NCBI RefSeq assembly: GCF_900115205.1
Contig: NZ_FOYQ01000002.1
Coordinates: forward strand, 496,001 to 560,000
From: Robiginitalea myxolifaciens
GTDB lineage: Bacteria; Bacteroidota; Bacteroidia; Flavobacteriales; Flavobacteriaceae
Direction of reading: 5' to 3'
Length of the DNA stretch: 64,000 nt
The notes beneath the pieces were generated by a model. That model had not been told where the DNA came from, did not search any database, and worked only from the letters and a program-made list of their open reading frames with translations. The translations under genes were made by a program, and so were the position numbers. The first letter of the stretch is position 1, and every line of letters begins with the position of its first letter. Shown here one piece after another: positions 1 through 64,000 of the stretch.

Positions 1-2358
1 TTCCATGCCAACGGAAATGATCTGGCTATAGCTTCCAAAGAGCACCCCTCCAAAGCATTCCCAAAACTCGTTGTGACCTATAATGCCCCGGAAGAGGCAG
101 ACCCCATCACCGTAGCCGATCCCACGTCTGGAAGTGCTGGTGAGGAAGAAGATACGGGCTCTGGATCCACCGAGAACCAGGCACCTCAGGCCGTTGTCAA
201 CGCCACCCCGGTCAACGGGCAGGCACCTCTGGAGGTATCGTTTGAAGGTAAAGACTCTTCTGACGACACAGCAATTGCATCTTATGCCTGGGATTTTAAA
301 GATGGGTCCACGTCGACTTCGATCAATCCCACCCATACCTACACCGAGCCGGGAACCTATAATGCCAGCTTACTTGTAACCGATGGCAATGGGCTTACTG
401 ATGAAGCCATAATCACTATTACAGTACAGGAAGGGGATAATCAGGCGCCGGTTGCTCAAGCATCCGCTTCTGTAACTTCAGGAGAAGCCCCCCTGAACGT
501 ACAGTTTTCGGCAAATGAATCTACCGATGATAAAGGTATAGTCCGTTATTACTGGGATTTTGGAACCAATGACCCGTCATCGGCCAAAAATCCCAGCCGA
601 ACCTTTACCGAAGCGGGAGAATATAGTGTTACCTTAACTGTAACCGATGCTGAGGGGCTAACCAGTACGGATAACCTGACCATAACGGTTACCGGGTCTT
701 CCTCAACAAATAATCAGTCTCCGGTAGCTCGCATTTCAGCAAATCCTACCTCAGGACCTGCTCCTTTGACCGTTAGTTTTGATGCCACTGCCTCAACGGA
801 CGATTCCGGGATTGTATCGTATTCCTGGGATTTTGGAAATACTGAGACTGGAAATGGTCAAACGACACAGAATACTTTTAATACCCCGGGCACTTATACC
901 ACTACCCTAACGGTTACCGATGACCAGGGAGTTACTGGAACGGCTACAATTTCCATTACTGTTGAATCTTCGTCCGGAGGTGGAAGCAGCGGAGGAAGCG
1001 GTGGCGGCAGCGCACCTCCCGGTTATTATGTAACTCCTAGCGGAAGCGCATACGCCAGTGGGCTCAGCGAAAGCACAGCCTGGAGTCTGGAACATGCTTT
1101 TGATGCGGCCCAGCCTGGTGACATTGTCTATGTCAAAGCCGGAAACTACGGAAACAAACAGATTCACGTGAATCGCAGTGGATCCTATGGCAATCCAATC
1201 AAGTTTATTGGGTACACCAATACCCCGGGTGATATCGTAACCTATGGTAGCTCGTCTTTCAATTACGGAGAGCAGCTCAATGCCTCAAAAATGCCGCTCC
1301 TTCGAGGATCTGCACCTTCTGGGGAAGGATCTGGTACCGGATTCTATATCACCGGTTCATACATTCATGTCGAAAACTTCCAGTTTACCGAATATGAATT
1401 TGGTCTGCAGTCTATTGGGCAGTACAATGAGTTTAAGAATATCATCGCAGTGAAGATCGGGGATTACAACCCCTCTCATTCTTATCCATCTGCAACCTCT
1501 AATGCCTTCCTGAATTACTCCGGGAATGGAATCTGGCTGGCAGGGAATAACGTTAAGCTGGAGAACTCAATCGTCATCAATGCAGGGGCCAAGGGGGTAA
1601 CCCTGAAAGACGGGGTTGGAATGAGTGTAAGTAATGTTGAGGTCTACGCAGACAACAACATTAATCCAACCGATTACTATTTCCTGATTGCCGAAGGTGT
1701 AAGGAACTCGAACTTCAACAACATTTATGTGAAGCGCGTAGGACAATTGGAGCATCGTGGCCATGGAATTACCTTTAAAGGAAACGGCCAGATCACCGGG
1801 AATACCCTGAACAATTTCGAAATTGTGAATACGCAGTTAGGGTTGCAATTCCCTCAAACTTCCAACAACACCATTCGCAACGGAAACATTCTAAAAGAGT
1901 CCCATATCGACAGTAACTCTCCAGAAGTAGGTGGAATGAGGCTTGCCAACGGTTCCAACAACAATACCCTGGAGGATATAACCCTGACGAATTGCTCGAT
2001 TAAATTCCAGGATTGGAACGACGGTGCTGCGGGAGATGTGGACGATGCAAGTGATAACAACACCTTCAATCGGGTTACCGTTAGAGATGCCTTCTCAGGA
2101 ATTGCCTTTGGATACTTTCAAACTGCAAACCATGCGAGTAGCGCCGACAACAATAGGTTTAACAATTGCCGGTTTATAAACCTGGATTACCTTTTCGAGG
2201 TCGATCGTGCCAACAGCAACACCGTATTAAGTGGCTGTACGATCCAGGGAGTTAACAATTTCAAGATTGAACGAATTCAGGGAGGTCCATCCTACAATTT
2301 GAACGCTAGTTTCCAGAATTGTAGCTGGTCAAACGTCGGATTTACGCCGCCTAATTAG
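1..2358 (+). CDS. PKD-repeat, right-handed beta-helix secreted protein (5' truncated)
   Basis: The frame is open from base 1, so the gene starts before the window. The first residues (ASKEHPSKAFPKLVVTY) read like the end of a DNRLRE/CBM96-type beta-sandwich domain, so the GTG at 73 is not a start. Counting from base 73, three PKD domains follow at about residues 35-119, 123-207 and 214-298, each with a YxWDFG-like core and a GTYxxxLxVTD strand. A Gly/Ser linker lies at 299-313. The rest, to 761, is an Asn-rich beta-solenoid typical of polysaccharide lyases and related glycan-active proteins. PKD modules usually act as spacers in large secreted or surface proteins. The gene ends at a strong terminator, so it is transcriptionally separate from the glycan genes, but its position suggests a carbohydrate substrate. 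No catalytic residues could be assigned. Confidence 0.85.
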   Translation, partial: FHANGNDLAIASKEHPSKAFPKLVVTYNAPEEADPITVADPTSGSAGEEEDTGSGSTENQAPQAVVNATPVNGQAPLEVSFEGKDSSDDTAIASYAWDFKDGSTSTSINPTHTYTEPGTYNASLLVTDGNGLTDEAIITITVQEGDNQAPVAQASASVTSGEAPLNVQFSANESTDDKGIVRYYWDFGTNDPSSAKNPSRTFTEAGEYSVTLTVTDAEGLTSTDNLTITVTGSSSTNNQSPVARISANPTSGPAPLTVSFDATASTDDSGIVSYSWDFGNTETGNGQTTQNTFNTPGTYTTTLTVTDDQGVTGTATISITVESSSGGGSSGGSGGGSAPPGYYVTPSGSAYASGLSESTAWSLEHAFDAAQPGDIVYVKAGNYGNKQIHVNRSGSYGNPIKFIGYTNTPGDIVTYGSSSFNYGEQLNASKMPLLRGSAPSGEGSGTGFYITGSYIHVENFQFTEYEFGLQSIGQYNEFKNIIAVKIGDYNPSHSYPSATSNAFLNYSGNGIWLAGNNVKLENSIVINAGAKGVTLKDGVGMSVSNVEVYADNNINPTDYYFLIAEGVRNSNFNNIYVKRVGQLEHRGHGITFKGNGQITGNTLNNFEIVNTQLGLQFPQTSNNTIRNGNILKESHIDSNSPEVGGMRLANGSNNNTLEDITLTNCSIKFQDWNDGAAGDVDDASDNNTFNRVTVRDAFSGIAFGYFQTANHASSADNNRFNNCRFINLDYLFEVDRANSNTVLSGCTIQGVNNFKIERIQGGPSYNLNASFQNCSWSNVGFTPPN
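175..966 (+). repeat. Three tandem PKD domain repeats
   Basis: Three protein-level repeats of about 85 residues, coded by about 175-429, 439-693 and 712-966. Each begins NQ(A/S)P and carries SxDD...YxWDF and GxYxxxLxVTD. Copies 2 and 3 are the more alike. They are diverged at DNA level, so recent expansion is unlikely. Confidence 0.8.
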
Positions 2359-2377
2359 GATTTTCTGCAAAAAGTTT

Positions 2378-2408
2378 AAAGCCCCCGAACGTATCGGGGG
2401 CTTTTTTT
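2378..2408 (+). terminator. Rho-independent terminator after the beta-helix gene
   Basis: Perfect stem GCCCCCGA (2381-2388) / TCGGGGGC (2394-2401) with a 5-base loop, extended by AAA/TTT pairing and followed by a run of seven T (2402-2408). It marks the left boundary of the polysaccharide locus. Confidence 0.92.
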
Positions 2409-2535
2409 GTCTCCAGCAACATAGTCCTTATTTCAACGTTATTTGTTGAATTTCAACTTGAATCATTTCACGAAAAGATGTAAATCCCCATCTTTGTCGA
2501 TAATTAACAAGGAATATCTCAACCCAGTCTTATTA

Positions 2536-3651
2536 ATGAGTAAAGTAGCACTAATTACAGGAGTAACAGGACAGGACGGCGCCTATCTCAGCGAATTTTT
2601 ATTGAAAAAAGGGTACGTAGTCCACGGTCTCAAGCGTAGAGCATCGTTATTCAATACGGATAGAATCGATCATATATACCAGGATCCACATGTTGAAGAT
2701 CGCAATTTCATTCTCCATTATGGAGATATGACCGATAGTACGAATCTCATCCGTCTGATCCAGGAAATTCAACCCGACGAAATCTATAACCTGGCCGCAA
2801 TGAGTCATGTAAAGGTTTCTTTTGAAGTGCCGGAATACACCGCCAACGCCGATGGTATCGGCACGCTCCGTATCCTGGATGCCGTGCGTTTGCTTGGATT
2901 GGAAAAGAAAACCCGTATTTACCAGGCTTCTACCTCCGAGTTATATGGTAAGGTTCAGGAAGTACCTCAATCCGAAACAACTCCATTTTACCCAAGAAGC
3001 CCTTATGCGGTGGCTAAAATGTACGCGTATTGGATCACGGTAAACTATCGGGAAGCTTACGATATGTTTGCCTGCAACGGGATCTTATTTAATCACGAAT
3101 CCCCGATTCGGGGGGAAACCTTCGTTACCCGGAAAATTACGCGAGCTACAGCCCGAATTGCCATGGGATTACAAGAGAAGTTTTATCTCGGCAACCTCGA
3201 TGCGCAAAGGGATTGGGGACATGCCAAGGATTACGTTCGTATGATGTGGTTAATCCTCCAGGCAGACCAACCCGAAGACTGGGTAATTGCCACAGGTAAA
3301 ACCACCCCAGTTCGTGAATTTGTGCGTATGAGTTTTGATAAAGTGGGCATTGAGCTGGAATTCAAAGGCGAAGGAGTTAATGAAACTGCTGTGGTGAAAT
3401 CCTGCAGTAATCCAAAATATCAATTACCTGTTGGAAAAGAAGTTCTCGCTGTGGATCCTAAATATTTCAGACCTACCGAAGTAGACTTGCTTATTGGTGA
3501 TCCAACTAAAGCAAAAGAAAAACTAGGCTGGCAAATCGAATACGAGCTGGAGGACTTAATCGAGGATATGGTAGAGAGCGACCTGAGGTTAATGGAAAAA
3601 GAACAATACCTCAAGGATGGCGGCTACCGTATCATGAACTATTTCGAGTAA
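2536..3651 (+). CDS. gmd: GDP-mannose 4,6-dehydratase
   Basis: Converts GDP-D-mannose to GDP-4-keto-6-deoxy-D-mannose, the first step to GDP-L-fucose. The Rossmann motif GVTGQDG lies at residues 9-15. The catalytic set is visible as T133-S134-E135 with Tyr157 and Lys161 (YAVAK). The RR pair near 34-35 fits NADP binding. The frame is open 93 bases further upstream, but the ATG at 2536 gives the canonical MSKVALITG start and a 371-residue protein of normal family length. The next gene, fcl, follows after 4 bases and supplies the next two reactions. A degenerate -7 like element (CATCTTTG, 2489-2496) lies upstream without a well-placed -33. Confidence 0.96.
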
Positions 3652-3655
3652 TTGC

Positions 3656-4744
3656 ATGAATAAGGATAGTAAGATATACATAGCCGGTCATCGTGGCCTG
3701 GTTGGCAGTGCAATACTTAAAAGTCTTCAGGAGAAAGGGTACCAAAACCTCTTACTGCGCACAAGCTCAGAGTTGGATTTGAGGGATTCCGCTCAGGTTG
3801 CAGAATTTTTCGCCAAGGAAAAGCCAGACGTTGTTTTTCTGGCAGCAGCCAAAGTAGGCGGTATCGTTGCCAACAATACCTATCGCGGTACATTTATTTA
3901 CGACAACCTGATGATACAAAATAATGTCATCCATGAATCGTATCGTTCCGGTGTTCAGAAACTTCTTTTTCTGGGAAGCACCTGTATCTATCCCAAAGAG
4001 TGCCCGCAACCCATGAAGGAAGAATACCTCCTGACCGGGCCATTAGAATATACCAATGAGCCCTACGCAATTGCCAAAATTGCGGGCATAAAGCTATGTG
4101 AGAGTTATAATCTGCAATATGGTACAAATTACCTCTCTGTAATGCCTACCAATCTCTACGGGCCCAATGATAATTTTGATCTGGAAAAATCCCATGTATT
4201 ACCGGCATTAATCCGGAAAATCCACCTGGGTAAAGCACTTGAAAATGCCGATTGGGAAACCTTGCGTTCCGATTTGAAAAACCTGCCAATCGAAGGGGTG
4301 GACCAAAACAGCACAGATGCTGAAATTACGGGCATCCTGGAGAAATACGGTGTAAAACTTAAAGATGGCCAGGTGCACGTAGAGATATGGGGATCAGGTC
4401 GCCCGAGACGTGAATTTCTCTGGTCTGAAGATATGGCAGATGCCTGCGTGTTTATTATGGAGCAACTCGACTTTGCTCAAACCTGTCCGGATTCTGATGA
4501 AATCAGAAACACGCACATTAACATCGGTACTGGCAAAGACATTTCAATTGCCGAGCTGGCGGAACAAATCAAAGCTGAGGTTGGTTTTCAGGGATCGCTT
4601 TATTTCAATTCCTCTAAACCCGACGGAACCCTCAGGAAACTAACGGATGTAAACAAACTCCACAACCTGGGCTGGAAGCACGTCAAGGAATTGGAGCAGG
4701 GCATTCGAGACATATACTCCTGGTATACCAGCCAATCCCGGTGA
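3656..4744 (+). CDS. fcl: GDP-L-fucose synthase
   Basis: Bifunctional 3,5-epimerase/4-reductase that turns the Gmd product into GDP-L-fucose. It shows the NADP motif GHRGLVG at residues 11-17 and the SDR triad Ser108 (LGSTCIYP), Tyr137 and Lys141 (YAIAK), plus the family signature VGGI(V)ANN near 67-73. At 362 residues it is about 45 longer than the E. coli enzyme. The extra length is an acidic insertion at about 194-243, before the conserved WGSGxPxREFLW segment; similar long forms occur in other Bacteroidota as far as I recall. Spacing to gmd is 4 bases, so translational coupling is likely. Confidence 0.96.
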   Translation: MNKDSKIYIAGHRGLVGSAILKSLQEKGYQNLLLRTSSELDLRDSAQVAEFFAKEKPDVVFLAAAKVGGIVANNTYRGTFIYDNLMIQNNVIHESYRSGVQKLLFLGSTCIYPKECPQPMKEEYLLTGPLEYTNEPYAIAKIAGIKLCESYNLQYGTNYLSVMPTNLYGPNDNFDLEKSHVLPALIRKIHLGKALENADWETLRSDLKNLPIEGVDQNSTDAEITGILEKYGVKLKDGQVHVEIWGSGRPRREFLWSEDMADACVFIMEQLDFAQTCPDSDEIRNTHINIGTGKDISIAELAEQIKAEVGFQGSLYFNSSKPDGTLRKLTDVNKLHNLGWKHVKELEQGIRDIYSWYTSQSR

Positions 4745-4788
4745 TGCATTGCTAATCGCCAATCGCTGAACGAAAGACAAAGGACCTA

Positions 4789-6228
4789 ATGGGTTTTGGA
4801 GATAAACTTTTCAAGGGTACAGCATGGAGTGCTTTGAACCGTATTTCCACCCAGGCTACCCAATTCCTGTTGGGTATCATCTTGGCCCGGATACTCAGCC
4901 CGGAAGAATATGGGGTGCTCGCCATCCTGATGGTATTCATTATCATTTCTCAGGTTTTTGTCGATAGTGGATTTACCAACGCCCTGATTCACAAACAGGA
5001 TCGGGACGAGGACGACAACTCCACCGTCTTTCTCTTTAACCTGGGCATTGCACTGGCTTGTTATGCCATCTTGTGGTTCTCCGCCCCGTTTATCGCGGAT
5101 TTTTATGAAGTCCCTTTGCTGGTCGATTATTTACGGGTACTAGCCATTACCCTGATAATCAACGCATCCTTTGCGGTACCCACTACCCTGCTGACCATTC
5201 TTCTGGATTTTAAGACACTGACGAAAATCAACGTGATTTCTGTCGTTATTTCCGGTTTAATCGCCATATATATGGCCTATAATGGGTTCGGCGTCTGGTC
5301 CCTGGTCTGGCAATCGCTGATACGCGCAATCCTTGCGGCCTTCCTAACCTGGATTTACTCCCGTTGGAAGCCTATTTGGAAATTCTCAAAAACTTCTTTT
5401 AAGGGGCTCTTTTCCTACGGATCAAAGCTGCTGGTTTCCGCCCTTTTGGCCAATATATTCAGCAATCTGAACGCTATTCTAATCGGTAAATACCTCAGCG
5501 CCAATGCGCTCGGATTCTTCTCCAGAGGGGTTCAGTTTTCAACCGTAGTGTATAGTTTGTTCAGCGGTACGCTGAATAGTGTATTACTGCCCGGGCTTGC
5601 GCCTTTTCAGGACGATACGAAATTGCTAGTCTCCCACTCCAAGAAAATTCTGAAGATATCCGGAATGGTTGTATTACCCATTTTATTGGGACTTGCAGTA
5701 GTTGCAGAGCCTTTAGTCCGCTTTGTGCTTACGGAAAAATGGATGCTCGCCGTTCCGGTGATGCAGATCTTTTGTGTGGCGCGTTCCATCACCATTCTCT
5801 CGGGCCTCAATTTAAACCTCCTCTATGTTATCGGGAGGACCGATCTTGTCCTCAGGCAGCAATATCTCGGAATTGCTATTCGGGCGACCCTGGTGATCAT
5901 AGCCCTGCCCTATGGGATTGTCATGATAGCCCTGGCCGAACTACTGGCGACGGGAATTCATTTCTTTATCAATTCCTACTACGTTGGCAAGTTATTGAAG
6001 TACAACGCTTTCCAGCAAATTATCGATATCCGTTGGATTCTGTTGGCTAATATGATAATGGTAATTTTTTCGTTATTGTTAATGCAAGCGAATTTCAGTG
6101 ACTTGCTGGCGATAATCATTATCCCTATAGCCGCTGGAATACTATATTGGCTGCTGATCCGGTTTTTCCCGATTCCTGAATATAAACTAACCCTTAGCAA
6201 GGTGACCAATTTAAGAAAGAACTTATAG
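4789..6228 (+). CDS. Wzx-type polysaccharide flippase (MOP/PST superfamily)
   Basis: A 479-residue polytopic membrane protein with about 12-14 hydrophobic segments. It starts with the typical amphipathic lead (GDKLFKGTAWSALNRI) and the LARILSPEEYGVLA motif of polysaccharide exporters of the WzxC/Polysacc_synt_3 type. It is expected to flip undecaprenyl-pyrophosphate-linked repeat units across the inner membrane. It lies 44 bases after fcl and in the same locus as a Wzy/ligase-like protein (9954-11150) and an initiating sugar-phosphate transferase (18863-19516), which together give a Wzx/Wzy-dependent system. Substrate specificity cannot be read from the sequence. Confidence 0.9.
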   Translation: MGFGDKLFKGTAWSALNRISTQATQFLLGIILARILSPEEYGVLAILMVFIIISQVFVDSGFTNALIHKQDRDEDDNSTVFLFNLGIALACYAILWFSAPFIADFYEVPLLVDYLRVLAITLIINASFAVPTTLLTILLDFKTLTKINVISVVISGLIAIYMAYNGFGVWSLVWQSLIRAILAAFLTWIYSRWKPIWKFSKTSFKGLFSYGSKLLVSALLANIFSNLNAILIGKYLSANALGFFSRGVQFSTVVYSLFSGTLNSVLLPGLAPFQDDTKLLVSHSKKILKISGMVVLPILLGLAVVAEPLVRFVLTEKWMLAVPVMQIFCVARSITILSGLNLNLLYVIGRTDLVLRQQYLGIAIRATLVIIALPYGIVMIALAELLATGIHFFINSYYVGKLLKYNAFQQIIDIRWILLANMIMVIFSLLLMQANFSDLLAIIIIPIAAGILYWLLIRFFPIPEYKLTLSKVTNLRKNL

Positions 6229-6252
6229 CCTGGAGTTCCAACTGATCCGACG

Positions 6253-6954
6253 ATGATAAAACGCTTACTTCTTTCGCTTCCTTTTGTTCCCGGCATAGCG
6301 CAATGGTGGCTGAAAACCAGGCTAAAAGGCCAGGTTCAGGTTATTTTCGGCCAAAAATCCTTCATTGGGAAATCGGCCAGTTTTGAAGGGAATAATGCAC
6401 TGGGCGCAAATTCTTCCTTCCACAGCAGCCATCTGGGCTATGGGAGTTACATTGGAGCCGGCTGCGCTTTTACCAATACGCACATCGGTAAATATTGTTC
6501 TATTGGCAACGACGTTACTGGCGTTTTCGGAAAACACCCAGCGGAAAAATTCGTAAGTACCCACCCTGCATTCTTTTCAACCCGCAAGCAGGCCGGATTC
6601 ACCTACGTAAAAGAACAGCAATACACCGAATTTGAACCCCCGCTTGATCCAAATACGCCCTATTCCATTAAGATCGGGAACGACGTTTGGATTGGTAATC
6701 ACGTAAGAATAATGGATGGGGTAACCATTGGAGACGGTGCAATAATCGCTACCAATACCCTGGTCAGAAAGGATGTTGAACCATACAGCATAGTGGGAGG
6801 AAGTCCCGGCAAACATTTGAAATACCGCTTTGAACAAGACCAAAGAGAATTTTTAATTGGTTTCAAATGGTGGAATAAAGATCCCGAATGGATCGCTGCC
6901 AATGCGGATAGGTTTCGGGATATTTCTTCTTTTATCGGTACGTTTGAAAAATGA
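6253..6954 (+). CDS. CatB-like hexapeptide-repeat O-acetyltransferase
   Basis: A 233-residue left-handed beta-helix acyltransferase of the xenobiotic/CatB group. Hexapeptide turns are visible at about 47-90 (IGAGCAF, IGKYCSIG) and 130-185 (IGNDVWIGNHV, IGDGAII, YSIVGGSPGK). Candidate catalytic histidines are H95 and H104 in the loop GKHPAEKFVSTHPAFF, where these enzymes carry theirs. It probably adds acetyl groups from acetyl-CoA to a sugar of the repeat unit in the cytoplasm. Its last four bases (ATGA) overlap the start of the next glycosyltransferase, suggesting coupled translation. Confidence 0.88.
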   Translation: MIKRLLLSLPFVPGIAQWWLKTRLKGQVQVIFGQKSFIGKSASFEGNNALGANSSFHSSHLGYGSYIGAGCAFTNTHIGKYCSIGNDVTGVFGKHPAEKFVSTHPAFFSTRKQAGFTYVKEQQYTEFEPPLDPNTPYSIKIGNDVWIGNHVRIMDGVTIGDGAIIATNTLVRKDVEPYSIVGGSPGKHLKYRFEQDQREFLIGFKWWNKDPEWIAANADRFRDISSFIGTFEK

Positions 6955-8102
6955 GCAGCCGAACTCCAATTATAGTGATCGCTTACAATAGGCCGGATTC
7001 CCTGTCGAGGCTGTTGAAGTCGCTGAACAGGGCTGTTTACAGTTCCAAGGACATCCCCCTGATCATTAGTATTGATCGCGCCGAGTCCAATGGTGATGTC
7101 CTCACGGTTGCCGAATCCTTTTCCTGGAAGCACGGGGATAAACAGATCAATTATCAAGAGGTTAACCTGGGCTTAAGAAAGCATGTCCTTCAATGTGGCG
7201 ACCTGAGTCAGGACTATGGATCCGTAATACTTTTGGAGGACGATCTTATTGTAGCGCGCGATTTTTACAATTATACCTCACAAGCGCTTTCATTCGCTGA
7301 GAGCCGACCCTATATTTCCGGGGTTTCCCTGTACAACCATAAGCAAAATGTGCTGTGCCAGAAACAGTTCAGTCCAATGGAGGATGGCTACGATAACTGG
7401 TACTTCCAGTTCGCTTCTTCCTGGGGACAGGCCTGGACCAGTTCGCAATGGCGTGGATTTCGCGAATGGTACAAGGATCAGGGAGTTCTGGAGGCTTCCG
7501 ATGATTTACCAGCTTATGTTTCGGCCTGGTCAGAAAAATCCTGGTTGAAGTATTTCATACAGTACCTGGTGGAAACCAAGACCTACTTCCTGTATCCAAA
7601 AATAGGTTTGAGTACCAATTTCGGGGACTCGGGGACCCATGTGCAGGAGAGCAATACGGACTATCAAATCCCGCTTTTTGAAGGGGTTGAGAAGCAATAT
7701 CAATTCAGTGACCTCGATAGTTCCAAAAGTGTTTACGATGTTTTCTTCGAAAACGAAAACCTCAATGAAGCTTTAGGAGTATCCCAAGAAGAGCTAACGG
7801 TTGATCTTTATGGCACCAAACACAATCCACAAACCCGGTATTTACTTTCATCACGAAAAATCGAGCGCGATGTAATTAAGCGTTTCGGCAGAAAGTTAAA
7901 ACCCCGTGATGCCAACATCATCCATGAAATTTCGGGAACAGACTATTTCCTTTACGATATGGAGAAAGCCGGGCAGCTCCCCGATTCCGATTCAGACCTG
8001 GCCAAAGAACTCTTCTATGAAACCAAAGTGCTGTACCTCAGGGAAGTTATCCGACTTGCCCGATTTTTGGTGGTTAAGAAATTGAAGCGTTTTTTTTCCT
8101 GA
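6951..8102 (+). CDS. GT-A fold glycosyltransferase (GT2/GNT-I-like)
   Basis: A 383-residue cytosolic enzyme. The N-terminus TPIIVIAYNRPDSLSRLLKSL is the first strand/helix of a GT-A nucleotide-sugar domain. The metal-binding acidic motif LLEDD lies at about 94-98. The NLGLR and SVILLEDDL pattern resembles the family of bacterial proteins related to eukaryotic N-acetylglucosaminyltransferase I. There is no membrane segment. The start overlaps the preceding acetyltransferase by 4 bases. Donor and acceptor sugars are unknown; GDP-fucose is made by neighbours, but GT-A enzymes of this type more often use UDP-sugars. It is the last forward gene before the reverse-strand gene at 8152. Confidence 0.8.
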   Translation: MSSRTPIIVIAYNRPDSLSRLLKSLNRAVYSSKDIPLIISIDRAESNGDVLTVAESFSWKHGDKQINYQEVNLGLRKHVLQCGDLSQDYGSVILLEDDLIVARDFYNYTSQALSFAESRPYISGVSLYNHKQNVLCQKQFSPMEDGYDNWYFQFASSWGQAWTSSQWRGFREWYKDQGVLEASDDLPAYVSAWSEKSWLKYFIQYLVETKTYFLYPKIGLSTNFGDSGTHVQESNTDYQIPLFEGVEKQYQFSDLDSSKSVYDVFFENENLNEALGVSQEELTVDLYGTKHNPQTRYLLSSRKIERDVIKRFGRKLKPRDANIIHEISGTDYFLYDMEKAGQLPDSDSDLAKELFYETKVLYLREVIRLARFLVVKKLKRFFS

Positions 8103-8151
8103 AGCATCTCAGGAATTGATTGGCATAAGCTCACCGGGACTACCCAGAAGT

Positions 8152-9078
8152 TTACATTACGGTAGTGGCCTGAATGCCGCCGATTATAGCCGCTACCTGA
8201 CTAAAGGAACTGTGGTGAGACCCGTAAAGTCTGGATGTGGCCGCAAGGCAGTATAAGTCAACAACGGCATCTTTTACAGCTTCCGGGCTATCCCTTTCGT
8301 AGCTGGAAACTGCATTGAAGCGAATACGATCGCCGTATTTATCAATAAGATCAGTTTTGGTTGCCTCGTCATCTGTGGAAATAAAGAAAGTGGTCTGGCT
8401 ATCGTTAGCAATTTCTTTTTCGATTACTCCCACAAACTTTTCTGTAGTACTAAACTTCTTGGAGGTCTCGTGATCCGATTTGCGTATATGCAATCCTATA
8501 GTCCTCGTAAAAGAACTCGTGGTTTTGTCGATTCTCTCCTTGAGTTCAGCTGTAGGCTCAAACTTCTTGTAGGCATCCAGCACCGGACTCAAACGGTAAC
8601 AAGAGGTTATGTAGACATTCTCGCCGGCATTTCCTTGAAACAGTCTTTCCACATCCTCCTGAACCAACGGATAGAGCCTCGCGTCCATTTCATCGACGCT
8701 ATGGGAGTTAACGAAACTTCCTGAATCGTAAAGTTTTTGAAGATCGTCCTTCCAGATTATCCGGGATTCCGGAATGGCTTTGACGGTTTTAAGTAATTGA
8801 CTTTGATTTCCCGTCAACTTCCTGCCCTTGAGATAATTTTTTAGCAGATTCCCTGGAGAACGATATAAATCCGGGAATCCTACGGGGGCATCGATGAGAT
8901 TAATCGTTACACCCCGGGTATCCTTAAGCTCAAATAATTCGTCAAAAGGAGCTGTTAACGCTGCATTATTCACCCAAAATACGGTTAGTTCCCGATTGTA
9001 CTTTTCGCAGAGGTCTATTACCGAATCTAAAGTTCTCAAGCGATTACAAAGGCCTCCCAGGGGTTGTAAGAAAATCAT
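8152..9078 (-). CDS. Putative fucosyltransferase-like GT-B protein
   Basis: A 308-residue protein on the strand opposite to all other glycan genes. Visible motifs: GGLCNRLRTL at residues 8-17, the nucleotide-binding start of NodZ/FUT8 and O-fucosyltransferase-like folds; GLHIRKSD at 195-202, like the HxRxxD motif that binds GDP-fucose; STDD at 234-237; and a C-terminal DLYCLAATSRLYGSHHSSFSQVAA at 274-297, like the conserved Asp/Ser segment of these enzymes. GDP-L-fucose genes lie about 5 kb upstream, so a fucosyltransferase role is a reasonable inference; activity on another GDP-sugar is possible. A degenerate promoter-like CAACTTTG lies at complement 9110-9117. It converges with the gene ending at 8102, with no terminator in the 49-base gap. 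Confidence 0.65.
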   Translation of the reverse strand: MIFLQPLGGLCNRLRTLDSVIDLCEKYNRELTVFWVNNAALTAPFDELFELKDTRGVTINLIDAPVGFPDLYRSPGNLLKNYLKGRKLTGNQSQLLKTVKAIPESRIIWKDDLQKLYDSGSFVNSHSVDEMDARLYPLVQEDVERLFQGNAGENVYITSCYRLSPVLDAYKKFEPTAELKERIDKTTSSFTRTIGLHIRKSDHETSKKFSTTEKFVGVIEKEIANDSQTTFFISTDDEATKTDLIDKYGDRIRFNAVSSYERDSPEAVKDAVVDLYCLAATSRLYGSHHSSFSQVAAIIGGIQATTVM

Positions 9079-9302
9079 AGTATATTTTGATCTAAGCGAA
9101 TAGCAATCGCAAAGTTGGTTTTTTAACGAGAAAAATGGTAATTAATTGTCAGGGATTTGCCTGAGGGAGATTCCCTTCCACCCTAATGTTTCGAGTTGTC
9201 GGAATTATTGGGTTTTCCATCGTTTTACACACCTTTTTAGGAGGTAAAGCAATTTTATCGGAGTATACTTGTTAGTCAATTGTACCTATTCCATAGCGAC
9301 CT
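9079..9302. other. Divergent intergenic region (224 bases)
   Basis: Separates the reverse-strand fucosyltransferase-like gene from the sulfotransferase. It should hold promoters for both. Only degenerate -7 like elements are visible: CAACTTTG on the minus strand (9110-9117) and TATACTTG on the plus strand (9264-9271), neither with a good -33 partner. No coding potential was seen. Confidence 0.5.
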
Positions 9303-9941
9303 ATGTTAATATCCCATACCAAAAAGTTCATTTTTATCCACAACTACAAAGTGGCTGGAACCAGTATCCGTACGGGCCTGAGAAACTATAATTCCAAATC
9401 CCCTATTAAGAGTTCTTTAGGCACGAAACTAGGCATGCTCATTGGGAAGTACCCGAAAATTTTTTCCAGTCAGTTCGACGGGCATATTCGGGCCAAAGAT
9501 TTGAAGGCCAAACTACCAGCTGAAGTCTTCGAAAGTTATTTTAAATTTGGCTTCGTTCGCAATCCCTGGGATTGGCAGGTTTCCCTATATGAATTTATGC
9601 TGAAGGACAAAGATCACTATCAACATGAATTCATCAAGAATCTGGGGAGTTTTGAAAAGTATTTAGCGTGGCGGATCGAGAAGGAATTGCGTTTTCAAAA
9701 AGATTTTTTCTACGATGGGGATCAGTTGCTGGTGGATTACGTTGGTAAACTGGAAACCCTTAACGAAGATATGGAGGCTATCGCCACGAAATTAAATATC
9801 AAAATTGAGGTGCCTCACTTAAAGAAGAGCAGGGACAACAAAAAGTTCCTGCATTATTACACGCCGGAAACGGTAGCCCTGGTGGCGGATGCCTTTAAGA
9901 AAGACATAGAGGCATTTGGCTACACCGTCCCTGAAATCTAG
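9303..9941 (+). CDS. PAPS-dependent carbohydrate sulfotransferase
   Basis: A 212-residue sulfotransferase family 2-type protein. The 5'-phosphosulfate loop is FIHNYKVAGTSI (about 11-22), with the Lys that contacts the sulfate. The 3'-phosphate site is FVRNPWDWQVS (84-94). It would move sulfate from PAPS to a sugar hydroxyl of the glycan. There is no signal peptide or membrane anchor, so it acts in the cytoplasm on lipid-linked precursors. A complete PAPS-making operon lies at 26249-33147 on the other strand. The start ATG at 9303 puts the first beta-strand in the normal place. The next gene starts 12 bases downstream. Confidence 0.88.
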   Translation: MLISHTKKFIFIHNYKVAGTSIRTGLRNYNSKSPIKSSLGTKLGMLIGKYPKIFSSQFDGHIRAKDLKAKLPAEVFESYFKFGFVRNPWDWQVSLYEFMLKDKDHYQHEFIKNLGSFEKYLAWRIEKELRFQKDFFYDGDQLLVDYVGKLETLNEDMEAIATKLNIKIEVPHLKKSRDNKKFLHYYTPETVALVADAFKKDIEAFGYTVPEI

Positions 9942-9953
9942 GCAAATAGCCCA

Positions 9954-11150
9954 TTGGAAAATACTTCCGTAAATATCAGCTTTTTTAAGGGTGTTGGAAT
10001 CTTCAACATTCTGTTGATCAGTGGGTTAATCATTAATTTGTTTAATTACGGATTTCTTTTGGGATACCTGTTGATTCCCACAATGTTCTTGTTCCGGGGT
10101 CAGTTTGCCTCTAAGAACTGGGATCGTACCGGAATGTGGTTGATGCTTTTTTGTGTAGTTCACGCCCTGTTTTATGCGGTAAACCCGCTTAAGGGAATCC
10201 AATATATCCTGGTCTATGCCGCCATTCCCGTAACCATGTATTTCTGGGGGAAGTATATGGTGCATATTCTGGGTACAGGCAAAAAGCTATACCTCCTGCT
10301 GATAATGATAGGCGTTGTTTTGGCCTCTCCGGCGTTGCTGTCCGTTTTGCTGAACATCGCAGAAGGTGGTTTTGTTCAGGGAGATCGAAATATTCCGATG
10401 TTTTGGAGTGAAACCAAAATGAACGCAACCGGGATGGCAGCCTACTTCATCTTTACAATGTGCCTACCAGCCATTCTTGCAACCAGTAGGGATCGGATTA
10501 AAATCAGTTATAAAATAGTCCTGGCTATAATCTATGTGCTCAGCATGGTATGCGTTCTGAGATTGGGAAGCCGGACTCAACTAGGTATTACTGTGCTGGC
10601 GTTTTTGACCGCCTTGTTCTATGTTCTACCCAGACAGAATTTTAAGCGTAATCTGGCCTTGATAATGGGTATCATGGTGGGGATTATTGTTATCGCTAAT
10701 AAAGTATCGTTTGACCTGGACGCCAACTGGCTCAATAGTTTTTCGAGGCGTATCGAAAAAGGGGGAGCAGGCGAAGTTGCCAGTGGTGGCGGCCGAACAG
10801 ATCGCTGGGCAAAATCCTTTGAATATATGATCAAAGAGCCCTTGGGTTGGGATGTAACCGAATTCGGGCATTCTCACAATCTGTGGTTGGATGTCTACAG
10901 ATCAGGAGGCGTTATTGTGTTTGTTCTCCTCCTTTATTTTACCTTCCGGGGCTTTAGGGATGTTTGGAGGGCAGTTCGAAGCAACAAGGAGAAAATACCG
11001 ATAAATGTCATTTTTGTTACCTACGGGCTTTCCTTCTTTCTGCTTTTTATGGTTGAGCCAGTAATCGACGGATCATTTACCAAATTTGCATTGTTCTGCT
11101 TGTTCATAGGAATTGTGAATAAGTATAAAAGCCTACAAAATCCAGAATGA
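9954..11150 (+). CDS. O-antigen polymerase/ligase-like membrane protein (Wzy/WaaL family)
   Basis: A 398-residue protein with about 10-12 membrane segments. The stretch LRLGSRTQLGI near 204-214 and a large periplasmic loop ending in GHSHNLWLDVYRSGG near 300-315 match the Wzy_C/O-antigen ligase pattern, with catalytic-type Arg and His residues. It is expected to polymerise repeat units in the periplasm or ligate them to a carrier; sequence alone does not separate the two. The start is a TTG at 9954, 12 bases after the sulfotransferase. No ATG near the N-terminus would keep the first membrane segment. It overlaps the next gene by 4 bases. Confidence 0.82.
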   Translation: MENTSVNISFFKGVGIFNILLISGLIINLFNYGFLLGYLLIPTMFLFRGQFASKNWDRTGMWLMLFCVVHALFYAVNPLKGIQYILVYAAIPVTMYFWGKYMVHILGTGKKLYLLLIMIGVVLASPALLSVLLNIAEGGFVQGDRNIPMFWSETKMNATGMAAYFIFTMCLPAILATSRDRIKISYKIVLAIIYVLSMVCVLRLGSRTQLGITVLAFLTALFYVLPRQNFKRNLALIMGIMVGIIVIANKVSFDLDANWLNSFSRRIEKGGAGEVASGGGRTDRWAKSFEYMIKEPLGWDVTEFGHSHNLWLDVYRSGGVIVFVLLLYFTFRGFRDVWRAVRSNKEKIPINVIFVTYGLSFFLLFMVEPVIDGSFTKFALFCLFIGIVNKYKSLQNPE

Positions 11151-12388
11151 TACGCGTCCGCTATCTCAGTGCCCTCTGTTCAGAAGCCACACTTCAGTAT
11201 ATTTTTGAGACTTCCACACGGAAACCTCAACTTGCCGCGCAAAAGTTTCATCGCCTGCTGGCAGAAGGTATGGGAATGTTGGCCTCCGACTGCACGGTGG
11301 AGACCTACAGCATAATTCCTGTAGTCCGAAGGAATCACTCCCGTATTTGGTGGCGCCTTCCAGGAGAAAAATCCAGGGGAGTCCAATACCGATATGTACC
11401 CTTTATCAATCTCCCGGTTTTAAAGAACCTGGGGGCGTTCCTGGCGTATTTCTTTTCCAATATCTTCTGGTTGCTCTCCGGACGAAAGGACCAGCGCGTG
11501 TTGATCTGTGATGCGCTGAATCCCACGTTGAGCCTGGCAGCTATTGCGGCGGCTAAAATCACCGGCCGCAAATGTCTCGGGATTGTCACGGATATCCCGG
11601 GGATGATGGTCACCTCTTCAGAATCCCGGCAAACCTTCACCGGTAAACTCTATAGCGTGGTAACTCGTTCTGCGCTTGCCAGGTTTTCCGGATATATCTT
11701 ACTTACGGAAGCCATGTCGGCAGTTGTAAATCCCAAAAACAGACCCTACATTATTGTTGAGGGGCTGGTGGACATGAATATGTCTTCGGTGGAAAACGAT
11801 CTGACCAAAAAAGCTTCTCCCAGGGTAATCCTTTACGGCGGGGGGCTCTTCGCAAAATATGGGGTTGAGAATTTGGTGCTGGCCTTTATGAAAACCAGCG
11901 ATCCCAATACCGAACTCCATTTATACGGATCAGGGGCCATGGAAAAAGATCTGGGCACTTATTCAGCGCAGGATCCCAGGGTCATTTACCATGGTCTGGT
12001 ACCGACCAATGTAGTGGTTAACGCTCAATTAGAAGCGAGCTTACTGGTAAACCCCCGTCCGTCCTCAGAGGAATTTACCAAATACTCATTCCCGTCGAAA
12101 AATATGGAATACATGGCATCGGGTACGCCAACCCTAACCACTCCCCTGCCTGGTATGCCCCCGGAATATAAGCCCTTTGTTTATCTATTTGAAGGGGAAG
12201 ATCCTGAGCAAATGGCCCGGAAACTAGAGGAAGTTATGTCTCAAAGCGCACAGGATTTGCATGAATTCGGGAAACAGGCCAAGGCCTTTGTGCTTACCCA
12301 TAAAAACAATAAAGTCCAGGCGCACAGAGTACTGGAGTTCGCCAGGCTAACTATGGGAAACAAAATACATATACCTTCAGTATCATAA
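11147..12388 (+). CDS. GT4-type glycosyltransferase
   Basis: A 413-residue GT-B enzyme. The second Rossmann half starts with PRVILYGGGLFAKYGVENLVLAF (about 225-247) and includes LYGSG. The C-terminal donor-binding segment SSEEFTKYSFPSKNMEYMASG lies at 306-326, with the Glu residues of the EX7E-like motif. A hydrophobic patch near 95-110 may allow membrane association. It starts in the last 4 bases of the Wzy/ligase gene. It likely adds one sugar of the repeat unit; donor and linkage are unknown. Confidence 0.85.
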   Translation: MIRVRYLSALCSEATLQYIFETSTRKPQLAAQKFHRLLAEGMGMLASDCTVETYSIIPVVRRNHSRIWWRLPGEKSRGVQYRYVPFINLPVLKNLGAFLAYFFSNIFWLLSGRKDQRVLICDALNPTLSLAAIAAAKITGRKCLGIVTDIPGMMVTSSESRQTFTGKLYSVVTRSALARFSGYILLTEAMSAVVNPKNRPYIIVEGLVDMNMSSVENDLTKKASPRVILYGGGLFAKYGVENLVLAFMKTSDPNTELHLYGSGAMEKDLGTYSAQDPRVIYHGLVPTNVVVNAQLEASLLVNPRPSSEEFTKYSFPSKNMEYMASGTPTLTTPLPGMPPEYKPFVYLFEGEDPEQMARKLEEVMSQSAQDLHEFGKQAKAFVLTHKNNKVQAHRVLEFARLTMGNKIHIPSVS

Positions 12389-12410
12389 GACTTGTACAAA
12401 TAGCGTCTTT

Positions 12411-13487
12411 ATGAAAGTAGCGTTAATCCTTCCCAACAATCCTTCTAATGCTCCCTACCTCAACTATTACCTGGAGGTAATCCGGAAAACGGGAGCGGAT
12501 TATAGTTTGTACTACTGGGATAGGACCGGAAAGGAAGCAGGTAAGCAAGTCTTCTCCCGAATCCCCAAACACCGCTACCCCTGGAACAAGTTTATCGACT
12601 ATCTGCGATTTGCAAAATTCATTAAAAGGTCCCTGAAAGCTGGCAATTATACCCGGGTGGTGGTGTTTACCCCGCAATTGGCGATTTTTCTCCAAAAATT
12701 TCTCACCGGGTCGTACCGTGGAGAGTTTATGCTTGATATCCGGGATTTCTCGGTAATGATGAATCATTTTCCCGGACGTTTCAAGCGCTGCTATCAAGGC
12801 GCCGACCATATCGTCATTTCTTCTCCTGGTTTCAAGGAGTGGCTTCCGCCGCACAAATCGCTGATAACCGGACATAACGTAGGGGCTGAGCTGGTACAAG
12901 AAAATATGTCGCGAACCGGGAAGGACTACCCAAGTCCCGAAAAATGGCCGCTAGTACTAACAACAATAGGACAGATAAAGGACTATGATTCTGACCATCG
13001 CTTCGTCGCGGAACTTTGCAATAATGAGGCCATACAAATGAATTTCATTGGTTCGGGCCCTACCCTGCAAGCGTTAAAAGATTTTGCGGAATCCAGGGAT
13101 TGTTCTAACATTAGCTTTTACGGACAATACAATAAGCCCGATGAAGAAGCCTTATTGGCCGATACTGACTTCCTGAACATCCTGATCAGCAGAACAGAAT
13201 TCAACAAAGGAGCCAGTTTGCTAAGTAACCGCTTATACTTATCCGCATTGTATCGCATTCCCTGCCTGGTGAATTCGGAAACCGCCCAGAGCGAACTGGT
13301 GGCTAAATACGGCCTGGGAATCGTCATTGATCAATACTGTGAAGTACCTGAAAAAATAGAAAACTTTGTACGTGATTTTGACGCGTCAGTCTTCAATACA
13401 AATTGCGAGGTGTTCCTGAAGGATATCTCGGGGGATATTGACCATTTTCAGTCTGCATTTGCCGATTTCCTTCGGTCCCAGCCCTAA
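12411..13487 (+). CDS. Putative GT-B glycosyltransferase
   Basis: A 358-residue protein with a GT-B layout: an N-terminal MKVALILPNNPSNAPYLNYYL strand/helix, a central linker, and a C-terminal half with LTTIGQIKDYD, NFIGSGPTLQALKDFAE and a final region ALYRIPCLVNSETAQSELVAKYGLG. The classical EX7E motif is not clear, so it is more diverged than its neighbour. It follows 22 bases after the GT4 gene and ends just before a terminator, making it the last gene of the first glycan transcription unit. Alternative: an inactive or regulatory GT-like protein. Confidence 0.65.
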   Translation: MKVALILPNNPSNAPYLNYYLEVIRKTGADYSLYYWDRTGKEAGKQVFSRIPKHRYPWNKFIDYLRFAKFIKRSLKAGNYTRVVVFTPQLAIFLQKFLTGSYRGEFMLDIRDFSVMMNHFPGRFKRCYQGADHIVISSPGFKEWLPPHKSLITGHNVGAELVQENMSRTGKDYPSPEKWPLVLTTIGQIKDYDSDHRFVAELCNNEAIQMNFIGSGPTLQALKDFAESRDCSNISFYGQYNKPDEEALLADTDFLNILISRTEFNKGASLLSNRLYLSALYRIPCLVNSETAQSELVAKYGLGIVIDQYCEVPEKIENFVRDFDASVFNTNCEVFLKDISGDIDHFQSAFADFLRSQP

Positions 13488-13494
13488 GGGCTTC

Positions 13495-13546
13495 AAATCC
13501 CGCAAATCATCGAAGATTCGTGGTGATCATCCGATGCGGGGTTTTT
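13495..13546 (+). terminator. Probable rho-independent terminator closing the first glycan unit
   Basis: Ten-base arms AAATCCCGCA (13495-13504) and TGCGGGGTTT (13535-13544), one G-T pair, with a 30-base loop that has a small internal ATCA/TGAT stem. Five T at 13542-13546 follow. The long loop lowers certainty. Confidence 0.6.
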
Positions 13547-13651
13547 GGCCCGTTACCAAATCGTGCATTCGTCCAATTAATATGTAATTTATCAAAGGAA
13601 CATCCGTTGATACCTCAAAGAAGCGTTACTTTGTTGCGCTTTGTCTAAAAA

Positions 13652-13677
13652 GCTACAATTTTCAGCTACCTTGTAGC
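13652..13677. promoter_or_regulatory. Inverted repeat upstream of capE
   Basis: Perfect 7-base arms GCTACAA (13652-13658) and TTGTAGC (13671-13677), 12-base spacer, 56 bases before capE. There is no T-run, so it is not a terminator; it may be an operator or a leader hairpin. A weak promoter-like TTG (13607-13609) and TTACTTTG (13626-13633) lie just upstream. Confidence 0.35.
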
Positions 13678-13732
13678 ACAGAAAATATAGGAATTGTAAC
13701 CCCAGAACTGAATAAAACCCTTACACTTAACC

Positions 13733-14737
13733 ATGTTCAAGGATAAAACCTTACTGATTACAGGCGGAACCGGATCATTCGGAAACGCCGTTCTCAATCG
13801 CTTTCTCGAAACCGATATTAAAGAAATACGCATTTTCTCCCGCGACGAAAAGAAGCAGGACGATATGCGAAACCAATTAAAGAACCCCAAGGTTAAATTC
13901 TACATTGGGGATGTTCGCCAATACGAGAGTATCGACAAGGCCATGCGTGGTGTAGACTACGTCTTCCACGCTGCAGCCCTGAAACAGGTGCCTTCCTGCG
14001 AGTTCTTCCCCATCGAAGCGGCCAAAACCAATGTCTTTGGAACGCAGAATACCATCGATGCGGCAGTAGCCAACGGCGTGGAAAAAATTATCTGCCTGAG
14101 TACCGACAAGGCGGCCTACCCGATCAACGCAATGGGGATCAGTAAGGCCCTGATGGAGAAAGTAGCCGTAGCTGCTTCCCGGAATATCCCGGAAAACAAG
14201 ACTACGGTTTGCCTCACCCGATATGGGAATGTGATGGCCTCTCGGGGCTCCGTAATTCCCTTGTTCGTAAAACAAATCAAGGAAGGGTTGCCGCTAACGG
14301 TAACCGATCCTACCATGACCCGCTTTCTGATGTCACTGGAGGATGCTGTGGACCTCGTCCTTTTTGCTTTTGAGCACGGCAACCAGGGGGATCTTTTTGT
14401 AAACAAGGCTCCTGCGAGTACCATCGGGGACCTTGCCGAAGCAATCCGTCAGCTTTTTGAAGCGGAAAACGACATAAAGGTCATAGGAACGCGTCACGGG
14501 GAGAAACTCTACGAAACCCTGTGTACCCGCGAGGAAATGCAGAAAGCCGTGGATATGGGAGAATTTTACCGTATTCCGGCCGATAACCGCGACCTGAACT
14601 ACAGTCGTTATTTCTCGGAAGGGGAAGTAGACATGAGCAAAATCGAAGATTATCACTCGCACAACACCAAGCGATTGAATATGGAGGAGCTCAAGAAAAC
14701 CCTTACCGATCTGGAGTTTATCCAAGAACAGCTTTAA
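13733..14737 (+). CDS. capE: UDP-GlcNAc 4,6-dehydratase/5-epimerase (CapE/FnlA type)
   Basis: First enzyme of UDP-N-acetyl-L-fucosamine synthesis. The NAD(P) motif TGGTGSFG is at residues 10-17, LKQVP at 83-87 and the catalytic strand CLSTDKAAYPINAMGISK at 121-138. In this family the usual Tyr of the SDR YxxxK is replaced by Met, and here M134/K138 fit that, with Asp125 and Lys126. Length (334) is normal. The order capE, cupin, capF, capG that follows is the FucNAc pathway with one extra gene. PseB (pseudaminic acid) is the closest alternative, but the neighbours argue for CapE. The stop codon is followed directly by the ATG of the next gene. Confidence 0.92.
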   Translation: MFKDKTLLITGGTGSFGNAVLNRFLETDIKEIRIFSRDEKKQDDMRNQLKNPKVKFYIGDVRQYESIDKAMRGVDYVFHAAALKQVPSCEFFPIEAAKTNVFGTQNTIDAAVANGVEKIICLSTDKAAYPINAMGISKALMEKVAVAASRNIPENKTTVCLTRYGNVMASRGSVIPLFVKQIKEGLPLTVTDPTMTRFLMSLEDAVDLVLFAFEHGNQGDLFVNKAPASTIGDLAEAIRQLFEAENDIKVIGTRHGEKLYETLCTREEMQKAVDMGEFYRIPADNRDLNYSRYFSEGEVDMSKIEDYHSHNTKRLNMEELKKTLTDLEFIQEQL

Positions 14738-15169
14738 ATGCCAGCATCGCGCATTCAGGGAGCGAAATTTGAAGACCACCGGGGGGAAATGGTTTTTTGC
14801 AACGACCTGGACCTAAGCGCAGTTCAACGCTTTTACCGAATCAAACCGGCAAATACCACCCTGGTTCGGGGATGGCAGGGGCATCGCAAGGAGTCTAAAT
14901 GGTTCCATTGCGTCCGGGGAAGTTTTGTGCTCAATACAGTACGTGTTGAAAACTTCGAGTCGCCGGATGAATCCATTCGGCCGGATGTCTATAACTTGCA
15001 GGCAGATTCTCCCGAGGTCGTATACGTAACCGGGGGCATGTGCACCGCCATAAAAGCCGCGGCACCGGATTCAGAACTGCTGGTGTTTTCGGATTGCAGT
15101 GTTGCGGATTCAACAGCGGATGATTATCGGTTTCCCCTTGAAAAATGGGAGTTTCGCGAAAATGAATAG
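14738..15169 (+). CDS. WxcM/QdtA-like cupin sugar isomerase or epimerase
   Basis: A 143-residue single-domain cupin. The sequence FEDHRGEMVFCNDLDLSAVQRFYRI resembles the N-terminal strands of RmlC/WxcM-like proteins, and the jelly-roll continues with RGWQGHRKESKWFHCVRGSFVLNTV. WxcM/QdtA proteins isomerise 4-keto-6-deoxy sugars at C3/C4. It starts directly at the capE stop (TAA-ATG) and lies 3 bases before capF, so it is co-translated between two enzymes that pass a 4-keto-6-deoxy intermediate. It may act on that intermediate or assist CapF. The reaction is not established from sequence. Confidence 0.7.
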   Translation: MPASRIQGAKFEDHRGEMVFCNDLDLSAVQRFYRIKPANTTLVRGWQGHRKESKWFHCVRGSFVLNTVRVENFESPDESIRPDVYNLQADSPEVVYVTGGMCTAIKAAAPDSELLVFSDCSVADSTADDYRFPLEKWEFRENE

Positions 15170-15172
15170 GTC

Positions 15173-16369
15173 ATGAAAATAGGAATTACAGGACAACACG
15201 GATTCGTAGGTAGCCATTTGGCCAACACCCTGGCCCTTGATGAATCCCTGGAACTTATTCCTTTTCAGCGGGATTATTTCGAGGATTCCGAAAAACTCCA
15301 GGCATTTGTAGCAGCCTGCGACGCTGTAGTACACCTTGCTGCCATGAACCGGCACCCCGATCCGGAGGTCATCTATGCGACCAATGTAGCACTGGTAGAA
15401 AAGTTAATCGCAGCTTGTAAGGCCGCGGATCACACGCCTCATATCCTATTTGCCTCTTCCACCCAGGAATCTAAGGAGAATCGCTACGGTGAATCCAAGC
15501 TCGCCGGAAAAGAATTATTCAAACAATGGTCTGAGGAAACCAACGGGCGTTGCACTTCCCTGACCATTCCCAACGTATTCGGACCTTTTGGAAAGCCCAA
15601 CTACAATTCTGTGGTGGCCACTTTTTGCCACAAAATCGCCCATGGCGAAGCGGTAGAAGTTCACCAGGACAATGAGATAGGCCTGATTTACGTCAATGAA
15701 CTGGTATGTGAAATTATCGAAGCCATGGGACTTATTCCCAAGGCCTTCCCTTCCCCGATCACGGCAACCGAAACTGCGTCTGAAACCGGGAAGGGCGCTG
15801 AGAATACCTCGGCAAGTTTCCGGACCCATGCGATTGCACCGCGCCATTTCTATAAAGTGACAGAAATCTTAAACCTGCTCCTGCAGTTTCGTTCAGATTA
15901 CATGGAGAACGGGGAATTTCCGGATGTGGAGGACACCTTTACAAGGGCCCTCTTCAATACCTTCCGTTGCTATATCCCGACAGATCATTATCCCGCGCCT
16001 TTTACCTTGCACACGGATCCAAGGGGAAGCTTTGTGGAGATTGCCCGAACAGGCAGCAAAGGCCAGTTTTCCTATTCCACCACCGTTCCCGGCATAACCC
16101 GGGGCAACCATTTTCACACGCGAAAAGCTGAGCGTTTTGCCGTTATCAAGGGCAAAGCACAAATTCAACTCAGGAAAATCGGAACCGACGAGGTTATTAC
16201 CTACGAGCTTAGCGGGGAGGCACCCGCTTACGTAGATATGCCTGTTTGGTACACACACAATATCAGCAATGTCGGACAGGAGGAACTCATTACCCTCTTC
16301 TGGATTAACGAACCGTATAACCCGGAGGATCCCGATACGTTCTTTGTAGACGTTGTTCAAAAAGATTAA
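15173..16369 (+). CDS. capF: UDP-2-acetamido-2,6-dideoxy-hexulose epimerase/reductase (CapF type)
   Basis: Bifunctional second enzyme of UDP-L-FucNAc synthesis. The N-terminal SDR domain has GQHGFVG at residues 7-13 and a shortened YGESKLAGKE catalytic motif near 104-113. The C-terminal cupin (about 285-398) has GNHFHTRKAERFAVIKGKAQIQLR and DMPVWYTHNISNVG, the metal-binding epimerase half. It is about 30 residues longer than S. aureus CapF because of a Ser/Thr/Glu-rich stretch around 190-222 between the domains. Three bases separate it from the cupin gene. Confidence 0.92.
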   Translation: MKIGITGQHGFVGSHLANTLALDESLELIPFQRDYFEDSEKLQAFVAACDAVVHLAAMNRHPDPEVIYATNVALVEKLIAACKAADHTPHILFASSTQESKENRYGESKLAGKELFKQWSEETNGRCTSLTIPNVFGPFGKPNYNSVVATFCHKIAHGEAVEVHQDNEIGLIYVNELVCEIIEAMGLIPKAFPSPITATETASETGKGAENTSASFRTHAIAPRHFYKVTEILNLLLQFRSDYMENGEFPDVEDTFTRALFNTFRCYIPTDHYPAPFTLHTDPRGSFVEIARTGSKGQFSYSTTVPGITRGNHFHTRKAERFAVIKGKAQIQLRKIGTDEVITYELSGEAPAYVDMPVWYTHNISNVGQEELITLFWINEPYNPEDPDTFFVDVVQKD

Positions 16370-16395
16370 CCATACCCAATAAAAGATCAATCATC

Positions 16396-17535
16396 GTGAA
16401 ACCCCTTAAAGTCGTAACGGTAGTAGGAACACGCCCGGAAATCATCCGCCTGGCCTGTGTGCTCAACGCCCTGGATCGGCATACCGCCATTGACCATACC
16501 CTCATTCATACCGGACAGAATTACGATTACGAACTCAACGAAATATTCTTTGAGGACCTGGGCATTAGAAAGCCAGATCATTTCCTGAATGCAGCAGGTG
16601 CCAATGCCACGGAAACCGTGGGTAAAATTCTGATTGCCATTGATCCGCTTCTGGAATCGATCAATCCGGATGCCTTTTTGGTCCTGGGGGATACCAATAG
16701 CTGCCTCTGCGCGATTCCGGCCAAAAAGCGCAAAATACCCGTCTTCCATATGGAAGCTGGAAACCGCTGTTTTGACCAGCGTGTTCCGGAAGAGACCAAC
16801 CGCAAGATTGTGGATCACATTGCCGATATCAATCTCACCTATAGCGATATCGCACGGGAGTACTTACTCCGGGAAGGTTTGCCGCCGGACCGTGTTATAA
16901 AAACGGGAAGTCCGATGTTTGAGGTGCTGGGTCAGTTCCGCAACAAAATCGAAAACTCCGACGTTCTGACGCGTTTGAACCTGGAGGAAGGAAAATACTT
17001 TGTGATATCCAGCCACCGGGAAGAAAATATCAGCAATCCACGGAATTTTGAAGGCCTCATTTCCTCCCTGAACAGTATCGCGGAGAAGTACGGGTATCCG
17101 GTTATCGTATCTACGCATCCGAGAACACGTAACATGCTGAATTCCAAAGATGTTAAGACGCATGAATTAATTCAATTTCTCAAGCCTCTGGGCTTTAGTG
17201 ATTACAACGCTTTGCAGTATCATTCCTTTGCTGTCCTCTCGGATAGCGGAACAATCTCCGAGGAGTCTTCTATCCTGAACTTCCGGGCCCTTAATATCCG
17301 GGAAGCGCACGAGCGTCCTGAGGCCATGGAAGAGGCTTCGGTAATGATGGTTGGCCTTCAGCCGGAACGCATTTTACAGGGGTTGGAAATCCTGACCGCC
17401 CAAAAGCGCAACCCGGAACGTAATTTCCGACAGGTGGCCGATTACAGCATGCCTAATGTGAGTGAAAAAGTAGTTCGCATTATACTTTCGTACACAGACT
17501 ACGTCAATCGGGTGGTCTGGTCCAAAAACTCCTAA
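16396..17535 (+). CDS. capG: UDP-N-acetylglucosamine 2-epimerase type enzyme (CapG/FnlC)
   Basis: Third enzyme of the pathway, giving UDP-N-acetyl-L-fucosamine by C2 epimerisation. The non-hydrolysing WecB-family fold is clear: VVTVVGTRPEIIRLA at 6-20, HTGQNYDYEL near 37-46, GDTNS near 96-100, HMEAGNRCFDQRVPEETNRKIVDH near 117-140, and SDSGTISEESSIL near 282-294. The start is a GTG at 16396, 26 bases after capF. Length (379) is normal. By sequence alone it could be WecB, but placement after capE/capF makes CapG the better call. Confidence 0.92.
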   Translation: MKPLKVVTVVGTRPEIIRLACVLNALDRHTAIDHTLIHTGQNYDYELNEIFFEDLGIRKPDHFLNAAGANATETVGKILIAIDPLLESINPDAFLVLGDTNSCLCAIPAKKRKIPVFHMEAGNRCFDQRVPEETNRKIVDHIADINLTYSDIAREYLLREGLPPDRVIKTGSPMFEVLGQFRNKIENSDVLTRLNLEEGKYFVISSHREENISNPRNFEGLISSLNSIAEKYGYPVIVSTHPRTRNMLNSKDVKTHELIQFLKPLGFSDYNALQYHSFAVLSDSGTISEESSILNFRALNIREAHERPEAMEEASVMMVGLQPERILQGLEILTAQKRNPERNFRQVADYSMPNVSEKVVRIILSYTDYVNRVVWSKNS

Positions 17536-17536
17536 A

Positions 17537-18751
17537 ATGCGCATCCTGTTCCTTGGCCTTGCGGTACCCAACATGAATGAGTACCACAACATGTATACGG
17601 AACTCATGGTAGCATTCCGCGAACAGGGGCACGAGGTAGTGATCGTTGGCCCGGCCTATGATGCACAACATACCGGTGTGCAGCAGGAGGATGGATTTCA
17701 GGTCTTGCGAGTGGCCCAGATAAAGGGTTTTGGCCCGAGATTAATTCAGAAAGGCCTGACTACCGTTTTGATGCCTTACACCTATAAAAGGGCCCTGAAG
17801 CGCAGTGGCATCGATCTGAACTTTGATCTGCTGATCCTCCCTACCCCTCCCATTACCCTTACGGTTGCTGCCCAATGGCTCAAACGAAAGACAGGGCTTA
17901 AAGTTTATCTCGTCCTTCGGGACATTTTTCCGCAAAATGCCGTGGATTTAGGCATGATGCGGCCGGGAAGCCTATTGTTTAAACACTTTCGTCGCACCGA
18001 AAGAGCCCTTTACAAAGTCAGTGACTATATCGGTTGTATGTCGGCAGAGAATATGGCTTATATCCGACGACACAACCCTGAAGTCGATCCGGATAAGCTG
18101 CATTTATTGCCCAATTGGGGGGTTAAAAATGACTTATTACCTCCCGAACAGCTGGATGAAGTAAAAGCCCGCTTTGGTCTAGAGGGCAAATTTGTGGTCC
18201 TTTTTGGGGGAAACATCGGAAAACCACAGAAGATGGAAAATGTACTTGCCCTGGCCGAGGCCTGCTGTGAAATAGACGATATGCTCTTCCTCATTGTGGG
18301 TGGAGGCGTGGAAAAAGAGAGCCTGGATCGCGAGGTTGCTGCAAGAAAGATGAGCAACGTCATGGTCTGGGACTACCTGACCCGAAGTGGGTTTTTTGAA
18401 TTGATGCAGGTTGCAGATGTAGGGTTAATCTCGCTGAGCGAAGATTTTACCATTCCCAATTACCCCTCCAAGACAGTTACCTATTTCAACGCCCGCAAGC
18501 CAGTACTTGCGGCCATTGACCTGAATACGGACTATGGAAGGGATTTGGAAGAAGTAGGAGCAGGTTTCTGGGCGCACGCCCCGGATACGGAGGCGCTGAA
18601 GCAAAAACTCTTACAGCTGTATGAGAATCCTGACCTGCGAGAGACCATGGGCAATAAAGGCTATGCCCATATGGTTGCTGAATTGCAGGTGGGCAGGGCT
18701 TATGAAAAATTGGCCGCATTTACGGCTAGCCAGGGCTTTCCGCTGTCCTAG
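17537..18751 (+). CDS. WbuB-like GT4 glycosyltransferase (probable L-FucNAc transferase)
   Basis: A 404-residue GT-B protein. The segment LVLRDIFPQNAVDLGMMRPGS (about 120-140), followed by a membrane-active helix and MSAENMAYIRRHNP, is characteristic of WbuB/WcaI-like enzymes. The donor half shows VVLFGGNIGKPQKMENVLALAE and DYLTRSGFFELMQVADVGLISLSE. E. coli WbuB is linked to L-FucNAc transfer in O-antigens, and this gene begins 1 base after capG, so it probably uses the UDP-L-FucNAc made here. That substrate is an inference. Confidence 0.85.
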   Translation: MRILFLGLAVPNMNEYHNMYTELMVAFREQGHEVVIVGPAYDAQHTGVQQEDGFQVLRVAQIKGFGPRLIQKGLTTVLMPYTYKRALKRSGIDLNFDLLILPTPPITLTVAAQWLKRKTGLKVYLVLRDIFPQNAVDLGMMRPGSLLFKHFRRTERALYKVSDYIGCMSAENMAYIRRHNPEVDPDKLHLLPNWGVKNDLLPPEQLDEVKARFGLEGKFVVLFGGNIGKPQKMENVLALAEACCEIDDMLFLIVGGGVEKESLDREVAARKMSNVMVWDYLTRSGFFELMQVADVGLISLSEDFTIPNYPSKTVTYFNARKPVLAAIDLNTDYGRDLEEVGAGFWAHAPDTEALKQKLLQLYENPDLRETMGNKGYAHMVAELQVGRAYEKLAAFTASQGFPLS

Positions 18752-18804
18752 CAAGGCCTTTTCACTGGCCTAGTCGCAGGAATCGGACCATTCGTCTAGT
18801 TTAC

Positions 18805-18836
18805 TTGACTCATAGCGCCTTAAATTAATTACTTTG
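18805..18836 (+). promoter_or_regulatory. Candidate promoter for the last glycan block
   Basis: TTG at 18805-18807, a 21-base spacer, then TTACTTTG at 18829-18836 (one mismatch to the Bacteroidota -7 TAnnTTTG). A start about 7 bases on would leave a leader near 20 bases before the ATG at 18863. The 111-base gap has no clear terminator, only a short AGGCC/GGCCT hairpin at 18754-18771. Confidence 0.4.
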
Positions 18837-18862
18837 TTCTCAGCGAATCTTTCGTACCCAAC

Positions 18863-19516
18863 ATGTACAGAAAATACTTCAAACGCCTGATCGACCTGCT
18901 GATATCGGCAAGTATGTTACTCATACTGAGCCCGATACTGCTTCTCATCTCAATACTGCTCTATTTCGCGAATTCGGGGAGCGTATTCTTCCGGCAGGAA
19001 CGTCCGGGAAAGGGCGAGAAAATATTTCGAATTATCAAGTTCAAGACCATGAACGATAAGCGGGATGGCGAAGGTAAGTTGTTACCGGATAGTAAGCGAC
19101 TAACTCCCGTGGGCCGGATAATCCGAAAGACCTCCCTCGATGAGGTTCCGCAACTAATCAATGTATTCAAAGGAGACATGAGCCTGATTGGCCCGCGTCC
19201 ACTATTACCGAAGTACCTGCCTTTCTACACGGAAAAGGAACGATTGAGGCACACCGTACTACCGGGAATTACCGGTTTGGCGCAGGTATCCGGGCGAAAC
19301 CTCCTGGATTGGGATGAGCGACTTCAGAAGGACGCCGAATATGTGGAAAAGCTCAGCTTCCCCCTGGATATCAAAATTATTATACAAACTGTGATCAATG
19401 TGATTCGCTCCAAGGACAACGTTGCGGATCCAAGTTCTATAATGCTGGATTTAGATGAACAAAGAGGGCAAGCTAAAATGGGCCATCCTAACCTCGCGTT
19501 GGGGACGGAACGCTAA
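18863..19516 (+). CDS. Initiating undecaprenyl-phosphate sugar-1-phosphate transferase
   Basis: Starts repeat-unit assembly by moving a sugar-1-phosphate from a UDP-sugar to undecaprenyl phosphate. It is the minimal (PglC-like) form of 217 residues: one N-terminal hydrophobic re-entrant helix (LLISASMLLILSPILLLISIL) and the catalytic domain with FFRQERPGKGEKIFRIIKFKTM, SLDEVPQLINVFKGDMSLIGPRPLL and PGITGLAQVSGR. The Asp-Glu of SLDE is the conserved catalytic pair. UDP-L-FucNAc or one of its precursors could be the substrate. The last 62 bases overlap the next gene in another frame. Confidence 0.93.
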   Translation: MYRKYFKRLIDLLISASMLLILSPILLLISILLYFANSGSVFFRQERPGKGEKIFRIIKFKTMNDKRDGEGKLLPDSKRLTPVGRIIRKTSLDEVPQLINVFKGDMSLIGPRPLLPKYLPFYTEKERLRHTVLPGITGLAQVSGRNLLDWDERLQKDAEYVEKLSFPLDIKIIIQTVINVIRSKDNVADPSSIMLDLDEQRGQAKMGHPNLALGTER

Positions 19517-20054
19517 AGACCTGATCGAAGCTTACGGCGGAGGGCAGCTGGAAGGTTCTGAAATCTCCTTATTAATCTACGATGGGCTCCCCAGTGGGGC
19601 CGCCGAAGCCGCCGAAAGTCAGGGTGTGGAGAATATCCGCGTGCAGTTGGCGGATTTTCCATCGAAGGCGGCATACCAGCATCATTTGACCCAACTATTA
19701 CAAGACAGGGAAATTGATTATGTGCTCCTGCTCAGCTTCAAGTACCTGGTACGTGAAGAGCTGCTGAAGGCATTTCCGGGAAAGATCATCAACATACACC
19801 CATCGCTGTTCCCCAGCTTCCTCAACACCCATAAGGCTATTCAGGAGGCCCTGGACTACGGCGTTAAAATTACCGGAATTACGACCCATGTGATTGATGA
19901 ACAGGTCGATGCAGGCACCATTGTTTGTCAGGAACCCATTCGCCTGGATCCTGGGGAAACTTTTGAGACAGCCTATCCGAAATTCGCTAAAACTGCGCAA
20001 AAGATCCTCAAGGATACTATTGCGGAGATAGAAAAAGCCCAAGGCGGCAGATAA
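19455..20054 (+). CDS. PurN-like formyltransferase of the glycan locus
   Basis: A 199-residue formyltransferase-fold protein. KWAILTSRWGRNAKDLI (8-24) matches the phosphate-binding start of PurN; KIINIHPSLFPSF (110-122) and THVIDEQVDAGTIV (144-157) give the catalytic residues Asn113, His115 and Asp152, all present. True PurN belongs with purine genes; here it sits among glycan genes, 7 bases before a glycosyltransferase, so a sugar-amine acceptor with N10-formyl-tetrahydrofolate is likely. It starts 62 bases inside the preceding gene, and the first beta-strand begins at residue 8, so a later start would cut into the fold. Confidence 0.8.
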   Translation: MNKEGKLKWAILTSRWGRNAKDLIEAYGGGQLEGSEISLLIYDGLPSGAAEAAESQGVENIRVQLADFPSKAAYQHHLTQLLQDREIDYVLLLSFKYLVREELLKAFPGKIINIHPSLFPSFLNTHKAIQEALDYGVKITGITTHVIDEQVDAGTIVCQEPIRLDPGETFETAYPKFAKTAQKILKDTIAEIEKAQGGR

Positions 20055-20061
20055 CGTCCCT

Positions 20062-21177
20062 ATGAGAGTCCTCTTACTCTTAAGTCGTATTGAAAAAAGC
20101 GGCGTAGCGTTACATACCATTGACCTGATCAAAGGTTTGAAAGCAGGCGGGCACAGCGTATCGCTGATTTCGGGTGGGAATACCGACCCGGACAATCCTT
20201 ATCTGGCCAATATATATGCGGAAGCGGCAGCTTGCCTCGATTCGTCCCGGGTTTTTATTACTCCTAAGGGCATACTTCCCATAAAAATTGTCCAGGGAGT
20301 CCTGGCTACTGTGCAAATTCTCTGGTGGCTGTTGCGAACCCCTCACGATGTATTACACGTGCAGTCCCCCTACCTCACTTTTCTGCCTTGGTTATTGGGA
20401 AAACGCTTTGTGAGCACGGTGCACAATGTTCAGTTGCGTCCAAAGATCAATTATAAGAACGCTACGGCGCTTATTGCCATTAGCGAGGAGTCCAGGAATT
20501 TTGCCATTGAAACCCTTGGTGCCAAGCCTGCGTCTGTGCAGGTTGTATGCCATGGAATCCCATCCCGATTTGCTGAAAACAGCCCGGAATCACTTTTGTC
20601 CGGACTACGGAAACGCTACGGACTCCGTGATGATCGCTTGCTCATAGGTTTTGTGGGACGGATTACCCGCGAAAAGGGCCTGGATGTCCTTTTGGGATCT
20701 GCCGCCAGCCTAAAGCCGCAGCTACGGGACCATATTCAACTGGTTTTTCTGGGAGACTACTACTCGGAGGCCGATCAGAAATGGCTGGAAGACTTACTGC
20801 CTGAGGCACGCGAAACCCTGGAAATTATCCAGGTTCCTTTTCAGGATCCTAAACCGTTCTATGAATTATTCGACGTCTTTGTGCTGCCGTCCCTATCAGA
20901 GGCCTTCGGGCTGGTCTGTGTGGAAGCCATGATGAGCGGTTGCTGCACAATACGCACCGATACCAATGGTGCCCTAGATCAAATTACCGATGGGGTCGAT
21001 GGCTTTATTTATCCCAGAGCAGATCAGGGCGCCCTGCAATCCATTTTATCGCAGGTATTGGGCAATGCATCCCTTAGGGATGACGTTAGTAGCAAGGGGA
21101 AAGACAGGGCCCTTAACCATTTCACCCTGGAAGCAATGACTGAAAAGACCCTGAAGGTCTATCAAAAGTTAATGTAA
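20062..21177 (+). CDS. GT4-family glycosyltransferase
   Basis: A 371-residue GT-B enzyme. Acceptor half: MRVLLLLSRIEKSGVALHTIDLIKGL, then HDVLHVQSPY and FVSTVHNVQ. Donor half: LIGFVGRITREKGLDVLLGSA (about 193-213), VFLGDYYSEADQKWLEDLL and FVLPSLSEAFGLVCVEAMMSGC (about 271-292), the classical EX7E motif with E278 and E286 by rough count. It adds one sugar of the repeat unit; donor unknown. Seven bases follow the formyltransferase and one base is shared with the next gene (TAATG). Confidence 0.9.
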   Translation: MRVLLLLSRIEKSGVALHTIDLIKGLKAGGHSVSLISGGNTDPDNPYLANIYAEAAACLDSSRVFITPKGILPIKIVQGVLATVQILWWLLRTPHDVLHVQSPYLTFLPWLLGKRFVSTVHNVQLRPKINYKNATALIAISEESRNFAIETLGAKPASVQVVCHGIPSRFAENSPESLLSGLRKRYGLRDDRLLIGFVGRITREKGLDVLLGSAASLKPQLRDHIQLVFLGDYYSEADQKWLEDLLPEARETLEIIQVPFQDPKPFYELFDVFVLPSLSEAFGLVCVEAMMSGCCTIRTDTNGALDQITDGVDGFIYPRADQGALQSILSQVLGNASLRDDVSSKGKDRALNHFTLEAMTEKTLKVYQKLM

Positions 21178-22214
21178 TGTCGCAAACGAGCATTCGTTTA
21201 CATACTGAAAAACAAGCATGGGAGAATCTCCTGGGGCGTGTGGACACCTATGATTTTTACCACACTTTTGACTATCACCAGATCTCCAGAAATACTGGGG
21301 AATCCCCTGTTTTACTGGAATATTCGGCTGGGGATGCCCTGATACTCCTTCCGCTGCTCCTTCGGGATATTCCAGACAGCGATCTGAAGGACGCCACTTC
21401 TGTATACGGCTACGCCGGACCACTTTCCAACCTGGGAGAATCCCCTGAGGAATCGGTGGTTGCCACATACAAAGTAACCCTGGAGCACTACTTGCTGGAA
21501 ATGGGTGTCGTATCCATTTTCACCCGGATGAATCCGTTCATCCCCGGACAAAACGAGCTGTTGGAAGGCCTGGGAACCCTGCGTCCACTGGGCGATTTGG
21601 TAAATATCGACCTGACTCGCGACCTCGCGGCTTCCAGAGCGGCCTACCGTCGGGATACCAAGAGCCGGGTAAACAAAGCGCGTCGTAATTTCAAGGTTAA
21701 ACTGGCCGAAAGCCGGGAAGATGTCCTTAACTTCATCGAAGTGTATCTGATGACCATGGAAAAGCTCGATGCCGATGACAGCTATTTCTTTGACCAGGAG
21801 TATTTTTTCAATTTCCTGGATTGTGACGGTTTTCAAACAGATATCCTGCTGGCCTTAGATCTGGAAACAGATGCCGTGGCAGCCGGGTCCATGTTTGTGA
21901 AATCGAATGATATCATTCAGTATCACCTCTCAGGTACGCACCCCGATCATATGCGATTGGCACCGTCCCGCTTACTTATTGACGAGATGCGGGTACGGGG
22001 AACAGAGGAAGGATTCCGGTTTTTCAATTTAGGGGGAGGCTACCAGTGTAAGGCCGATGCCCTCTTCGATTTTAAATCATCATTTTCCGACCAGACCTAT
22101 CCCTGGATAATCTGGCGTTATATCGTAAACCCCGCGGAATACGAGAAGTTAACCCAGGCTTCAGGCGTGGGCGAAACACAATTTTTCCCGGCTTACCGGG
22201 CTCCTAAATCATAA
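21177..22214 (+). CDS. FemAB/GNAT-type acyltransferase
   Basis: A 345-residue protein of the FemAB-like (BioF2/GNAT) group. The N-terminal part has FYHTFDYHQISRNTGESPVLLEY; the C-terminal half has RAAYRRDTKSRVNKARRNF, AGSMFVKSNDIIQYHLSGT and FFNLGGGYQCKADALFDFKSSF, a motif typical of these transferases. Members attach aminoacyl or acyl groups to amino sugars or peptides. In this locus it may acylate the free amino group of a deacetylated or amino sugar. It begins at the stop of the GT4 gene (TAATG), indicating coupled translation. Acyl donor (tRNA or CoA) cannot be told from sequence. Confidence 0.75.
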   Translation: MSQTSIRLHTEKQAWENLLGRVDTYDFYHTFDYHQISRNTGESPVLLEYSAGDALILLPLLLRDIPDSDLKDATSVYGYAGPLSNLGESPEESVVATYKVTLEHYLLEMGVVSIFTRMNPFIPGQNELLEGLGTLRPLGDLVNIDLTRDLAASRAAYRRDTKSRVNKARRNFKVKLAESREDVLNFIEVYLMTMEKLDADDSYFFDQEYFFNFLDCDGFQTDILLALDLETDAVAAGSMFVKSNDIIQYHLSGTHPDHMRLAPSRLLIDEMRVRGTEEGFRFFNLGGGYQCKADALFDFKSSFSDQTYPWIIWRYIVNPAEYEKLTQASGVGETQFFPAYRAPKS

Positions 22215-22223
22215 GCAACTAAG

Positions 22224-23075
22224 ATGTTAGTATTTATAGTACCCATAAAAAGCGAACAGGTAAGTACCAACTGGAAGGTTTTTTCAGTTCTGGTAGACCG
22301 AACCCTGCGCTCCATTTGTAACCAAACCTCTGAGGATTTCCGGGTAATAGCGGTTTGCCATGAAATTCCACCCGTCGATTTTACCCACGACAAATTGGAA
22401 TTCCTTCAGGTAGATTTCGATCCGCCAACAGACGATATGATCGCCCGCACCACCCCTCAGGAGGCAGATCCTAAACACTATCGCAATGCCGCTAAGGAGG
22501 CCGACAAGGCTCGCAAGATCAAGGCAGGGATGGAGCGATCCAAGGCTTATGATCCGGATTACATCATGGTTGTTGACGCCGATGATTGTATCCACAATGG
22601 CCTGGCGCAATTCGCCTCAGACGCCAAAGACAAACCTGCCGGCTGGTTTATTAAAAAAGGGTATATCTATAACGAAGGCAGTAACCTGATCTTTCTCAAT
22701 AAAAACACCTTTAACGTGCTTTGCGGAACCTGTCTGATCGTTCGTGCCGATCTGGCGCCTCAATTGGTCAACGAGAAAGGAGAATTACCGGTGTTCAGCC
22801 ATGAGTGGGAAGCACTGCCCACAGGGGAGTCGCTGAAGCCCCTGCCTTTTGCAGGTGCCATATACAGCATTGGGAACACAGAAAATTACTGCAGTACCCC
22901 GGAAGCTGTCAAGAAAATGAATTCCTATCCCATTTTCAGCAAGTCCTTTGTTGAAAATGTCGTTCGGAAAATGGCCAAGTACCGACTAAAACTGGTGACC
23001 CCGGGCTTCCGGGAACGCTTTGGACTGGAACGCCTGGAACTGGAAGCTGCCGTAGCCCAAACACAGGAAGCCTGA
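22224..23075 (+). CDS. GT-A fold glycosyltransferase
   Basis: A 283-residue protein with a GT-A start (MLVFIVPIKS), a basic helix AAKEADKARKIKAGMERSK, and the metal-binding motif VVDADD at 116-121. This arrangement is seen in small bacterial transferases of unknown specificity. It lies 9 bases after the FemAB-like gene and 4 bases before the formyltransferase. There is no membrane segment. It is one of at least six glycosyltransferases in the locus. Donor unknown. Confidence 0.75.
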   Translation: MLVFIVPIKSEQVSTNWKVFSVLVDRTLRSICNQTSEDFRVIAVCHEIPPVDFTHDKLEFLQVDFDPPTDDMIARTTPQEADPKHYRNAAKEADKARKIKAGMERSKAYDPDYIMVVDADDCIHNGLAQFASDAKDKPAGWFIKKGYIYNEGSNLIFLNKNTFNVLCGTCLIVRADLAPQLVNEKGELPVFSHEWEALPTGESLKPLPFAGAIYSIGNTENYCSTPEAVKKMNSYPIFSKSFVENVVRKMAKYRLKLVTPGFRERFGLERLELEAAVAQTQEA

Positions 23076-23079
23076 GCTT

Positions 23080-24060
23080 ATGTCGGGGCAGCAACATAAG
23101 GCAAAAATCTGGTGCATCGGCGCCAATCTGGAATCCTTTCACAGTTTAAAATACCTGGTAGACCAGGGTTGTGAGATTACCGGCTTGATAACCCTGCCCA
23201 GCGGCCCCAATCCACAGGTTTCCGATTATTACGATTTACATCCTTTTTGCGAGCAACACGGAATTGAGACCCTGGACAGCACGAATGTGAATAGCCCGGA
23301 GACCCTGGAATCACTTGGGGCAAAGGAGGCTGATTATTTGTTTACCCTCGGATGGAGCCAAATATTCAGGGAGGATTTCATCCGTTGTTTTAGCGCATTT
23401 ATAGTAGGGACACACCCCAGTAAGCTACCCTATGGGCGTGGTCGTGCCCCCCTGCCCTGGACTATCCTGGAAGGGTTGGAAGCATCCGCCGTAAGCTTTT
23501 TTAAAATTGACACGGGTGTAGATACCGGGATGCTGCTATTCCAACGCGATTTTAATATCCCCACCCGCGCCTATGTTGGCGAACTCTATGACATCGTTGC
23601 CCGGGAACTATCCCTGGGCTTCCTTGAAATATACAAGCAGATCAGTGAAGGGGTGCCCTTTGATTTTCTGCAACAATCCGAGGAAGGAGCTACTGTACGC
23701 GGTAAAAGGACTCCGGCCGATGGCCTGTTGAGCTTCGATCGCAGCGCCGCCGATATGGATGCCCTGATTCGGGCTGTTTCCAAGCCCTATCCCGGTGCCT
23801 ATACCTACTACAAGGATGAAAAAGTCATCTTCTGGGAGGTGCGGGAAGACGAGGAAGGAAAATTTTCGGGGACCCGAGGGCAAATACTAACCCGAAAGGG
23901 TGGGGAAATCCTGGTTCAATTTGCCGATGGAAACCTTTGGTTGGGTGGAGCGACCCTGGCCAACGGGGAAATTCCCGAACCCAAATTCTTTAAAATCGGG
24001 GACAAACTGGGCTATAGTGTCCAGGACGAAATTTACAAGCTAAAAAAAGGAATAAAGTGA
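23080..24060 (+). CDS. Fmt/ArnA-like sugar formyltransferase homologue
   Basis: A 326-residue protein with an N-terminal formyltransferase fold and a C-terminal OB-like domain (from about 205). Fold signatures: IVGTHPSKLPYGRGRAPLPWTI (108-129) and FFKIDTGVDTGMLLFQ (140-155). His112 and Asp148 of the catalytic triad are present, but the Asn expected two residues before the His is Gly110. RGRAPL is shared with ArnA and sugar N-formyltransferases. It overlaps the PIG-L deacetylase by 4 bases (GTGA). A deacetylase plus formyltransferase would swap N-acetyl for N-formyl on a sugar. Methionyl-tRNA formyltransferase is unlikely in this setting. Confidence 0.82.
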   Translation: MSGQQHKAKIWCIGANLESFHSLKYLVDQGCEITGLITLPSGPNPQVSDYYDLHPFCEQHGIETLDSTNVNSPETLESLGAKEADYLFTLGWSQIFREDFIRCFSAFIVGTHPSKLPYGRGRAPLPWTILEGLEASAVSFFKIDTGVDTGMLLFQRDFNIPTRAYVGELYDIVARELSLGFLEIYKQISEGVPFDFLQQSEEGATVRGKRTPADGLLSFDRSAADMDALIRAVSKPYPGAYTYYKDEKVIFWEVREDEEGKFSGTRGQILTRKGGEILVQFADGNLWLGGATLANGEIPEPKFFKIGDKLGYSVQDEIYKLKKGIK

Positions 24061-24737
24061 TTGATTCTTTTCAGAAAATACTGGTAATCGCAGCCCACCC
24101 GGACGACGAAGTCCTGGGCGTAGGCGGAACGATACCGCTTTTGGCCCAGGCAGGTAAAACTGTGGATGTGCTGATTTTTACCGATGGCAGTAGCACCCAA
24201 TACGCCGGGGATGATAAGATCCTCGAACATAAGTTCAAGGAGGCTGAGCTTGCCATGAAAACTATGGGAGCTAATCTCCTGCCGAGGATGACTTTTCCTG
24301 ACATGCGCCTGGACACGGTGGCCCATGTCGATAAAAACTCCGCCCTTGGTGAAATTATCCAAAAAGGGCAGTACGACACGGTTTTTGTCCAGGATCACAC
24401 CGATGTTAACCGCGACCATAAGGAGATTTATGACAGTGCCGTGGTGGCCTGTCGGCCAGTGCCGGGTCAATGTGTACGTTATTTACTGAGTTACTACGTG
24501 AATTCGTCCACCGAATGGGGAAATATCCTTGGTGGCCAGTGGTTTAGCCCAAATGTTTTCGTTGATATTTCCGAGACCCTGGAGATAAAACTGAAGGCTA
24601 TGGAAGCTTATCAGACCGAACTTCGGGATCATCCCCATCCACGCAGTCTGGAAGGATTACGTACGGCCGCTGCGTATTTCGGCAATACTGTTGGCTATCA
24701 ATATGCAGAGCCATTCCGGCTGATCTTCGCGCGATAA
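24057..24737 (+). CDS. PIG-L (LmbE) family zinc deacetylase
   Basis: A 226-residue PIG-L/LmbE protein. AHPDDE at residues 13-18 binds zinc and carries the catalytic Asp; the second motif QDHTDVNRDHKEIY near 122-135 gives the third zinc ligand region. These enzymes remove N-acetyl from GlcNAc-containing substrates. The GTG start lies in the last bases of the formyltransferase gene (GTGA overlap). The gene is followed by a strong terminator, so it ends the glycan locus. BshB of bacillithiol synthesis is in this family and bshA is 9 kb away, but the operon points to glycan deacetylation. Confidence 0.85.
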   Translation: MIDSFQKILVIAAHPDDEVLGVGGTIPLLAQAGKTVDVLIFTDGSSTQYAGDDKILEHKFKEAELAMKTMGANLLPRMTFPDMRLDTVAHVDKNSALGEIIQKGQYDTVFVQDHTDVNRDHKEIYDSAVVACRPVPGQCVRYLLSYYVNSSTEWGNILGGQWFSPNVFVDISETLEIKLKAMEAYQTELRDHPHPRSLEGLRTAAAYFGNTVGYQYAEPFRLIFAR

Positions 24738-24760
24738 AAATTACAATCCATTAAGCATAA

Positions 24761-24794
24761 AAAAACCCGGTAGCCCAAATACTACCGGGTTTTT
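24761..24794. terminator. Bidirectional terminator between glycan locus and OmpA gene
   Basis: Perfect 13-base arms AAAAACCCGGTAG (24761-24773) and CTACCGGGTTTTT (24782-24794) around an 8-base loop. With A/T runs on both sides it can stop transcripts from either strand. The genes converge here. Confidence 0.93.
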
Positions 24795-24820
24795 GATTGT
24801 CTGGCAATCAGGAAAAATTG

Positions 24821-26029
24821 TTATTCGTACGCGCTGATCGTAATCTCGCTACGTCGGTTTACGGCATGTTCTGCAGCTGTACATCGGACTCCATCGGAGC
24901 AGTGATTTAGTAATTCGCTCTCACCCTTCCCTTCGGCACTAAGCCTGCTTTCGTCGATACCTGCTCCTATAAGATAGGACAGCGTTTTCTCGGCCCTGCG
25001 TTGCGACAACCAGAGGTTGTAGTCGGCATTCCCCCTGGAATCGGCATGCGCCGTAAGGGTAAACTTCAGGGTATTGTTGCGATTCATAAAATCCACGACC
25101 CGGCCCAGTACTTCTTTTGATTCGGTATTGAGGTAAGAGGAGTTCAGGGCAAAACGGACCTGACCTAATCCAGCCAGTTCTGCAGCTAAATCGGCCCGGC
25201 GCTTGGCTTCGGCCTGTCTTGCAGCTTCAGCGGCGGCTAATTCGGCTTCGCGTTGCTGTCTGAGGCGCTCTTCTTCCAAACGCATTCTTTCGGCCTGTGC
25301 AAGGCGTTCTGCCTCTGCAATAGAATCCTGACGGCGTTGGAGCGCTTCTTCCATTTCACGAATCAAGGCGAGCTTCTCCTCCCCTTTCTTACTGAGTCCT
25401 TCCACAATCCCAAATCGGCGTACTACGCCTGCAGCGTGCTGTATGTGGTTGGTCGTTTCCTCAGAAGCATCCCATTTTCCTGTAGAATTGAGGTCAACTC
25501 CCCATTTTTTAGAGAACCAAAGTCGGAATCCAACGGTACCGTTAAATGTTACCCGTCCTACGTTTGAGGCATCGGCATAACCGATCCCAACACCGAGGTA
25601 AGGGTCGAAGAAACTAGTTTCCCCGACGAGTTTATTCAGATCATAACTCAATCGGGAGTCGATAGCCCAATAAGGAATCTCCTCGGTAACGACTTGCTTT
25701 TCTACAATATTCCCTTCCATATACCGGTTGTAACTTCCGATAAGCTCGAGGCCGAGACCACTTTGGAAATATCGTCCAATACTAACACGCGAAGGAAAAG
25801 GAACAATATTCCATTTGTCTTCGATAGAAAGGAGATTGTTGAATCCGTCTCCGGAATCGTCAACGGCGTTAAATCCAAGACCAAATATCCAGGATTCCAG
25901 GACTATAGAGTCCTTTGCAGTAAGGGTCGGAATCTCAGATTCCGATGTAATTTCATTTGTCTGTGCAGTAGCGATTTGTAGGCTACTCAGGCCAATTAAG
26001 CCTGCAAGGGCATAGGTAATCAGTTTCAT
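24821..26029 (-). CDS. OmpA-family outer-membrane protein
   Basis: A 402-residue protein with a Sec signal peptide (about 1-22, ...SSLQIATAQ), an N-terminal eight-stranded-barrel-like region (about 45-205) rich in aromatic strand ends, an Ala/Glu/Arg coiled coil (about 220-285) and a C-terminal OmpA domain (about 290-400) with LKFTLTAHADSRGNADYNLWLSQRRAEKTLSYL and NRRSEI. The last domain binds peptidoglycan, so the protein ties the outer membrane to the wall. HCSDGVRCT adds two cysteines that may form a disulfide. A near-consensus -7 (TAATTTTA, complement 26049-26056) lies upstream. It is separated from cysN by 219 bases without a visible gene. Confidence 0.92.
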   Translation of the reverse strand: MKLITYALAGLIGLSSLQIATAQTNEITSESEIPTLTAKDSIVLESWIFGLGFNAVDDSGDGFNNLLSIEDKWNIVPFPSRVSIGRYFQSGLGLELIGSYNRYMEGNIVEKQVVTEEIPYWAIDSRLSYDLNKLVGETSFFDPYLGVGIGYADASNVGRVTFNGTVGFRLWFSKKWGVDLNSTGKWDASEETTNHIQHAAGVVRRFGIVEGLSKKGEEKLALIREMEEALQRRQDSIAEAERLAQAERMRLEEERLRQQREAELAAAEAARQAEAKRRADLAAELAGLGQVRFALNSSYLNTESKEVLGRVVDFMNRNNTLKFTLTAHADSRGNADYNLWLSQRRAEKTLSYLIGAGIDESRLSAEGKGESELLNHCSDGVRCTAAEHAVNRRSEITISAYE

Positions 26030-26248
26030 ATCAATGATTTGGGTACTGTAAAATTAAGGGTGTCTCCGCACAAAAGGTGGAGGATTCTGTAAATAGCGTA
26101 TTTCGTCGATCAGCTGCCGGAAATAGCCCCTGCAAAGGCAAAATGGGCCAACCCAAATTACCCCCCGTCCGATTATTGGTATCAATTTCCGGATAAGATT
26201 ATTCTCACTAAGGACTCGGTGGATTCCTTCCTTGCTGTGAATTGCGAA

Positions 26249-27505
26249 TTAGACGATCATCCCTGCTGCCACAGTCTCATTGGTGGCATCATCGACAAGT
26301 ACCAGGCTTCCTGTGGTGCGGTTCTCGCGATAAACGTCTACCATCAGGGGCTTGGTCGTACGAATACGCACCTTACAGATATCGTTCATCTGGAGTTCAC
26401 CATCTGCAGGCACCCGGTTCAGGGTCTGGATATCGATCTTATGAACGATTTCCTTGATCATCGCCTTTTGGTCGTTGGTAGTGTGGAGGATGCTATATTT
26501 CGCCCGGGGCTGAGACGGCTTGTTATTCAGCCAGCACAACATCACTTCAAGATCCTGGGTTGCTTCTGGCTGGTTATTGGTTCTCACAATCATATCCCCG
26601 CGGCTGATATCAATATCATCCTCCAGGGTTATGGAAACGGACATCGGAGCAAATGCTTCCTCCAGGCTGCCATTAGGACCGTCGATAGCTTTGATCACGG
26701 AAGAGAATCCGGAAGGAAGTACACTTACTTTGTCGCCAGGTCGAAAAACCCCACTGGAGATACGTCCGGCATAACCCCGGTAGTCCAGGTGCTCCTTACT
26801 TTGTGGTCGCAGGACGGTCTGTACCGGGAAACGCGCGTCTACCTTATTGATGTCACTGCTGATGTGCATGGTTTCCAGGGTATGCAGCAATGGGGCACCC
26901 TGGTACCAGGACATATTTTCGGAACGGTTCACCACATTGTCGCCATTCAGGGCGCTAATGGGAATATATCGGATATCCGAGATTAGCATTTTCGAAGCAA
27001 ACTCTTCAAAGTCCTCTGTAATCGCACGGAACGACTCCTGGGCATAGTCTACCAGATCCATCTTGTTCACGCATACAATTACGTGAGGGATATTCAAAAG
27101 AGAAGCGATAAAAGCATGCCGCTTGGTTTGTTCAATGACTCCATGACGCGCATCGACCAGGATCAGGGCCGCGTTGGCCGTTGATGCCCCGGTAACCATA
27201 TTTCGGGTATATTGGATATGCCCGGGGGTATCCGCAATAATAAATTTACGTCTCGGGGTGGTGAAATAGCGGTAGGCCACATCGATGGTGATCCCCTGCT
27301 CCCGTTCGTCCCGAAGACCGTCTGTAAACAGGGCAAGGTCTACCCCTTCGTGTCCTTTCTGCTTACTGGTGTTTTCAACCGCTTCTAATTGGTCTTCGAA
27401 AATCGATTTAGAATCGTACAAAAGCCTTCCTATGAGCGTACTCTTTCCGTCGTCCACGCTTCCCGCTGTGGTAAATCGAAGTAATTGACTGTTGTCTATT
27501 TTCAT
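26249..27505 (-). CDS. cysN: Sulfate adenylyltransferase, GTPase subunit
   Basis: Large subunit of ATP sulfurylase; GTP hydrolysis drives adenylylsulfate (APS) formation with CysD. The G1 P-loop is GSVDDGKST (15-23), G3 is DTPGH near 93-97, and G4 is NKMD near 148-151. EF-Tu-like domains 2 and 3 follow. At 418 residues it is shorter than E. coli CysN, mainly at the ends, which is common in Bacteroidota. It is the last gene of the PAPS operon, but is separated from cysD by the SGNH and MBOAT genes. No clear terminator follows. Confidence 0.96.
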   Translation of the reverse strand: MKIDNSQLLRFTTAGSVDDGKSTLIGRLLYDSKSIFEDQLEAVENTSKQKGHEGVDLALFTDGLRDEREQGITIDVAYRYFTTPRRKFIIADTPGHIQYTRNMVTGASTANAALILVDARHGVIEQTKRHAFIASLLNIPHVIVCVNKMDLVDYAQESFRAITEDFEEFASKMLISDIRYIPISALNGDNVVNRSENMSWYQGAPLLHTLETMHISSDINKVDARFPVQTVLRPQSKEHLDYRGYAGRISSGVFRPGDKVSVLPSGFSSVIKAIDGPNGSLEEAFAPMSVSITLEDDIDISRGDMIVRTNNQPEATQDLEVMLCWLNNKPSQPRAKYSILHTTNDQKAMIKEIVHKIDIQTLNRVPADGELQMNDICKVRIRTTKPLMVDVYRENRTTGSLVLVDDATNETVAAGMIV

Positions 27506-27511
27506 AATAAT

Positions 27512-28942
27512 CTATTCAAAAGGCCCATTAATGCTGAAAACCGGGCCTTTACCTTTTTGTATTAATTCTATTTTACTGATGCTCTTTAACGGTACGTAGT
27601 TCCTTTGCAAGAGCAGAATTCGATCCCCTTGTCGCTTCGCAATTCCCTGGATCTCAAAATTTTCTTCAAAACTACCCAATTTTTTAGCCCTTTCGGAAAG
27701 ATAGAAGCGATCTTTCTTGTTGTATGTGAAACGCACCCTGTAATTATCACGTTGAAAAGCCTGATAAGAGATATCAAAGAACACGGCGATATGATCATCG
27801 CTCTCTTTTAATATCCCAATGGAATTCAGTTTCCGATTAGGATCTATCTGGTGATTCGGCTCGTTATAATAATCGCAAGCCGATAGCGAGCCAGAATTGA
27901 GCACGGTTTGAGAGTACCGGTTAATGTATTGTTCATAGGTATCACTACCCTCACGCCCGGCTAGTTCGAACGAATTTTCAATTTGAGCGGCCAACCAGTT
28001 ACTTGCTTTCTTTGCACCTTTGAAATTTAAATGACCCTTATTCGCAAAATCATTAAGGCGTAAGTTTAAGCTGCTAAGCGAATCCGTAAAATTCAAATAG
28101 CTAACTTCCTCCTGCTCCAAAAAACTGGCCAGTTCCGAGGACTTGCCATTCAGAATCTGAAAATAGGGGGCTGTAACTACCAGTAGCTTAATATTATGCT
28201 GCTTACATAACCTTATGAACTCAGATAAATCGCGTTTAGCCGCTGGAGGGAGTGTTATTTCATAAGGTGGAATCTTCGGGGCAATCAATTCGATTTTGCC
28301 GTCATTGCTTATCTCTGATCGCAACGAACCATCTAAATTATTTGGCTTCAACTCCCGCTGGAAACCAACGAAACCATTTTTGTAATAACTATTTACGTTG
28401 GTAAAGGCATATGAGGCGTTAAAGGGATTGACCTCCGTCCAGTTATTGTGGTTTCTGACTACCGGAAATGTCGAAGCAACTAAATTCTTCCTGCCAAAGA
28501 TGTTTCCCAGGTTCTCAATAGCTTGCAAATCCAGGGATGAATTATCATAGACCTGGTACTGGCCTAGTTTCTGGTTGTCGTTTTTATATCCCTCCAGGTT
28601 CATATGATTTACCTCGAGAACCAATAATTCCGGCAATTTTTTGCGGGATAAGACTTCCTTCTCAAATAAATATAGCGACGTCTCCAGCTTTTGCGCTCCA
28701 CTTGCCAATACGAAAGATTTCGTTTTGAATTTGCGGTCAAAAATGAGCGGGAAGAATGTGTTGTATGCATGGGAATTCCCCATAAAGAGGATATCGACAG
28801 AGTCATTGCTTCGGTGGATTTCCCGGAAGTCTTCCATGCGCTTTACATGGATGTTTTTATCCTTGAAATACCAGTTACCAAGCAAAAGTGCCGCTACAAA
28901 AAGCGCTCCGAGTACTGCTATTTTAAGGATCAAGCGCTGCAT
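27512..28942 (-). CDS. SGNH/AlgJ-like O-acetylation protein
   Basis: A membrane-anchored, periplasmic SGNH-hydrolase-like protein of 476 residues. A single N-terminal helix (about 5-22, LILKIAVLGALFVAALLLG) is followed by ILFMGNSHAY (51-60) with nucleophile Ser57, and LNDFANKGHLNFKGA (about 296-310) with Asp298 and His304. Proteins of this AlgJ/AlgX/PatB type take acetyl groups delivered by an MBOAT partner and place them on polysaccharide. The chosen ATG at 28942 shares one base with the stop of the MBOAT gene; an open frame extends 93 bases further but crosses that gene and lacks the signal anchor. By eye this pair is richer in A+T than the cys genes around it. Confidence 0.82.
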   Translation of the reverse strand: MQRLILKIAVLGALFVAALLLGNWYFKDKNIHVKRMEDFREIHRSNDSVDILFMGNSHAYNTFFPLIFDRKFKTKSFVLASGAQKLETSLYLFEKEVLSRKKLPELLVLEVNHMNLEGYKNDNQKLGQYQVYDNSSLDLQAIENLGNIFGRKNLVASTFPVVRNHNNWTEVNPFNASYAFTNVNSYYKNGFVGFQRELKPNNLDGSLRSEISNDGKIELIAPKIPPYEITLPPAAKRDLSEFIRLCKQHNIKLLVVTAPYFQILNGKSSELASFLEQEEVSYLNFTDSLSSLNLRLNDFANKGHLNFKGAKKASNWLAAQIENSFELAGREGSDTYEQYINRYSQTVLNSGSLSACDYYNEPNHQIDPNRKLNSIGILKESDDHIAVFFDISYQAFQRDNYRVRFTYNKKDRFYLSERAKKLGSFEENFEIQGIAKRQGDRILLLQRNYVPLKSISKIELIQKGKGPVFSINGPFE

Positions 28943-30414
28943 TAGAATTGGAAGTATATAAATTCTGGGGGCTGTCCTGAACCATACATGCCAAAAACGA
29001 CAAGGATCAGCAACAAAATTACATAAGCCGACCATCTGAAAATAACGGACTGCTTGTTAAAAAATGTCATGAACCCAAATTTAAGGTCGTAAACCTCATA
29101 AGCCAGTAAGACGACGATAAACAAAAAGAGGACCCTCAGATCTACTGCGGTAACCCCAAGTCCCATAGCCAGGGCAGGATCAAAAAGCAGTGCATAGTTA
29201 TTATATCCCAATCCATTTATGATATCCATTGCGTCTGCCAGGGAATTTGCCCTGAAGAATATCCAGGCAAAACACACCGCTATAAATGTGAGCAGTGTAA
29301 AGAACAACGAATTTGAGGTCGTTTGTTTATGGAATCCCAATCTGGGCAGGACCGAACTCTTTACAGTAGTGGATGCCTTCTCCAAAACAATAAGTAACCC
29401 GTGAACCGCTCCCCAAATAATAAAGGTCATCGCAGCCCCATGCCAAAGGCCACTAATCAGGAAAACGGCAAACAGGTTAAAGTACGTGCGCTGTTTACCC
29501 TTTCTGCTTCCTCCCAGCGGAATGTATACATAATCCCGGAACCAGGTGGAAAGGGAAATGTGCCATCGCCGCCAGAACTCTGTTATGGATTTCGAGAAGT
29601 AGGGAGCATTGAAGTTCTTCATCAAATCAAACCCCATAGTCCTCGCCGTACCAATCGCAATATCCGAGTATCCTGAAAAATCACAATAAATCTGGAAGGC
29701 GAATAGCAGGGTTGCTATGGTATAGTCAACGCCAGCGTGATCATGGACATTATTGAAAACATTATTCACCACTACCGCTGCCCGGTCGGCAATGACCATC
29801 TTTTTAAAAAGGCCAAAAGCGATCAGCAATAGCCCGGAGCGCACAAGTTTATATTCAAACTTATGGGTTCTGAAAAATTGAGGGAGGAGATGCGACGCCC
29901 GCTCGATGGGGCCTGCGACCAACTGTGGGAAAAAGGCAACGAAAGTAAAGAAGGCAAGCCAGTCTTTGGTTGGAGCTATCTTCTTTCTGTAGATATCAAT
30001 GGTATAACTCAGGGTCTGGAAGGTATAGAAACTAATTCCCACCGGAAGAATAACATTGAGTCGGGCTACATCGAATTCGCTTCCGAAAAGTCGGAACGTA
30101 TCGACGAATGTTTCAATAAAGAAATTCGCGTACTTGAAATAAACCAGGAAGCCAAGATTTACGAGAAGGCTAATACCCAGATACTGCTTGCGCTTCCTCT
30201 CTTCTTTAGCCTTGTGGAGCCTTTGACCAACCCAAAAGTCTACCAGGGAACTTATCATAATAAGCAGGAGGAACCGCCAATCCCACCAGCCATAAAACAA
30301 ATAGCTCGCAAGCAATAAAAGAACATTCCTGGGAGTCTTATGTGCGGCTGTTAGCCAGTACAGCACAAATACAATCGGGAAAAAGATTGCAAACTCAAAG
30401 GAATTGAACAGCAA
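28942..30414 (-). CDS. MBOAT-family O-acyltransferase (AlgI/DltB-like)
   Basis: A 490-residue polytopic membrane protein. It starts MLFNSFEFAIFFPIVFVLYWL, the usual AlgI-type lead, followed by NVLLLLASYLFYGWWDWRF. The MBOAT core has FWRRWHISLSTWFRDYVYIPLGG and LISGLWHGAAMTFIIWGAVHG with the conserved catalytic His of WHG. It moves acyl groups, usually acetyl, across the inner membrane to its SGNH partner, whose gene overlaps by 1 base. It starts 17 bases after cysD in an otherwise standard sulfate-activation operon. Target is probably the glycan of the neighbouring locus. Confidence 0.93.
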   Translation of the reverse strand: MLFNSFEFAIFFPIVFVLYWLTAAHKTPRNVLLLLASYLFYGWWDWRFLLLIMISSLVDFWVGQRLHKAKEERKRKQYLGISLLVNLGFLVYFKYANFFIETFVDTFRLFGSEFDVARLNVILPVGISFYTFQTLSYTIDIYRKKIAPTKDWLAFFTFVAFFPQLVAGPIERASHLLPQFFRTHKFEYKLVRSGLLLIAFGLFKKMVIADRAAVVVNNVFNNVHDHAGVDYTIATLLFAFQIYCDFSGYSDIAIGTARTMGFDLMKNFNAPYFSKSITEFWRRWHISLSTWFRDYVYIPLGGSRKGKQRTYFNLFAVFLISGLWHGAAMTFIIWGAVHGLLIVLEKASTTVKSSVLPRLGFHKQTTSNSLFFTLLTFIAVCFAWIFFRANSLADAMDIINGLGYNNYALLFDPALAMGLGVTAVDLRVLFLFIVVLLAYEVYDLKFGFMTFFNKQSVIFRWSAYVILLLILVVFGMYGSGQPPEFIYFQF

Positions 30415-30431
30415 AACTCAGTGATCTAATT

Positions 30432-31337
30432 CTAAAAGTATCCTTGCTTTTTACGGTCTTCCATGGCCGTTTCGCTGCGCTTGTCGTCCGAGCGATTCCC
30501 ACGTTCGGTCTGGCGCATTGCAGCGACTTCCTGAACAATTTTCTCCAGGGTATCGGCATCGGATTCAATCCCACCGGTAATGGTAATGTCTCCGAGAGTT
30601 CGGAAACGGATTTTCTTTTTGTGGATCGTTTCACCTTCGTCCATAATCAAATATTCCGATTTTGGGATCCAGGAATTGTTACGCCAAACAACTTCCCTTT
30701 CGTGAGCGAAGTAAAGGGATGGGATTTCGATATTTTCCCTTAGGATATAGTTCCAAACATCCATTTCCGTCCAGTTACTGATGGGGAAAACACGGAAATG
30801 CTCTCCTTCGAAGTGTTTGCCATTAAAGAGGTTCCAAAGTTCCGGGCGCTGGTTTTTCGGATCCCATTGCCCGAAATCATCGCGATGGCTAAAGAATCGC
30901 TCTTTGGCCCGCGCTTTTTCTTCGTCGCGGCGTCCTCCTCCGATGGCACAATCCACTTTATTATCTTCGATAGCATCCAACAGGGTAGTAATCTGCAGGG
31001 CGTTCCTTGTAGCATTTTTACCCCTTTCTTCGGCCACCCGGCCTTTGTCAATAGATTCCTGTACCGACCCCACAATCAGGCGTGCGCCCAGATTTTCGAT
31101 CAGGGAATCCCTGAAGGCAATAGTTTCGGGGAAATTATGGCCGGTATCCACGTGCATCAGGGCGAAGGGAATTCGGGCCGGATAAAAGGCCTTTTTGGCC
31201 AAATGGGTTACGACAATAGAATCTTTTCCACCTGAGAATAAAATGACGGGGTTCTGGAACTGCGCCCACACTTCGCGCAGGACATAAATCGCTTCTGATT
31301 CCAGTTCGTCCAGGTAATTCAGATAATACTTACTCAT
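30432..31337 (-). CDS. cysD: Sulfate adenylyltransferase, ATP-binding subunit
   Basis: Small subunit of ATP sulfurylase, PAPS-reductase-like ATP pyrophosphatase fold. The PP-loop FSGGKDSIVVTHLAKKAF lies at about 34-51. FPISNWTEMDVWNYI and the basic C-terminal DKRSETAMEDRKKQGYF are typical of CysD. Length is 301, normal for the family. It overlaps cysC by 8 bases. Its usual partner cysN does not follow directly; the MBOAT and SGNH genes lie between. Confidence 0.97.
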   Translation of the reverse strand: MSKYYLNYLDELESEAIYVLREVWAQFQNPVILFSGGKDSIVVTHLAKKAFYPARIPFALMHVDTGHNFPETIAFRDSLIENLGARLIVGSVQESIDKGRVAEERGKNATRNALQITTLLDAIEDNKVDCAIGGGRRDEEKARAKERFFSHRDDFGQWDPKNQRPELWNLFNGKHFEGEHFRVFPISNWTEMDVWNYILRENIEIPSLYFAHEREVVWRNNSWIPKSEYLIMDEGETIHKKKIRFRTLGDITITGGIESDADTLEKIVQEVAAMRQTERGNRSDDKRSETAMEDRKKQGYF

Positions 31338-31929
31338 TGTTGAGTTTTATTTGTTGTAATAATACGTTATAAATGGCTTCTACAGATTCCGCAATGCTTT
31401 GTTCGTGAGTAACTTCCACGCTGGGATGCTCAGGAGCCTCATAAGGGGCAGATACCCCGGTCATATTTTTAATTTCACCCGCCCTGGCTTTGGCGTATAA
31501 TCCTTTGACGTCCCGGGCTTCACAAACCTCAAGGCTTGTATTGACAAACACTTCGCAGTATCGCTCCGCGCCTACCAGATCCCGCATGGCCTCCCGATCG
31601 GCCCGGTAGGGCGCAATAAAGGCAGCGAGCGTGATGAGGCCAGCATCGACAAATAACTTCCCGAGCTCCCCGATTCTACGAATATTCTCTGAGCGATCTT
31701 CCGGGCTAAAACTAAGGTTATTGTTAATCCCCTTACGGACATTATCCCCATCCAGAACATAGGTCCTGAGCCCTTTCTCGAACAAGTACTGCTCTAAGGC
31801 ATTGGCTATTGTGGATTTACCGGATCCGGACAGCCCTGTCAATAAAACAAAGATAGCCTTATTCCCCTGAGCTTTCTCCCGGTCTTCTCTGGTAACCTTA
31901 TAATCGTGTGGGATAATATTCTCACTCAT
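31330..31929 (-). CDS. cysC: Adenylylsulfate kinase
   Basis: Phosphorylates APS to PAPS, the sulfate donor. The P-loop GLSGSGKST sits at about residues 31-39, LDGDNVRKGINNNLSFSPEDRSENIRR is the APS-binding region, and FVNTSLEVCEARDVKGLYAKARAG the lid segment. I chose the ATG at 31929 (199 residues), which overlaps the DUF2061 gene by 8 bases; the open frame extends 36 bases upstream. PAPS rather than cysteine may be the main product, because no PAPS reductase (cysH) is present in the window. Confidence 0.96.
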   Translation of the reverse strand: MSENIIPHDYKVTREDREKAQGNKAIFVLLTGLSGSGKSTIANALEQYLFEKGLRTYVLDGDNVRKGINNNLSFSPEDRSENIRRIGELGKLFVDAGLITLAAFIAPYRADREAMRDLVGAERYCEVFVNTSLEVCEARDVKGLYAKARAGEIKNMTGVSAPYEAPEHPSVEVTHEQSIAESVEAIYNVLLQQIKLNNE

Positions 31930-32347
31930 GGGTCTGTGATTTTCTTCTTCTGGTTCCCAGGCCAAAGTTAGTACTATACCAGGCCCTTTCGTGCAGGTAG
32001 TATAGGAGCATTTTGCTGATCACCTCTACCATGCCTATTTTGAGACCGGTAAAGGGGTTCCCGGAGATAATCCAGGAAAGTATAATGGTATCCAGGGTTC
32101 CAATAGCCCGCCAGGAAAGCGTTTTGAGGATGTGTCGCTTGCGGCTCTCCGGCATGCGTACCCGGAACCAAAGGCGTTCGTGAAAAAAGTACAGCACCAT
32201 TTTACTCAATACCTCTGCAAGGCCAATTTTGAGGCCTGTCAACGGGTTTCCGGTAATGATCCAGGAGATCAGGATAGTATCCAGCGTCCCGACGACCCGC
32301 CAGGTAATGGTTTTGGCAATATGTCTCTTTACGGTTTCGTCGGACAT
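31922..32347 (-). CDS. Tandem DUF2061 membrane protein
   Basis: A 141-residue protein made of two copies of the DUF2061 unit (about 7-63 and 67-124). Each has (R)HI(A/L)KT(I/L)(T/S)WR(V/A)(V/I)GTLDT, then ISWII(T/S)GNP(L/F)TGLKIG and ending HER(L/A)W. Two hydrophobic stretches per copy suggest a small inner-membrane protein. DUF2061 often occurs with sulfate-assimilation genes, but its role is unknown. Start and stop overlap cysQ and cysC, so all three are probably co-translated. Confidence 0.88.
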   Translation of the reverse strand: MSDETVKRHIAKTITWRVVGTLDTILISWIITGNPLTGLKIGLAEVLSKMVLYFFHERLWFRVRMPESRKRHILKTLSWRAIGTLDTIILSWIISGNPFTGLKIGMVEVISKMLLYYLHERAWYSTNFGLGTRRRKSQTHE

Positions 32348-33147
32348 CAGCTACGAACCAGAAAATAAGGGTTCAACAAATCTTCCTTGTTGTATTTCAG
32401 CGGTTGTTGGTCGCGCTGTGAGATTACCTGCAGCCCAACGGCTTCGCAAATCGCACTTCCGGCCGCAGTGTCCCACTCCATGGTAGGAGCGTATCTTGGA
32501 TACACATCTGCTTTACCTTCTGCTACCAGGCAAAATTTAAGGGAGCTTCCTTTGCTCACAATTTCTATATCCTGGTATTTGGTTTTCATTTCGGCTATGA
32601 AGTTTTCCGTATCGGCATTCATATGGGAACGGCTGCCTACTACCCGCAAAAGTGCATTATCCGTACCGGATGGGTTAATGCGATCGCCTTCCTGGAATAA
32701 CTCCACTTTGAGGCTATGGTCCTCGTCCAGTACCGTTTTAAAGGCCTTGCCGCTGGAGACTACTGCGTAATACAGTTCTCGGGTAACAGGGACGTAAATC
32801 ACCCCAAATTCGGGTTTACCTTGTTTGCACCAGGCTATATTTACCGTAAACTCTCCATTTCTCTTGATGAATTCCTTGGTTCCATCCAGCGGATCAACAA
32901 TCCAGCAGCTTTCCCAATCCTTACGGTCGGCATAGTCGATCTGCTTATTTTCCTCACTGATAATCGGGAAATCAGTGCGTTCCAGGAATGAATTAATCAC
33001 TGCATTGGAAGCGCGATCTGCATTGGTAAGTGGGGAGTCGTCCGTCTTGGAAGTGATTTCAATCGCTTCGCTGGAATCGTAGATTTCAAGAATTGCTTTA
33101 CCCGCGAGTACGGCTGCTTCGAGGGCTAAGTTGTAAGCGTCAGTCAT
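32347..33147 (-). CDS. cysQ: 3'(2'),5'-bisphosphate nucleotidase
   Basis: Removes the 3'-phosphate of PAP, the by-product of sulfotransferases and PAPS reductase, to give AMP. Inositol-monophosphatase fold: SEE near 59-61, WIVDPLDGTKEFIKRNGEFTVNIA near 78-101 with the metal-binding DPLDGT, and the C-terminal metal motif MEWDTAAGSAICEAVG near 228-243. It heads the PAPS operon. The 174-base upstream gap holds a near-consensus -7 (GACTTTTG, complement 33238-33245) and AT-rich leader. Its linkage to a sulfotransferase locus makes sense because PAP inhibits sulfotransferases. Confidence 0.96.
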   Translation of the reverse strand: MTDAYNLALEAAVLAGKAILEIYDSSEAIEITSKTDDSPLTNADRASNAVINSFLERTDFPIISEENKQIDYADRKDWESCWIVDPLDGTKEFIKRNGEFTVNIAWCKQGKPEFGVIYVPVTRELYYAVVSSGKAFKTVLDEDHSLKVELFQEGDRINPSGTDNALLRVVGSRSHMNADTENFIAEMKTKYQDIEIVSKGSSLKFCLVAEGKADVYPRYAPTMEWDTAAGSAICEAVGLQVISQRDQQPLKYNKEDLLNPYFLVRS

Positions 33148-33321
33148 TTCAGAATAATTTCTTAACTGTTTCGGATGTTAGTACCCTTAACAGTCGGGGC
33201 AGGTTATTATTATAATATACCCGCAGAAAAACTGATGCAAAAGTCCGAAAAATCTCCGATTTATAAGGGGAAAGGAAATGAATTTTCGTGCTAAGGAGCG
33301 GAAATGCCGGGAAGGTGTGGG

Positions 33322-34461
33322 CTATACCTCCTTCAGGCGTGCTGCATAAACTTCCTCATAGACTGCTTCATACATGGGAACTACACGTTGAATGTCAAAT
33401 CGGGTAGCCACTTCGTAAGCGCGTATTTTGAAGTCGGCCAGGGTTTTATCTTCCCGTAGAATTTTCAGGGCATTTTCGGCCATATCCTCAATAGCTCCGA
33501 CATTGCTAAGGTACCCGGATTCGCCATGGAGGTTTACTTCGGGAATTCCCCCTGCATTACTGGAAATTACAGGGGTTTTGTTGATCATCGCCTCGAGGGC
33601 TGCGAGCCCAAAACTCTCTTTTTCGGAGGGCAAGAGGAAAAGGTCAGAGAAACACAGGATGCGATCAATCTCATTGCTGTTTCCGAGGAATACCACCTGC
33701 TGCTGGATTCCCATCTGATCCGCCATGGCTTCGGCCCGCTCTTTCTCCGGGCCTTCCCCTACGAGAATCAGTTTCGCCGCTATTTCATTTTGGATGCGGT
33801 AGAAGACCCGCATCACATCTTCAATGCGCTTAACTTTTCGGAAGTTACTGATATGGGTTACGATACGCTCGTCCTCCTGAGCCATCATGGTTCGCTGGCA
33901 ATCCGTGAAATTCTGATTTACCTTGCTTTGGTCAATGAAGTTCGGGATAACCTGAATCTTTCTCTTGATGTCAAAAAACTCCAGCGTATCCTGCTTCAGA
34001 CTTTCTGAAACGGAAGTAACCGCATCGGATTTATTGATGCTAAAATTCACGGCCGGGCGGTAAAACGGGTGATTACCCACCAGGGTAATATCGGTCCCGT
34101 GTAGCGTGGTTACCATTGGAATATGGATCCCTTCCTCCCGAAGCATTTGCTTGGCCATGTATCCCGCGTAGGCATGTGGAATAGCGTAGTGCACATGGAG
34201 GAGTTCAATGCCATGAAGCTTTACCGTGTCGACCAGTTTGCTGGAAAGGGCCAATTCATAGGGCTGATAATGAAACAATGCATACTCCGGTACGTGAACT
34301 TCGTGAAAGTGGATATGATTACTGAGGAGTTCCAGCCGTACCGGTTGTTTATACGTCACAAAGTGGATCTCATGCCCCCTTTTGGCGAGGGCAATGCCCA
34401 ATTCGGTAGCGACTACCCCGCTTCCTCCGAAAGTCGGGTAACAGACTATGGCAATTTTCAT
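33322..34461 (-). CDS. bshA: N-acetyl-alpha-D-glucosaminyl L-malate synthase
   Basis: First enzyme of bacillithiol synthesis: joins GlcNAc from UDP-GlcNAc to L-malate. GT4 fold with the BshA start MKIAIVCYPTFGGSGVVATELG (1-22), HVHYAIPHAYAGYMAKQM, TTLHGTDITLVG near 118-129 and the EX7E segment LLPSEKESFGLAALEAMINKTP near 277-298. Length (379) is typical. It is the last gene of the minus-strand run, 28 bases after the GH3 gene. bshB and bshC are not recognisable nearby; the PIG-L protein at 24057 is a possible but less likely BshB. Confidence 0.94.
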   Translation of the reverse strand: MKIAIVCYPTFGGSGVVATELGIALAKRGHEIHFVTYKQPVRLELLSNHIHFHEVHVPEYALFHYQPYELALSSKLVDTVKLHGIELLHVHYAIPHAYAGYMAKQMLREEGIHIPMVTTLHGTDITLVGNHPFYRPAVNFSINKSDAVTSVSESLKQDTLEFFDIKRKIQVIPNFIDQSKVNQNFTDCQRTMMAQEDERIVTHISNFRKVKRIEDVMRVFYRIQNEIAAKLILVGEGPEKERAEAMADQMGIQQQVVFLGNSNEIDRILCFSDLFLLPSEKESFGLAALEAMINKTPVISSNAGGIPEVNLHGESGYLSNVGAIEDMAENALKILREDKTLADFKIRAYEVATRFDIQRVVPMYEAVYEEVYAARLKEV

Positions 34462-34489
34462 AGGATAAAATTACGGCTATTTTCCCGCT

Positions 34490-37420
34490 CTAATTAATAA
34501 GGGAATCATAAATAGCCTGTTGGATGCGGGTTCGCAGGGCCGAACGCACCAATAAATTGTTCGAGGCAGAGGGGTACGTTCTGTTCGACAAAAACACATA
34601 AACAATCCCTTCATCGGGATCGGCCCAGGTATAGGTCCCGGTAAATCCGCTATGGCCAAAGCTCCGTGGAGACACACATCCACAGGTTGGGCCTTTGTCC
34701 TCTAACTGAGGTTTATCAAAACCAACCCCCCGACGGACTTGCTGCTTACAGAAGTAGCATTTATTGAACTTTTCTATGGTCCGGGACTCCAGAAAACGAT
34801 CCCCGCCATAATAACCTCCCTGCAGGTACATCTGCATGATCTTGGCCACCCCAACGGCATCGCTGAACAAACCCGCGTGTCCTCCTACTCCACCCTGCAT
34901 AGCTGCACCCATGTCGTGTACATAACCGCGAATGGTTTGGTATCGGTAATAATTGTCTTCTTCGGATGGAACAATTACCTCTGGATCAAAACGATTCAGG
35001 GGCAAATAGGTAGTCCGCGAAGCCCCTAGAGGTTCGTATAATTCACTGGCTACCAAATTATTGAGTCGTTTTCCTTTTTGCTTTTCGATGTATTTTTTAA
35101 ACACATAATACGCTACATCGCTGTAGCGATAGCGATTGGATTTAAGGTCCTGACGGGCGATACGGTTGTAGATTGAATCCCGATAGGCATTGGTCAGGTA
35201 AAGCCCTTTGGCTACGGGAATTGAAAAACCTGCTTCCGGCTGCTCCCGATAGAATTCGCGGGAAGGTTTACGATCCTTGCTCAGGGTATCGATGTAAAAA
35301 GCTATCCAGGCAGGTAATCTGCCGTAATGACTCAGGGCCTTGAGCACGGTAACATCCTTTAGTGCTGTTTCTTCAAACTCCGGGAGTAGGGTCGAGAAGG
35401 TATCATTGAGGCGAATCTCCCCGTCTTGCTCCATTTGCATCAATACCGGAAGTGTGGCCAGAATTTTGGTTAGCGAAGCAAGGTCATAAATATCGGACTT
35501 GGCTACAGGTTTTTCCTTTTTGTCGGTGTGGTACCCAAAGGCTTTGTGATAAATCACTTGCCCGTGTCGGGCTATAAGAACCTGGGCTCCCGGATACATT
35601 AGGGAATCCAGGCCGTGATTTACCAGGGTATCTACCTGAGCGAGCAGCGTTCTGTCCATCCCTACCCGTTCCGGCAGGGAATACCCCAGTCGCTGCAATG
35701 CCGGGGTGCTTACACTGGTGCCCACAGGAAATTTGGGATGCGCCGTTACCGGCAGCCTTCCATTTCCAGGAAAGACCCCAAACAGCAATTCCGCTGCCGT
35801 TTCCTGGCCAATAACACTGTTTTGGTAACCCAGAACTAAGGCATCTACACCCCCAAAATCTTCAATATCCCCCAACAAGTAAGGCTTCCCGAAAACAACC
35901 AGCGCTGTATTGGAACTGCGCAGGGCAGCCAAAGAGGCTATCTTTTCACGATCTGCCGCGCTAATCCGATCTTTAGACCAGGGGGAAGCGTTTGATCCAT
36001 GCCATCCTACAACTAACAGATTATACGCTGCCAGGGGCCTGGGACCCTTTATTTCTCCGCTGGCATTGACGCGCAACAGATCAACATCCGCATAAAATCG
36101 CATCCGCTCCAAAAAGGCCTCGTGATCTGCCGGACCGGTTGCCAGATAAGCGATGCGCTTGTTTTCCAGATTGCGAATCGGCAACAGCTGTACCGGGTTT
36201 TTCAGAATGGTTATGGCCTCCTCCATGGCGCGCTCATAGGCCAGGCTGTCTTCGGGCTTATGCAAGTCTTCCTGTATTCCCTCCAGGGCAACCTTAGGTT
36301 TTTTATTCAACCCAACCTTGTACTTGGCCTTCAAAATTCGCTTTACAGAAGTGGCCAGGCGGGTTTCGGATATCATCCCGCTGCGATAAGCTTCCAGGAC
36401 TGCAGCCCAATCGGCCTCCAGGTTGTTGGGCATGAGCAACATGTCGTTTCCTGCCAGAAAGGCCTCCAGCGTTGGATTAAGCGCTTCCTCAAACCCGGTA
36501 GCTCCTTTCATATTGAGTGCATCGGTAAATACAAGGCCCTTATACCCCATCTCTTTCCGCAGAACGCCCTGGATAACACTTTTAGAAAGCGAGGTTGGGC
36601 GTACTTGTGAACCGGTGAGGGCAGGGACATTGAGGTGGGCGATCATTACCGAAGAAAGCCCGCCCGAAATAAGTTTTGGATAGGGATATAGCTCCACACT
36701 GTCTAATCGGGCCCGATCAAAGGGAATGGTAGGTAAGGTGGAATGCGAATCGGCAGCGGTATCCCCGTGTCCCGGAAAATGCTTGGCGCTGGTAAGTACT
36801 CCGGCCCGGTGCATGCCGCGCATAACCTGATAGGCTTGTTTGGTTACCCATTTCGGGTCCTCCCCAAAGGACCGGTTCCCAATGATTGGGTTTGCCGGAT
36901 TAATATTAACATCGGCAACAGGAGCAAAATTAATATGAACCCCCAGACGACGGGCATGCAGCCCCATACGATAACCAATAGTTTCCAGGACGCTGGTATC
37001 CCGGATAGCCCCCAGCGTACTGTTCCAGGGAAAGGCAAAAGTTGAATCCAGGCGCATGGCCAACCCCCATTCCGCATCCTGCCCGATAAGTAATGGTGTT
37101 TTAGATGCTTCCTGAAAGGCATTTGTCATCTGAGCCTGCCGAACCGGACCTCCCCGACTGAATATAATACCACCCAGGTGGTACTCCTTAATGCGTTCTA
37201 TGGCTTTAGCCTCTGCAGCATCCCCCTGGCTGCTTGCCACCATTACCATAAAGAGCTGACCAATGCGTTCCTCGGCACTCATGGCCTCGTACGTGGCATC
37301 AACCCACCGCTGCTGGGCTACACTATCCGGGGCGAGGAAAGGATCCGGAATCGCATTATCCTGACCCCGTGCATTAAGAGAGGAAACGCAAATGAGCAAA
37401 CACAGGACCCAGGTCTTCAT
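34490..37420 (-). CDS. GH3 beta-N-acetylhexosaminidase fused to a serine beta-lactamase-like domain
   Basis: A 976-residue secreted fusion. A signal peptide (1-20) is followed by a GH3 catalytic domain with the NagZ signature KHFPGHGDTAADSHSTLP near 200-217 (His/Asp pair of this family), a GH3 C-terminal domain to about 560, and a class C beta-lactamase/PBP-like domain with SLTK (Ser-x-x-Lys near 685), YSD as the YxN equivalent and FGHSG near the C-terminus. NagZ-like enzymes trim GlcNAc from muropeptides; the second domain may be an esterase or D-amino-peptidase. I chose the ATG at 37420 because it gives a proper signal peptide; the frame extends 186 bases upstream. Confidence 0.92.
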   Translation of the reverse strand: MKTWVLCLLICVSSLNARGQDNAIPDPFLAPDSVAQQRWVDATYEAMSAEERIGQLFMVMVASSQGDAAEAKAIERIKEYHLGGIIFSRGGPVRQAQMTNAFQEASKTPLLIGQDAEWGLAMRLDSTFAFPWNSTLGAIRDTSVLETIGYRMGLHARRLGVHINFAPVADVNINPANPIIGNRSFGEDPKWVTKQAYQVMRGMHRAGVLTSAKHFPGHGDTAADSHSTLPTIPFDRARLDSVELYPYPKLISGGLSSVMIAHLNVPALTGSQVRPTSLSKSVIQGVLRKEMGYKGLVFTDALNMKGATGFEEALNPTLEAFLAGNDMLLMPNNLEADWAAVLEAYRSGMISETRLATSVKRILKAKYKVGLNKKPKVALEGIQEDLHKPEDSLAYERAMEEAITILKNPVQLLPIRNLENKRIAYLATGPADHEAFLERMRFYADVDLLRVNASGEIKGPRPLAAYNLLVVGWHGSNASPWSKDRISAADREKIASLAALRSSNTALVVFGKPYLLGDIEDFGGVDALVLGYQNSVIGQETAAELLFGVFPGNGRLPVTAHPKFPVGTSVSTPALQRLGYSLPERVGMDRTLLAQVDTLVNHGLDSLMYPGAQVLIARHGQVIYHKAFGYHTDKKEKPVAKSDIYDLASLTKILATLPVLMQMEQDGEIRLNDTFSTLLPEFEETALKDVTVLKALSHYGRLPAWIAFYIDTLSKDRKPSREFYREQPEAGFSIPVAKGLYLTNAYRDSIYNRIARQDLKSNRYRYSDVAYYVFKKYIEKQKGKRLNNLVASELYEPLGASRTTYLPLNRFDPEVIVPSEEDNYYRYQTIRGYVHDMGAAMQGGVGGHAGLFSDAVGVAKIMQMYLQGGYYGGDRFLESRTIEKFNKCYFCKQQVRRGVGFDKPQLEDKGPTCGCVSPRSFGHSGFTGTYTWADPDEGIVYVFLSNRTYPSASNNLLVRSALRTRIQQAIYDSLIN

Positions 37421-37475
37421 GGGATGGCCCGTGTTAATTGGATTAAAAACGGATAGTATTGGGTAAAAGTTCACC

Positions 37476-37958
37476 TTAGAAAAACCGTTTATGCCAGCTT
37501 TCGCCAGCGGGAACCTCCCAGTCTTCGAGATACTCCTGCTTGGTGGCCACCAGGTTATTGAACACGACGGTTTTAGCCGAAACAGCTTTGTTTTTTGCCA
37601 TTTCACTGAATTCCTTAAGCGGCTTGTAGGCGATATACTCCCCTTGACGGAAAGTCACGTTCATGCGGTCCAGAAGAATAAGATCCAGGCGTTGTTCCAG
37701 TTCCTGTATAAAACGAACAGAGGCGTCTATGGAACATCCGGAAGCACCGTGCTGGCTCTGGTCCAGACCAATAACAATAAAACGTCGGTAGGGTAATTGG
37801 AATCCTGCTTTTAAAGAGGCGCCGTGGGCAGTCCATAGCTCCAGAAAAGCTTTCATATCGCTTTGCAGCGCTTCGGTTTCAGCTTCGGTAAAGGGCCTGC
37901 TGGCCTGATAGACCCAGATTCTGGAGGAATCCGGGAGTTGATCAAATTCGACTAACAT
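37476..37958 (-). CDS. Uncharacterised conserved Bacteroidota protein
   Basis: A 160-residue soluble protein. It has RIWVYQASRPFTEAE near the start, a central SGCSIDASVRFIQELEQRLDLILLDRMNVTF, and ends WEVPAGESWHKRFF. I recall close relatives across Flavobacteriaceae that are labelled ABC transporter ATPase, but no Walker A, Walker B or signature motif is present, so that name should not be used. A conserved Cys in GCSID could be functional. It lies between an Fe-S oxidoreductase and the GH3 fusion on the same strand. Function unknown. Confidence 0.85.
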   Translation of the reverse strand: MLVEFDQLPDSSRIWVYQASRPFTEAETEALQSDMKAFLELWTAHGASLKAGFQLPYRRFIVIGLDQSQHGASGCSIDASVRFIQELEQRLDLILLDRMNVTFRQGEYIAYKPLKEFSEMAKNKAVSAKTVVFNNLVATKQEYLEDWEVPAGESWHKRFF

Positions 37959-38001
37959 CTCGCTTCATTATAGTTCCCGCCTGTAAATAAAGAGTAAGGC
38001 C

Positions 38002-38793
38002 CTAAAGATCCGCGGCATCGGCCAGGAGTTCTGCCAGGTCCATTACCTTTATGGAGGCTTCTTTTTCTTTGTTTTTTATGCCGTCCGTGAGCATGGTGTT
38101 ACAAAACGGACAGGCAGCTGCTACAACTTCGGGTTGTGTTTCGAGCGCTTGTTCGGTGCGCTCGATATTGACATCCTTGTTACCCGGCTCCGGCTCTTTA
38201 AACATCTGTGCTCCCCCGGCCCCGCAGCAAAGCCCTCGTTGTTTGCAACGTTTCATTTCTACCAGTTCCGCGTCCAGTTTGCGGATCACTTCCCTGGGAG
38301 CTTCATAGACCCCGTTGGCACGGCCCAGGTAGCAAGGGTCGTGATAGGTTACCCGTTTGCCGCGGAAAGTCCCCCCTTCTATCGTGAGCTTACCGGATTT
38401 CACCAAATCGGTGAGTAGCTGGGTATGGTGGAGTACCTGGTAATCCCCTCCTAATTCGGGGTATTCGTTTTTCAGGGTATTGAAACAATGCGGACAGGTT
38501 GTGACGATCCGCTTCACCCCGTACCCATTCATAACCTGGATATTCATCGCAGCCTGCATCTGGAACAGGAATTCGTTCCCCGCCCGCTTGGCCGGATCTC
38601 CGGTGCAACTCTCCTCTGTGCCGAGTACTGCAAAATTCACGCCAGCCTTTTGTAACAACTTCACAAAAGCCTTGGTAATCTTCTTGGCCCGGTCGTCAAA
38701 ACTCCCGGCACATCCCACCCAAAAGAGGATTTCGGGTTCTTGTCCGGCAGCAGTCATTTCGGCCAGGGTAGGTATTTTTGTGGATGACTCCAT
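38002..38793 (-). CDS. Cysteine-rich (CCG domain) Fe-S oxidoreductase subunit
   Basis: A 263-residue protein with two CCG-type domains as in HdrB, GlpC and LutA: WVGCAGSFD near 26-34, CTGDPAKRAG, TTCPHCFNTLKNEYP near 98-112, and a second set GLCCGAGGAQMFKEP near 193-207 and AAACPFCNTMLTDGI near 236-250. These domains bind a 4Fe-4S cluster or similar and take part in thiol-disulfide or quinone-linked electron transfer. The gene lies 7 bases after the membrane Fe-S partner, so the two probably form one complex. Substrate unknown. Confidence 0.88.
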   Translation of the reverse strand: MESSTKIPTLAEMTAAGQEPEILFWVGCAGSFDDRAKKITKAFVKLLQKAGVNFAVLGTEESCTGDPAKRAGNEFLFQMQAAMNIQVMNGYGVKRIVTTCPHCFNTLKNEYPELGGDYQVLHHTQLLTDLVKSGKLTIEGGTFRGKRVTYHDPCYLGRANGVYEAPREVIRKLDAELVEMKRCKQRGLCCGAGGAQMFKEPEPGNKDVNIERTEQALETQPEVVAAACPFCNTMLTDGIKNKEKEASIKVMDLAELLADAADL

Positions 38794-38800
38794 AGTTCAA

Positions 38801-40123
38801 TTACATTTCGTTCTGCCAGTTCAGACGATCCATTTGGTTAAAGGGCCAGGGGGCTCCATTATTTTCGATGTTACCCATCATGACATTGAGTTCCTGGGAG
38901 GCAGCCGACTGCTCCATAACGAGGTAGCGACGCATCTCCAGAATAATAGACATGGGATCAATACTCACCGGGCAAGCCTCAGTACAGGCATTACAAGTAG
39001 TACAGGCCCAAAGTTCTTCCCTGGAAATATAGCCGTCGAGCAGTACTTTCTCCTCCCCTTGAGCGGGTTTACCATCCAATTCCCGGCCTTTGGCTTCCAG
39101 CCGATCCCGCACGTCCATCATAATCTTACGGGGGGAAAGTTTTTTTCCGGTTTGGTTCGCAGGACATTCACTGGTACAGCGTCCGCATTCCGTACATGTA
39201 TAGGCGTTGAGCAATTGTATCCGGCTCAAGTCCTCAACGTCCCGGGCCCCAAAAGTCTCCGGTGGAGGAGCATCTGCAGCGGGTGCCGCAAAAGGATCAG
39301 CAGAAGGATCCATCATCAGGGCCACCTCACGCTTAACAGATTCCAGGTTGGTCATTTCACCTTTGGGCTGCAACTTACCCCAATAGGTATTGGGAAAGGC
39401 CAAAAGGATGTGCAGGTGCTTGGAGTAGTAGAGATAGTTCAGGAAAAAGAGGATTCCCAGGATATGCAGCCACCAGGCGCCGCGTTCCACCAGTATCAAA
39501 GTACTTTCCGACATGCCCGACATAAATTGCGCAATCCAGCCACTCACCGGGAAAGCTCCTGCCTGAGTGTAATGGGCCGCACCCATCTCCTGAAGGCTGT
39601 AATCCGCAGCATTCATGGTCAGAAACAGACACATCAGGACCAACTCAATGTAGAGGATCCAATCGGCATCCTTTTTGGGCCATCCTTTCATTTCAGGTTT
39701 CCAGAAACGGGCCAGTTTAAGCGCATTGCGACGAAGCCAGAAGAGCACGACGGCTACAATCACCAGGAGGGCCAGGATTTCAAAGCTGCCTATGAGTACG
39801 TCGTATACCGGACCCAGGAAAGCAAAAACACGGTGCGTCCCGAAGAGCCCGTCGATGATGATCTCCAGGACTTCAATATTGATGATTACAAAGCCGACAT
39901 AAACAATAACGTGGAGGATTCCGGCAATCGGACGTACAACCATTTTCTGTTGGCCGAGTGCAATGCGGGCCATTTGGCCCCATCGTGCAGCACGGCTGCC
40001 GCCAGGCTCGGTTGGCCTGCCAAGCTTAATGTTGCGTATGAGTTTGCGGATATTGCGGGTAAAGTATCCGATCCCCAGAACCAGGGCGACCAGAAACAAC
40101 AGGTTGGGTAAATATGTCATCAT
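38801..40123 (-). CDS. Membrane-bound 4Fe-4S ferredoxin-type oxidoreductase
   Basis: A 440-residue protein with four or five N-terminal membrane helices (1-255) and a C-terminal domain holding two 4Fe-4S motifs: CTECGRCTSECPANQTGKK (about 317-335) and CTTCNACTEACPVSIDP (about 380-396). The layout resembles HdrE/HdrC or NarI-like membrane subunits joined to ferredoxin domains. It would pass electrons between the quinone pool and its CCG-domain partner downstream. The start overlaps the end of the MCE gene by 4 bases. Such pairs are common in flavobacteria but poorly characterised. Confidence 0.88.
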   Translation of the reverse strand: MMTYLPNLLFLVALVLGIGYFTRNIRKLIRNIKLGRPTEPGGSRAARWGQMARIALGQQKMVVRPIAGILHVIVYVGFVIINIEVLEIIIDGLFGTHRVFAFLGPVYDVLIGSFEILALLVIVAVVLFWLRRNALKLARFWKPEMKGWPKKDADWILYIELVLMCLFLTMNAADYSLQEMGAAHYTQAGAFPVSGWIAQFMSGMSESTLILVERGAWWLHILGILFFLNYLYYSKHLHILLAFPNTYWGKLQPKGEMTNLESVKREVALMMDPSADPFAAPAADAPPPETFGARDVEDLSRIQLLNAYTCTECGRCTSECPANQTGKKLSPRKIMMDVRDRLEAKGRELDGKPAQGEEKVLLDGYISREELWACTTCNACTEACPVSIDPMSIILEMRRYLVMEQSAASQELNVMMGNIENNGAPWPFNQMDRLNWQNEM

Positions 40124-41088
40124 TGAGGAGACTGGTTTTCCGCCGGATCATTCTCTGGAACCGTATATTCCTTTTGTTTCTTACCAAAAACAGAGACATT
40201 GACATAGCGCTTAGGATTCAGGCGGAAATCCTGAAGCAATAGATCCAGCTCCCGGGAAGCATTGGCCAGGTTTTCATACAAGGCCTCATCCTGCATGAGT
40301 TTCCCCATTGTGCCTTCCCCCTGCTCCATTTTAGACATGACCGCATTAAGGCTTGACAGGGTAGCTTCCATATTTCGTATCGTCTCGCCGAGCCCGGCTT
40401 CGTTAAGACTATCGGAGAGTTGGGCAAGGTTGCCCGAAACCTTATTGAAGTTTTTAAGCGTACTGTCTAGCTGGCTTCGGTTCGCCACCAGCAATTCATT
40501 CAAACCATCGGCGCTTTTCTGAAAACTCGCTACCAGCTGATTCAGTCCGCGAATGCTCTGTCGCAAATTTGAACGCGTCCCCTCGTCGAGGACGTCATTA
40601 AAGTGTACCAGCAGGGAATCCGCATTGGTTACGGCACCCTCTACCTTCATCTGCAGCGGACTGAGATTCTGTTGCACCAGTTCGGTGAGTCCCGGTTGGA
40701 TATTCGATGGCAGGGTGTCCCGGTTCTGGGCCATACGATCCTCGTCGAATACCGGTTTAATTTGGATGCCTTTTCCCCCGATAATTCCGGTATCGTATAA
40801 TTCAGCAATACTGTTCCTTGAAAAATCGAAGCCGTCATTTACGGAAAAGGTTACAATGAGTTGCCCGCTGGCATCCTTGAAACGGATATCCTGGACCTTC
40901 CCAACGGCATAGCCATTAATGCTAACTGGCGTGCCAGGCTGAAGCCCACCGACATTGGGATAGACGGCATAGAATATCTTGGAGTCATCAAATAGCGGAG
41001 AGGCTTTCAGGTAGGTGAACCCAAGAATGAATAAAAGGATACCGCCTATGACGATTATTCCGGTCTTAATTTCTCTGGAAAGTTTCAA
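40120..41088 (-). CDS. MCE (MlaD-like) lipid-transport protein
   Basis: A 322-residue protein with an N-terminal membrane anchor (about 11-29) and one MCE domain (about 35-115): IFYAVYPNVGGLQPGTPVSINGYAVGKVQDIRF is diagnostic. A long alpha-helical tail follows to about 300. MlaD-type proteins form hexameric rings that carry phospholipids between membranes. The usual partners mlaE and mlaF are not in this window, so they lie elsewhere. It is encoded 53 bases after the amidase and overlaps the Fe-S gene by 4 bases. Confidence 0.92.
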   Translation of the reverse strand: MKLSREIKTGIIVIGGILLFILGFTYLKASPLFDDSKIFYAVYPNVGGLQPGTPVSINGYAVGKVQDIRFKDASGQLIVTFSVNDGFDFSRNSIAELYDTGIIGGKGIQIKPVFDEDRMAQNRDTLPSNIQPGLTELVQQNLSPLQMKVEGAVTNADSLLVHFNDVLDEGTRSNLRQSIRGLNQLVASFQKSADGLNELLVANRSQLDSTLKNFNKVSGNLAQLSDSLNEAGLGETIRNMEATLSSLNAVMSKMEQGEGTMGKLMQDEALYENLANASRELDLLLQDFRLNPKRYVNVSVFGKKQKEYTVPENDPAENQSPQ

Positions 41089-41141
41089 AAGGCAGCTTTT
41101 ACGTTTCTAACAAAATTAGAAATATTTTATTCAGCGAGAAA

Positions 41142-42536
41142 TTACTCTATCGCATCTTTCAACGGAATGCGAACACCATCCCGATACGCTACAACGTAAG
41201 CGGATGTAAATCCATTACGGACCGCCACTGCCTGTAAGGCTTGCGCCTGATCATATGAAGCCGTATCGCCATATAAAACCCGAAATAAATCCTGGTACTT
41301 TTCCTTACTCAGGGGTTTCAGGCCTTTGTAGTCGAGTGGATTCAAGCTGGGATCCCGACTAACGGCCAACAATTGAACTTTGAAAGTGATTCCGCTTGGC
41401 TGAGCTTCCTCTTTTTCGGGCTGTTTCACCTCAACAGGAGTGTCTTCCACCTGCGGTTTGTCGACAACCTCCTCAGTCTTCGCAGGAATTTCCGCGGCTG
41501 TCTCTTCTGTATTTGCAGGCGCTTTATTTACGGAAGCTTCTTTTACTGGGTCTTCCTTTTGGGGAGCTTCTTCTGCAGGAGCTTCCTTTATGGGAGCTTC
41601 ATCTACCGGAGTTTCGGCAACCGCAGGAGGATCGTTATCGATGATCATAGCCGATTCCGGTAAGGCGCCGGAACGAACACTTTCGCGGTATTCGAGTATT
41701 GCACCTGCTATGGCCTGCCCCATTTCGGCCTGCCCTTTAGCCGAATTCAGGTACTTGCCCTCGTTTTTATTCGTCAGGAAGCCCGTTTCTATCAATACGC
41801 TCGGCATAAAGGTTTGGTGCAAGACGATAAATCCGGCTTGCTTTACCTTGCGATCGTTTCGTCCCAACTTCCCTGTGAATCGGTCTTGCATCAGTTTACC
41901 CAATAGGATACTTTGATCCAGGAATTCCTCCTGCATAATCGTTAATCCTATAACAGATTCGGGGGAATTGATATCGTAGTCGGCATAGCGCGTCTCGTAA
42001 TTATCTTCCAGATAGATCACCGAGTTTTCTTTCTTGGCTATTTCGAAATTCTGCTTGTTGGCATGAAGTCCGAGCACAAAGGTTCCGGCGCCGTGGGCAT
42101 TTGACGTGTGAGAATCGCAGTGGACCGATACGAAAAGATCGGCCTTGGCTTTGTTGGCAATCTCTCCGCGGACGTAGAGGTCAACAAAGGTGTCGTCGTC
42201 GCGGGTGTAGATGACTTTGATCCCGCCCTCACGCTCCAGGGCCTTCCCTACCTCAAGCACAATACTCAGGGCAATGTTTTTTTCCAGATACCCATTTCCC
42301 AGGTTTCCAGGGTCATGGCCGCCATGGCCAGCATCCAGTACAACAGTAAAAGGAGGCTCACCGCTATTCGGCCCGCTTTGCGACCATAGTGTCGGCATGG
42401 ACCAGAGCAGGGAGGCAATGAGAAGAATGATAATCTCACTGCGCCATTTAATTTGGGGGTTTTCTTTCAATTTGGGGCGGGTTAAAATTCTTCTAATTGC
42501 TCCGGCTCGCCAATAAAAATATGTAAGTTTGACCAC
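41142..42536 (-). CDS. N-acetylmuramoyl-L-alanine amidase with proline/alanine linker
   Basis: A 464-residue periplasmic cell-wall hydrolase (Amidase_3). An anchor or signal segment (about 35-52, EIIILLIASLLWSMPTLWS) is followed by the catalytic domain at about 62-290: VVLDAGHGGHDPGN (zinc His), the Glu of YLEKNIAL, SVHCDSH, and VLIETGFLTN. An EAPxx-repeat linker (about 305-325) leads to a C-terminal SPOR-like region (about 390-464). The first possible start is the GTG at 42536, about 15 bases after the predicted transcript start; a TTG at 42470 would give a shorter lead before the signal segment. It releases peptide stems from peptidoglycan. Confidence 0.92.
   Translation of the reverse strand: MVKLTYFYWRAGAIRRILTRPKLKENPQIKWRSEIIILLIASLLWSMPTLWSQSGPNSGEPPFTVVLDAGHGGHDPGNLGNGYLEKNIALSIVLEVGKALEREGGIKVIYTRDDDTFVDLYVRGEIANKAKADLFVSVHCDSHTSNAHGAGTFVLGLHANKQNFEIAKKENSVIYLEDNYETRYADYDINSPESVIGLTIMQEEFLDQSILLGKLMQDRFTGKLGRNDRKVKQAGFIVLHQTFMPSVLIETGFLTNKNEGKYLNSAKGQAEMGQAIAGAILEYRESVRSGALPESAMIIDNDPPAVAETPVDEAPIKEAPAEEAPQKEDPVKEASVNKAPANTEETAAEIPAKTEEVVDKPQVEDTPVEVKQPEKEEAQPSGITFKVQLLAVSRDPSLNPLDYKGLKPLSKEKYQDLFRVLYGDTASYDQAQALQAVAVRNGFTSAYVVAYRDGVRIPLKDAIE
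41563..41622 (-). repeat. 15-base tandem repeat in the amidase linker
   Basis: Four copies with exact 15-base spacing beginning GGAGCTTC at 41563, 41578 and 41593 and GGAGTTTC at 41608 (forward strand). They code EAPxx pentapeptides in a flexible linker. Copy number could vary between strains. Confidence 0.75.
42497..42531 (+). promoter_or_regulatory. Candidate lptD promoter
   Basis: TTG at 42497-42499 and an exact TAAGTTTG (TAnnTTTG) at 42524-42531, with a 24-base spacer, slightly long. Predicted start near 42538, just before the TTG start codons of lptD. The element lies within the coding region of the amidase. Confidence 0.5.
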
Positions 42537-42550
42537 GGAATCCGGAGCTA

Positions 42551-45292
42551 TTGCCTACAAAAATAGGATTTATCGTCTTGCAATCAAATAAACATCTCCT
42601 TCTTTCCCTCGGCCTGATGCTCCTTTGCCTGGTCGGATTAAGGGCTCAGGAAGACCGCTCTGTAGTCTTGCCGATTATGCCGGTTGGAGATACCCTTCAG
42701 GCGCCTGATTTTACAGTGCTCATGCAGCAGGATTCCATCAGCGAAACGGCTGTTCAGCAAGATACCCTTCCCCCTGCTTCCGGTGCTTTAACGGACCAGG
42801 TGCGCTACAAAGCAAAGGATTCGATCCGGATGAGTCAGCGCGAACAGCGTATTTATCTGTATAACGAGGCCGAAATCTATTATCAGGACATCGAGTTAAA
42901 GGCGGGAGTCATCGTTTTGGACTATGTCAAAAACGAGGTTTATGCAGGGCGCTTAAAAGACACCCTTGGCAACTATTCCCAGCTGCCATTTTTTAAGCAA
43001 GGCTCTCAGGAGGTTACCCCTGATTCCATCCGCTTTAATTTCGATACCGAAAAGGCAATAATCTGGAATTCCCGAACCGAACAACAGGCAAATGCCGGAG
43101 CCCTGGGAAGTGAGGCCATGAAAGTCTATGCCGAACGCACCAAAAAAGAGAACGACTCGGTCTATTTCATGAGCGAGGGGAAACTCACTACCTCTAAGGA
43201 CACGATTAATCCGGACTACTACATCAGAATTCGCAAGGCCAAGTTTGTGCCGGGTAAGAAGGTAATCGCAGGCTACAGCAACCTTTACATCGCAGACGTC
43301 CCTACCCCTATTGCGCTACCCTTTGCTTATTTTCCGCTGGGTGTCGGACGAACGGCCGGAGTGCTGATCCCAACCTTCGGAAATGACCCCCAACGCGGGT
43401 ATTTCCTTCAGAATGCGGGCTATTATCTGCCTATTAGCGACTATGTGGACCTTTCGTTTAATGGGGATATCTATACCAACGGGAGCTATGGGTTTCGGGC
43501 ACAAAGTGTTTATGCAAAACGCTACGCTTTCCGGGGAAATGTGAATTTTAATTTTGAGAATCTGATTACCAGCCAGAAGGGCTTTTCCGATTATGCGAGA
43601 AATACAATCTACCGCATCCAGATCAGCCACAATCAGGATCCCAAGGCCAGTCCGAATTCGCGCTTTTCGGCCTCAGTGAATATTGCCAGCAGCCAGTTTT
43701 ACCGGAATTCCCTTTTGCAACAAAACCTACCCAATACCCAGGTCAATAACCTGAATTCATCTATTTCCTATTCCAAGACCTTCCCCGCCTACCCCCGGGT
43801 AAATGTATCCCTGACCGCCACGCATAGTCAGAATACCAATACGGAAGCGGTGAACGTAACCCTGCCTACTGTGCAGGGAAGTATGGAGCGTATTTTCCCC
43901 TTTGCGAAACGGGAGGGGATCAAAAAAGGAGTCATCCAGAATATCAACCTCCAATACGATTTCAACGGGCAGAACAGTATTACCACGAATATGGACGATT
44001 TCCTCACCGGGGCCATGTTCGATAATGCCCGGCTGGGTGCCCGACACCGGATTCCCATTTCGACCAACTTTAAATTATTCAAATACATCAGTGCCACTCT
44101 GGGGGGTAGTTATGAAGATATATGGACCTGGGACACTTCCCAAAGGCGCTTCGATGAGGAGTCGCAAACTATTGTACGCGACACCATAGACGGTTTTGAC
44201 CGATTCAATCAGTACAGCCTCAATGCAGGCTTGGGTACCACGCTCTACGGAACCTTTAATTTTGGCGAAGACAAGAAAATACAGGCCCTGCGACATACGA
44301 TGCGCCCGAGCATAAACTATGGCTGGGCACCTTCGTTTGACCAGTTTTATGAGGAGGTTGTTAATGAGGCTACGGGCGAAGAAATATTCTACACCCGCTT
44401 TGAAAATACCCTCTTCGGCACCCCGAGGCAGACCCAGTCCAGCTCCCTTTCCTTTACGTTGGCGAATACGCTTGAAGCCAAGGTCCGTGATAAGGATTCC
44501 ACGGCGACCGAACCAAAAAAGGTCATGTTCCTCAATAGCCTGAACTTAAGTACCAGTTATAATCTGGAAGCGGATTCCCTGAAACTGAGCCCGGTAAACC
44601 TTACCGGGGGTACGGACCTGTTCGACAGGAAACTCCGGGTGAACTTTGGGGCCAGCCTGGACCCTTATGCTATCGACAACAATGGCAGGCGAATCAACAC
44701 CTTTAATATCGATGCCGGGGGAGGCCTGTTTCGCCTGACCAGTGCCCGGCTCAACCTTACCTATTCCCTGCGATCTTCCGATTTCCAGAACAAGGATCAG
44801 GATGGCCAGGTAGACCCGGATAATCCGTATGACGGGGATACCTATGTCGCGGCCGGAGGAGGACGTACCGATGGCCTGTTTGGATCGGCCCGTGACCTGA
44901 ATCAGGGGGCTTTTGATGACCGGGATCCGGACGATGTTCAAAACCCTTCCTGGAGTTCCAAAATACCCTGGAACCTAAACCTTACCTATGCCCTGAATTA
45001 CACCAACGTAAACCGGGAGGGTCGGATTTCTAATAACGTATTGATGTTTTCCGGGGATATCGAACTATCTCCCCGGTGGAAAGTCGGAATCAATTCCTCC
45101 TACGATTTTGTACTCAAAGGTTTTGGGATTACCAACCTCCGTTTCGATCGGGACCTGAAAAGTTTTAAATTGAACTTTGACTGGAGCCCGTTTGGACGCT
45201 TTGAACGCTGGTACTTCTTTATCGGAATTAAAGCCAGCATCCTCAAGGACCTCAAATGGGAGAATCGAAGCCAACCCAATAACTTCAATTAA
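42551..45292 (+). CDS. lptD: LPS-assembly outer-membrane protein LptD
   Basis: A 913-residue protein that inserts LPS into the outer leaflet. A signal peptide ends at ...CLVGLRAQ. The N-terminal OstA/LptA-like domain (about 85-260) has VRYKAKDSIRM, YNEAEIYYQDIELKAGVIVLDYVKNEVYA and AKFVPGKKVIAGYSNLYIADVPTPIALPFAYFPLG. The rest is a large beta-barrel with alternating aromatic strands ending in FFIGIKASILKDLKW. Both near starts are TTG (42551 and 42578); the second gives a tidier signal peptide (QSNKHLLLSLG). It is divergent to the amidase and 6 bases before ridA. Confidence 0.93.
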   Translation: MPTKIGFIVLQSNKHLLLSLGLMLLCLVGLRAQEDRSVVLPIMPVGDTLQAPDFTVLMQQDSISETAVQQDTLPPASGALTDQVRYKAKDSIRMSQREQRIYLYNEAEIYYQDIELKAGVIVLDYVKNEVYAGRLKDTLGNYSQLPFFKQGSQEVTPDSIRFNFDTEKAIIWNSRTEQQANAGALGSEAMKVYAERTKKENDSVYFMSEGKLTTSKDTINPDYYIRIRKAKFVPGKKVIAGYSNLYIADVPTPIALPFAYFPLGVGRTAGVLIPTFGNDPQRGYFLQNAGYYLPISDYVDLSFNGDIYTNGSYGFRAQSVYAKRYAFRGNVNFNFENLITSQKGFSDYARNTIYRIQISHNQDPKASPNSRFSASVNIASSQFYRNSLLQQNLPNTQVNNLNSSISYSKTFPAYPRVNVSLTATHSQNTNTEAVNVTLPTVQGSMERIFPFAKREGIKKGVIQNINLQYDFNGQNSITTNMDDFLTGAMFDNARLGARHRIPISTNFKLFKYISATLGGSYEDIWTWDTSQRRFDEESQTIVRDTIDGFDRFNQYSLNAGLGTTLYGTFNFGEDKKIQALRHTMRPSINYGWAPSFDQFYEEVVNEATGEEIFYTRFENTLFGTPRQTQSSSLSFTLANTLEAKVRDKDSTATEPKKVMFLNSLNLSTSYNLEADSLKLSPVNLTGGTDLFDRKLRVNFGASLDPYAIDNNGRRINTFNIDAGGGLFRLTSARLNLTYSLRSSDFQNKDQDGQVDPDNPYDGDTYVAAGGGRTDGLFGSARDLNQGAFDDRDPDDVQNPSWSSKIPWNLNLTYALNYTNVNREGRISNNVLMFSGDIELSPRWKVGINSSYDFVLKGFGITNLRFDRDLKSFKLNFDWSPFGRFERWYFFIGIKASILKDLKWENRSQPNNFN
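42558..42588 (-). promoter_or_regulatory. Consensus promoter of the amidase operon
   Basis: Read on the minus strand: TTTG (complement 42585-42588), a 19-base spacer, and TATTTTTG (complement 42558-42565). Both elements and spacing match the Bacteroidota consensus TTTG-N19-21-TAnnTTTG. Predicted transcript start is near 42551, 15 bases before the GTG start. It lies within the 5' end of lptD. Confidence 0.65.
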
Positions 45293-45298
45293 ATCAAC

Positions 45299-45682
45299 AT
45301 GAAAAAAATAATCAAAACCGAGAAGGCCCCAGCACCAATTGGCCCATATAACCAGGCTGTATTAAAAGGAAATACCCTGTTCATTTCCGGGCAAATTGCC
45401 ATTGACCCGGCCAGTGGTGAGTTAATCCAGGGTTCTATATCTGAAGAAACCGAGCAAGTAATGAAAAACCTCAACGCCATCCTGAGCGAGGCGGGAATGT
45501 CCTTCGAAGATGTCGTGAAGACCACGATTTTCTTAAAGGATATGCATCAGTTTTCCGAAGTCAATACCGTGTATGGCTCTCGATTTGAAGCTGAGAATGC
45601 CCCAGCTCGGGAAACCGTGGAAGTCGGAAACCTACCCGCGTTCGTAAACGTGGAAATTTCCATGATCGCGATACGCGATTGA
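45299..45682 (+). CDS. ridA: RidA-family reactive-intermediate deaminase
   Basis: A 127-residue YjgF/YER057c/UK114 protein. Signatures: KAPAPIGPYNQAVLKGNTLFISGQIAIDP near the N-terminus and the C-terminal ARETVEVGNLPAFVNVEISMIA, which holds the conserved Arg that binds the substrate carboxylate. It hydrolyses reactive enamines and imines such as 2-aminoacrylate. It follows lptD by 6 bases and probably shares its transcript. It converges with the kinase gene at 45715; no terminator is clear in the gap. Confidence 0.96.
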   Translation: MKKIIKTEKAPAPIGPYNQAVLKGNTLFISGQIAIDPASGELIQGSISEETEQVMKNLNAILSEAGMSFEDVVKTTIFLKDMHQFSEVNTVYGSRFEAENAPARETVEVGNLPAFVNVEISMIAIRD

Positions 45683-45714
45683 TCGCGTTTCGTAAGACTT
45701 CGGGGTGAAGCGTA

Positions 45715-48567
<2,853 letters not shown>

Positions 48568-48583
48568 GCAAAAATTTGAATGG

Positions 48584-48591
48584 CAAAATTA
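48584..48591 (-). promoter_or_regulatory. -7 promoter element of pfkA
   Basis: TAATTTTG on the minus strand, an exact TAnnTTTG, 17 bases before the pfkA ATG. No TTG at the usual 19-21 base spacing was found, so activator help is possible. Confidence 0.45.
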
Positions 48592-48646
48592 ACAAACTTT
48601 GACCAAATAATGAATGCCGGAAGGGCAATCTTAGCGGTCCGGGTAC

Positions 48647-48662
48647 ACGAAAACGTTTTCGT
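48647..48662. promoter_or_regulatory. 16-base palindrome, candidate LacI-type operator
   Basis: ACGAAAACGTTTTCGT is perfectly palindromic, with the central CG and A/T flanks typical of LacI/GalR-family operators. It lies 56 bases upstream of the pfkA -7 element and 49 bases after the end of tamB. A possible diverged half-site follows at about 48663-48680. No regulator gene is present in the window. Confidence 0.55.
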
Positions 48663-48710
48663 AACGATTTTCACGTTTGACTGCTAAAAATTCACATCCA
48701 AACGCGAATC

Positions 48711-51700
48711 CTAGAAAGGTTTTTTGTTTTTTGGGATAAATCGTATCAAACTATCCCTGGGAACCAGGCTGTCATTCGGTTGCAGAACCTGGAGGGAATC
48801 TGAAGGCACAACACGCTGATCTTCTTTCGGTTGCGTCCCGAAAATCTTTCTGAACAACTCCCCGGTCGTATTGAAGTCTACCTCATAGGACAACCCTACC
48901 CCCTGGGTGTATCCCTGGCGGTCCCCGATGATCTGTTGCATATCGTTCTGCCGGTTAAAAATCCGCATACTCAAGGTCCCCGGATCGTTGAGCAGCAGCT
49001 GCACCTCGGCATCCCCCGCAACCGCTGATTGACTCACGCCACCAACAGGAACACCAAAGCGGCCATTGAACAGGATTCGATCGGTTATCCGCGTAGAAAC
49101 ACTGAGCCCTACCCGGTCCTCCTGGAGGACTTCAGCGTTGGGATCGTTGTATGAGGCCTCATAGGACAAGGCTACATTCAAACGGTCTGCATTTGCCCCA
49201 AGGGCTTTGTTAAACCAGTTGGTTGTTGCCGAGCCTATCAGGCTACCCGCAAGGGCGTTTTGATTGAGTCCGCTGGTTTGGTTTACAAAGGTTCCCTGTG
49301 CCAGCAGGAACAGCGCATTGCGTTCCTTCACGGTTGGATCCTGCAATTGATATTGCAATTCGGAAGCTACAATGGAACTAGCCCCTGGAAAGGCTACGTC
49401 GAATTCTACCGTGGGTTGCTCCAATTCTCCCGTAAGGCGGACGATTACCTCTGTGGGAATACTGCGCGCGAAGCCGTTATCCAGCAAGGGGGCCGGGTTG
49501 GCATTGAGCGAGTAGACCGCTTCCATATCCAGCAAGGCATCCAAAGGCTCACCATCCCAGTTAATTCGCCCGTCAGGCTTAACCTTGAAGGTCCGGTCAA
49601 TGATCCCACCGTATTTCAGGCGGTAGGTGCCTTCCGTAGCTACGAAGTCACCCCACATATTGAACTTCCCGTTGGTATTGATCTCCATGAATATCAGCCC
49701 AGCCCCTCTTCCTTTCAAGGAGCTCCCGGTTTGCTGATCGATCACGATTTCTACTTCGGCATCGGGAGTTACATCCAGGTCAAAATTGAGCTCTAATCCC
49801 TCGTATTCCCGTAACACACGGCCTTCCTCCTCTAGCCTGCGCTGATCCTTCTCGATAAAATTGATAAAACTGTAGTCGCCTACGGTCGCAATGTCGCTGA
49901 TGGGTATTTTAAGGGAAGTCCCGGGTCCTGTTGCCCCCACAAAATCTATTACAAGGGCATTGGTTGGCCCCCTTATTTGCCCTTGCCCTACGGCATAGGC
50001 CTGTCCGTAATACAGTTCGTCCTCGTCGAATTCGGTGTTGAGCAATAGGAAGCGTTCCCCCTGGGTATCGACACTTAAGTCCAGATTCCAATCATCAAAA
50101 AACTGATGGCGAATGGTACCATCGAGCACCGCCCGTGTCGACATTTCGGTATCCGTTAGTCGAATATTTTGGAAATCAAAGCTCTGATTCTCCAACCGCA
50201 CCCGTGATACCGGTGCAAAATCGTAATTCACATTCAGATACGGGATCGCCAGGCCCGCCCCGTTCAGCGTTAGTAAACCGGACATTTCCGGGTTACGTAT
50301 ATCCCCGACGATGCGCGCAGTCCCCTTGAGATCCCCGCGTATCTGATCAATTACGCCTTCCCCCAGGGCATTGAATGGATGCAAGGGGAAGTCCAGGAAA
50401 CTCGCCGTTAGGTTGGCCGAGGGATATTCCCCCTGGTTCAGCACGGTGCCAATGATCGAAAAGACTTCGCGATTCTGATTGGTAATGCGGGTATTGACAC
50501 TAAATTCCGTGAGGTTCTTGTTGCCGATAATCCCGATGTCCAGCTCGCCCATCGGCACGTTATTCACTCCAAAATCGCTGATATTGAGATTCCCTATCGG
50601 CAGGTAAATATCGTCTTCCTGACGCACGTTAAGCACACCATTCACCTCCCCGCTGAGTTTGAGGCTGTCGATGGCAGGGGTAATCTTATTGAGGGAAACG
50701 ATTTTAAAGCGCAATTCCAGGTCCTTATAGGTGGAATCCGCGAGCTCACCGCGCAATAAAATTTCCTCGCGGGCTTCATTGTTCATGACAACCTCTTGTA
50801 TCATAAGGCTGTCGAGCGTCCGGTTAATAATAACCTTGTTTCGGTCATTACCCTCCCGATTCAGTACCCAGGTATTTCCCTTGAAACTCACGTCGGATCG
50901 CTTTAGTCCAATTACGGACTTGTTCTCCTTGTTAAAGGTGTGATAGAAGTTAAGGTTGTAGCTGTCGTTGTAGGTGCTACCCCCTTTGAATTCGGTTCGG
51001 AAAAACAGGGTGTCGTTCAGGGTTGTATTGATAAGCTCAAAGTCCCTGACATCGTAGTACACCGTGCGTACATCCTGCACCGCAACATAGGTATTGAATA
51101 AGGGGTTCTTATTATCGACGCGAATATCAATGGAATCCATGGAGTTGCCGAAAGCAGCAATGGAAGGTGAGCGAAAGTTGAGTTTAAAGTCGCCGGCATC
51201 GGCATCGATATTCCCTCGAATAAAGGTATTGGGACCAAACGATACTTCCGGAAGGAATACCTCAACAATCTTGTTATAAATACTGAAATTAAAGTTCAAT
51301 TCCTGCCCTGGAGAAATCTCGTAGGGTCGGTAATTGGTATAAATGCTACCGGCAGAATTCTGCAATAGCCTTCCGAGTTCCCGGGTCTTGAACTTCCCGC
51401 GCATGTAGCCGGTGATAATATCCGGAGAATTGATCTCTATGGTGCGTACGGTGTCCTGATCAAAACTGGATACAATTTGGAAATCCTCGAAGAAATAGGT
51501 GTTGTTCGCGTTTCGGAACTGCGTTTGGCTAAAGCGGATATCCCCGCTGAAATTATCGGGATCATCCCCGATTATATCCATGGCCACATCCCCTTGGAAT
51601 ACAGAAACAGAATCGTCTATAAAATTCAACGCAAAGAGGTTGGCGTGATCCACCGAGGCGTTGAAATTAAAGGTACTCGGGTTACTGCCAAAGTCGGCCA

Positions 51701-53138
51701 GCCCTTCAAAAGTAAAAATGAGATTCGGATCTTTGCTATTGAGGGAACCGTCGAATAACTGATCTTTTACTATCCCGGAAACCGATATGTCCTTATAATC
51801 GTAACCGTTGTAGGCAAGGGTATATACCTCCCCGATAATCTCTGTATTCAGGGATTCCTGGGTAAAGCCTGTCCCTTCCACATTGAGGTCAAGAGAAGTG
51901 CGTCCTAAATTCTTATCCCGGGTAAATCGGGCCAGGTCAAAGTCGATCAGGGATACGAAACCTGCATAAGTAGCCTTTTCGGCCTTATCCACATCATTCA
52001 TATTCAGGTCCGCATAAGCGCTGCCTAAAGGAGAGTTAATGTTGAGCTGTGCATTTACCGAGGTTCCCGTTACTTCGGCCTGCCCGCGCAGCGTAAATTG
52101 CCCTAACCGCTGTACCGACTGCGGAACAACAGGCCCCAGAATCTCAGGCATTAAGCCGCGCAGCTGATAGTAACTGCTAGTAATGTTTCGAATTTCGCCG
52201 TTGATCACAAAGGGTTCCTCGCGATCAAAAAGGTTTTTGAACTCATAGGTCCCGCGCATCCCGGTTTGGTCACAGACCAACAATAGATCAGATACGGTTA
52301 ATTCATTGAGGGTTCCCGAAAATCCGGCACTCAGGGAAGCCACCTTCCCACTACCAAAAATTGGGGCGAGGACATTTACTTCATCCAGGGAAATAGTGCT
52401 TTCATTGAATTGGGCATCGACCAGCACCTTGTTGGTAAAGTCCACCAGGTCTTCCCGCTTGTATGAAAAAGTCAGGTTCCCGTTTATCACAGAGCCCGGT
52501 GATTGCAATCGCAGTGAATCAAAACGCATTTGTTCCCTACTGTAGGAAAAATTCGTCGCCATGTCCTGCATTTCGAGTCCTCTGGGTGAACGAAATTTCA
52601 AAGCGGTTATGGCTGCGGTTACTTCGGGGCCCAAAATTGTAAAGTCATCCGCATCGATTTCCAGATTCTTGAAATCCAAAATTTTAGAAGTCTCTAAGTT
52701 TTCATCCGTCAGCAGGAATCGACTGTTGATTATGGAGATGCCGGTGGTGTTGAAATAAAATGGCGGAGTGCCGGGAGCCCGGGGTTTGCCGTCGTCGAGC
52801 TGATCTATAAAGATTCCCAGGTTTGTATCGGGAGCGTCCTTGTAGGTTTTCAGGTTCAGGTACAGCCCATCGATATCAATATCTCCGAATTCCAATTGCC
52901 CTCCGGCCAGCTCTTTAAGGTTGAGGATGGAGGTGTTGAGCTCTTTAATATGCGCCAGGGTGTCTCCCTGGTAATCCTGAATGTAGATATTTTCCAGGGC
53001 AGTGTCCCAGCTAATCAGTGAAACCCGCAACCGATCTATGCGAATGTCTGTGCCGTAGGTTTCATTAATCTCATTGGTGGCCATTTTTGCCAACCGGGTC
53101 TGTACCCCGGGCAGGGAAAGAATAACCGTCCCCAGCAC
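48711..53138 (-). CDS. tamB: Translocation and assembly module protein TamB
   Basis: A very large (1,475 residues or more) AsmA/TamB-family protein. The N-terminal ILSLPGVQTRLAKMATNEINETYGTDIRIDRLRVSL is the TamB/AsmA start; long beta-helical repeats follow; the C-terminal DUF490 domain (about 1050-1410) has GLIFMEINTNGKFNMWGDFVATEGTYRLKYGG and LSYEASYNDPN. It spans the periplasm and helps outer-membrane protein or lipid transport. GTG at 53138 is the only usual start codon, yet the same frame continues upstream through a basic stretch and hydrophobic anchor (SPIRKVRKILVRFLLILLVI) before a stop at 53208-53210. The true start is probably a rare codon upstream (for example ATC at 53193-53195). 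Confidence 0.9.
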   Translation of the reverse strand: MLGTVILSLPGVQTRLAKMATNEINETYGTDIRIDRLRVSLISWDTALENIYIQDYQGDTLAHIKELNTSILNLKELAGGQLEFGDIDIDGLYLNLKTYKDAPDTNLGIFIDQLDDGKPRAPGTPPFYFNTTGISIINSRFLLTDENLETSKILDFKNLEIDADDFTILGPEVTAAITALKFRSPRGLEMQDMATNFSYSREQMRFDSLRLQSPGSVINGNLTFSYKREDLVDFTNKVLVDAQFNESTISLDEVNVLAPIFGSGKVASLSAGFSGTLNELTVSDLLLVCDQTGMRGTYEFKNLFDREEPFVINGEIRNITSSYYQLRGLMPEILGPVVPQSVQRLGQFTLRGQAEVTGTSVNAQLNINSPLGSAYADLNMNDVDKAEKATYAGFVSLIDFDLARFTRDKNLGRTSLDLNVEGTGFTQESLNTEIIGEVYTLAYNGYDYKDISVSGIVKDQLFDGSLNSKDPNLIFTFEGLADFGSNPSTFNFNASVDHANLFALNFIDDSVSVFQGDVAMDIIGDDPDNFSGDIRFSQTQFRNANNTYFFEDFQIVSSFDQDTVRTIEINSPDIITGYMRGKFKTRELGRLLQNSAGSIYTNYRPYEISPGQELNFNFSIYNKIVEVFLPEVSFGPNTFIRGNIDADAGDFKLNFRSPSIAAFGNSMDSIDIRVDNKNPLFNTYVAVQDVRTVYYDVRDFELINTTLNDTLFFRTEFKGGSTYNDSYNLNFYHTFNKENKSVIGLKRSDVSFKGNTWVLNREGNDRNKVIINRTLDSLMIQEVVMNNEAREEILLRGELADSTYKDLELRFKIVSLNKITPAIDSLKLSGEVNGVLNVRQEDDIYLPIGNLNISDFGVNNVPMGELDIGIIGNKNLTEFSVNTRITNQNREVFSIIGTVLNQGEYPSANLTASFLDFPLHPFNALGEGVIDQIRGDLKGTARIVGDIRNPEMSGLLTLNGAGLAIPYLNVNYDFAPVSRVRLENQSFDFQNIRLTDTEMSTRAVLDGTIRHQFFDDWNLDLSVDTQGERFLLLNTEFDEDELYYGQAYAVGQGQIRGPTNALVIDFVGATGPGTSLKIPISDIATVGDYSFINFIEKDQRRLEEEGRVLREYEGLELNFDLDVTPDAEVEIVIDQQTGSSLKGRGAGLIFMEINTNGKFNMWGDFVATEGTYRLKYGGIIDRTFKVKPDGRINWDGEPLDALLDMEAVYSLNANPAPLLDNGFARSIPTEVIVRLTGELEQPTVEFDVAFPGASSIVASELQYQLQDPTVKERNALFLLAQGTFVNQTSGLNQNALAGSLIGSATTNWFNKALGANADRLNVALSYEASYNDPNAEVLQEDRVGLSVSTRITDRILFNGRFGVPVGGVSQSAVAGDAEVQLLLNDPGTLSMRIFNRQNDMQQIIGDRQGYTQGVGLSYEVDFNTTGELFRKIFGTQPKEDQRVVPSDSLQVLQPNDSLVPRDSLIRFIPKNKKPF

Positions 53139-53208
53139 GCAAATTACCAGCAGGATAAGCAGGAAGCGAACAAGTATTTTGCGGACTTTTCTGATGGGGC
53201 TTAATTTT

Positions 53209-53216
53209 TACCTTTG
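53209..53216 (+). promoter_or_regulatory. -7 promoter element of tsaD
   Basis: TACCTTTG is an exact TAnnTTTG match. A transcript from about 53223 would reach the ATG at 53238 after 15 bases, which rules out the TTG at 53214 as start. No good -33 is visible. Confidence 0.5.
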
Positions 53217-53237
53217 CACAACCAAATTTCGTTCCAA

Positions 53238-54272
53238 ATGCCTGATGTGCGTGAACAACCTGTAATCCTTTCTATCGAGTCCTCCTGCGATGATACTTCC
53301 GCAGCGGTCCTCAAGGGGGCTCAGGTGCTCAGTAATATTGTAGCCACACAACAAATTCACCAGGCTTATGGCGGGGTCGTTCCCGAGTTGGCCTCCCGGG
53401 CGCATCAACAACATATCGTTCCTTTGGTGCATCAGGCGCTGGCCACAGCAAATATCGACAAAAAAAGCCTATCAGCCATAGCATTTACCCGGGGTCCGGG
53501 ACTTCTTGGTTCCCTGTTGGTAGGCACTTCTTTTGCGAAATCCCTGGCGCTTTCCTTGGATATCCCGCTCATTGAAGTAAATCATATGGAAGCCCACATC
53601 CTAGCGCATTTTATTGAACGGGAAGGGTATACCCCTCCCCCTTTTCCGTTTCTGGCGGCTACCATTAGTGGTGGGCATACACAAATTGTTCGGGTAGATG
53701 GGCCTTTTCAAATGGAAGTCCTCGGGGAAACCCTGGACGATGCCATAGGAGAAGCTTTTGATAAGAGTGCCAAACTGATTGGCTTTCCGTACCCGGGCGG
53801 GCCGTTGATCGATAAACACGCACAGGCGGGTGATCCCCTGCGTTTTGAATTCCCCATTCCCAAAGTGGATGGTCTGAATTTCAGTTTCAGCGGATTAAAA
53901 ACCAGTATCCTGTATTTCATCCAAAAACAACAGGAAAAAGATGCCGGGTTCGTGGAGCGCGAAAGAGATCACATTTGCGCATCCATTCAACATACCATCG
54001 TCAAAATCCTTATGCAAAAACTCGAAAAAGCGGTAGCCGAAACAGGCTTAAAACACATCGCTATAGGAGGAGGAGTGGCTGCGAATTCCGGGATCCGGGG
54101 CGCCCTAAAAGAAGCTGAGGAAAAACAGGGCTGGACTACCTACGTCCCCCCAATGGAATACTGTACCGACAACGCTGCAATGATAGGAATTGTCGGTTAT
54201 TTCAAGTATCTTGAAAATCGCTTTTGCGGACTCGATGTATCGGCCAAAGCGAGGTATTCAATCGGAAAATAA
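53238..54272 (+). CDS. tsaD: tRNA N6-threonylcarbamoyladenosine transferase TsaD
   Basis: Transfers the threonylcarbamoyl group to A37 of ANN-decoding tRNAs, with TsaB, TsaC and TsaE. 344 residues, normal length. ILSIESSCDDTSAAVL (10-25), the metal-binding NHMEAH (115-120), LAATISGGHTQIV, and GGVAANSGIR near 284-293 with the C-terminal CTDNAAMIG are all present. Start ATG at 53238 is set by the promoter. It is divergent from tamB, a common flavobacterial neighbour. It precedes the TfoX-N gene by 7 bases. Confidence 0.97.
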   Translation: MPDVREQPVILSIESSCDDTSAAVLKGAQVLSNIVATQQIHQAYGGVVPELASRAHQQHIVPLVHQALATANIDKKSLSAIAFTRGPGLLGSLLVGTSFAKSLALSLDIPLIEVNHMEAHILAHFIEREGYTPPPFPFLAATISGGHTQIVRVDGPFQMEVLGETLDDAIGEAFDKSAKLIGFPYPGGPLIDKHAQAGDPLRFEFPIPKVDGLNFSFSGLKTSILYFIQKQQEKDAGFVERERDHICASIQHTIVKILMQKLEKAVAETGLKHIAIGGGVAANSGIRGALKEAEEKQGWTTYVPPMEYCTDNAAMIGIVGYFKYLENRFCGLDVSAKARYSIGK

Positions 54273-54279
54273 ACAGTCT

Positions 54280-54645
54280 ATGCCCTATAGTGAAGCGTTG
54301 GAAAGCCGGCTTAATCAATTGCTTCTGGAACGCGGTTCGGCCATTCATGAGGACATGGAACTAAAAAAGATGTTCGGGGGGCTGGCCTACATGTATCGCG
54401 GTAAAATGAGTATTGGTATCGTAGGAGAATCCCTGATGGTACGCGTACCCGGACCATTGATGGAACAAGCCTTAATGCTGCCGGGAGCCCGCCCTATGGA
54501 GTTTACCGGCAGACCCATGAAGGAATTTGTCTTCGTAGACCCGGAGGGATACCGGGACACCGCCGCAATTAATCAATGGATAGACTGGGGATTGGAGCAT
54601 GCCCGCAGTAAAGCAGAAGCGCTCAAATCCAAAGCTTCCCGATGA
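54280..54645 (+). CDS. TfoX N-terminal domain protein
   Basis: A 121-residue protein of the TfoX/Sxy N-terminal family. KKMFGGLAYMYRGKMSIGIVGESLMVRV is characteristic (the MFGG motif near 29-32). In gammaproteobacteria full-length TfoX controls competence, but stand-alone N-terminal domains in Bacteroidota have no proven role. I chose the ATG at 54280; an open frame starts 90 bases earlier inside tsaD. It overlaps rsmE by 4 bases (ATGA). Confidence 0.88.
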   Translation: MPYSEALESRLNQLLLERGSAIHEDMELKKMFGGLAYMYRGKMSIGIVGESLMVRVPGPLMEQALMLPGARPMEFTGRPMKEFVFVDPEGYRDTAAINQWIDWGLEHARSKAEALKSKASR

Positions 54646-55346
54646 ATTATTTCTACCATCCCGAGCTGGACCACAGCGTAAATCAGTTTTCCTTTCCCCC
54701 TGCAGAGAGTCACCATATCGTAAAGGTGTTGCGGAAGAAAGCCGGGGACAAGCTACTGATTACCAATGGCCAGGGATTGCTTTTTCATGCGGAAATCCTC
54801 GAAGCGAACAACAAGCGTTGCATGGGGAGGGTACTCAATTCGGAGAAAAAGCGACCCAAAATGTTCGACCTGCATATGGCAGTTGCCCCCACGAAAAAGA
54901 TAGACCGGTTCCAATGGTTTCTGGAAAAGGCCACCGAAATTGGCGTAGATCGGATTACCCCGTTAATCTGTGAGCACTCTGAACGCCGCAATCTCCCGAT
55001 GGATCGCATGCGACGAACCGTGGAAGAGGCCATGAAGCAAAGCCTCAGGACCTACCTGCCGGTTTTGGAGGAGCCAAAAACTTTTGCGGAATTCCTCCAG
55101 GGCGAGCAACCCATATTAAAGTTTATTGCCCACTGCAGGGAAGGGGAAAAAGCAGACCTGAAGCGTCGGGTGGCGGCCGATAAGGACGTTGTTGTCTTAG
55201 TTGGGCCAGAGGGAGACTTCAGTGAGGCGGAAGTAGAACAGGCCATCAGTAGCGGTTTTGTTCCCGTTTCCCTGGGGAATAGTCGCCTGAGAACAGAAAC
55301 CGCAGCATTGGCTGCCTGTTTTACCGTAAACTTAATCAATCAATAG
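54642..55346 (+). CDS. rsmE: 16S rRNA m3U1498 methyltransferase RsmE
   Basis: A SPOUT-class methyltransferase, 234 residues, that methylates U1498 of 16S rRNA. The N-terminal PUA-like part has SHHIVKVLRKKAGDKLLITNGQG. The knot domain has APTKKIDRFQWFLEKATEIGVDRITPLICEHSERR near 84-118, VGPEGDFSEAEV near 187-198 and LGNSRLRTETAALAA near 209-223, which binds S-adenosylmethionine. It overlaps the TfoX-N gene by 4 bases and is 2 bases before the DUF4159 gene. Confidence 0.95.
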   Translation: MNYFYHPELDHSVNQFSFPPAESHHIVKVLRKKAGDKLLITNGQGLLFHAEILEANNKRCMGRVLNSEKKRPKMFDLHMAVAPTKKIDRFQWFLEKATEIGVDRITPLICEHSERRNLPMDRMRRTVEEAMKQSLRTYLPVLEEPKTFAEFLQGEQPILKFIAHCREGEKADLKRRVAADKDVVVLVGPEGDFSEAEVEQAISSGFVPVSLGNSRLRTETAALAACFTVNLINQ

Positions 55347-55348
55347 CC

Positions 55349-56011
55349 TTGCAAATAGTGTCAGACATAGTACGAAGATACCTGGGCGTAGTTTTGCTCA
55401 TTGCCGCGTCTAACCTTTGTGCGCAGCAGGTGGCGGTACTAAAATACGGAGGAGGTGGGGATTGGTATGCCAACCCAACAGCGCTTCCGAATCTCATCCA
55501 GTTCTGCAATGCAAATATTGAGACGGATATAAATACTGCTTCGGCAACAGTAGGTGTCGGAGAGTCCTCGATCTTTGAATACCCCATGCTTCATATGACC
55601 GGGCATGGCAATGTAATTTTCACGGCGGAAGAGGCCATGAACCTCAGAACCTATTTGCTGGGCGGTGGCTTTTTGCATATCGACGACAATTACGGAATGG
55701 CCGAATTTCTCGATAAGGAATTGCGTAAGGTTTTCCCGGACCGGCAATGGGAAGAGTTGGGCGCAGATCACCCGATATTCCAGGAACCTTACTCCTTTCC
55801 CGATGGCCTCCCGAAAATCCATGAGCACGATGGCGAGCGCCCACAGGCTATGGGATACTTCCACGAAGGCCGGCTGGTATTACTGTTTACAACAGAAAGT
55901 GATCTGGGCGATGGCTGGGAAGATCCTGAAGTTCACAACGATCCGGAAGCCGTCCGCTTGAAGGCCCTGCAAATGGGAGCCAATATCATAAATTACGCCT
56001 TCAAAAATTAA
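55349..56011 (+). CDS. DUF4159 secreted protein
   Basis: A 220-residue protein. An N-terminal signal peptide (to about 25, ...IAASNLCAQ) is followed by the DUF4159 fold: VAVLKYGGGGDWYANPTALPNL, MTGHGNVIFTAEEAMNLRTYLLGGGFLHIDDNYG near 80-113 and GADHPIF near 136-142. The fold resembles a class I glutamine-amidotransferase/ThuA-like domain; function is unknown. The start is TTG at 55349, with GTG at 55358 as an alternative that also keeps the signal peptide. It sits between rsmE and an AI-2E family transporter. Confidence 0.87.
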   Translation: MQIVSDIVRRYLGVVLLIAASNLCAQQVAVLKYGGGGDWYANPTALPNLIQFCNANIETDINTASATVGVGESSIFEYPMLHMTGHGNVIFTAEEAMNLRTYLLGGGFLHIDDNYGMAEFLDKELRKVFPDRQWEELGADHPIFQEPYSFPDGLPKIHEHDGERPQAMGYFHEGRLVLLFTTESDLGDGWEDPEVHNDPEAVRLKALQMGANIINYAFKN

Positions 56012-56015
56012 ACTT

Positions 56016-57116
56016 ATGAACTCCCGCACCCTGGCCAATGGAATCCTGAGGGCTGTCTTTATTCTGGCAGGCATTATTTTACTGGGCTATTTCCTGTACC
56101 TGATCCGATCCGTAATTGCCTATGTACTGATAGCAGCGGTTGTTGCACTTATCGGGAGGCCTGTTGTACTTTTTCTCAGGCGAAAGCTCAAGTTTCCCAA
56201 TACTGCAGCGGTATTGGTGGTAATGACCTTGCTCCTGCTGGTAATCGGCGGGATCATTGCGCTATTTATACCCTTGATCAGCGAACAGGGCAGGAATCTA
56301 TCCCTTCTCAATATTGACGACTTACAAAGTGACCTCAACTCCCTTTATCTGCAGATCATGGACTATATCGGAGCCAGCCCGGAATCCCTGAATTCGGTAA
56401 TCGCGAATAGCGAACTCGATAAAAGCATCTTAGCTGGTGTAGAGTTTGGGTTTATCCCCAACTTTTTGAACTCCATCCTGGGTATTCTGAGCAACCTGAG
56501 CCTGGGACTGTTTTCGGTGCTTTTCATTTCATTTTTCTTCCTGAAGGATAGTCGATTATTCGAGAATAGCCTACTGAGTTTTGTCCCGGATCAAAACGAA
56601 AGCCGCGTAATGAAGTCCATTGAAAAGATCAAATCGCTGTTATCGCGCTATTTCGTGGGGTTGATTGGGCAAATACTGGTGCTCTTTATAATTTATACCA
56701 TTGTACTCTTACTAGTCGGAATAAAAGATGCCGTGGTAATCGCATTCCTCTGCGCGCTGTTCAATATTATTCCCTACATCGGTCCGTTGATCGGGGGGAT
56801 CATTATGATCGTCCTCACCATGACCTCAAATCTCGGTTCAGATTTCAGCTCGGTAATCCTTCCGGATGTTGGTTGGGTTTTACTCGGATTGACCATTGGA
56901 CAGCTCGTGGATAACTTCCTTTCCCAGCCCCTGATTTTTTCCAACAGCGTCAAATCCCATCCGCTGGAAATATTTCTGGTTATCATTATCGCAGGGCTCT
57001 TGTTCGGGGTAACCGGGATGATCGTAGCCATCCCGGGATATACCGCAATTAAGGTGATTTTAAAGGAATTTTTAGCGGAAAACAAGCTGGTTAGGCGCCT
57101 CACTAAAGATTTATAG
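56016..57116 (+). CDS. AI-2E family transporter (UPF0118)
   Basis: A 366-residue membrane protein with about seven or eight helices. The basic patch AALIGRPVVLFLRRKLKFPNTAAVL near 40-66, the long periplasmic loop at 90-160, and the C-terminal ALFNIIPYIGPLIGGIIMIVLTM and DNFLSQPLIFSNSVKSHPLEIFLVIIIAGLLFG are typical. Family members include an AI-2 exporter and Na+/H+ antiporters, so substrate is open. It starts 4 bases after the DUF4159 gene and ends 7 bases before the methyltransferase gene. Confidence 0.92.
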   Translation: MNSRTLANGILRAVFILAGIILLGYFLYLIRSVIAYVLIAAVVALIGRPVVLFLRRKLKFPNTAAVLVVMTLLLLVIGGIIALFIPLISEQGRNLSLLNIDDLQSDLNSLYLQIMDYIGASPESLNSVIANSELDKSILAGVEFGFIPNFLNSILGILSNLSLGLFSVLFISFFFLKDSRLFENSLLSFVPDQNESRVMKSIEKIKSLLSRYFVGLIGQILVLFIIYTIVLLLVGIKDAVVIAFLCALFNIIPYIGPLIGGIIMIVLTMTSNLGSDFSSVILPDVGWVLLGLTIGQLVDNFLSQPLIFSNSVKSHPLEIFLVIIIAGLLFGVTGMIVAIPGYTAIKVILKEFLAENKLVRRLTKDL

Positions 57117-57123
57117 CTATACT

Positions 57124-58296
57124 TTGTATAAAAATATATTAAATACTGGTGTACAGGATTTTATATTAAATAATTTATCGGCTGACATCCTGTCAGTTTC
57201 CTTAAAAAAGAGTCCCTTCGACGCTGTTTCCTCTTCCCAACTGGCCCAGCAACTAAAAGGGCACCAAACCCTGAAATCGAAGGTCCCATCCTGGTACGGT
57301 AAACGCAATCTCATCCTCCCGCCTAGCCTAAATCTAGAACAAACTTCTTCCGAAATAACTGCACGCTACAAAGCCGGTCTCGTCGCCGGAAACACCCTCA
57401 TGGACCTAACAGGTGGGCTGGGTGTGGATGCTTATTTCCTGTCAAAAAATTTTGCGCAAGTCTACCATTGTGAACAGGACGAATCCCTTTCACGTATTGC
57501 GGCCAATAATTTTGTTGCTCTGGGGGCATCACATATTCAGGCGATACATGCCAACGGTCTTGACGTTCTCAAGGGTTTTCCGGAAAAGCCATTGGATTGG
57601 GTCTATGCCGATCCCTCGCGCCGCAACGCTCAAAGGGAAAAAGTAATCCGCCTGGAGGACTACGAGCCCAACATCTTGGAACATGATGAATTAATCCGCA
57701 GCAGCTCCCGTAATTTTTTACTGAAGACCTCTCCCATGCTCGATATTAGCGAAGGTATCCGACAATTAAGTAACCTTCGGGAAATTCATATGGTTGCAGT
57801 TAACAATGAAATGCGAGAACTCTTATGGTGGTTGCAACCAGGCAGCCAGGCTCCTGTTCGCCATATTGCTGTAAATATTACAGCAGACACTACTGAACGC
57901 TTCGAATTTACCGAAGAAGAACTACAGGAAGCAGGAGTTGCGACGGGCATGCCTGAGAACTATCTATACGAACCCAATGTCGCATTAATGAAATCGGGAG
58001 CCTTTGCCTTAATCGGGCAGCGCTATGGATTGCGCAAACTCCATCAACACACCCATTTATATACTTCCGGGGTACTACTCGATTTTCCTGGTCGCCGCTT
58101 CCGGGTTGAGCAGGTAAAACCCTATAAACCGGGCAAATTGGGCGTCTCAAAAGCAAATATCAGCATCCGCAACTTCCCCGAGACTGTTGCCCGGATTCGC
58201 AAGCGAAACAAAATAGCCGATGGCGGGGATCGCTACCTGTTTTTTGTTCGTCTGGTCGACGATAGTCTTGCCGTTCTCTTTACTTCCAAGGCCTGA
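57124..58296 (+). CDS. PG_1098-type SAM-dependent methyltransferase with THUMP-like domain
   Basis: A 390-residue protein. Middle domain: class I methyltransferase with TLMDLTGGLGVDAYFLSKNF (about 91-110, SAM motif I) and WVYADPSRRNAQREKV near 159-174 (motif IV, DPSRR). The C-terminal THUMP/ferredoxin-like part (about 285-390) is likely to bind RNA. The start is TTG at 57124; the conserved NILNTGVQDFI lead begins right there and no ATG precedes it. Target RNA is unknown. It is the last gene of the tsaD run. Confidence 0.85.
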   Translation: MYKNILNTGVQDFILNNLSADILSVSLKKSPFDAVSSSQLAQQLKGHQTLKSKVPSWYGKRNLILPPSLNLEQTSSEITARYKAGLVAGNTLMDLTGGLGVDAYFLSKNFAQVYHCEQDESLSRIAANNFVALGASHIQAIHANGLDVLKGFPEKPLDWVYADPSRRNAQREKVIRLEDYEPNILEHDELIRSSSRNFLLKTSPMLDISEGIRQLSNLREIHMVAVNNEMRELLWWLQPGSQAPVRHIAVNITADTTERFEFTEEELQEAGVATGMPENYLYEPNVALMKSGAFALIGQRYGLRKLHQHTHLYTSGVLLDFPGRRFRVEQVKPYKPGKLGVSKANISIRNFPETVARIRKRNKIADGGDRYLFFVRLVDDSLAVLFTSKA

Positions 58297-58367
58297 TCTT
58301 GCTTTTACTTCCCCCTGGCATTTTGGTTAATTAACTACCTTTAAGCAGATAGGCCAATAATTGAAAC

Positions 58368-59747
58368 TTGTTGAAAAACCACCAACCGCACTTCAATATC
58401 AATCGCCGACGTTTCCTTAAAGGAGCGACTGCAGCAGCGCTGCTTTCTTCTTTTGGCACTTATGGCCTGGATCTCATTTACCGGGATTCCCCATGGCGGG
58501 TAGGGTTAATCGGGGCTGGATGGTATGGCACCATGGATCTCTGGCGGCTATTGCAAGTGGCTCCATGTGAAATCGTTGCTATTTGCGATGTGGACCGGAG
58601 ACACCGGGAAACGGCAGCCCTTCAGGCTAAGGCACGCCAACCCTCCGGGAAAATGCCGCGTACCTACCGCGACTATCGACGCATGCTGGACACCCACGAA
58701 TTCGACATTGTTCTGATTGGAACTCCGGATCATTGGCACGCCTTAACGGCAATCCACGCCATGGAACGCGGGGCTAACTTATATCTGCAGAAGCCTATAA
58801 GCGTAGATGTATTGGAGGGCGAAGCCATCCTATCTACCGCCCGAAAGTTGGGGCGCAAAGTGCAGATAGGCACCCAAAGAAGAAGTACCCCTCACCTGGT
58901 CGAGGCCCGGGAGAAGATCGTCCGCCAAGGTTTACTGGGAACGATAGGGCATGTTGAAATTTGTTGTTACTACCACATGCGGGCAAATGGTAATCCACCG
59001 CTACAGGAGGTCCCGGAGTTCCTGGATTATGATCTCTGGACCGGACCAGCTCCGATGCGTCCCTACGACGGCCTGCCTCACAAGCGCTGGTGGCGCACCT
59101 TTATGGAATACGGCAATGGTATTATGGGGGACATGTGTGTACATATGCTCGATGCCGTGCGCTGGATGCTGGATTTAGGTTGGCCGGATCAAATAAGTTC
59201 CGAAGGAGGCATCCTGGTTCAAACCGAAGGCAAATCCAATATCACGGATACACAGACAGCCATTTTTCACTATCCCGATTTTAAGATTCACTGGACGCAT
59301 CGCAGTTGGGGTACCCCGGAAGACCCGGAATATCCCTGGGCTTTTAAAATTTTTGGTGAGAAGGGAACCCTGGCGGGAGATGTTATGAAATATGAATTTA
59401 CTTCCTCCCAGGACGACACCATAATTCGGGGCGATGTCCTTTATGAGCGTGAAAAATATCCTGCTGACCTGGAAGAAAAGGATATTGAATTACATGCTGT
59501 GCCCGCGACCCGAAGACATCTCCTGGACTTACTCACAACTATAGGAACCGATAAGGCTCCGGTTGCCAGTATCGAAGAAGGCCATATTTCTTCTGCCAGT
59601 TGCATTCTTGCCAACCTGGCCCTGGAGATCGGCAGGCCGGTAGCTTATGATCCCATAAAACATATAATTCCCGGCGACACTGAAGCCTCAGCGTTGCTTA
59701 TGCGAGCGTATCGGGAAGGTTGGGAACACCCCTATGGCAAAAGCTAA
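58368..59747 (+). CDS. Tat-exported Gfo/Idh/MocA family oxidoreductase
   Basis: A 459-residue periplasmic oxidoreductase. A Tat signal (NRRRFLKGATAAALLSSFG, about 12-30) precedes the NAD(P) domain with WRVGLIGAGWYGTMDLWRLL near 43-62, GTPDHWHALTAIHAMERGANLYLQKPIS near 118-145 (EKP equivalent QKP) and the C-terminal GFO_IDH_MocA domain. Tat export suits folded, cofactor-bearing proteins. Family members act on sugars, inositols or glycan monomers; substrate unknown. The start is TTG at 58368. It converges with the dipeptidase gene 10 bases away without terminator. Confidence 0.92.
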   Translation: MLKNHQPHFNINRRRFLKGATAAALLSSFGTYGLDLIYRDSPWRVGLIGAGWYGTMDLWRLLQVAPCEIVAICDVDRRHRETAALQAKARQPSGKMPRTYRDYRRMLDTHEFDIVLIGTPDHWHALTAIHAMERGANLYLQKPISVDVLEGEAILSTARKLGRKVQIGTQRRSTPHLVEAREKIVRQGLLGTIGHVEICCYYHMRANGNPPLQEVPEFLDYDLWTGPAPMRPYDGLPHKRWWRTFMEYGNGIMGDMCVHMLDAVRWMLDLGWPDQISSEGGILVQTEGKSNITDTQTAIFHYPDFKIHWTHRSWGTPEDPEYPWAFKIFGEKGTLAGDVMKYEFTSSQDDTIIRGDVLYEREKYPADLEEKDIELHAVPATRRHLLDLLTTIGTDKAPVASIEEGHISSASCILANLALEIGRPVAYDPIKHIIPGDTEASALLMRAYREGWEHPYGKS

Positions 59748-59757
59748 ATTCTACGTG

Positions 59758-60531
59758 CTAATTCGCGGTAGGACAGGGCCATACAAAGTTAGCAACCGCG
59801 TCACGGGAGGCAGCCCCGAGATTATAGTGCCACCATTCTGTTCGAATAGACCAAAACCCATGCGCCTCCATCGTTTCCTTTAGAACACGCCTGTTTTCGA
59901 GCACTTCTGCAGGAAGATCCATATGATCGTGATGCGCGCGAGGTCCGAAGAAATCAAAATCAGTACCCATGTCCAGGGGTTTTCCTTCCAGGGTTTCCAG
60001 GGTAATATCCACCGCACCTCCCCTATTGTGAATCGATCCTTTGACCGGGTTGGCCACATACTGCGGGTTCGGGACTAATTCCCACATCTTATACTGCACT
60101 GAATTGGGTCGATAACAATCGTAAAAGCGAATTCGATACCCTTTTTCCTTAAAGACGGCATTGGCCTGCAATAATGCTTTGGCCGTTTTAACCCGGGTGT
60201 AGCATTCGCCACAAGGATACACGGTTTCCTCAAGGAAGTTATTATCGGTTGCGTAGCGCATATCGAAAGCAAAGCCGTCGCTATAGTCGGCCAGACGTAC
60301 AAAGGCTGTATCCGGCAGGGATTCCAAAGGAGGAGTTTCTTCTTGTGCAGAATTAGCCGTTGCATCTACTCTCGTAGAATCCTGGACAGACGCTTCCTGT
60401 GTTGCTACTTCGGGGGCTCCTTCACCGCTATTTATTGTTTCCTGCTTCTGAGGCGCATCCTTGCACCCCAGCAGGCTTATACTGATGATTACCCCCAGCA
60501 GTAAAACCCTATTTTTTATAACCATTTCCAT
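59758..60531 (-). CDS. D-Ala-D-Ala dipeptidase (VanX/DdpX-like) lipoprotein
   Basis: A 257-residue lipoprotein: lipobox ISLLGC near 18-23, a Gln/Glu/Ala/Ser-rich spacer to about 75, then a peptidase M15D domain. Zinc ligands fall in GSIHNRGGAVDITLETL near 167-183 (SxHxxGxAxD) and EWWHYNLG near 237-244. VanX-type enzymes hydrolyse D-alanyl-D-alanine, and relatives in bacteria without vancomycin resistance recycle cell-wall peptides. An outer-membrane or periplasmic position is predicted. It follows the alpha/beta hydrolase by 13 bases. Confidence 0.9.
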   Translation of the reverse strand: MEMVIKNRVLLLGVIISISLLGCKDAPQKQETINSGEGAPEVATQEASVQDSTRVDATANSAQEETPPLESLPDTAFVRLADYSDGFAFDMRYATDNNFLEETVYPCGECYTRVKTAKALLQANAVFKEKGYRIRFYDCYRPNSVQYKMWELVPNPQYVANPVKGSIHNRGGAVDITLETLEGKPLDMGTDFDFFGPRAHHDHMDLPAEVLENRRVLKETMEAHGFWSIRTEWWHYNLGAASRDAVANFVWPCPTAN

Positions 60532-60544
60532 TTACAGTACTTAA

Positions 60545-61279
60545 CTAATCCCGCCGCTGCGCAGCCAGCCACTCAAACAACTCCGGATCCCCGTAGGCTT
60601 TGTCCCAAACATTATGCCCCATCCCCTCATATACAGTAAAACGAACATTGCGACCCAACGCTTCGAGCTTATCGGCCATTTCCAGTGATTCCGAAAACGG
60701 TATCACCTCATCCTCCGTACCGTGAAACATCCAAATAGGCATCTCAGGATCCAGCCAATGGGCGTAGGGCGCAGGTGCCATGCCGCAAACCACCGCCATA
60801 GCCGCAAAGTAATCCGGATTTTGCACGGCCAGTTCCCAACAGGCCGAAGCCCCACGACTCAATCCGCTCAGGTAAATCCGGGAGGGGTCTATATGGTTCT
60901 TATCCACAACTTCGCGGACCAGTTCCATAACAGCCCTGGTATTCCACCAGGTTCTGGCCTCCCCGTGTTGTGGAGCCAATACCAAAAAAGGCAAATCCGG
61001 CCCTTCGAGCAATCGCTTCGGGGGTCCCTGTGCTTTTAACTGTTCCAGAGAATTCCCCGCATCTCCACCCCCATGGAGGAAAACAAGCAATCCAAATGTG
61101 CGCTGATCTTGCCCAGGGGTTTGACCATCTTCAGGATAATTCGGAGGGTAGTAGAGATAATATTCCAGCTTTTCCCGGACTTCGGTGAGTTGTTCCCCGC
61201 TTACGAGTCTGCCTTGAGACTGACTGGAACAGGAAGTAGCCAGGAGGAAGGTAAACGCAATGGCAGCAATGCATCTCAT
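60545..61279 (-). CDS. Alpha/beta-hydrolase lipoprotein (phospholipase/carboxylesterase-like)
   Basis: A 244-residue lipoprotein with lipobox LLATSC near 12-17. Catalytic nucleophile in GLSRGASACWELA near 139-151 (GxSxG), oxyanion LLVFLHGGGDAGNS near 61-74, Asp region MFHGTEDEVIPFSESLEM near 183-201 and His in YEGMGHNVWDKAY near 218-230, so the triad is complete. Similar proteins are annotated as prolyl-oligopeptidase-like or feruloyl-esterase-like. It is divergent to the VWA gene and shares the 190-base region with its promoter. Confidence 0.85.
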   Translation of the reverse strand: MRCIAAIAFTFLLATSCSSQSQGRLVSGEQLTEVREKLEYYLYYPPNYPEDGQTPGQDQRTFGLLVFLHGGGDAGNSLEQLKAQGPPKRLLEGPDLPFLVLAPQHGEARTWWNTRAVMELVREVVDKNHIDPSRIYLSGLSRGASACWELAVQNPDYFAAMAVVCGMAPAPYAHWLDPEMPIWMFHGTEDEVIPFSESLEMADKLEALGRNVRFTVYEGMGHNVWDKAYGDPELFEWLAAQRRD

Positions 61280-61327
61280 ACCCCGAAGATCGGGAATCAG
61301 GGGTAGAATTTATGCCTCGGGCCAAAA

Positions 61328-61341
61328 AAATACCGGTATTT
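61328..61341. promoter_or_regulatory. 14-base palindrome in divergent region
   Basis: AAATACCGGTATTT is a perfect palindrome, 49 bases before the hydrolase start and about 70 before the VWA -33 element. It could be an operator. A short 6-base hairpin (ACCCTT/AAGGGT) follows at about 61371-61393. Confidence 0.35.
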
Positions 61342-61412
61342 CATCATTTATGGGCCTCACTAACTCAAATAACCCTTTCCCTCAAGACAAGGGTAAGGCT
61401 GCCCATTGGACG

Positions 61413-61443
61413 TTGCCTGCCCCTACCCGGCTGGCTATGTTTG
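61413..61443 (+). promoter_or_regulatory. Consensus promoter of the VWA gene
   Basis: TTG at 61413-61415, 20-base spacer, TATGTTTG at 61436-61443: an exact Bacteroidota promoter. Predicted start near 61450, 20 bases before the ATG at 61470. This supports the downstream start over an upstream open frame. Confidence 0.7.
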
Positions 61444-61469
61444 AAGCGTACTCAAAAAAATTCAATGAT

Positions 61470-63386
61470 ATGAAAGCATTATTCAGCCTACTCGTTTTAC
61501 TTGTTGCCTTGGGCGGGGGCGAGGCCCCCACCCCGACTACAACAGCAGAAATAACCGGAATCGTTACCGACAGTGATGGCCTCCCCTTACCTGGTGTCAA
61601 TGTTGTCGTTAAAGGAACTACCGAAGGTACCCAAACCGATTTCGATGGCATGTATTCCATACAGGCCGCTACCAGTGATATCCTGGTATTTACCTATTTG
61701 GGAATGAAAGCCCAGAAAATAAAAGTGGGTAAAAACCTTGTAATCAATGTGCAGATGCAAGAAGATTCCACGGCTCTCGAAGAAGTCGTTGTAGTGGGTT
61801 ACGGCGTGCAAAAAAGGAAAATGGCAACCGGAGCGGTCACTTCCGTTTCTGCTGAATACGACGCGGTCCGGAACCTACAGGGTAAAGCCTCTGGAGTCAA
61901 TGTTACTCCCGCGAACGGCTACACCTATCACCACGCACCACCTCCTCAAGTTCAAAACAATGAATCCTATGAGGAGATCAATGAGAATCGGTTTAAACGG
62001 GTAATGCTAAATCCATTATCGACATTCTCCATAGACGTTGACCGCGCTGCCTACAGCAATATACGCCGGATGATCAATGCCGGGCAGACCATTCCTGAGG
62101 ATGCTGTAAAAATCGAGGAGATGATCAATTATTTTGCCTACGATTATCCACAGCCCACGGGGGAAGATCCTTTTAGTATCACCACCAACCTGGCCGTTAC
62201 TCCATGGAATCCCAACACACGCCTGGTCCGCATCGGTTTACAGGGAAAGGCCTTTGATCAGGAAGAACTTCCGGCATCGAACCTTACTTTCCTCATCGAT
62301 GTCAGTGGATCCATGAACAGTTCCAACAAGCTGCCCCTGTTAAAGTCTGCCTTTAAGTTGCTGGTAAATCAATTGCGACCACAGGATCGCGTTTCCATCG
62401 TGGTCTATGCAGGTGCAGCGGGTACCGTCCTTCCTCCTACCCGAGGTAACCGTAAAGCAGAAATCCTTGCAGCATTAGACGGATTGCAGGCAGGAGGATC
62501 AACCGCAGGGGGCGCTGGGATTGAGCTGGCGTATTCCCTGGCCCGTAAGCATTTTATAAACGGAGGGAACAACCGCGTTATCCTGGCCACAGATGGAGAC
62601 TTCAATGTCGGTGCCAGTAGCGATAAGGCAATGGAAGACTTGATTGTAGCGAAGCGCGAATCGGGAATATTCCTGTCGGTACTAGGTTTTGGTATGGGGA
62701 ATTACAAAGATTCCAAACTGGAGACCCTGGCCGATAAGGGCAACGGCAACCACGCTTACATCGACACCATGCAGGAAGCCCAAAAGGTTTTTGGTGAAGA
62801 ATTCGGGGGAACCCTGTTTACTATCGCCAAGGACGTTAAAATTCAGGTGGAATTTAACCCGGCAAAGGTCAAAGCGTACCGTTTAATTGGCTATGAAAAC
62901 CGGTTGCTTGCTGCTGAGGATTTTATGGATGACACTAAAGATGCCGGGGAACTGGGAAGTAATCATAGTGTAACTGCACTCTATGAGGTCCTGCCTGTAG
63001 GCACAGAAAGTCCATTCCTTAAGCCGATCCCGGATCGTTCGTATACCGAAGTTGCCGTTGACAAAAAAAACTCAGATTCTTCCTGGTTCACCGTTAGGTT
63101 TCGCTATAAAAAGCCCGATGGTAAAAAGAGCAAGGAACTGGTTCAAAAGCATCTTGGAGAACCTGAAGGTTTAAGTGAGGATTTCTCCTTTGCCGCATCT
63201 CTGGCCTTATTTGGCATGCAGTTGCGTGATTCCGAGTTCGCCAATAACTCGGATGTTAAACAAGTGATTGCGCTGGCTTCTGCAGGTAAAGGAGCCGATC
63301 CGGAAGGGTACCGTGGCGAATTCCTCAGACTGGTCCGCACCCATGGGGGCAATGACACCGCTGCTGCACAAGGTTCGGAAGAGTAA
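61470..63386 (+). CDS. VWA protein with carboxypeptidase-D-like and SusC-plug-like N-terminus
   Basis: A 638-residue secreted protein. A signal-peptide-like segment (1-17) is followed by a CarboxypepD_reg-like domain (about 26-98, ITGIVTDSDGLPLPGVNVVVKGT), then a SusC-like link ALEEVVVVGYGVQKRKMATGAVTSV (102-126) and QGKASGVNV. Residues about 180-270 form the YfbK/DUF3520-associated region (FSIDVDRAAYSNIRRMIN), then the VWA domain with MIDAS DVSGSMNS (277-284) and ILATDGDFNVG. The C-terminal DUF3520-like region completes it. No TonB barrel is present. The start ATG at 61470 is set by the consensus promoter and signal peptide. Confidence 0.9.
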   Translation: MKALFSLLVLLVALGGGEAPTPTTTAEITGIVTDSDGLPLPGVNVVVKGTTEGTQTDFDGMYSIQAATSDILVFTYLGMKAQKIKVGKNLVINVQMQEDSTALEEVVVVGYGVQKRKMATGAVTSVSAEYDAVRNLQGKASGVNVTPANGYTYHHAPPPQVQNNESYEEINENRFKRVMLNPLSTFSIDVDRAAYSNIRRMINAGQTIPEDAVKIEEMINYFAYDYPQPTGEDPFSITTNLAVTPWNPNTRLVRIGLQGKAFDQEELPASNLTFLIDVSGSMNSSNKLPLLKSAFKLLVNQLRPQDRVSIVVYAGAAGTVLPPTRGNRKAEILAALDGLQAGGSTAGGAGIELAYSLARKHFINGGNNRVILATDGDFNVGASSDKAMEDLIVAKRESGIFLSVLGFGMGNYKDSKLETLADKGNGNHAYIDTMQEAQKVFGEEFGGTLFTIAKDVKIQVEFNPAKVKAYRLIGYENRLLAAEDFMDDTKDAGELGSNHSVTALYEVLPVGTESPFLKPIPDRSYTEVAVDKKNSDSSWFTVRFRYKKPDGKKSKELVQKHLGEPEGLSEDFSFAASLALFGMQLRDSEFANNSDVKQVIALASAGKGADPEGYRGEFLRLVRTHGGNDTAAAQGSEE

Positions 63387-63409
63387 GTTCTTACAGGCAA
63401 ACTATTTGG

Positions 63410-63440
63410 AGCACCTTCTTTACGGAAGGTGCTTTTCTTT
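63410..63440 (+). terminator. Rho-independent terminator after the VWA gene
   Basis: Nine-base perfect stem AGCACCTTC (63410-63418) / GAAGGTGCT (63425-63433), 6-base loop, then TTTCTTT. It separates the VWA gene from the last gene. Confidence 0.85.
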
Positions 63441-63477
63441 GCAGGATCATTATCTTTAGCTAACTAATGAAATAATA

Positions 63478-64000
63478 ATGCGTACTTATTTGCGGCTATC
63501 GCTCCTTTGTATTTTGTTGGCCTTTCCTGTTTTTGCGCAGGGGCAAACTAACGGAACAATAACCCTGGCATGGGATACGTCGGCTTCCATGGCCGATAAT
63601 GAACCCATCTACGCCTTTCGCTACCTTGATGGCGTTTTTGCTTCAAATCCAAATACCGGGGTCAGGCTACTGGAATTCAATACCGGGGTGAAAGAAACCA
63701 ATTTTCGGGTTTCCGATGGGGATTGGTCAACCTTAAAAGACTATCTGAAAGATCTGAAGTACGACGGTATCGCGCTATACGGGATACTATCCGACTACCT
63801 GGGGACAGAAGCTACCTATATCTACACGGACGGTGATCTGTTACTGGAAGGCGATAAACTGGCCGTTGAAGTCGGGAACGTCATTATGAGCCGGGCTACC
63901 GGAGAATCCCAACGCTGGTTAGAGCGGGCCGCTTTGATCTATCGGGGGGAATACGTACAACTTAAACCCAAAGATTCTGAAATCAATGCTAGTTCCGGAG
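63478..64000 (+). CDS. Secreted VWA-like protein (3' truncated)
   Basis: The frame is open from ATG 63478 to the window end (174 codons). A signal peptide (about 1-20, ...LLAFPVFAQ) is followed by LAWDTSASMADN, a MIDAS-like DxSxS, then short strands EFNTGVKETNF, YDGIALYGILSDY and TYIYTDGDLL that fit a VWA fold. I recall flavobacterial TonB-dependent or carboxypeptidase-regulatory proteins that start in this way, so the missing part may include a CarboxypepD_reg or barrel domain. It follows the other VWA gene after a terminator. A 7-of-8 -7 element (TATCTTTA, 63451-63458) lies upstream. Confidence 0.75.
   Translation, partial: MRTYLRLSLLCILLAFPVFAQGQTNGTITLAWDTSASMADNEPIYAFRYLDGVFASNPNTGVRLLEFNTGVKETNFRVSDGDWSTLKDYLKDLKYDGIALYGILSDYLGTEATYIYTDGDLLLEGDKLAVEVGNVIMSRATGESQRWLERAALIYRGEYVQLKPKDSEINASSG

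Follow-up and report, generated by a model that had tools for sequence, protein, structure and literature searches.

An MBOAT-SGNH acyltransferase pair recurrently placed between cysD and cysN in Flavobacteriaceae

The window, a 64,000-nucleotide stretch of the 3.2 Mb genome of Robiginitalea myxolifaciens (G000:C2:496001-560000), carries a set of sulfate-activation genes in which cysD and cysN are separated by two genes of acyltransferase type (Table 1). Open reading frames and Pfam and NCBIfam matches give the minus-strand order cysQ, DUF2061, cysC, cysD, MBOAT, SGNH, cysN, confirming the split and the single orientation described in an earlier sequence-only reading of this DNA. The overlaps or short gaps of that description measure 17 bp from the end of cysD to the beginning of the MBOAT gene, a single base where the ATG of the SGNH gene overlaps the stop of the MBOAT gene, and 6 bp between the SGNH stop and the cysN ATG. 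Both subunits of the CysDN ATP sulfurylase are complete, each scoring above its cut-off (TIGR02039 and TIGR02034). The start of the SGNH gene is most likely the ATG at 28942 rather than 29035, because the frame from 29035 overruns the C-terminus of the MBOAT; for cysC, the more probable start is an ATG inside the frame, at about 31929. A promoter search found no match to a flavobacterial-type promoter within the gene set, and sigma-70-type matches (17 against 11.5 in shuffles) were little above background and were set aside. From the spacing and the lack of an internal flavobacterial-type promoter we infer that the genes from cysQ to cysN form one operon with a single transcript. The DUF2061 membrane protein (31922-32347) is a near-constant member of the PAPS operon throughout the family. 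In one genus relative (G006, locus L007) the cysC match is absent between DUF2061 and cysD, and cysD and cysN are intact.

Table 1. Features of the window, with strand and supporting match.
Feature	Position	Strand	Support
Polysaccharide biosynthesis cluster	2443..24737	+	Pfam
Sulfotransferase (Sulfotransfer_2), in the adjacent polysaccharide cluster	9303..9941	+	PF03567, E=1.8e-10
cysN, ATP sulfurylase GTPase subunit	26249..27505	-	TIGR02034, 554.7 bits (cut-off 336.1)
SGNH-fold acyltransferase/esterase partner, 476 aa	27512..28942	-	invariant motif residues; AlphaFold/Foldseek
MBOAT O-acyltransferase, 490 aa, TTG start, C-terminal FIYFQF	28942..30414	-	PF03062, E=1e-32
cysD, ATP sulfurylase small subunit	30432..31337	-	TIGR02039, above cut-off
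cysC, APS kinase	31330..31965	-	TIGR00455; PF01583
Tandem DUF2061 membrane protein	31922..32347	-	PF09834, two stretches
cysQ, 3'(2'),5'-bisphosphate nucleotidase	32347..33147	-	TIGR01331, above cut-off

The first of the two intervening genes encodes an MBOAT whose His325, within a WHG motif, is invariant among the relatives compared by alignment. Its C-terminus fits the FXYXXF acyl-shuttle motif, which is intact in 19 of 20 compared MBOATs, the remaining one being truncated by an assembly gap. Identity to this protein is about 57-69% among relatives, with an outlier of 51% in G006. In PatA, the tyrosine of such a tail is acetylated and the acyl group is then handed to the SGNH partner PatB (PMC12148441). 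The present pair resembles PatA-PatB in the catalytic histidine and C-terminal tail of the MBOAT and in a separate SGNH partner, here predicted to be tethered to the inner membrane, and differs in the extra C-terminal beta-sandwich of the SGNH protein and in its position inside a sulfate-activation operon. Among NCBIfam profiles and solved structures the MBOAT is nearest to DltB, of the DltB-DltD system of teichoic acid D-alanylation. However, it scores well under the cut-off of the DltB model (TIGR04091, 151.9 bits against 375), DltA, DltC and DltX were not seen near the locus, and the shuttle tail is here carried by the MBOAT itself.

The second gene encodes a protein with an N-terminal membrane helix, an SGNH domain at about residues 45-340 and a C-terminal beta-sandwich at about 372-472, and it has no Pfam or NCBIfam match. 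Residues G55, S57, H304 and N306 are invariant in an alignment of 15 SGNH relatives; the block V Asp varies. An AlphaFold model (pLDDT 75) finds its best Foldseek matches in GDSL/acylhydrolase structures (E about 1e-4, probability 1.0), which supports an SGNH alpha/beta fold. No match at the sequence level was found to PatB or to any solved SGNH transferase, and a scan of the genome contigs that used just the SGNH protein as query yielded no relatives. The C-terminal domain, modelled alone, adopts a beta-sandwich of generic type that matches nothing in the PDB significantly, and a carbohydrate-binding role is not claimed for it. Taken with PF03062, His325 and the FIYFQF tail, the motifs and fold of the partner support the earlier assignment of the two genes as an O-acylation pair. 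The description of the SGNH gene as AlgJ-like did not survive a closer inspection. The AlgI-AlgJ/AlgX system of alginate acetylation shares with this pair an AlgI-type MBOAT and the logic of polysaccharide acetylation, but AlgJ and AlgX are circularly permuted, with the histidine (DxH) before the GTSYS-type serine (PMC4148444), whereas here the catalytic Ser57 (GNSH, block I) precedes His304 (HLN, block V) in the canonical order; an AlgJ-like identity is thereby ruled out. The ALGX model is touched by only one of the 15 SGNH relatives (E 0.0095). Identity of the SGNH protein to most relatives in the main alignment is 18-24%, the best pairwise value being 30.5%, to a protein of G399. Since the SGNH partner is divergent and the MBOAT near-constant, the former may be the specificity part of the module. 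In a polysaccharide locus of G150 (L091 5605-8477), two tandem SGNH genes occur with one MBOAT, and a single MBOAT may there serve two SGNH partners.

The pair is absent from the same site in close relatives. In all six genus relatives with the same cysD type (G001, G002, G004, G005, G006 and G007) cysN directly follows cysD. The order in G005 (OmpA, cysN, cysD, cysC, DUF2061, cysQ, bshA and a gene of 975 aa) matches that of the window without the insert, and so provides an empty-site comparison. In a tree of CysD and CysN the present genome is nested in the genus, nearest to G001 and G005, neither of which has the insert. The empty site and the nested position place the insertion of the pair after the split of this genome from its genus relatives, as the sequence-only reading had proposed on other grounds. 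No convincing repeats were found at the insert junctions as a footprint of transposition, and patchwise identity along cysD and cysN showed no donor-like recombination stretch. Those other grounds were chiefly base composition. The SGNH gene does have the lowest GC of the 47 genes in the window (41.4%, z -2.6), although at third positions its z is only -1.6, and the MBOAT gene lies at 44.2% (z -1.5 among the same genes). The dip is modest, however, and nearby polysaccharide genes are comparably low (41.9% at 9303-9941, 43.3% at 9954-11150 and 43.6% at 2443-3651). The figure of 53% GC given earlier for cysQ was unrepresentative, the whole gene being at 47.3%. As the main evidence for insertion, composition makes a weak argument beside equally low polysaccharide genes and by itself would be no proof.

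Coordinates of cysD and cysN were then compared across 399 sampled family genomes, with both genes present in 141 among the matches listed; the counts that follow describe the closer cysDN type, i.e. the best-scoring matches. The two genes lie within 100 bp of each other in 113 of these 141, confirming that they are normally adjacent. Among the other genomes listed, the gap is 101-300 bp in four, 301-1000 bp in 18, 1.4 kb in one and 2.3-3.0 kb in five. Each of the five largest gaps contains an MBOAT gene and, after it, an SGNH gene, and they belong to five genera (this genome, G145, G377, G378 and G226, the copy in G226 holding an assembly gap of Ns). The arrangement had been treated as a single oddity and is instead recurrent; the gene-order comparison suggested at that time thus shows the split to be unusual but shared with four other genera. 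In three further genomes (G416, G077 and G277) an MBOAT-SGNH pair stands just after cysN. G416 has a lone SGNH gene in its 1.4 kb cysD-cysN gap in addition to the pair directly after cysN, and is an intermediate or rearranged form. The two SGNH genes that flank its cysN are divergent (L065 6178-7674 and 10409-11839). In G277 an in-frame stop interrupts the MBOAT gene adjoining cysN (L067 5325-6794), reflecting either a pseudogene or an assembly error.

Many of the mid-sized gaps are filled by small ORFs of two other kinds. Such ORFs were seen at the junction in about ten other family genomes, as four-helix-bundle 23S_rRNA_IVP proteins (L069, L070, L074, L077, L080, L099) or as PDDEXK_3 proteins (L071, L078, L098, L100), both kinds including examples that match their Pfam models. 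Because these ORFs have no evident glycan role, the cysD-cysN junction may simply tolerate insertions in general.

The setting of the operon points to polysaccharide sulfation. The cluster at 2443..24737 contains GDP-mannose dehydratase and epimerase genes, a flippase, a Wzy/ligase, glycosyltransferases, UDP-sugar epimerases and a priming sugar transferase. Together, cysC, cysD, cysN, cysQ, the PF03567 gene and this cluster make up a predicted sulfated-polysaccharide locus spread over about 24 kb, in which the nearest sulfotransferase lies 19.6 kb from the pair on the opposite strand, beyond OmpA and part of the cluster. In other carriers of the insert, the operon is often found between RmlABCD-type genes and a flippase with a sulfotransferase. 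Of the 399 family genomes, 17 carry the MBOAT subfamily, defined at E<1e-150, and in eight it is located at cysDN. Eight of the 17 subfamily loci have a sulfotransferase within 10 kb, against 0.4 expected at random positions, an expectation that takes both genes as placed anywhere, while both favour polysaccharide loci. Sulfotransferases and MBOAT-SGNH pairs are both common in such loci, therefore the linkage could reflect a shared address only. Near MBOATs of other subfamilies, cysC, cysD, cysN or DUF2061 were found at none of the 80 loci listed (MBOATs of 42-54% identity among the matches listed, with flanks of up to 6 kb that were full for 54 of the 80). The cysD of this genome is its sole copy and, since cysH and sulfite reductase are present elsewhere in the genome, it probably also feeds sulfate assimilation. 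G005 carries the operon, and cysH and sulfite reductase were not detected there, which fits a role in PAPS supply and sulfation. A chemical precedent is the capsule of Vibrio sp. KMM 8419, in which rhamnose bears both a 3-sulfate and a 4-O-acetyl group and cysNDC lies in the polysaccharide cluster with sulfotransferases (PMC11641403). Acylation genes between cysD and cysN were not reported for the Vibrio locus.

The same facts could be read as those of a site that readily accepts insertions within a strongly expressed operon, from which the pair would merely borrow a promoter while acting on another envelope polymer, be it another polysaccharide, peptidoglycan or a glycoprotein glycan. The unrelated IVP and PDDEXK_3 ORFs at this junction and the distance to the sulfotransferase both suit such a reading. 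We nevertheless consider it unlikely, though a serious contender, because every one of the large inserts is the same module, the pair also stands directly after cysN in three more genomes, and MBOAT loci of other kinds are without cys genes.

The insert state, mapped on the CysD-CysN tree, forces three changes. Holding the five carriers as one clade is rejected for CysD-CysN (p-AU 5e-115), and a single clade of their MBOATs is likewise rejected (p-AU 0.009 and 0.002, with named Flavobacteriaceae MBOAT relatives as outgroup); the MBOAT of this genome does not group with those of the other carriers. The genomes in the CysD-CysN tree were chosen partly for their gaps, and adding more insert-free genomes would therefore only add losses under a single origin. 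The simplest reading of these trees is at least three separate captures: one in this genome, one in G226 and one in the group of G145, G377 and G378. Recurrence in five genera could also be expected if the interrupted order were ancestral in the family and then lost in most lineages, but the forced changes, the rejected single origin, the separate MBOAT of this genome and the strong predominance of family genomes with adjacent cysD and cysN leave that disfavoured and highly improbable.

We therefore return to an acyl-transfer module for an exported polysaccharide that has been repeatedly recruited to the sulfate-activation operon for co-expression on the same glycan, which we regard as probable. 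At the inner membrane the MBOAT would load the tyrosine of its FIYFQF tail with an acyl group, acetyl from acetyl-CoA being the likeliest. The SGNH protein, tethered to the membrane on its periplasmic side, would then pass this group through its catalytic serine to the exported polysaccharide. That the SGNH protein is instead an O-acyl esterase, trimming acyl groups so that the pair would adjust acylation instead of adding it, is very doubtful, for although most proteins of the SGNH fold are esterases and the Foldseek matches are GDSL acylhydrolases, the pairing with a shuttle-tailed MBOAT is strict, and characterised systems load their SGNH partner in this way (PMC12148441). The acyl-transfer module was gained after the split from the genus relatives and landed between cysD and cysN, which would bring synthesis of PAPS, the sulfate donor, and acylation of the polymer into a single operon. 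The same junction took such modules independently in at least three lineages, mostly in polysaccharide loci with sulfotransferases, and co-expression of sulfation and O-acylation on the same exported glycan is therefore the probable advantage. The sequence-only reading had already proposed that the two modifications fall on one glycan. The recurrence in sulfotransferase-bearing clusters lends weight to this as the likeliest explanation of the gene order, and it rests on linkage rather than on chemistry. A stronger form, in which PAPS supply and acylation of the same glycan are transcriptionally and translationally locked in a joint sulfation-acetylation unit, with the SGNH gene swapped for each polymer and the MBOAT conserved, is tentative and falls somewhat short of an even chance.

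The enzymology of MBOAT-SGNH pairs is already known, and as an acyltransferase pair this one is ordinary; what is unusual is its location, at which such pairs have arrived more than once. A description of such a pair between cysD and cysN was not found in the literature searched, where the recurrent gene order appears to be undescribed. What had seemed a one-off oddity becomes a testable rule, that one and the same modification module has separated a conserved pair of enzyme genes on at least three independent occasions. The SGNH proteins (most 18-24% identical), with their near-constant MBOATs (about 57-69%), form a natural series for studying acylation specificity. If both modifications are carried on one polymer, gene order could predict marine exopolysaccharides that are both sulfated and acetylated.
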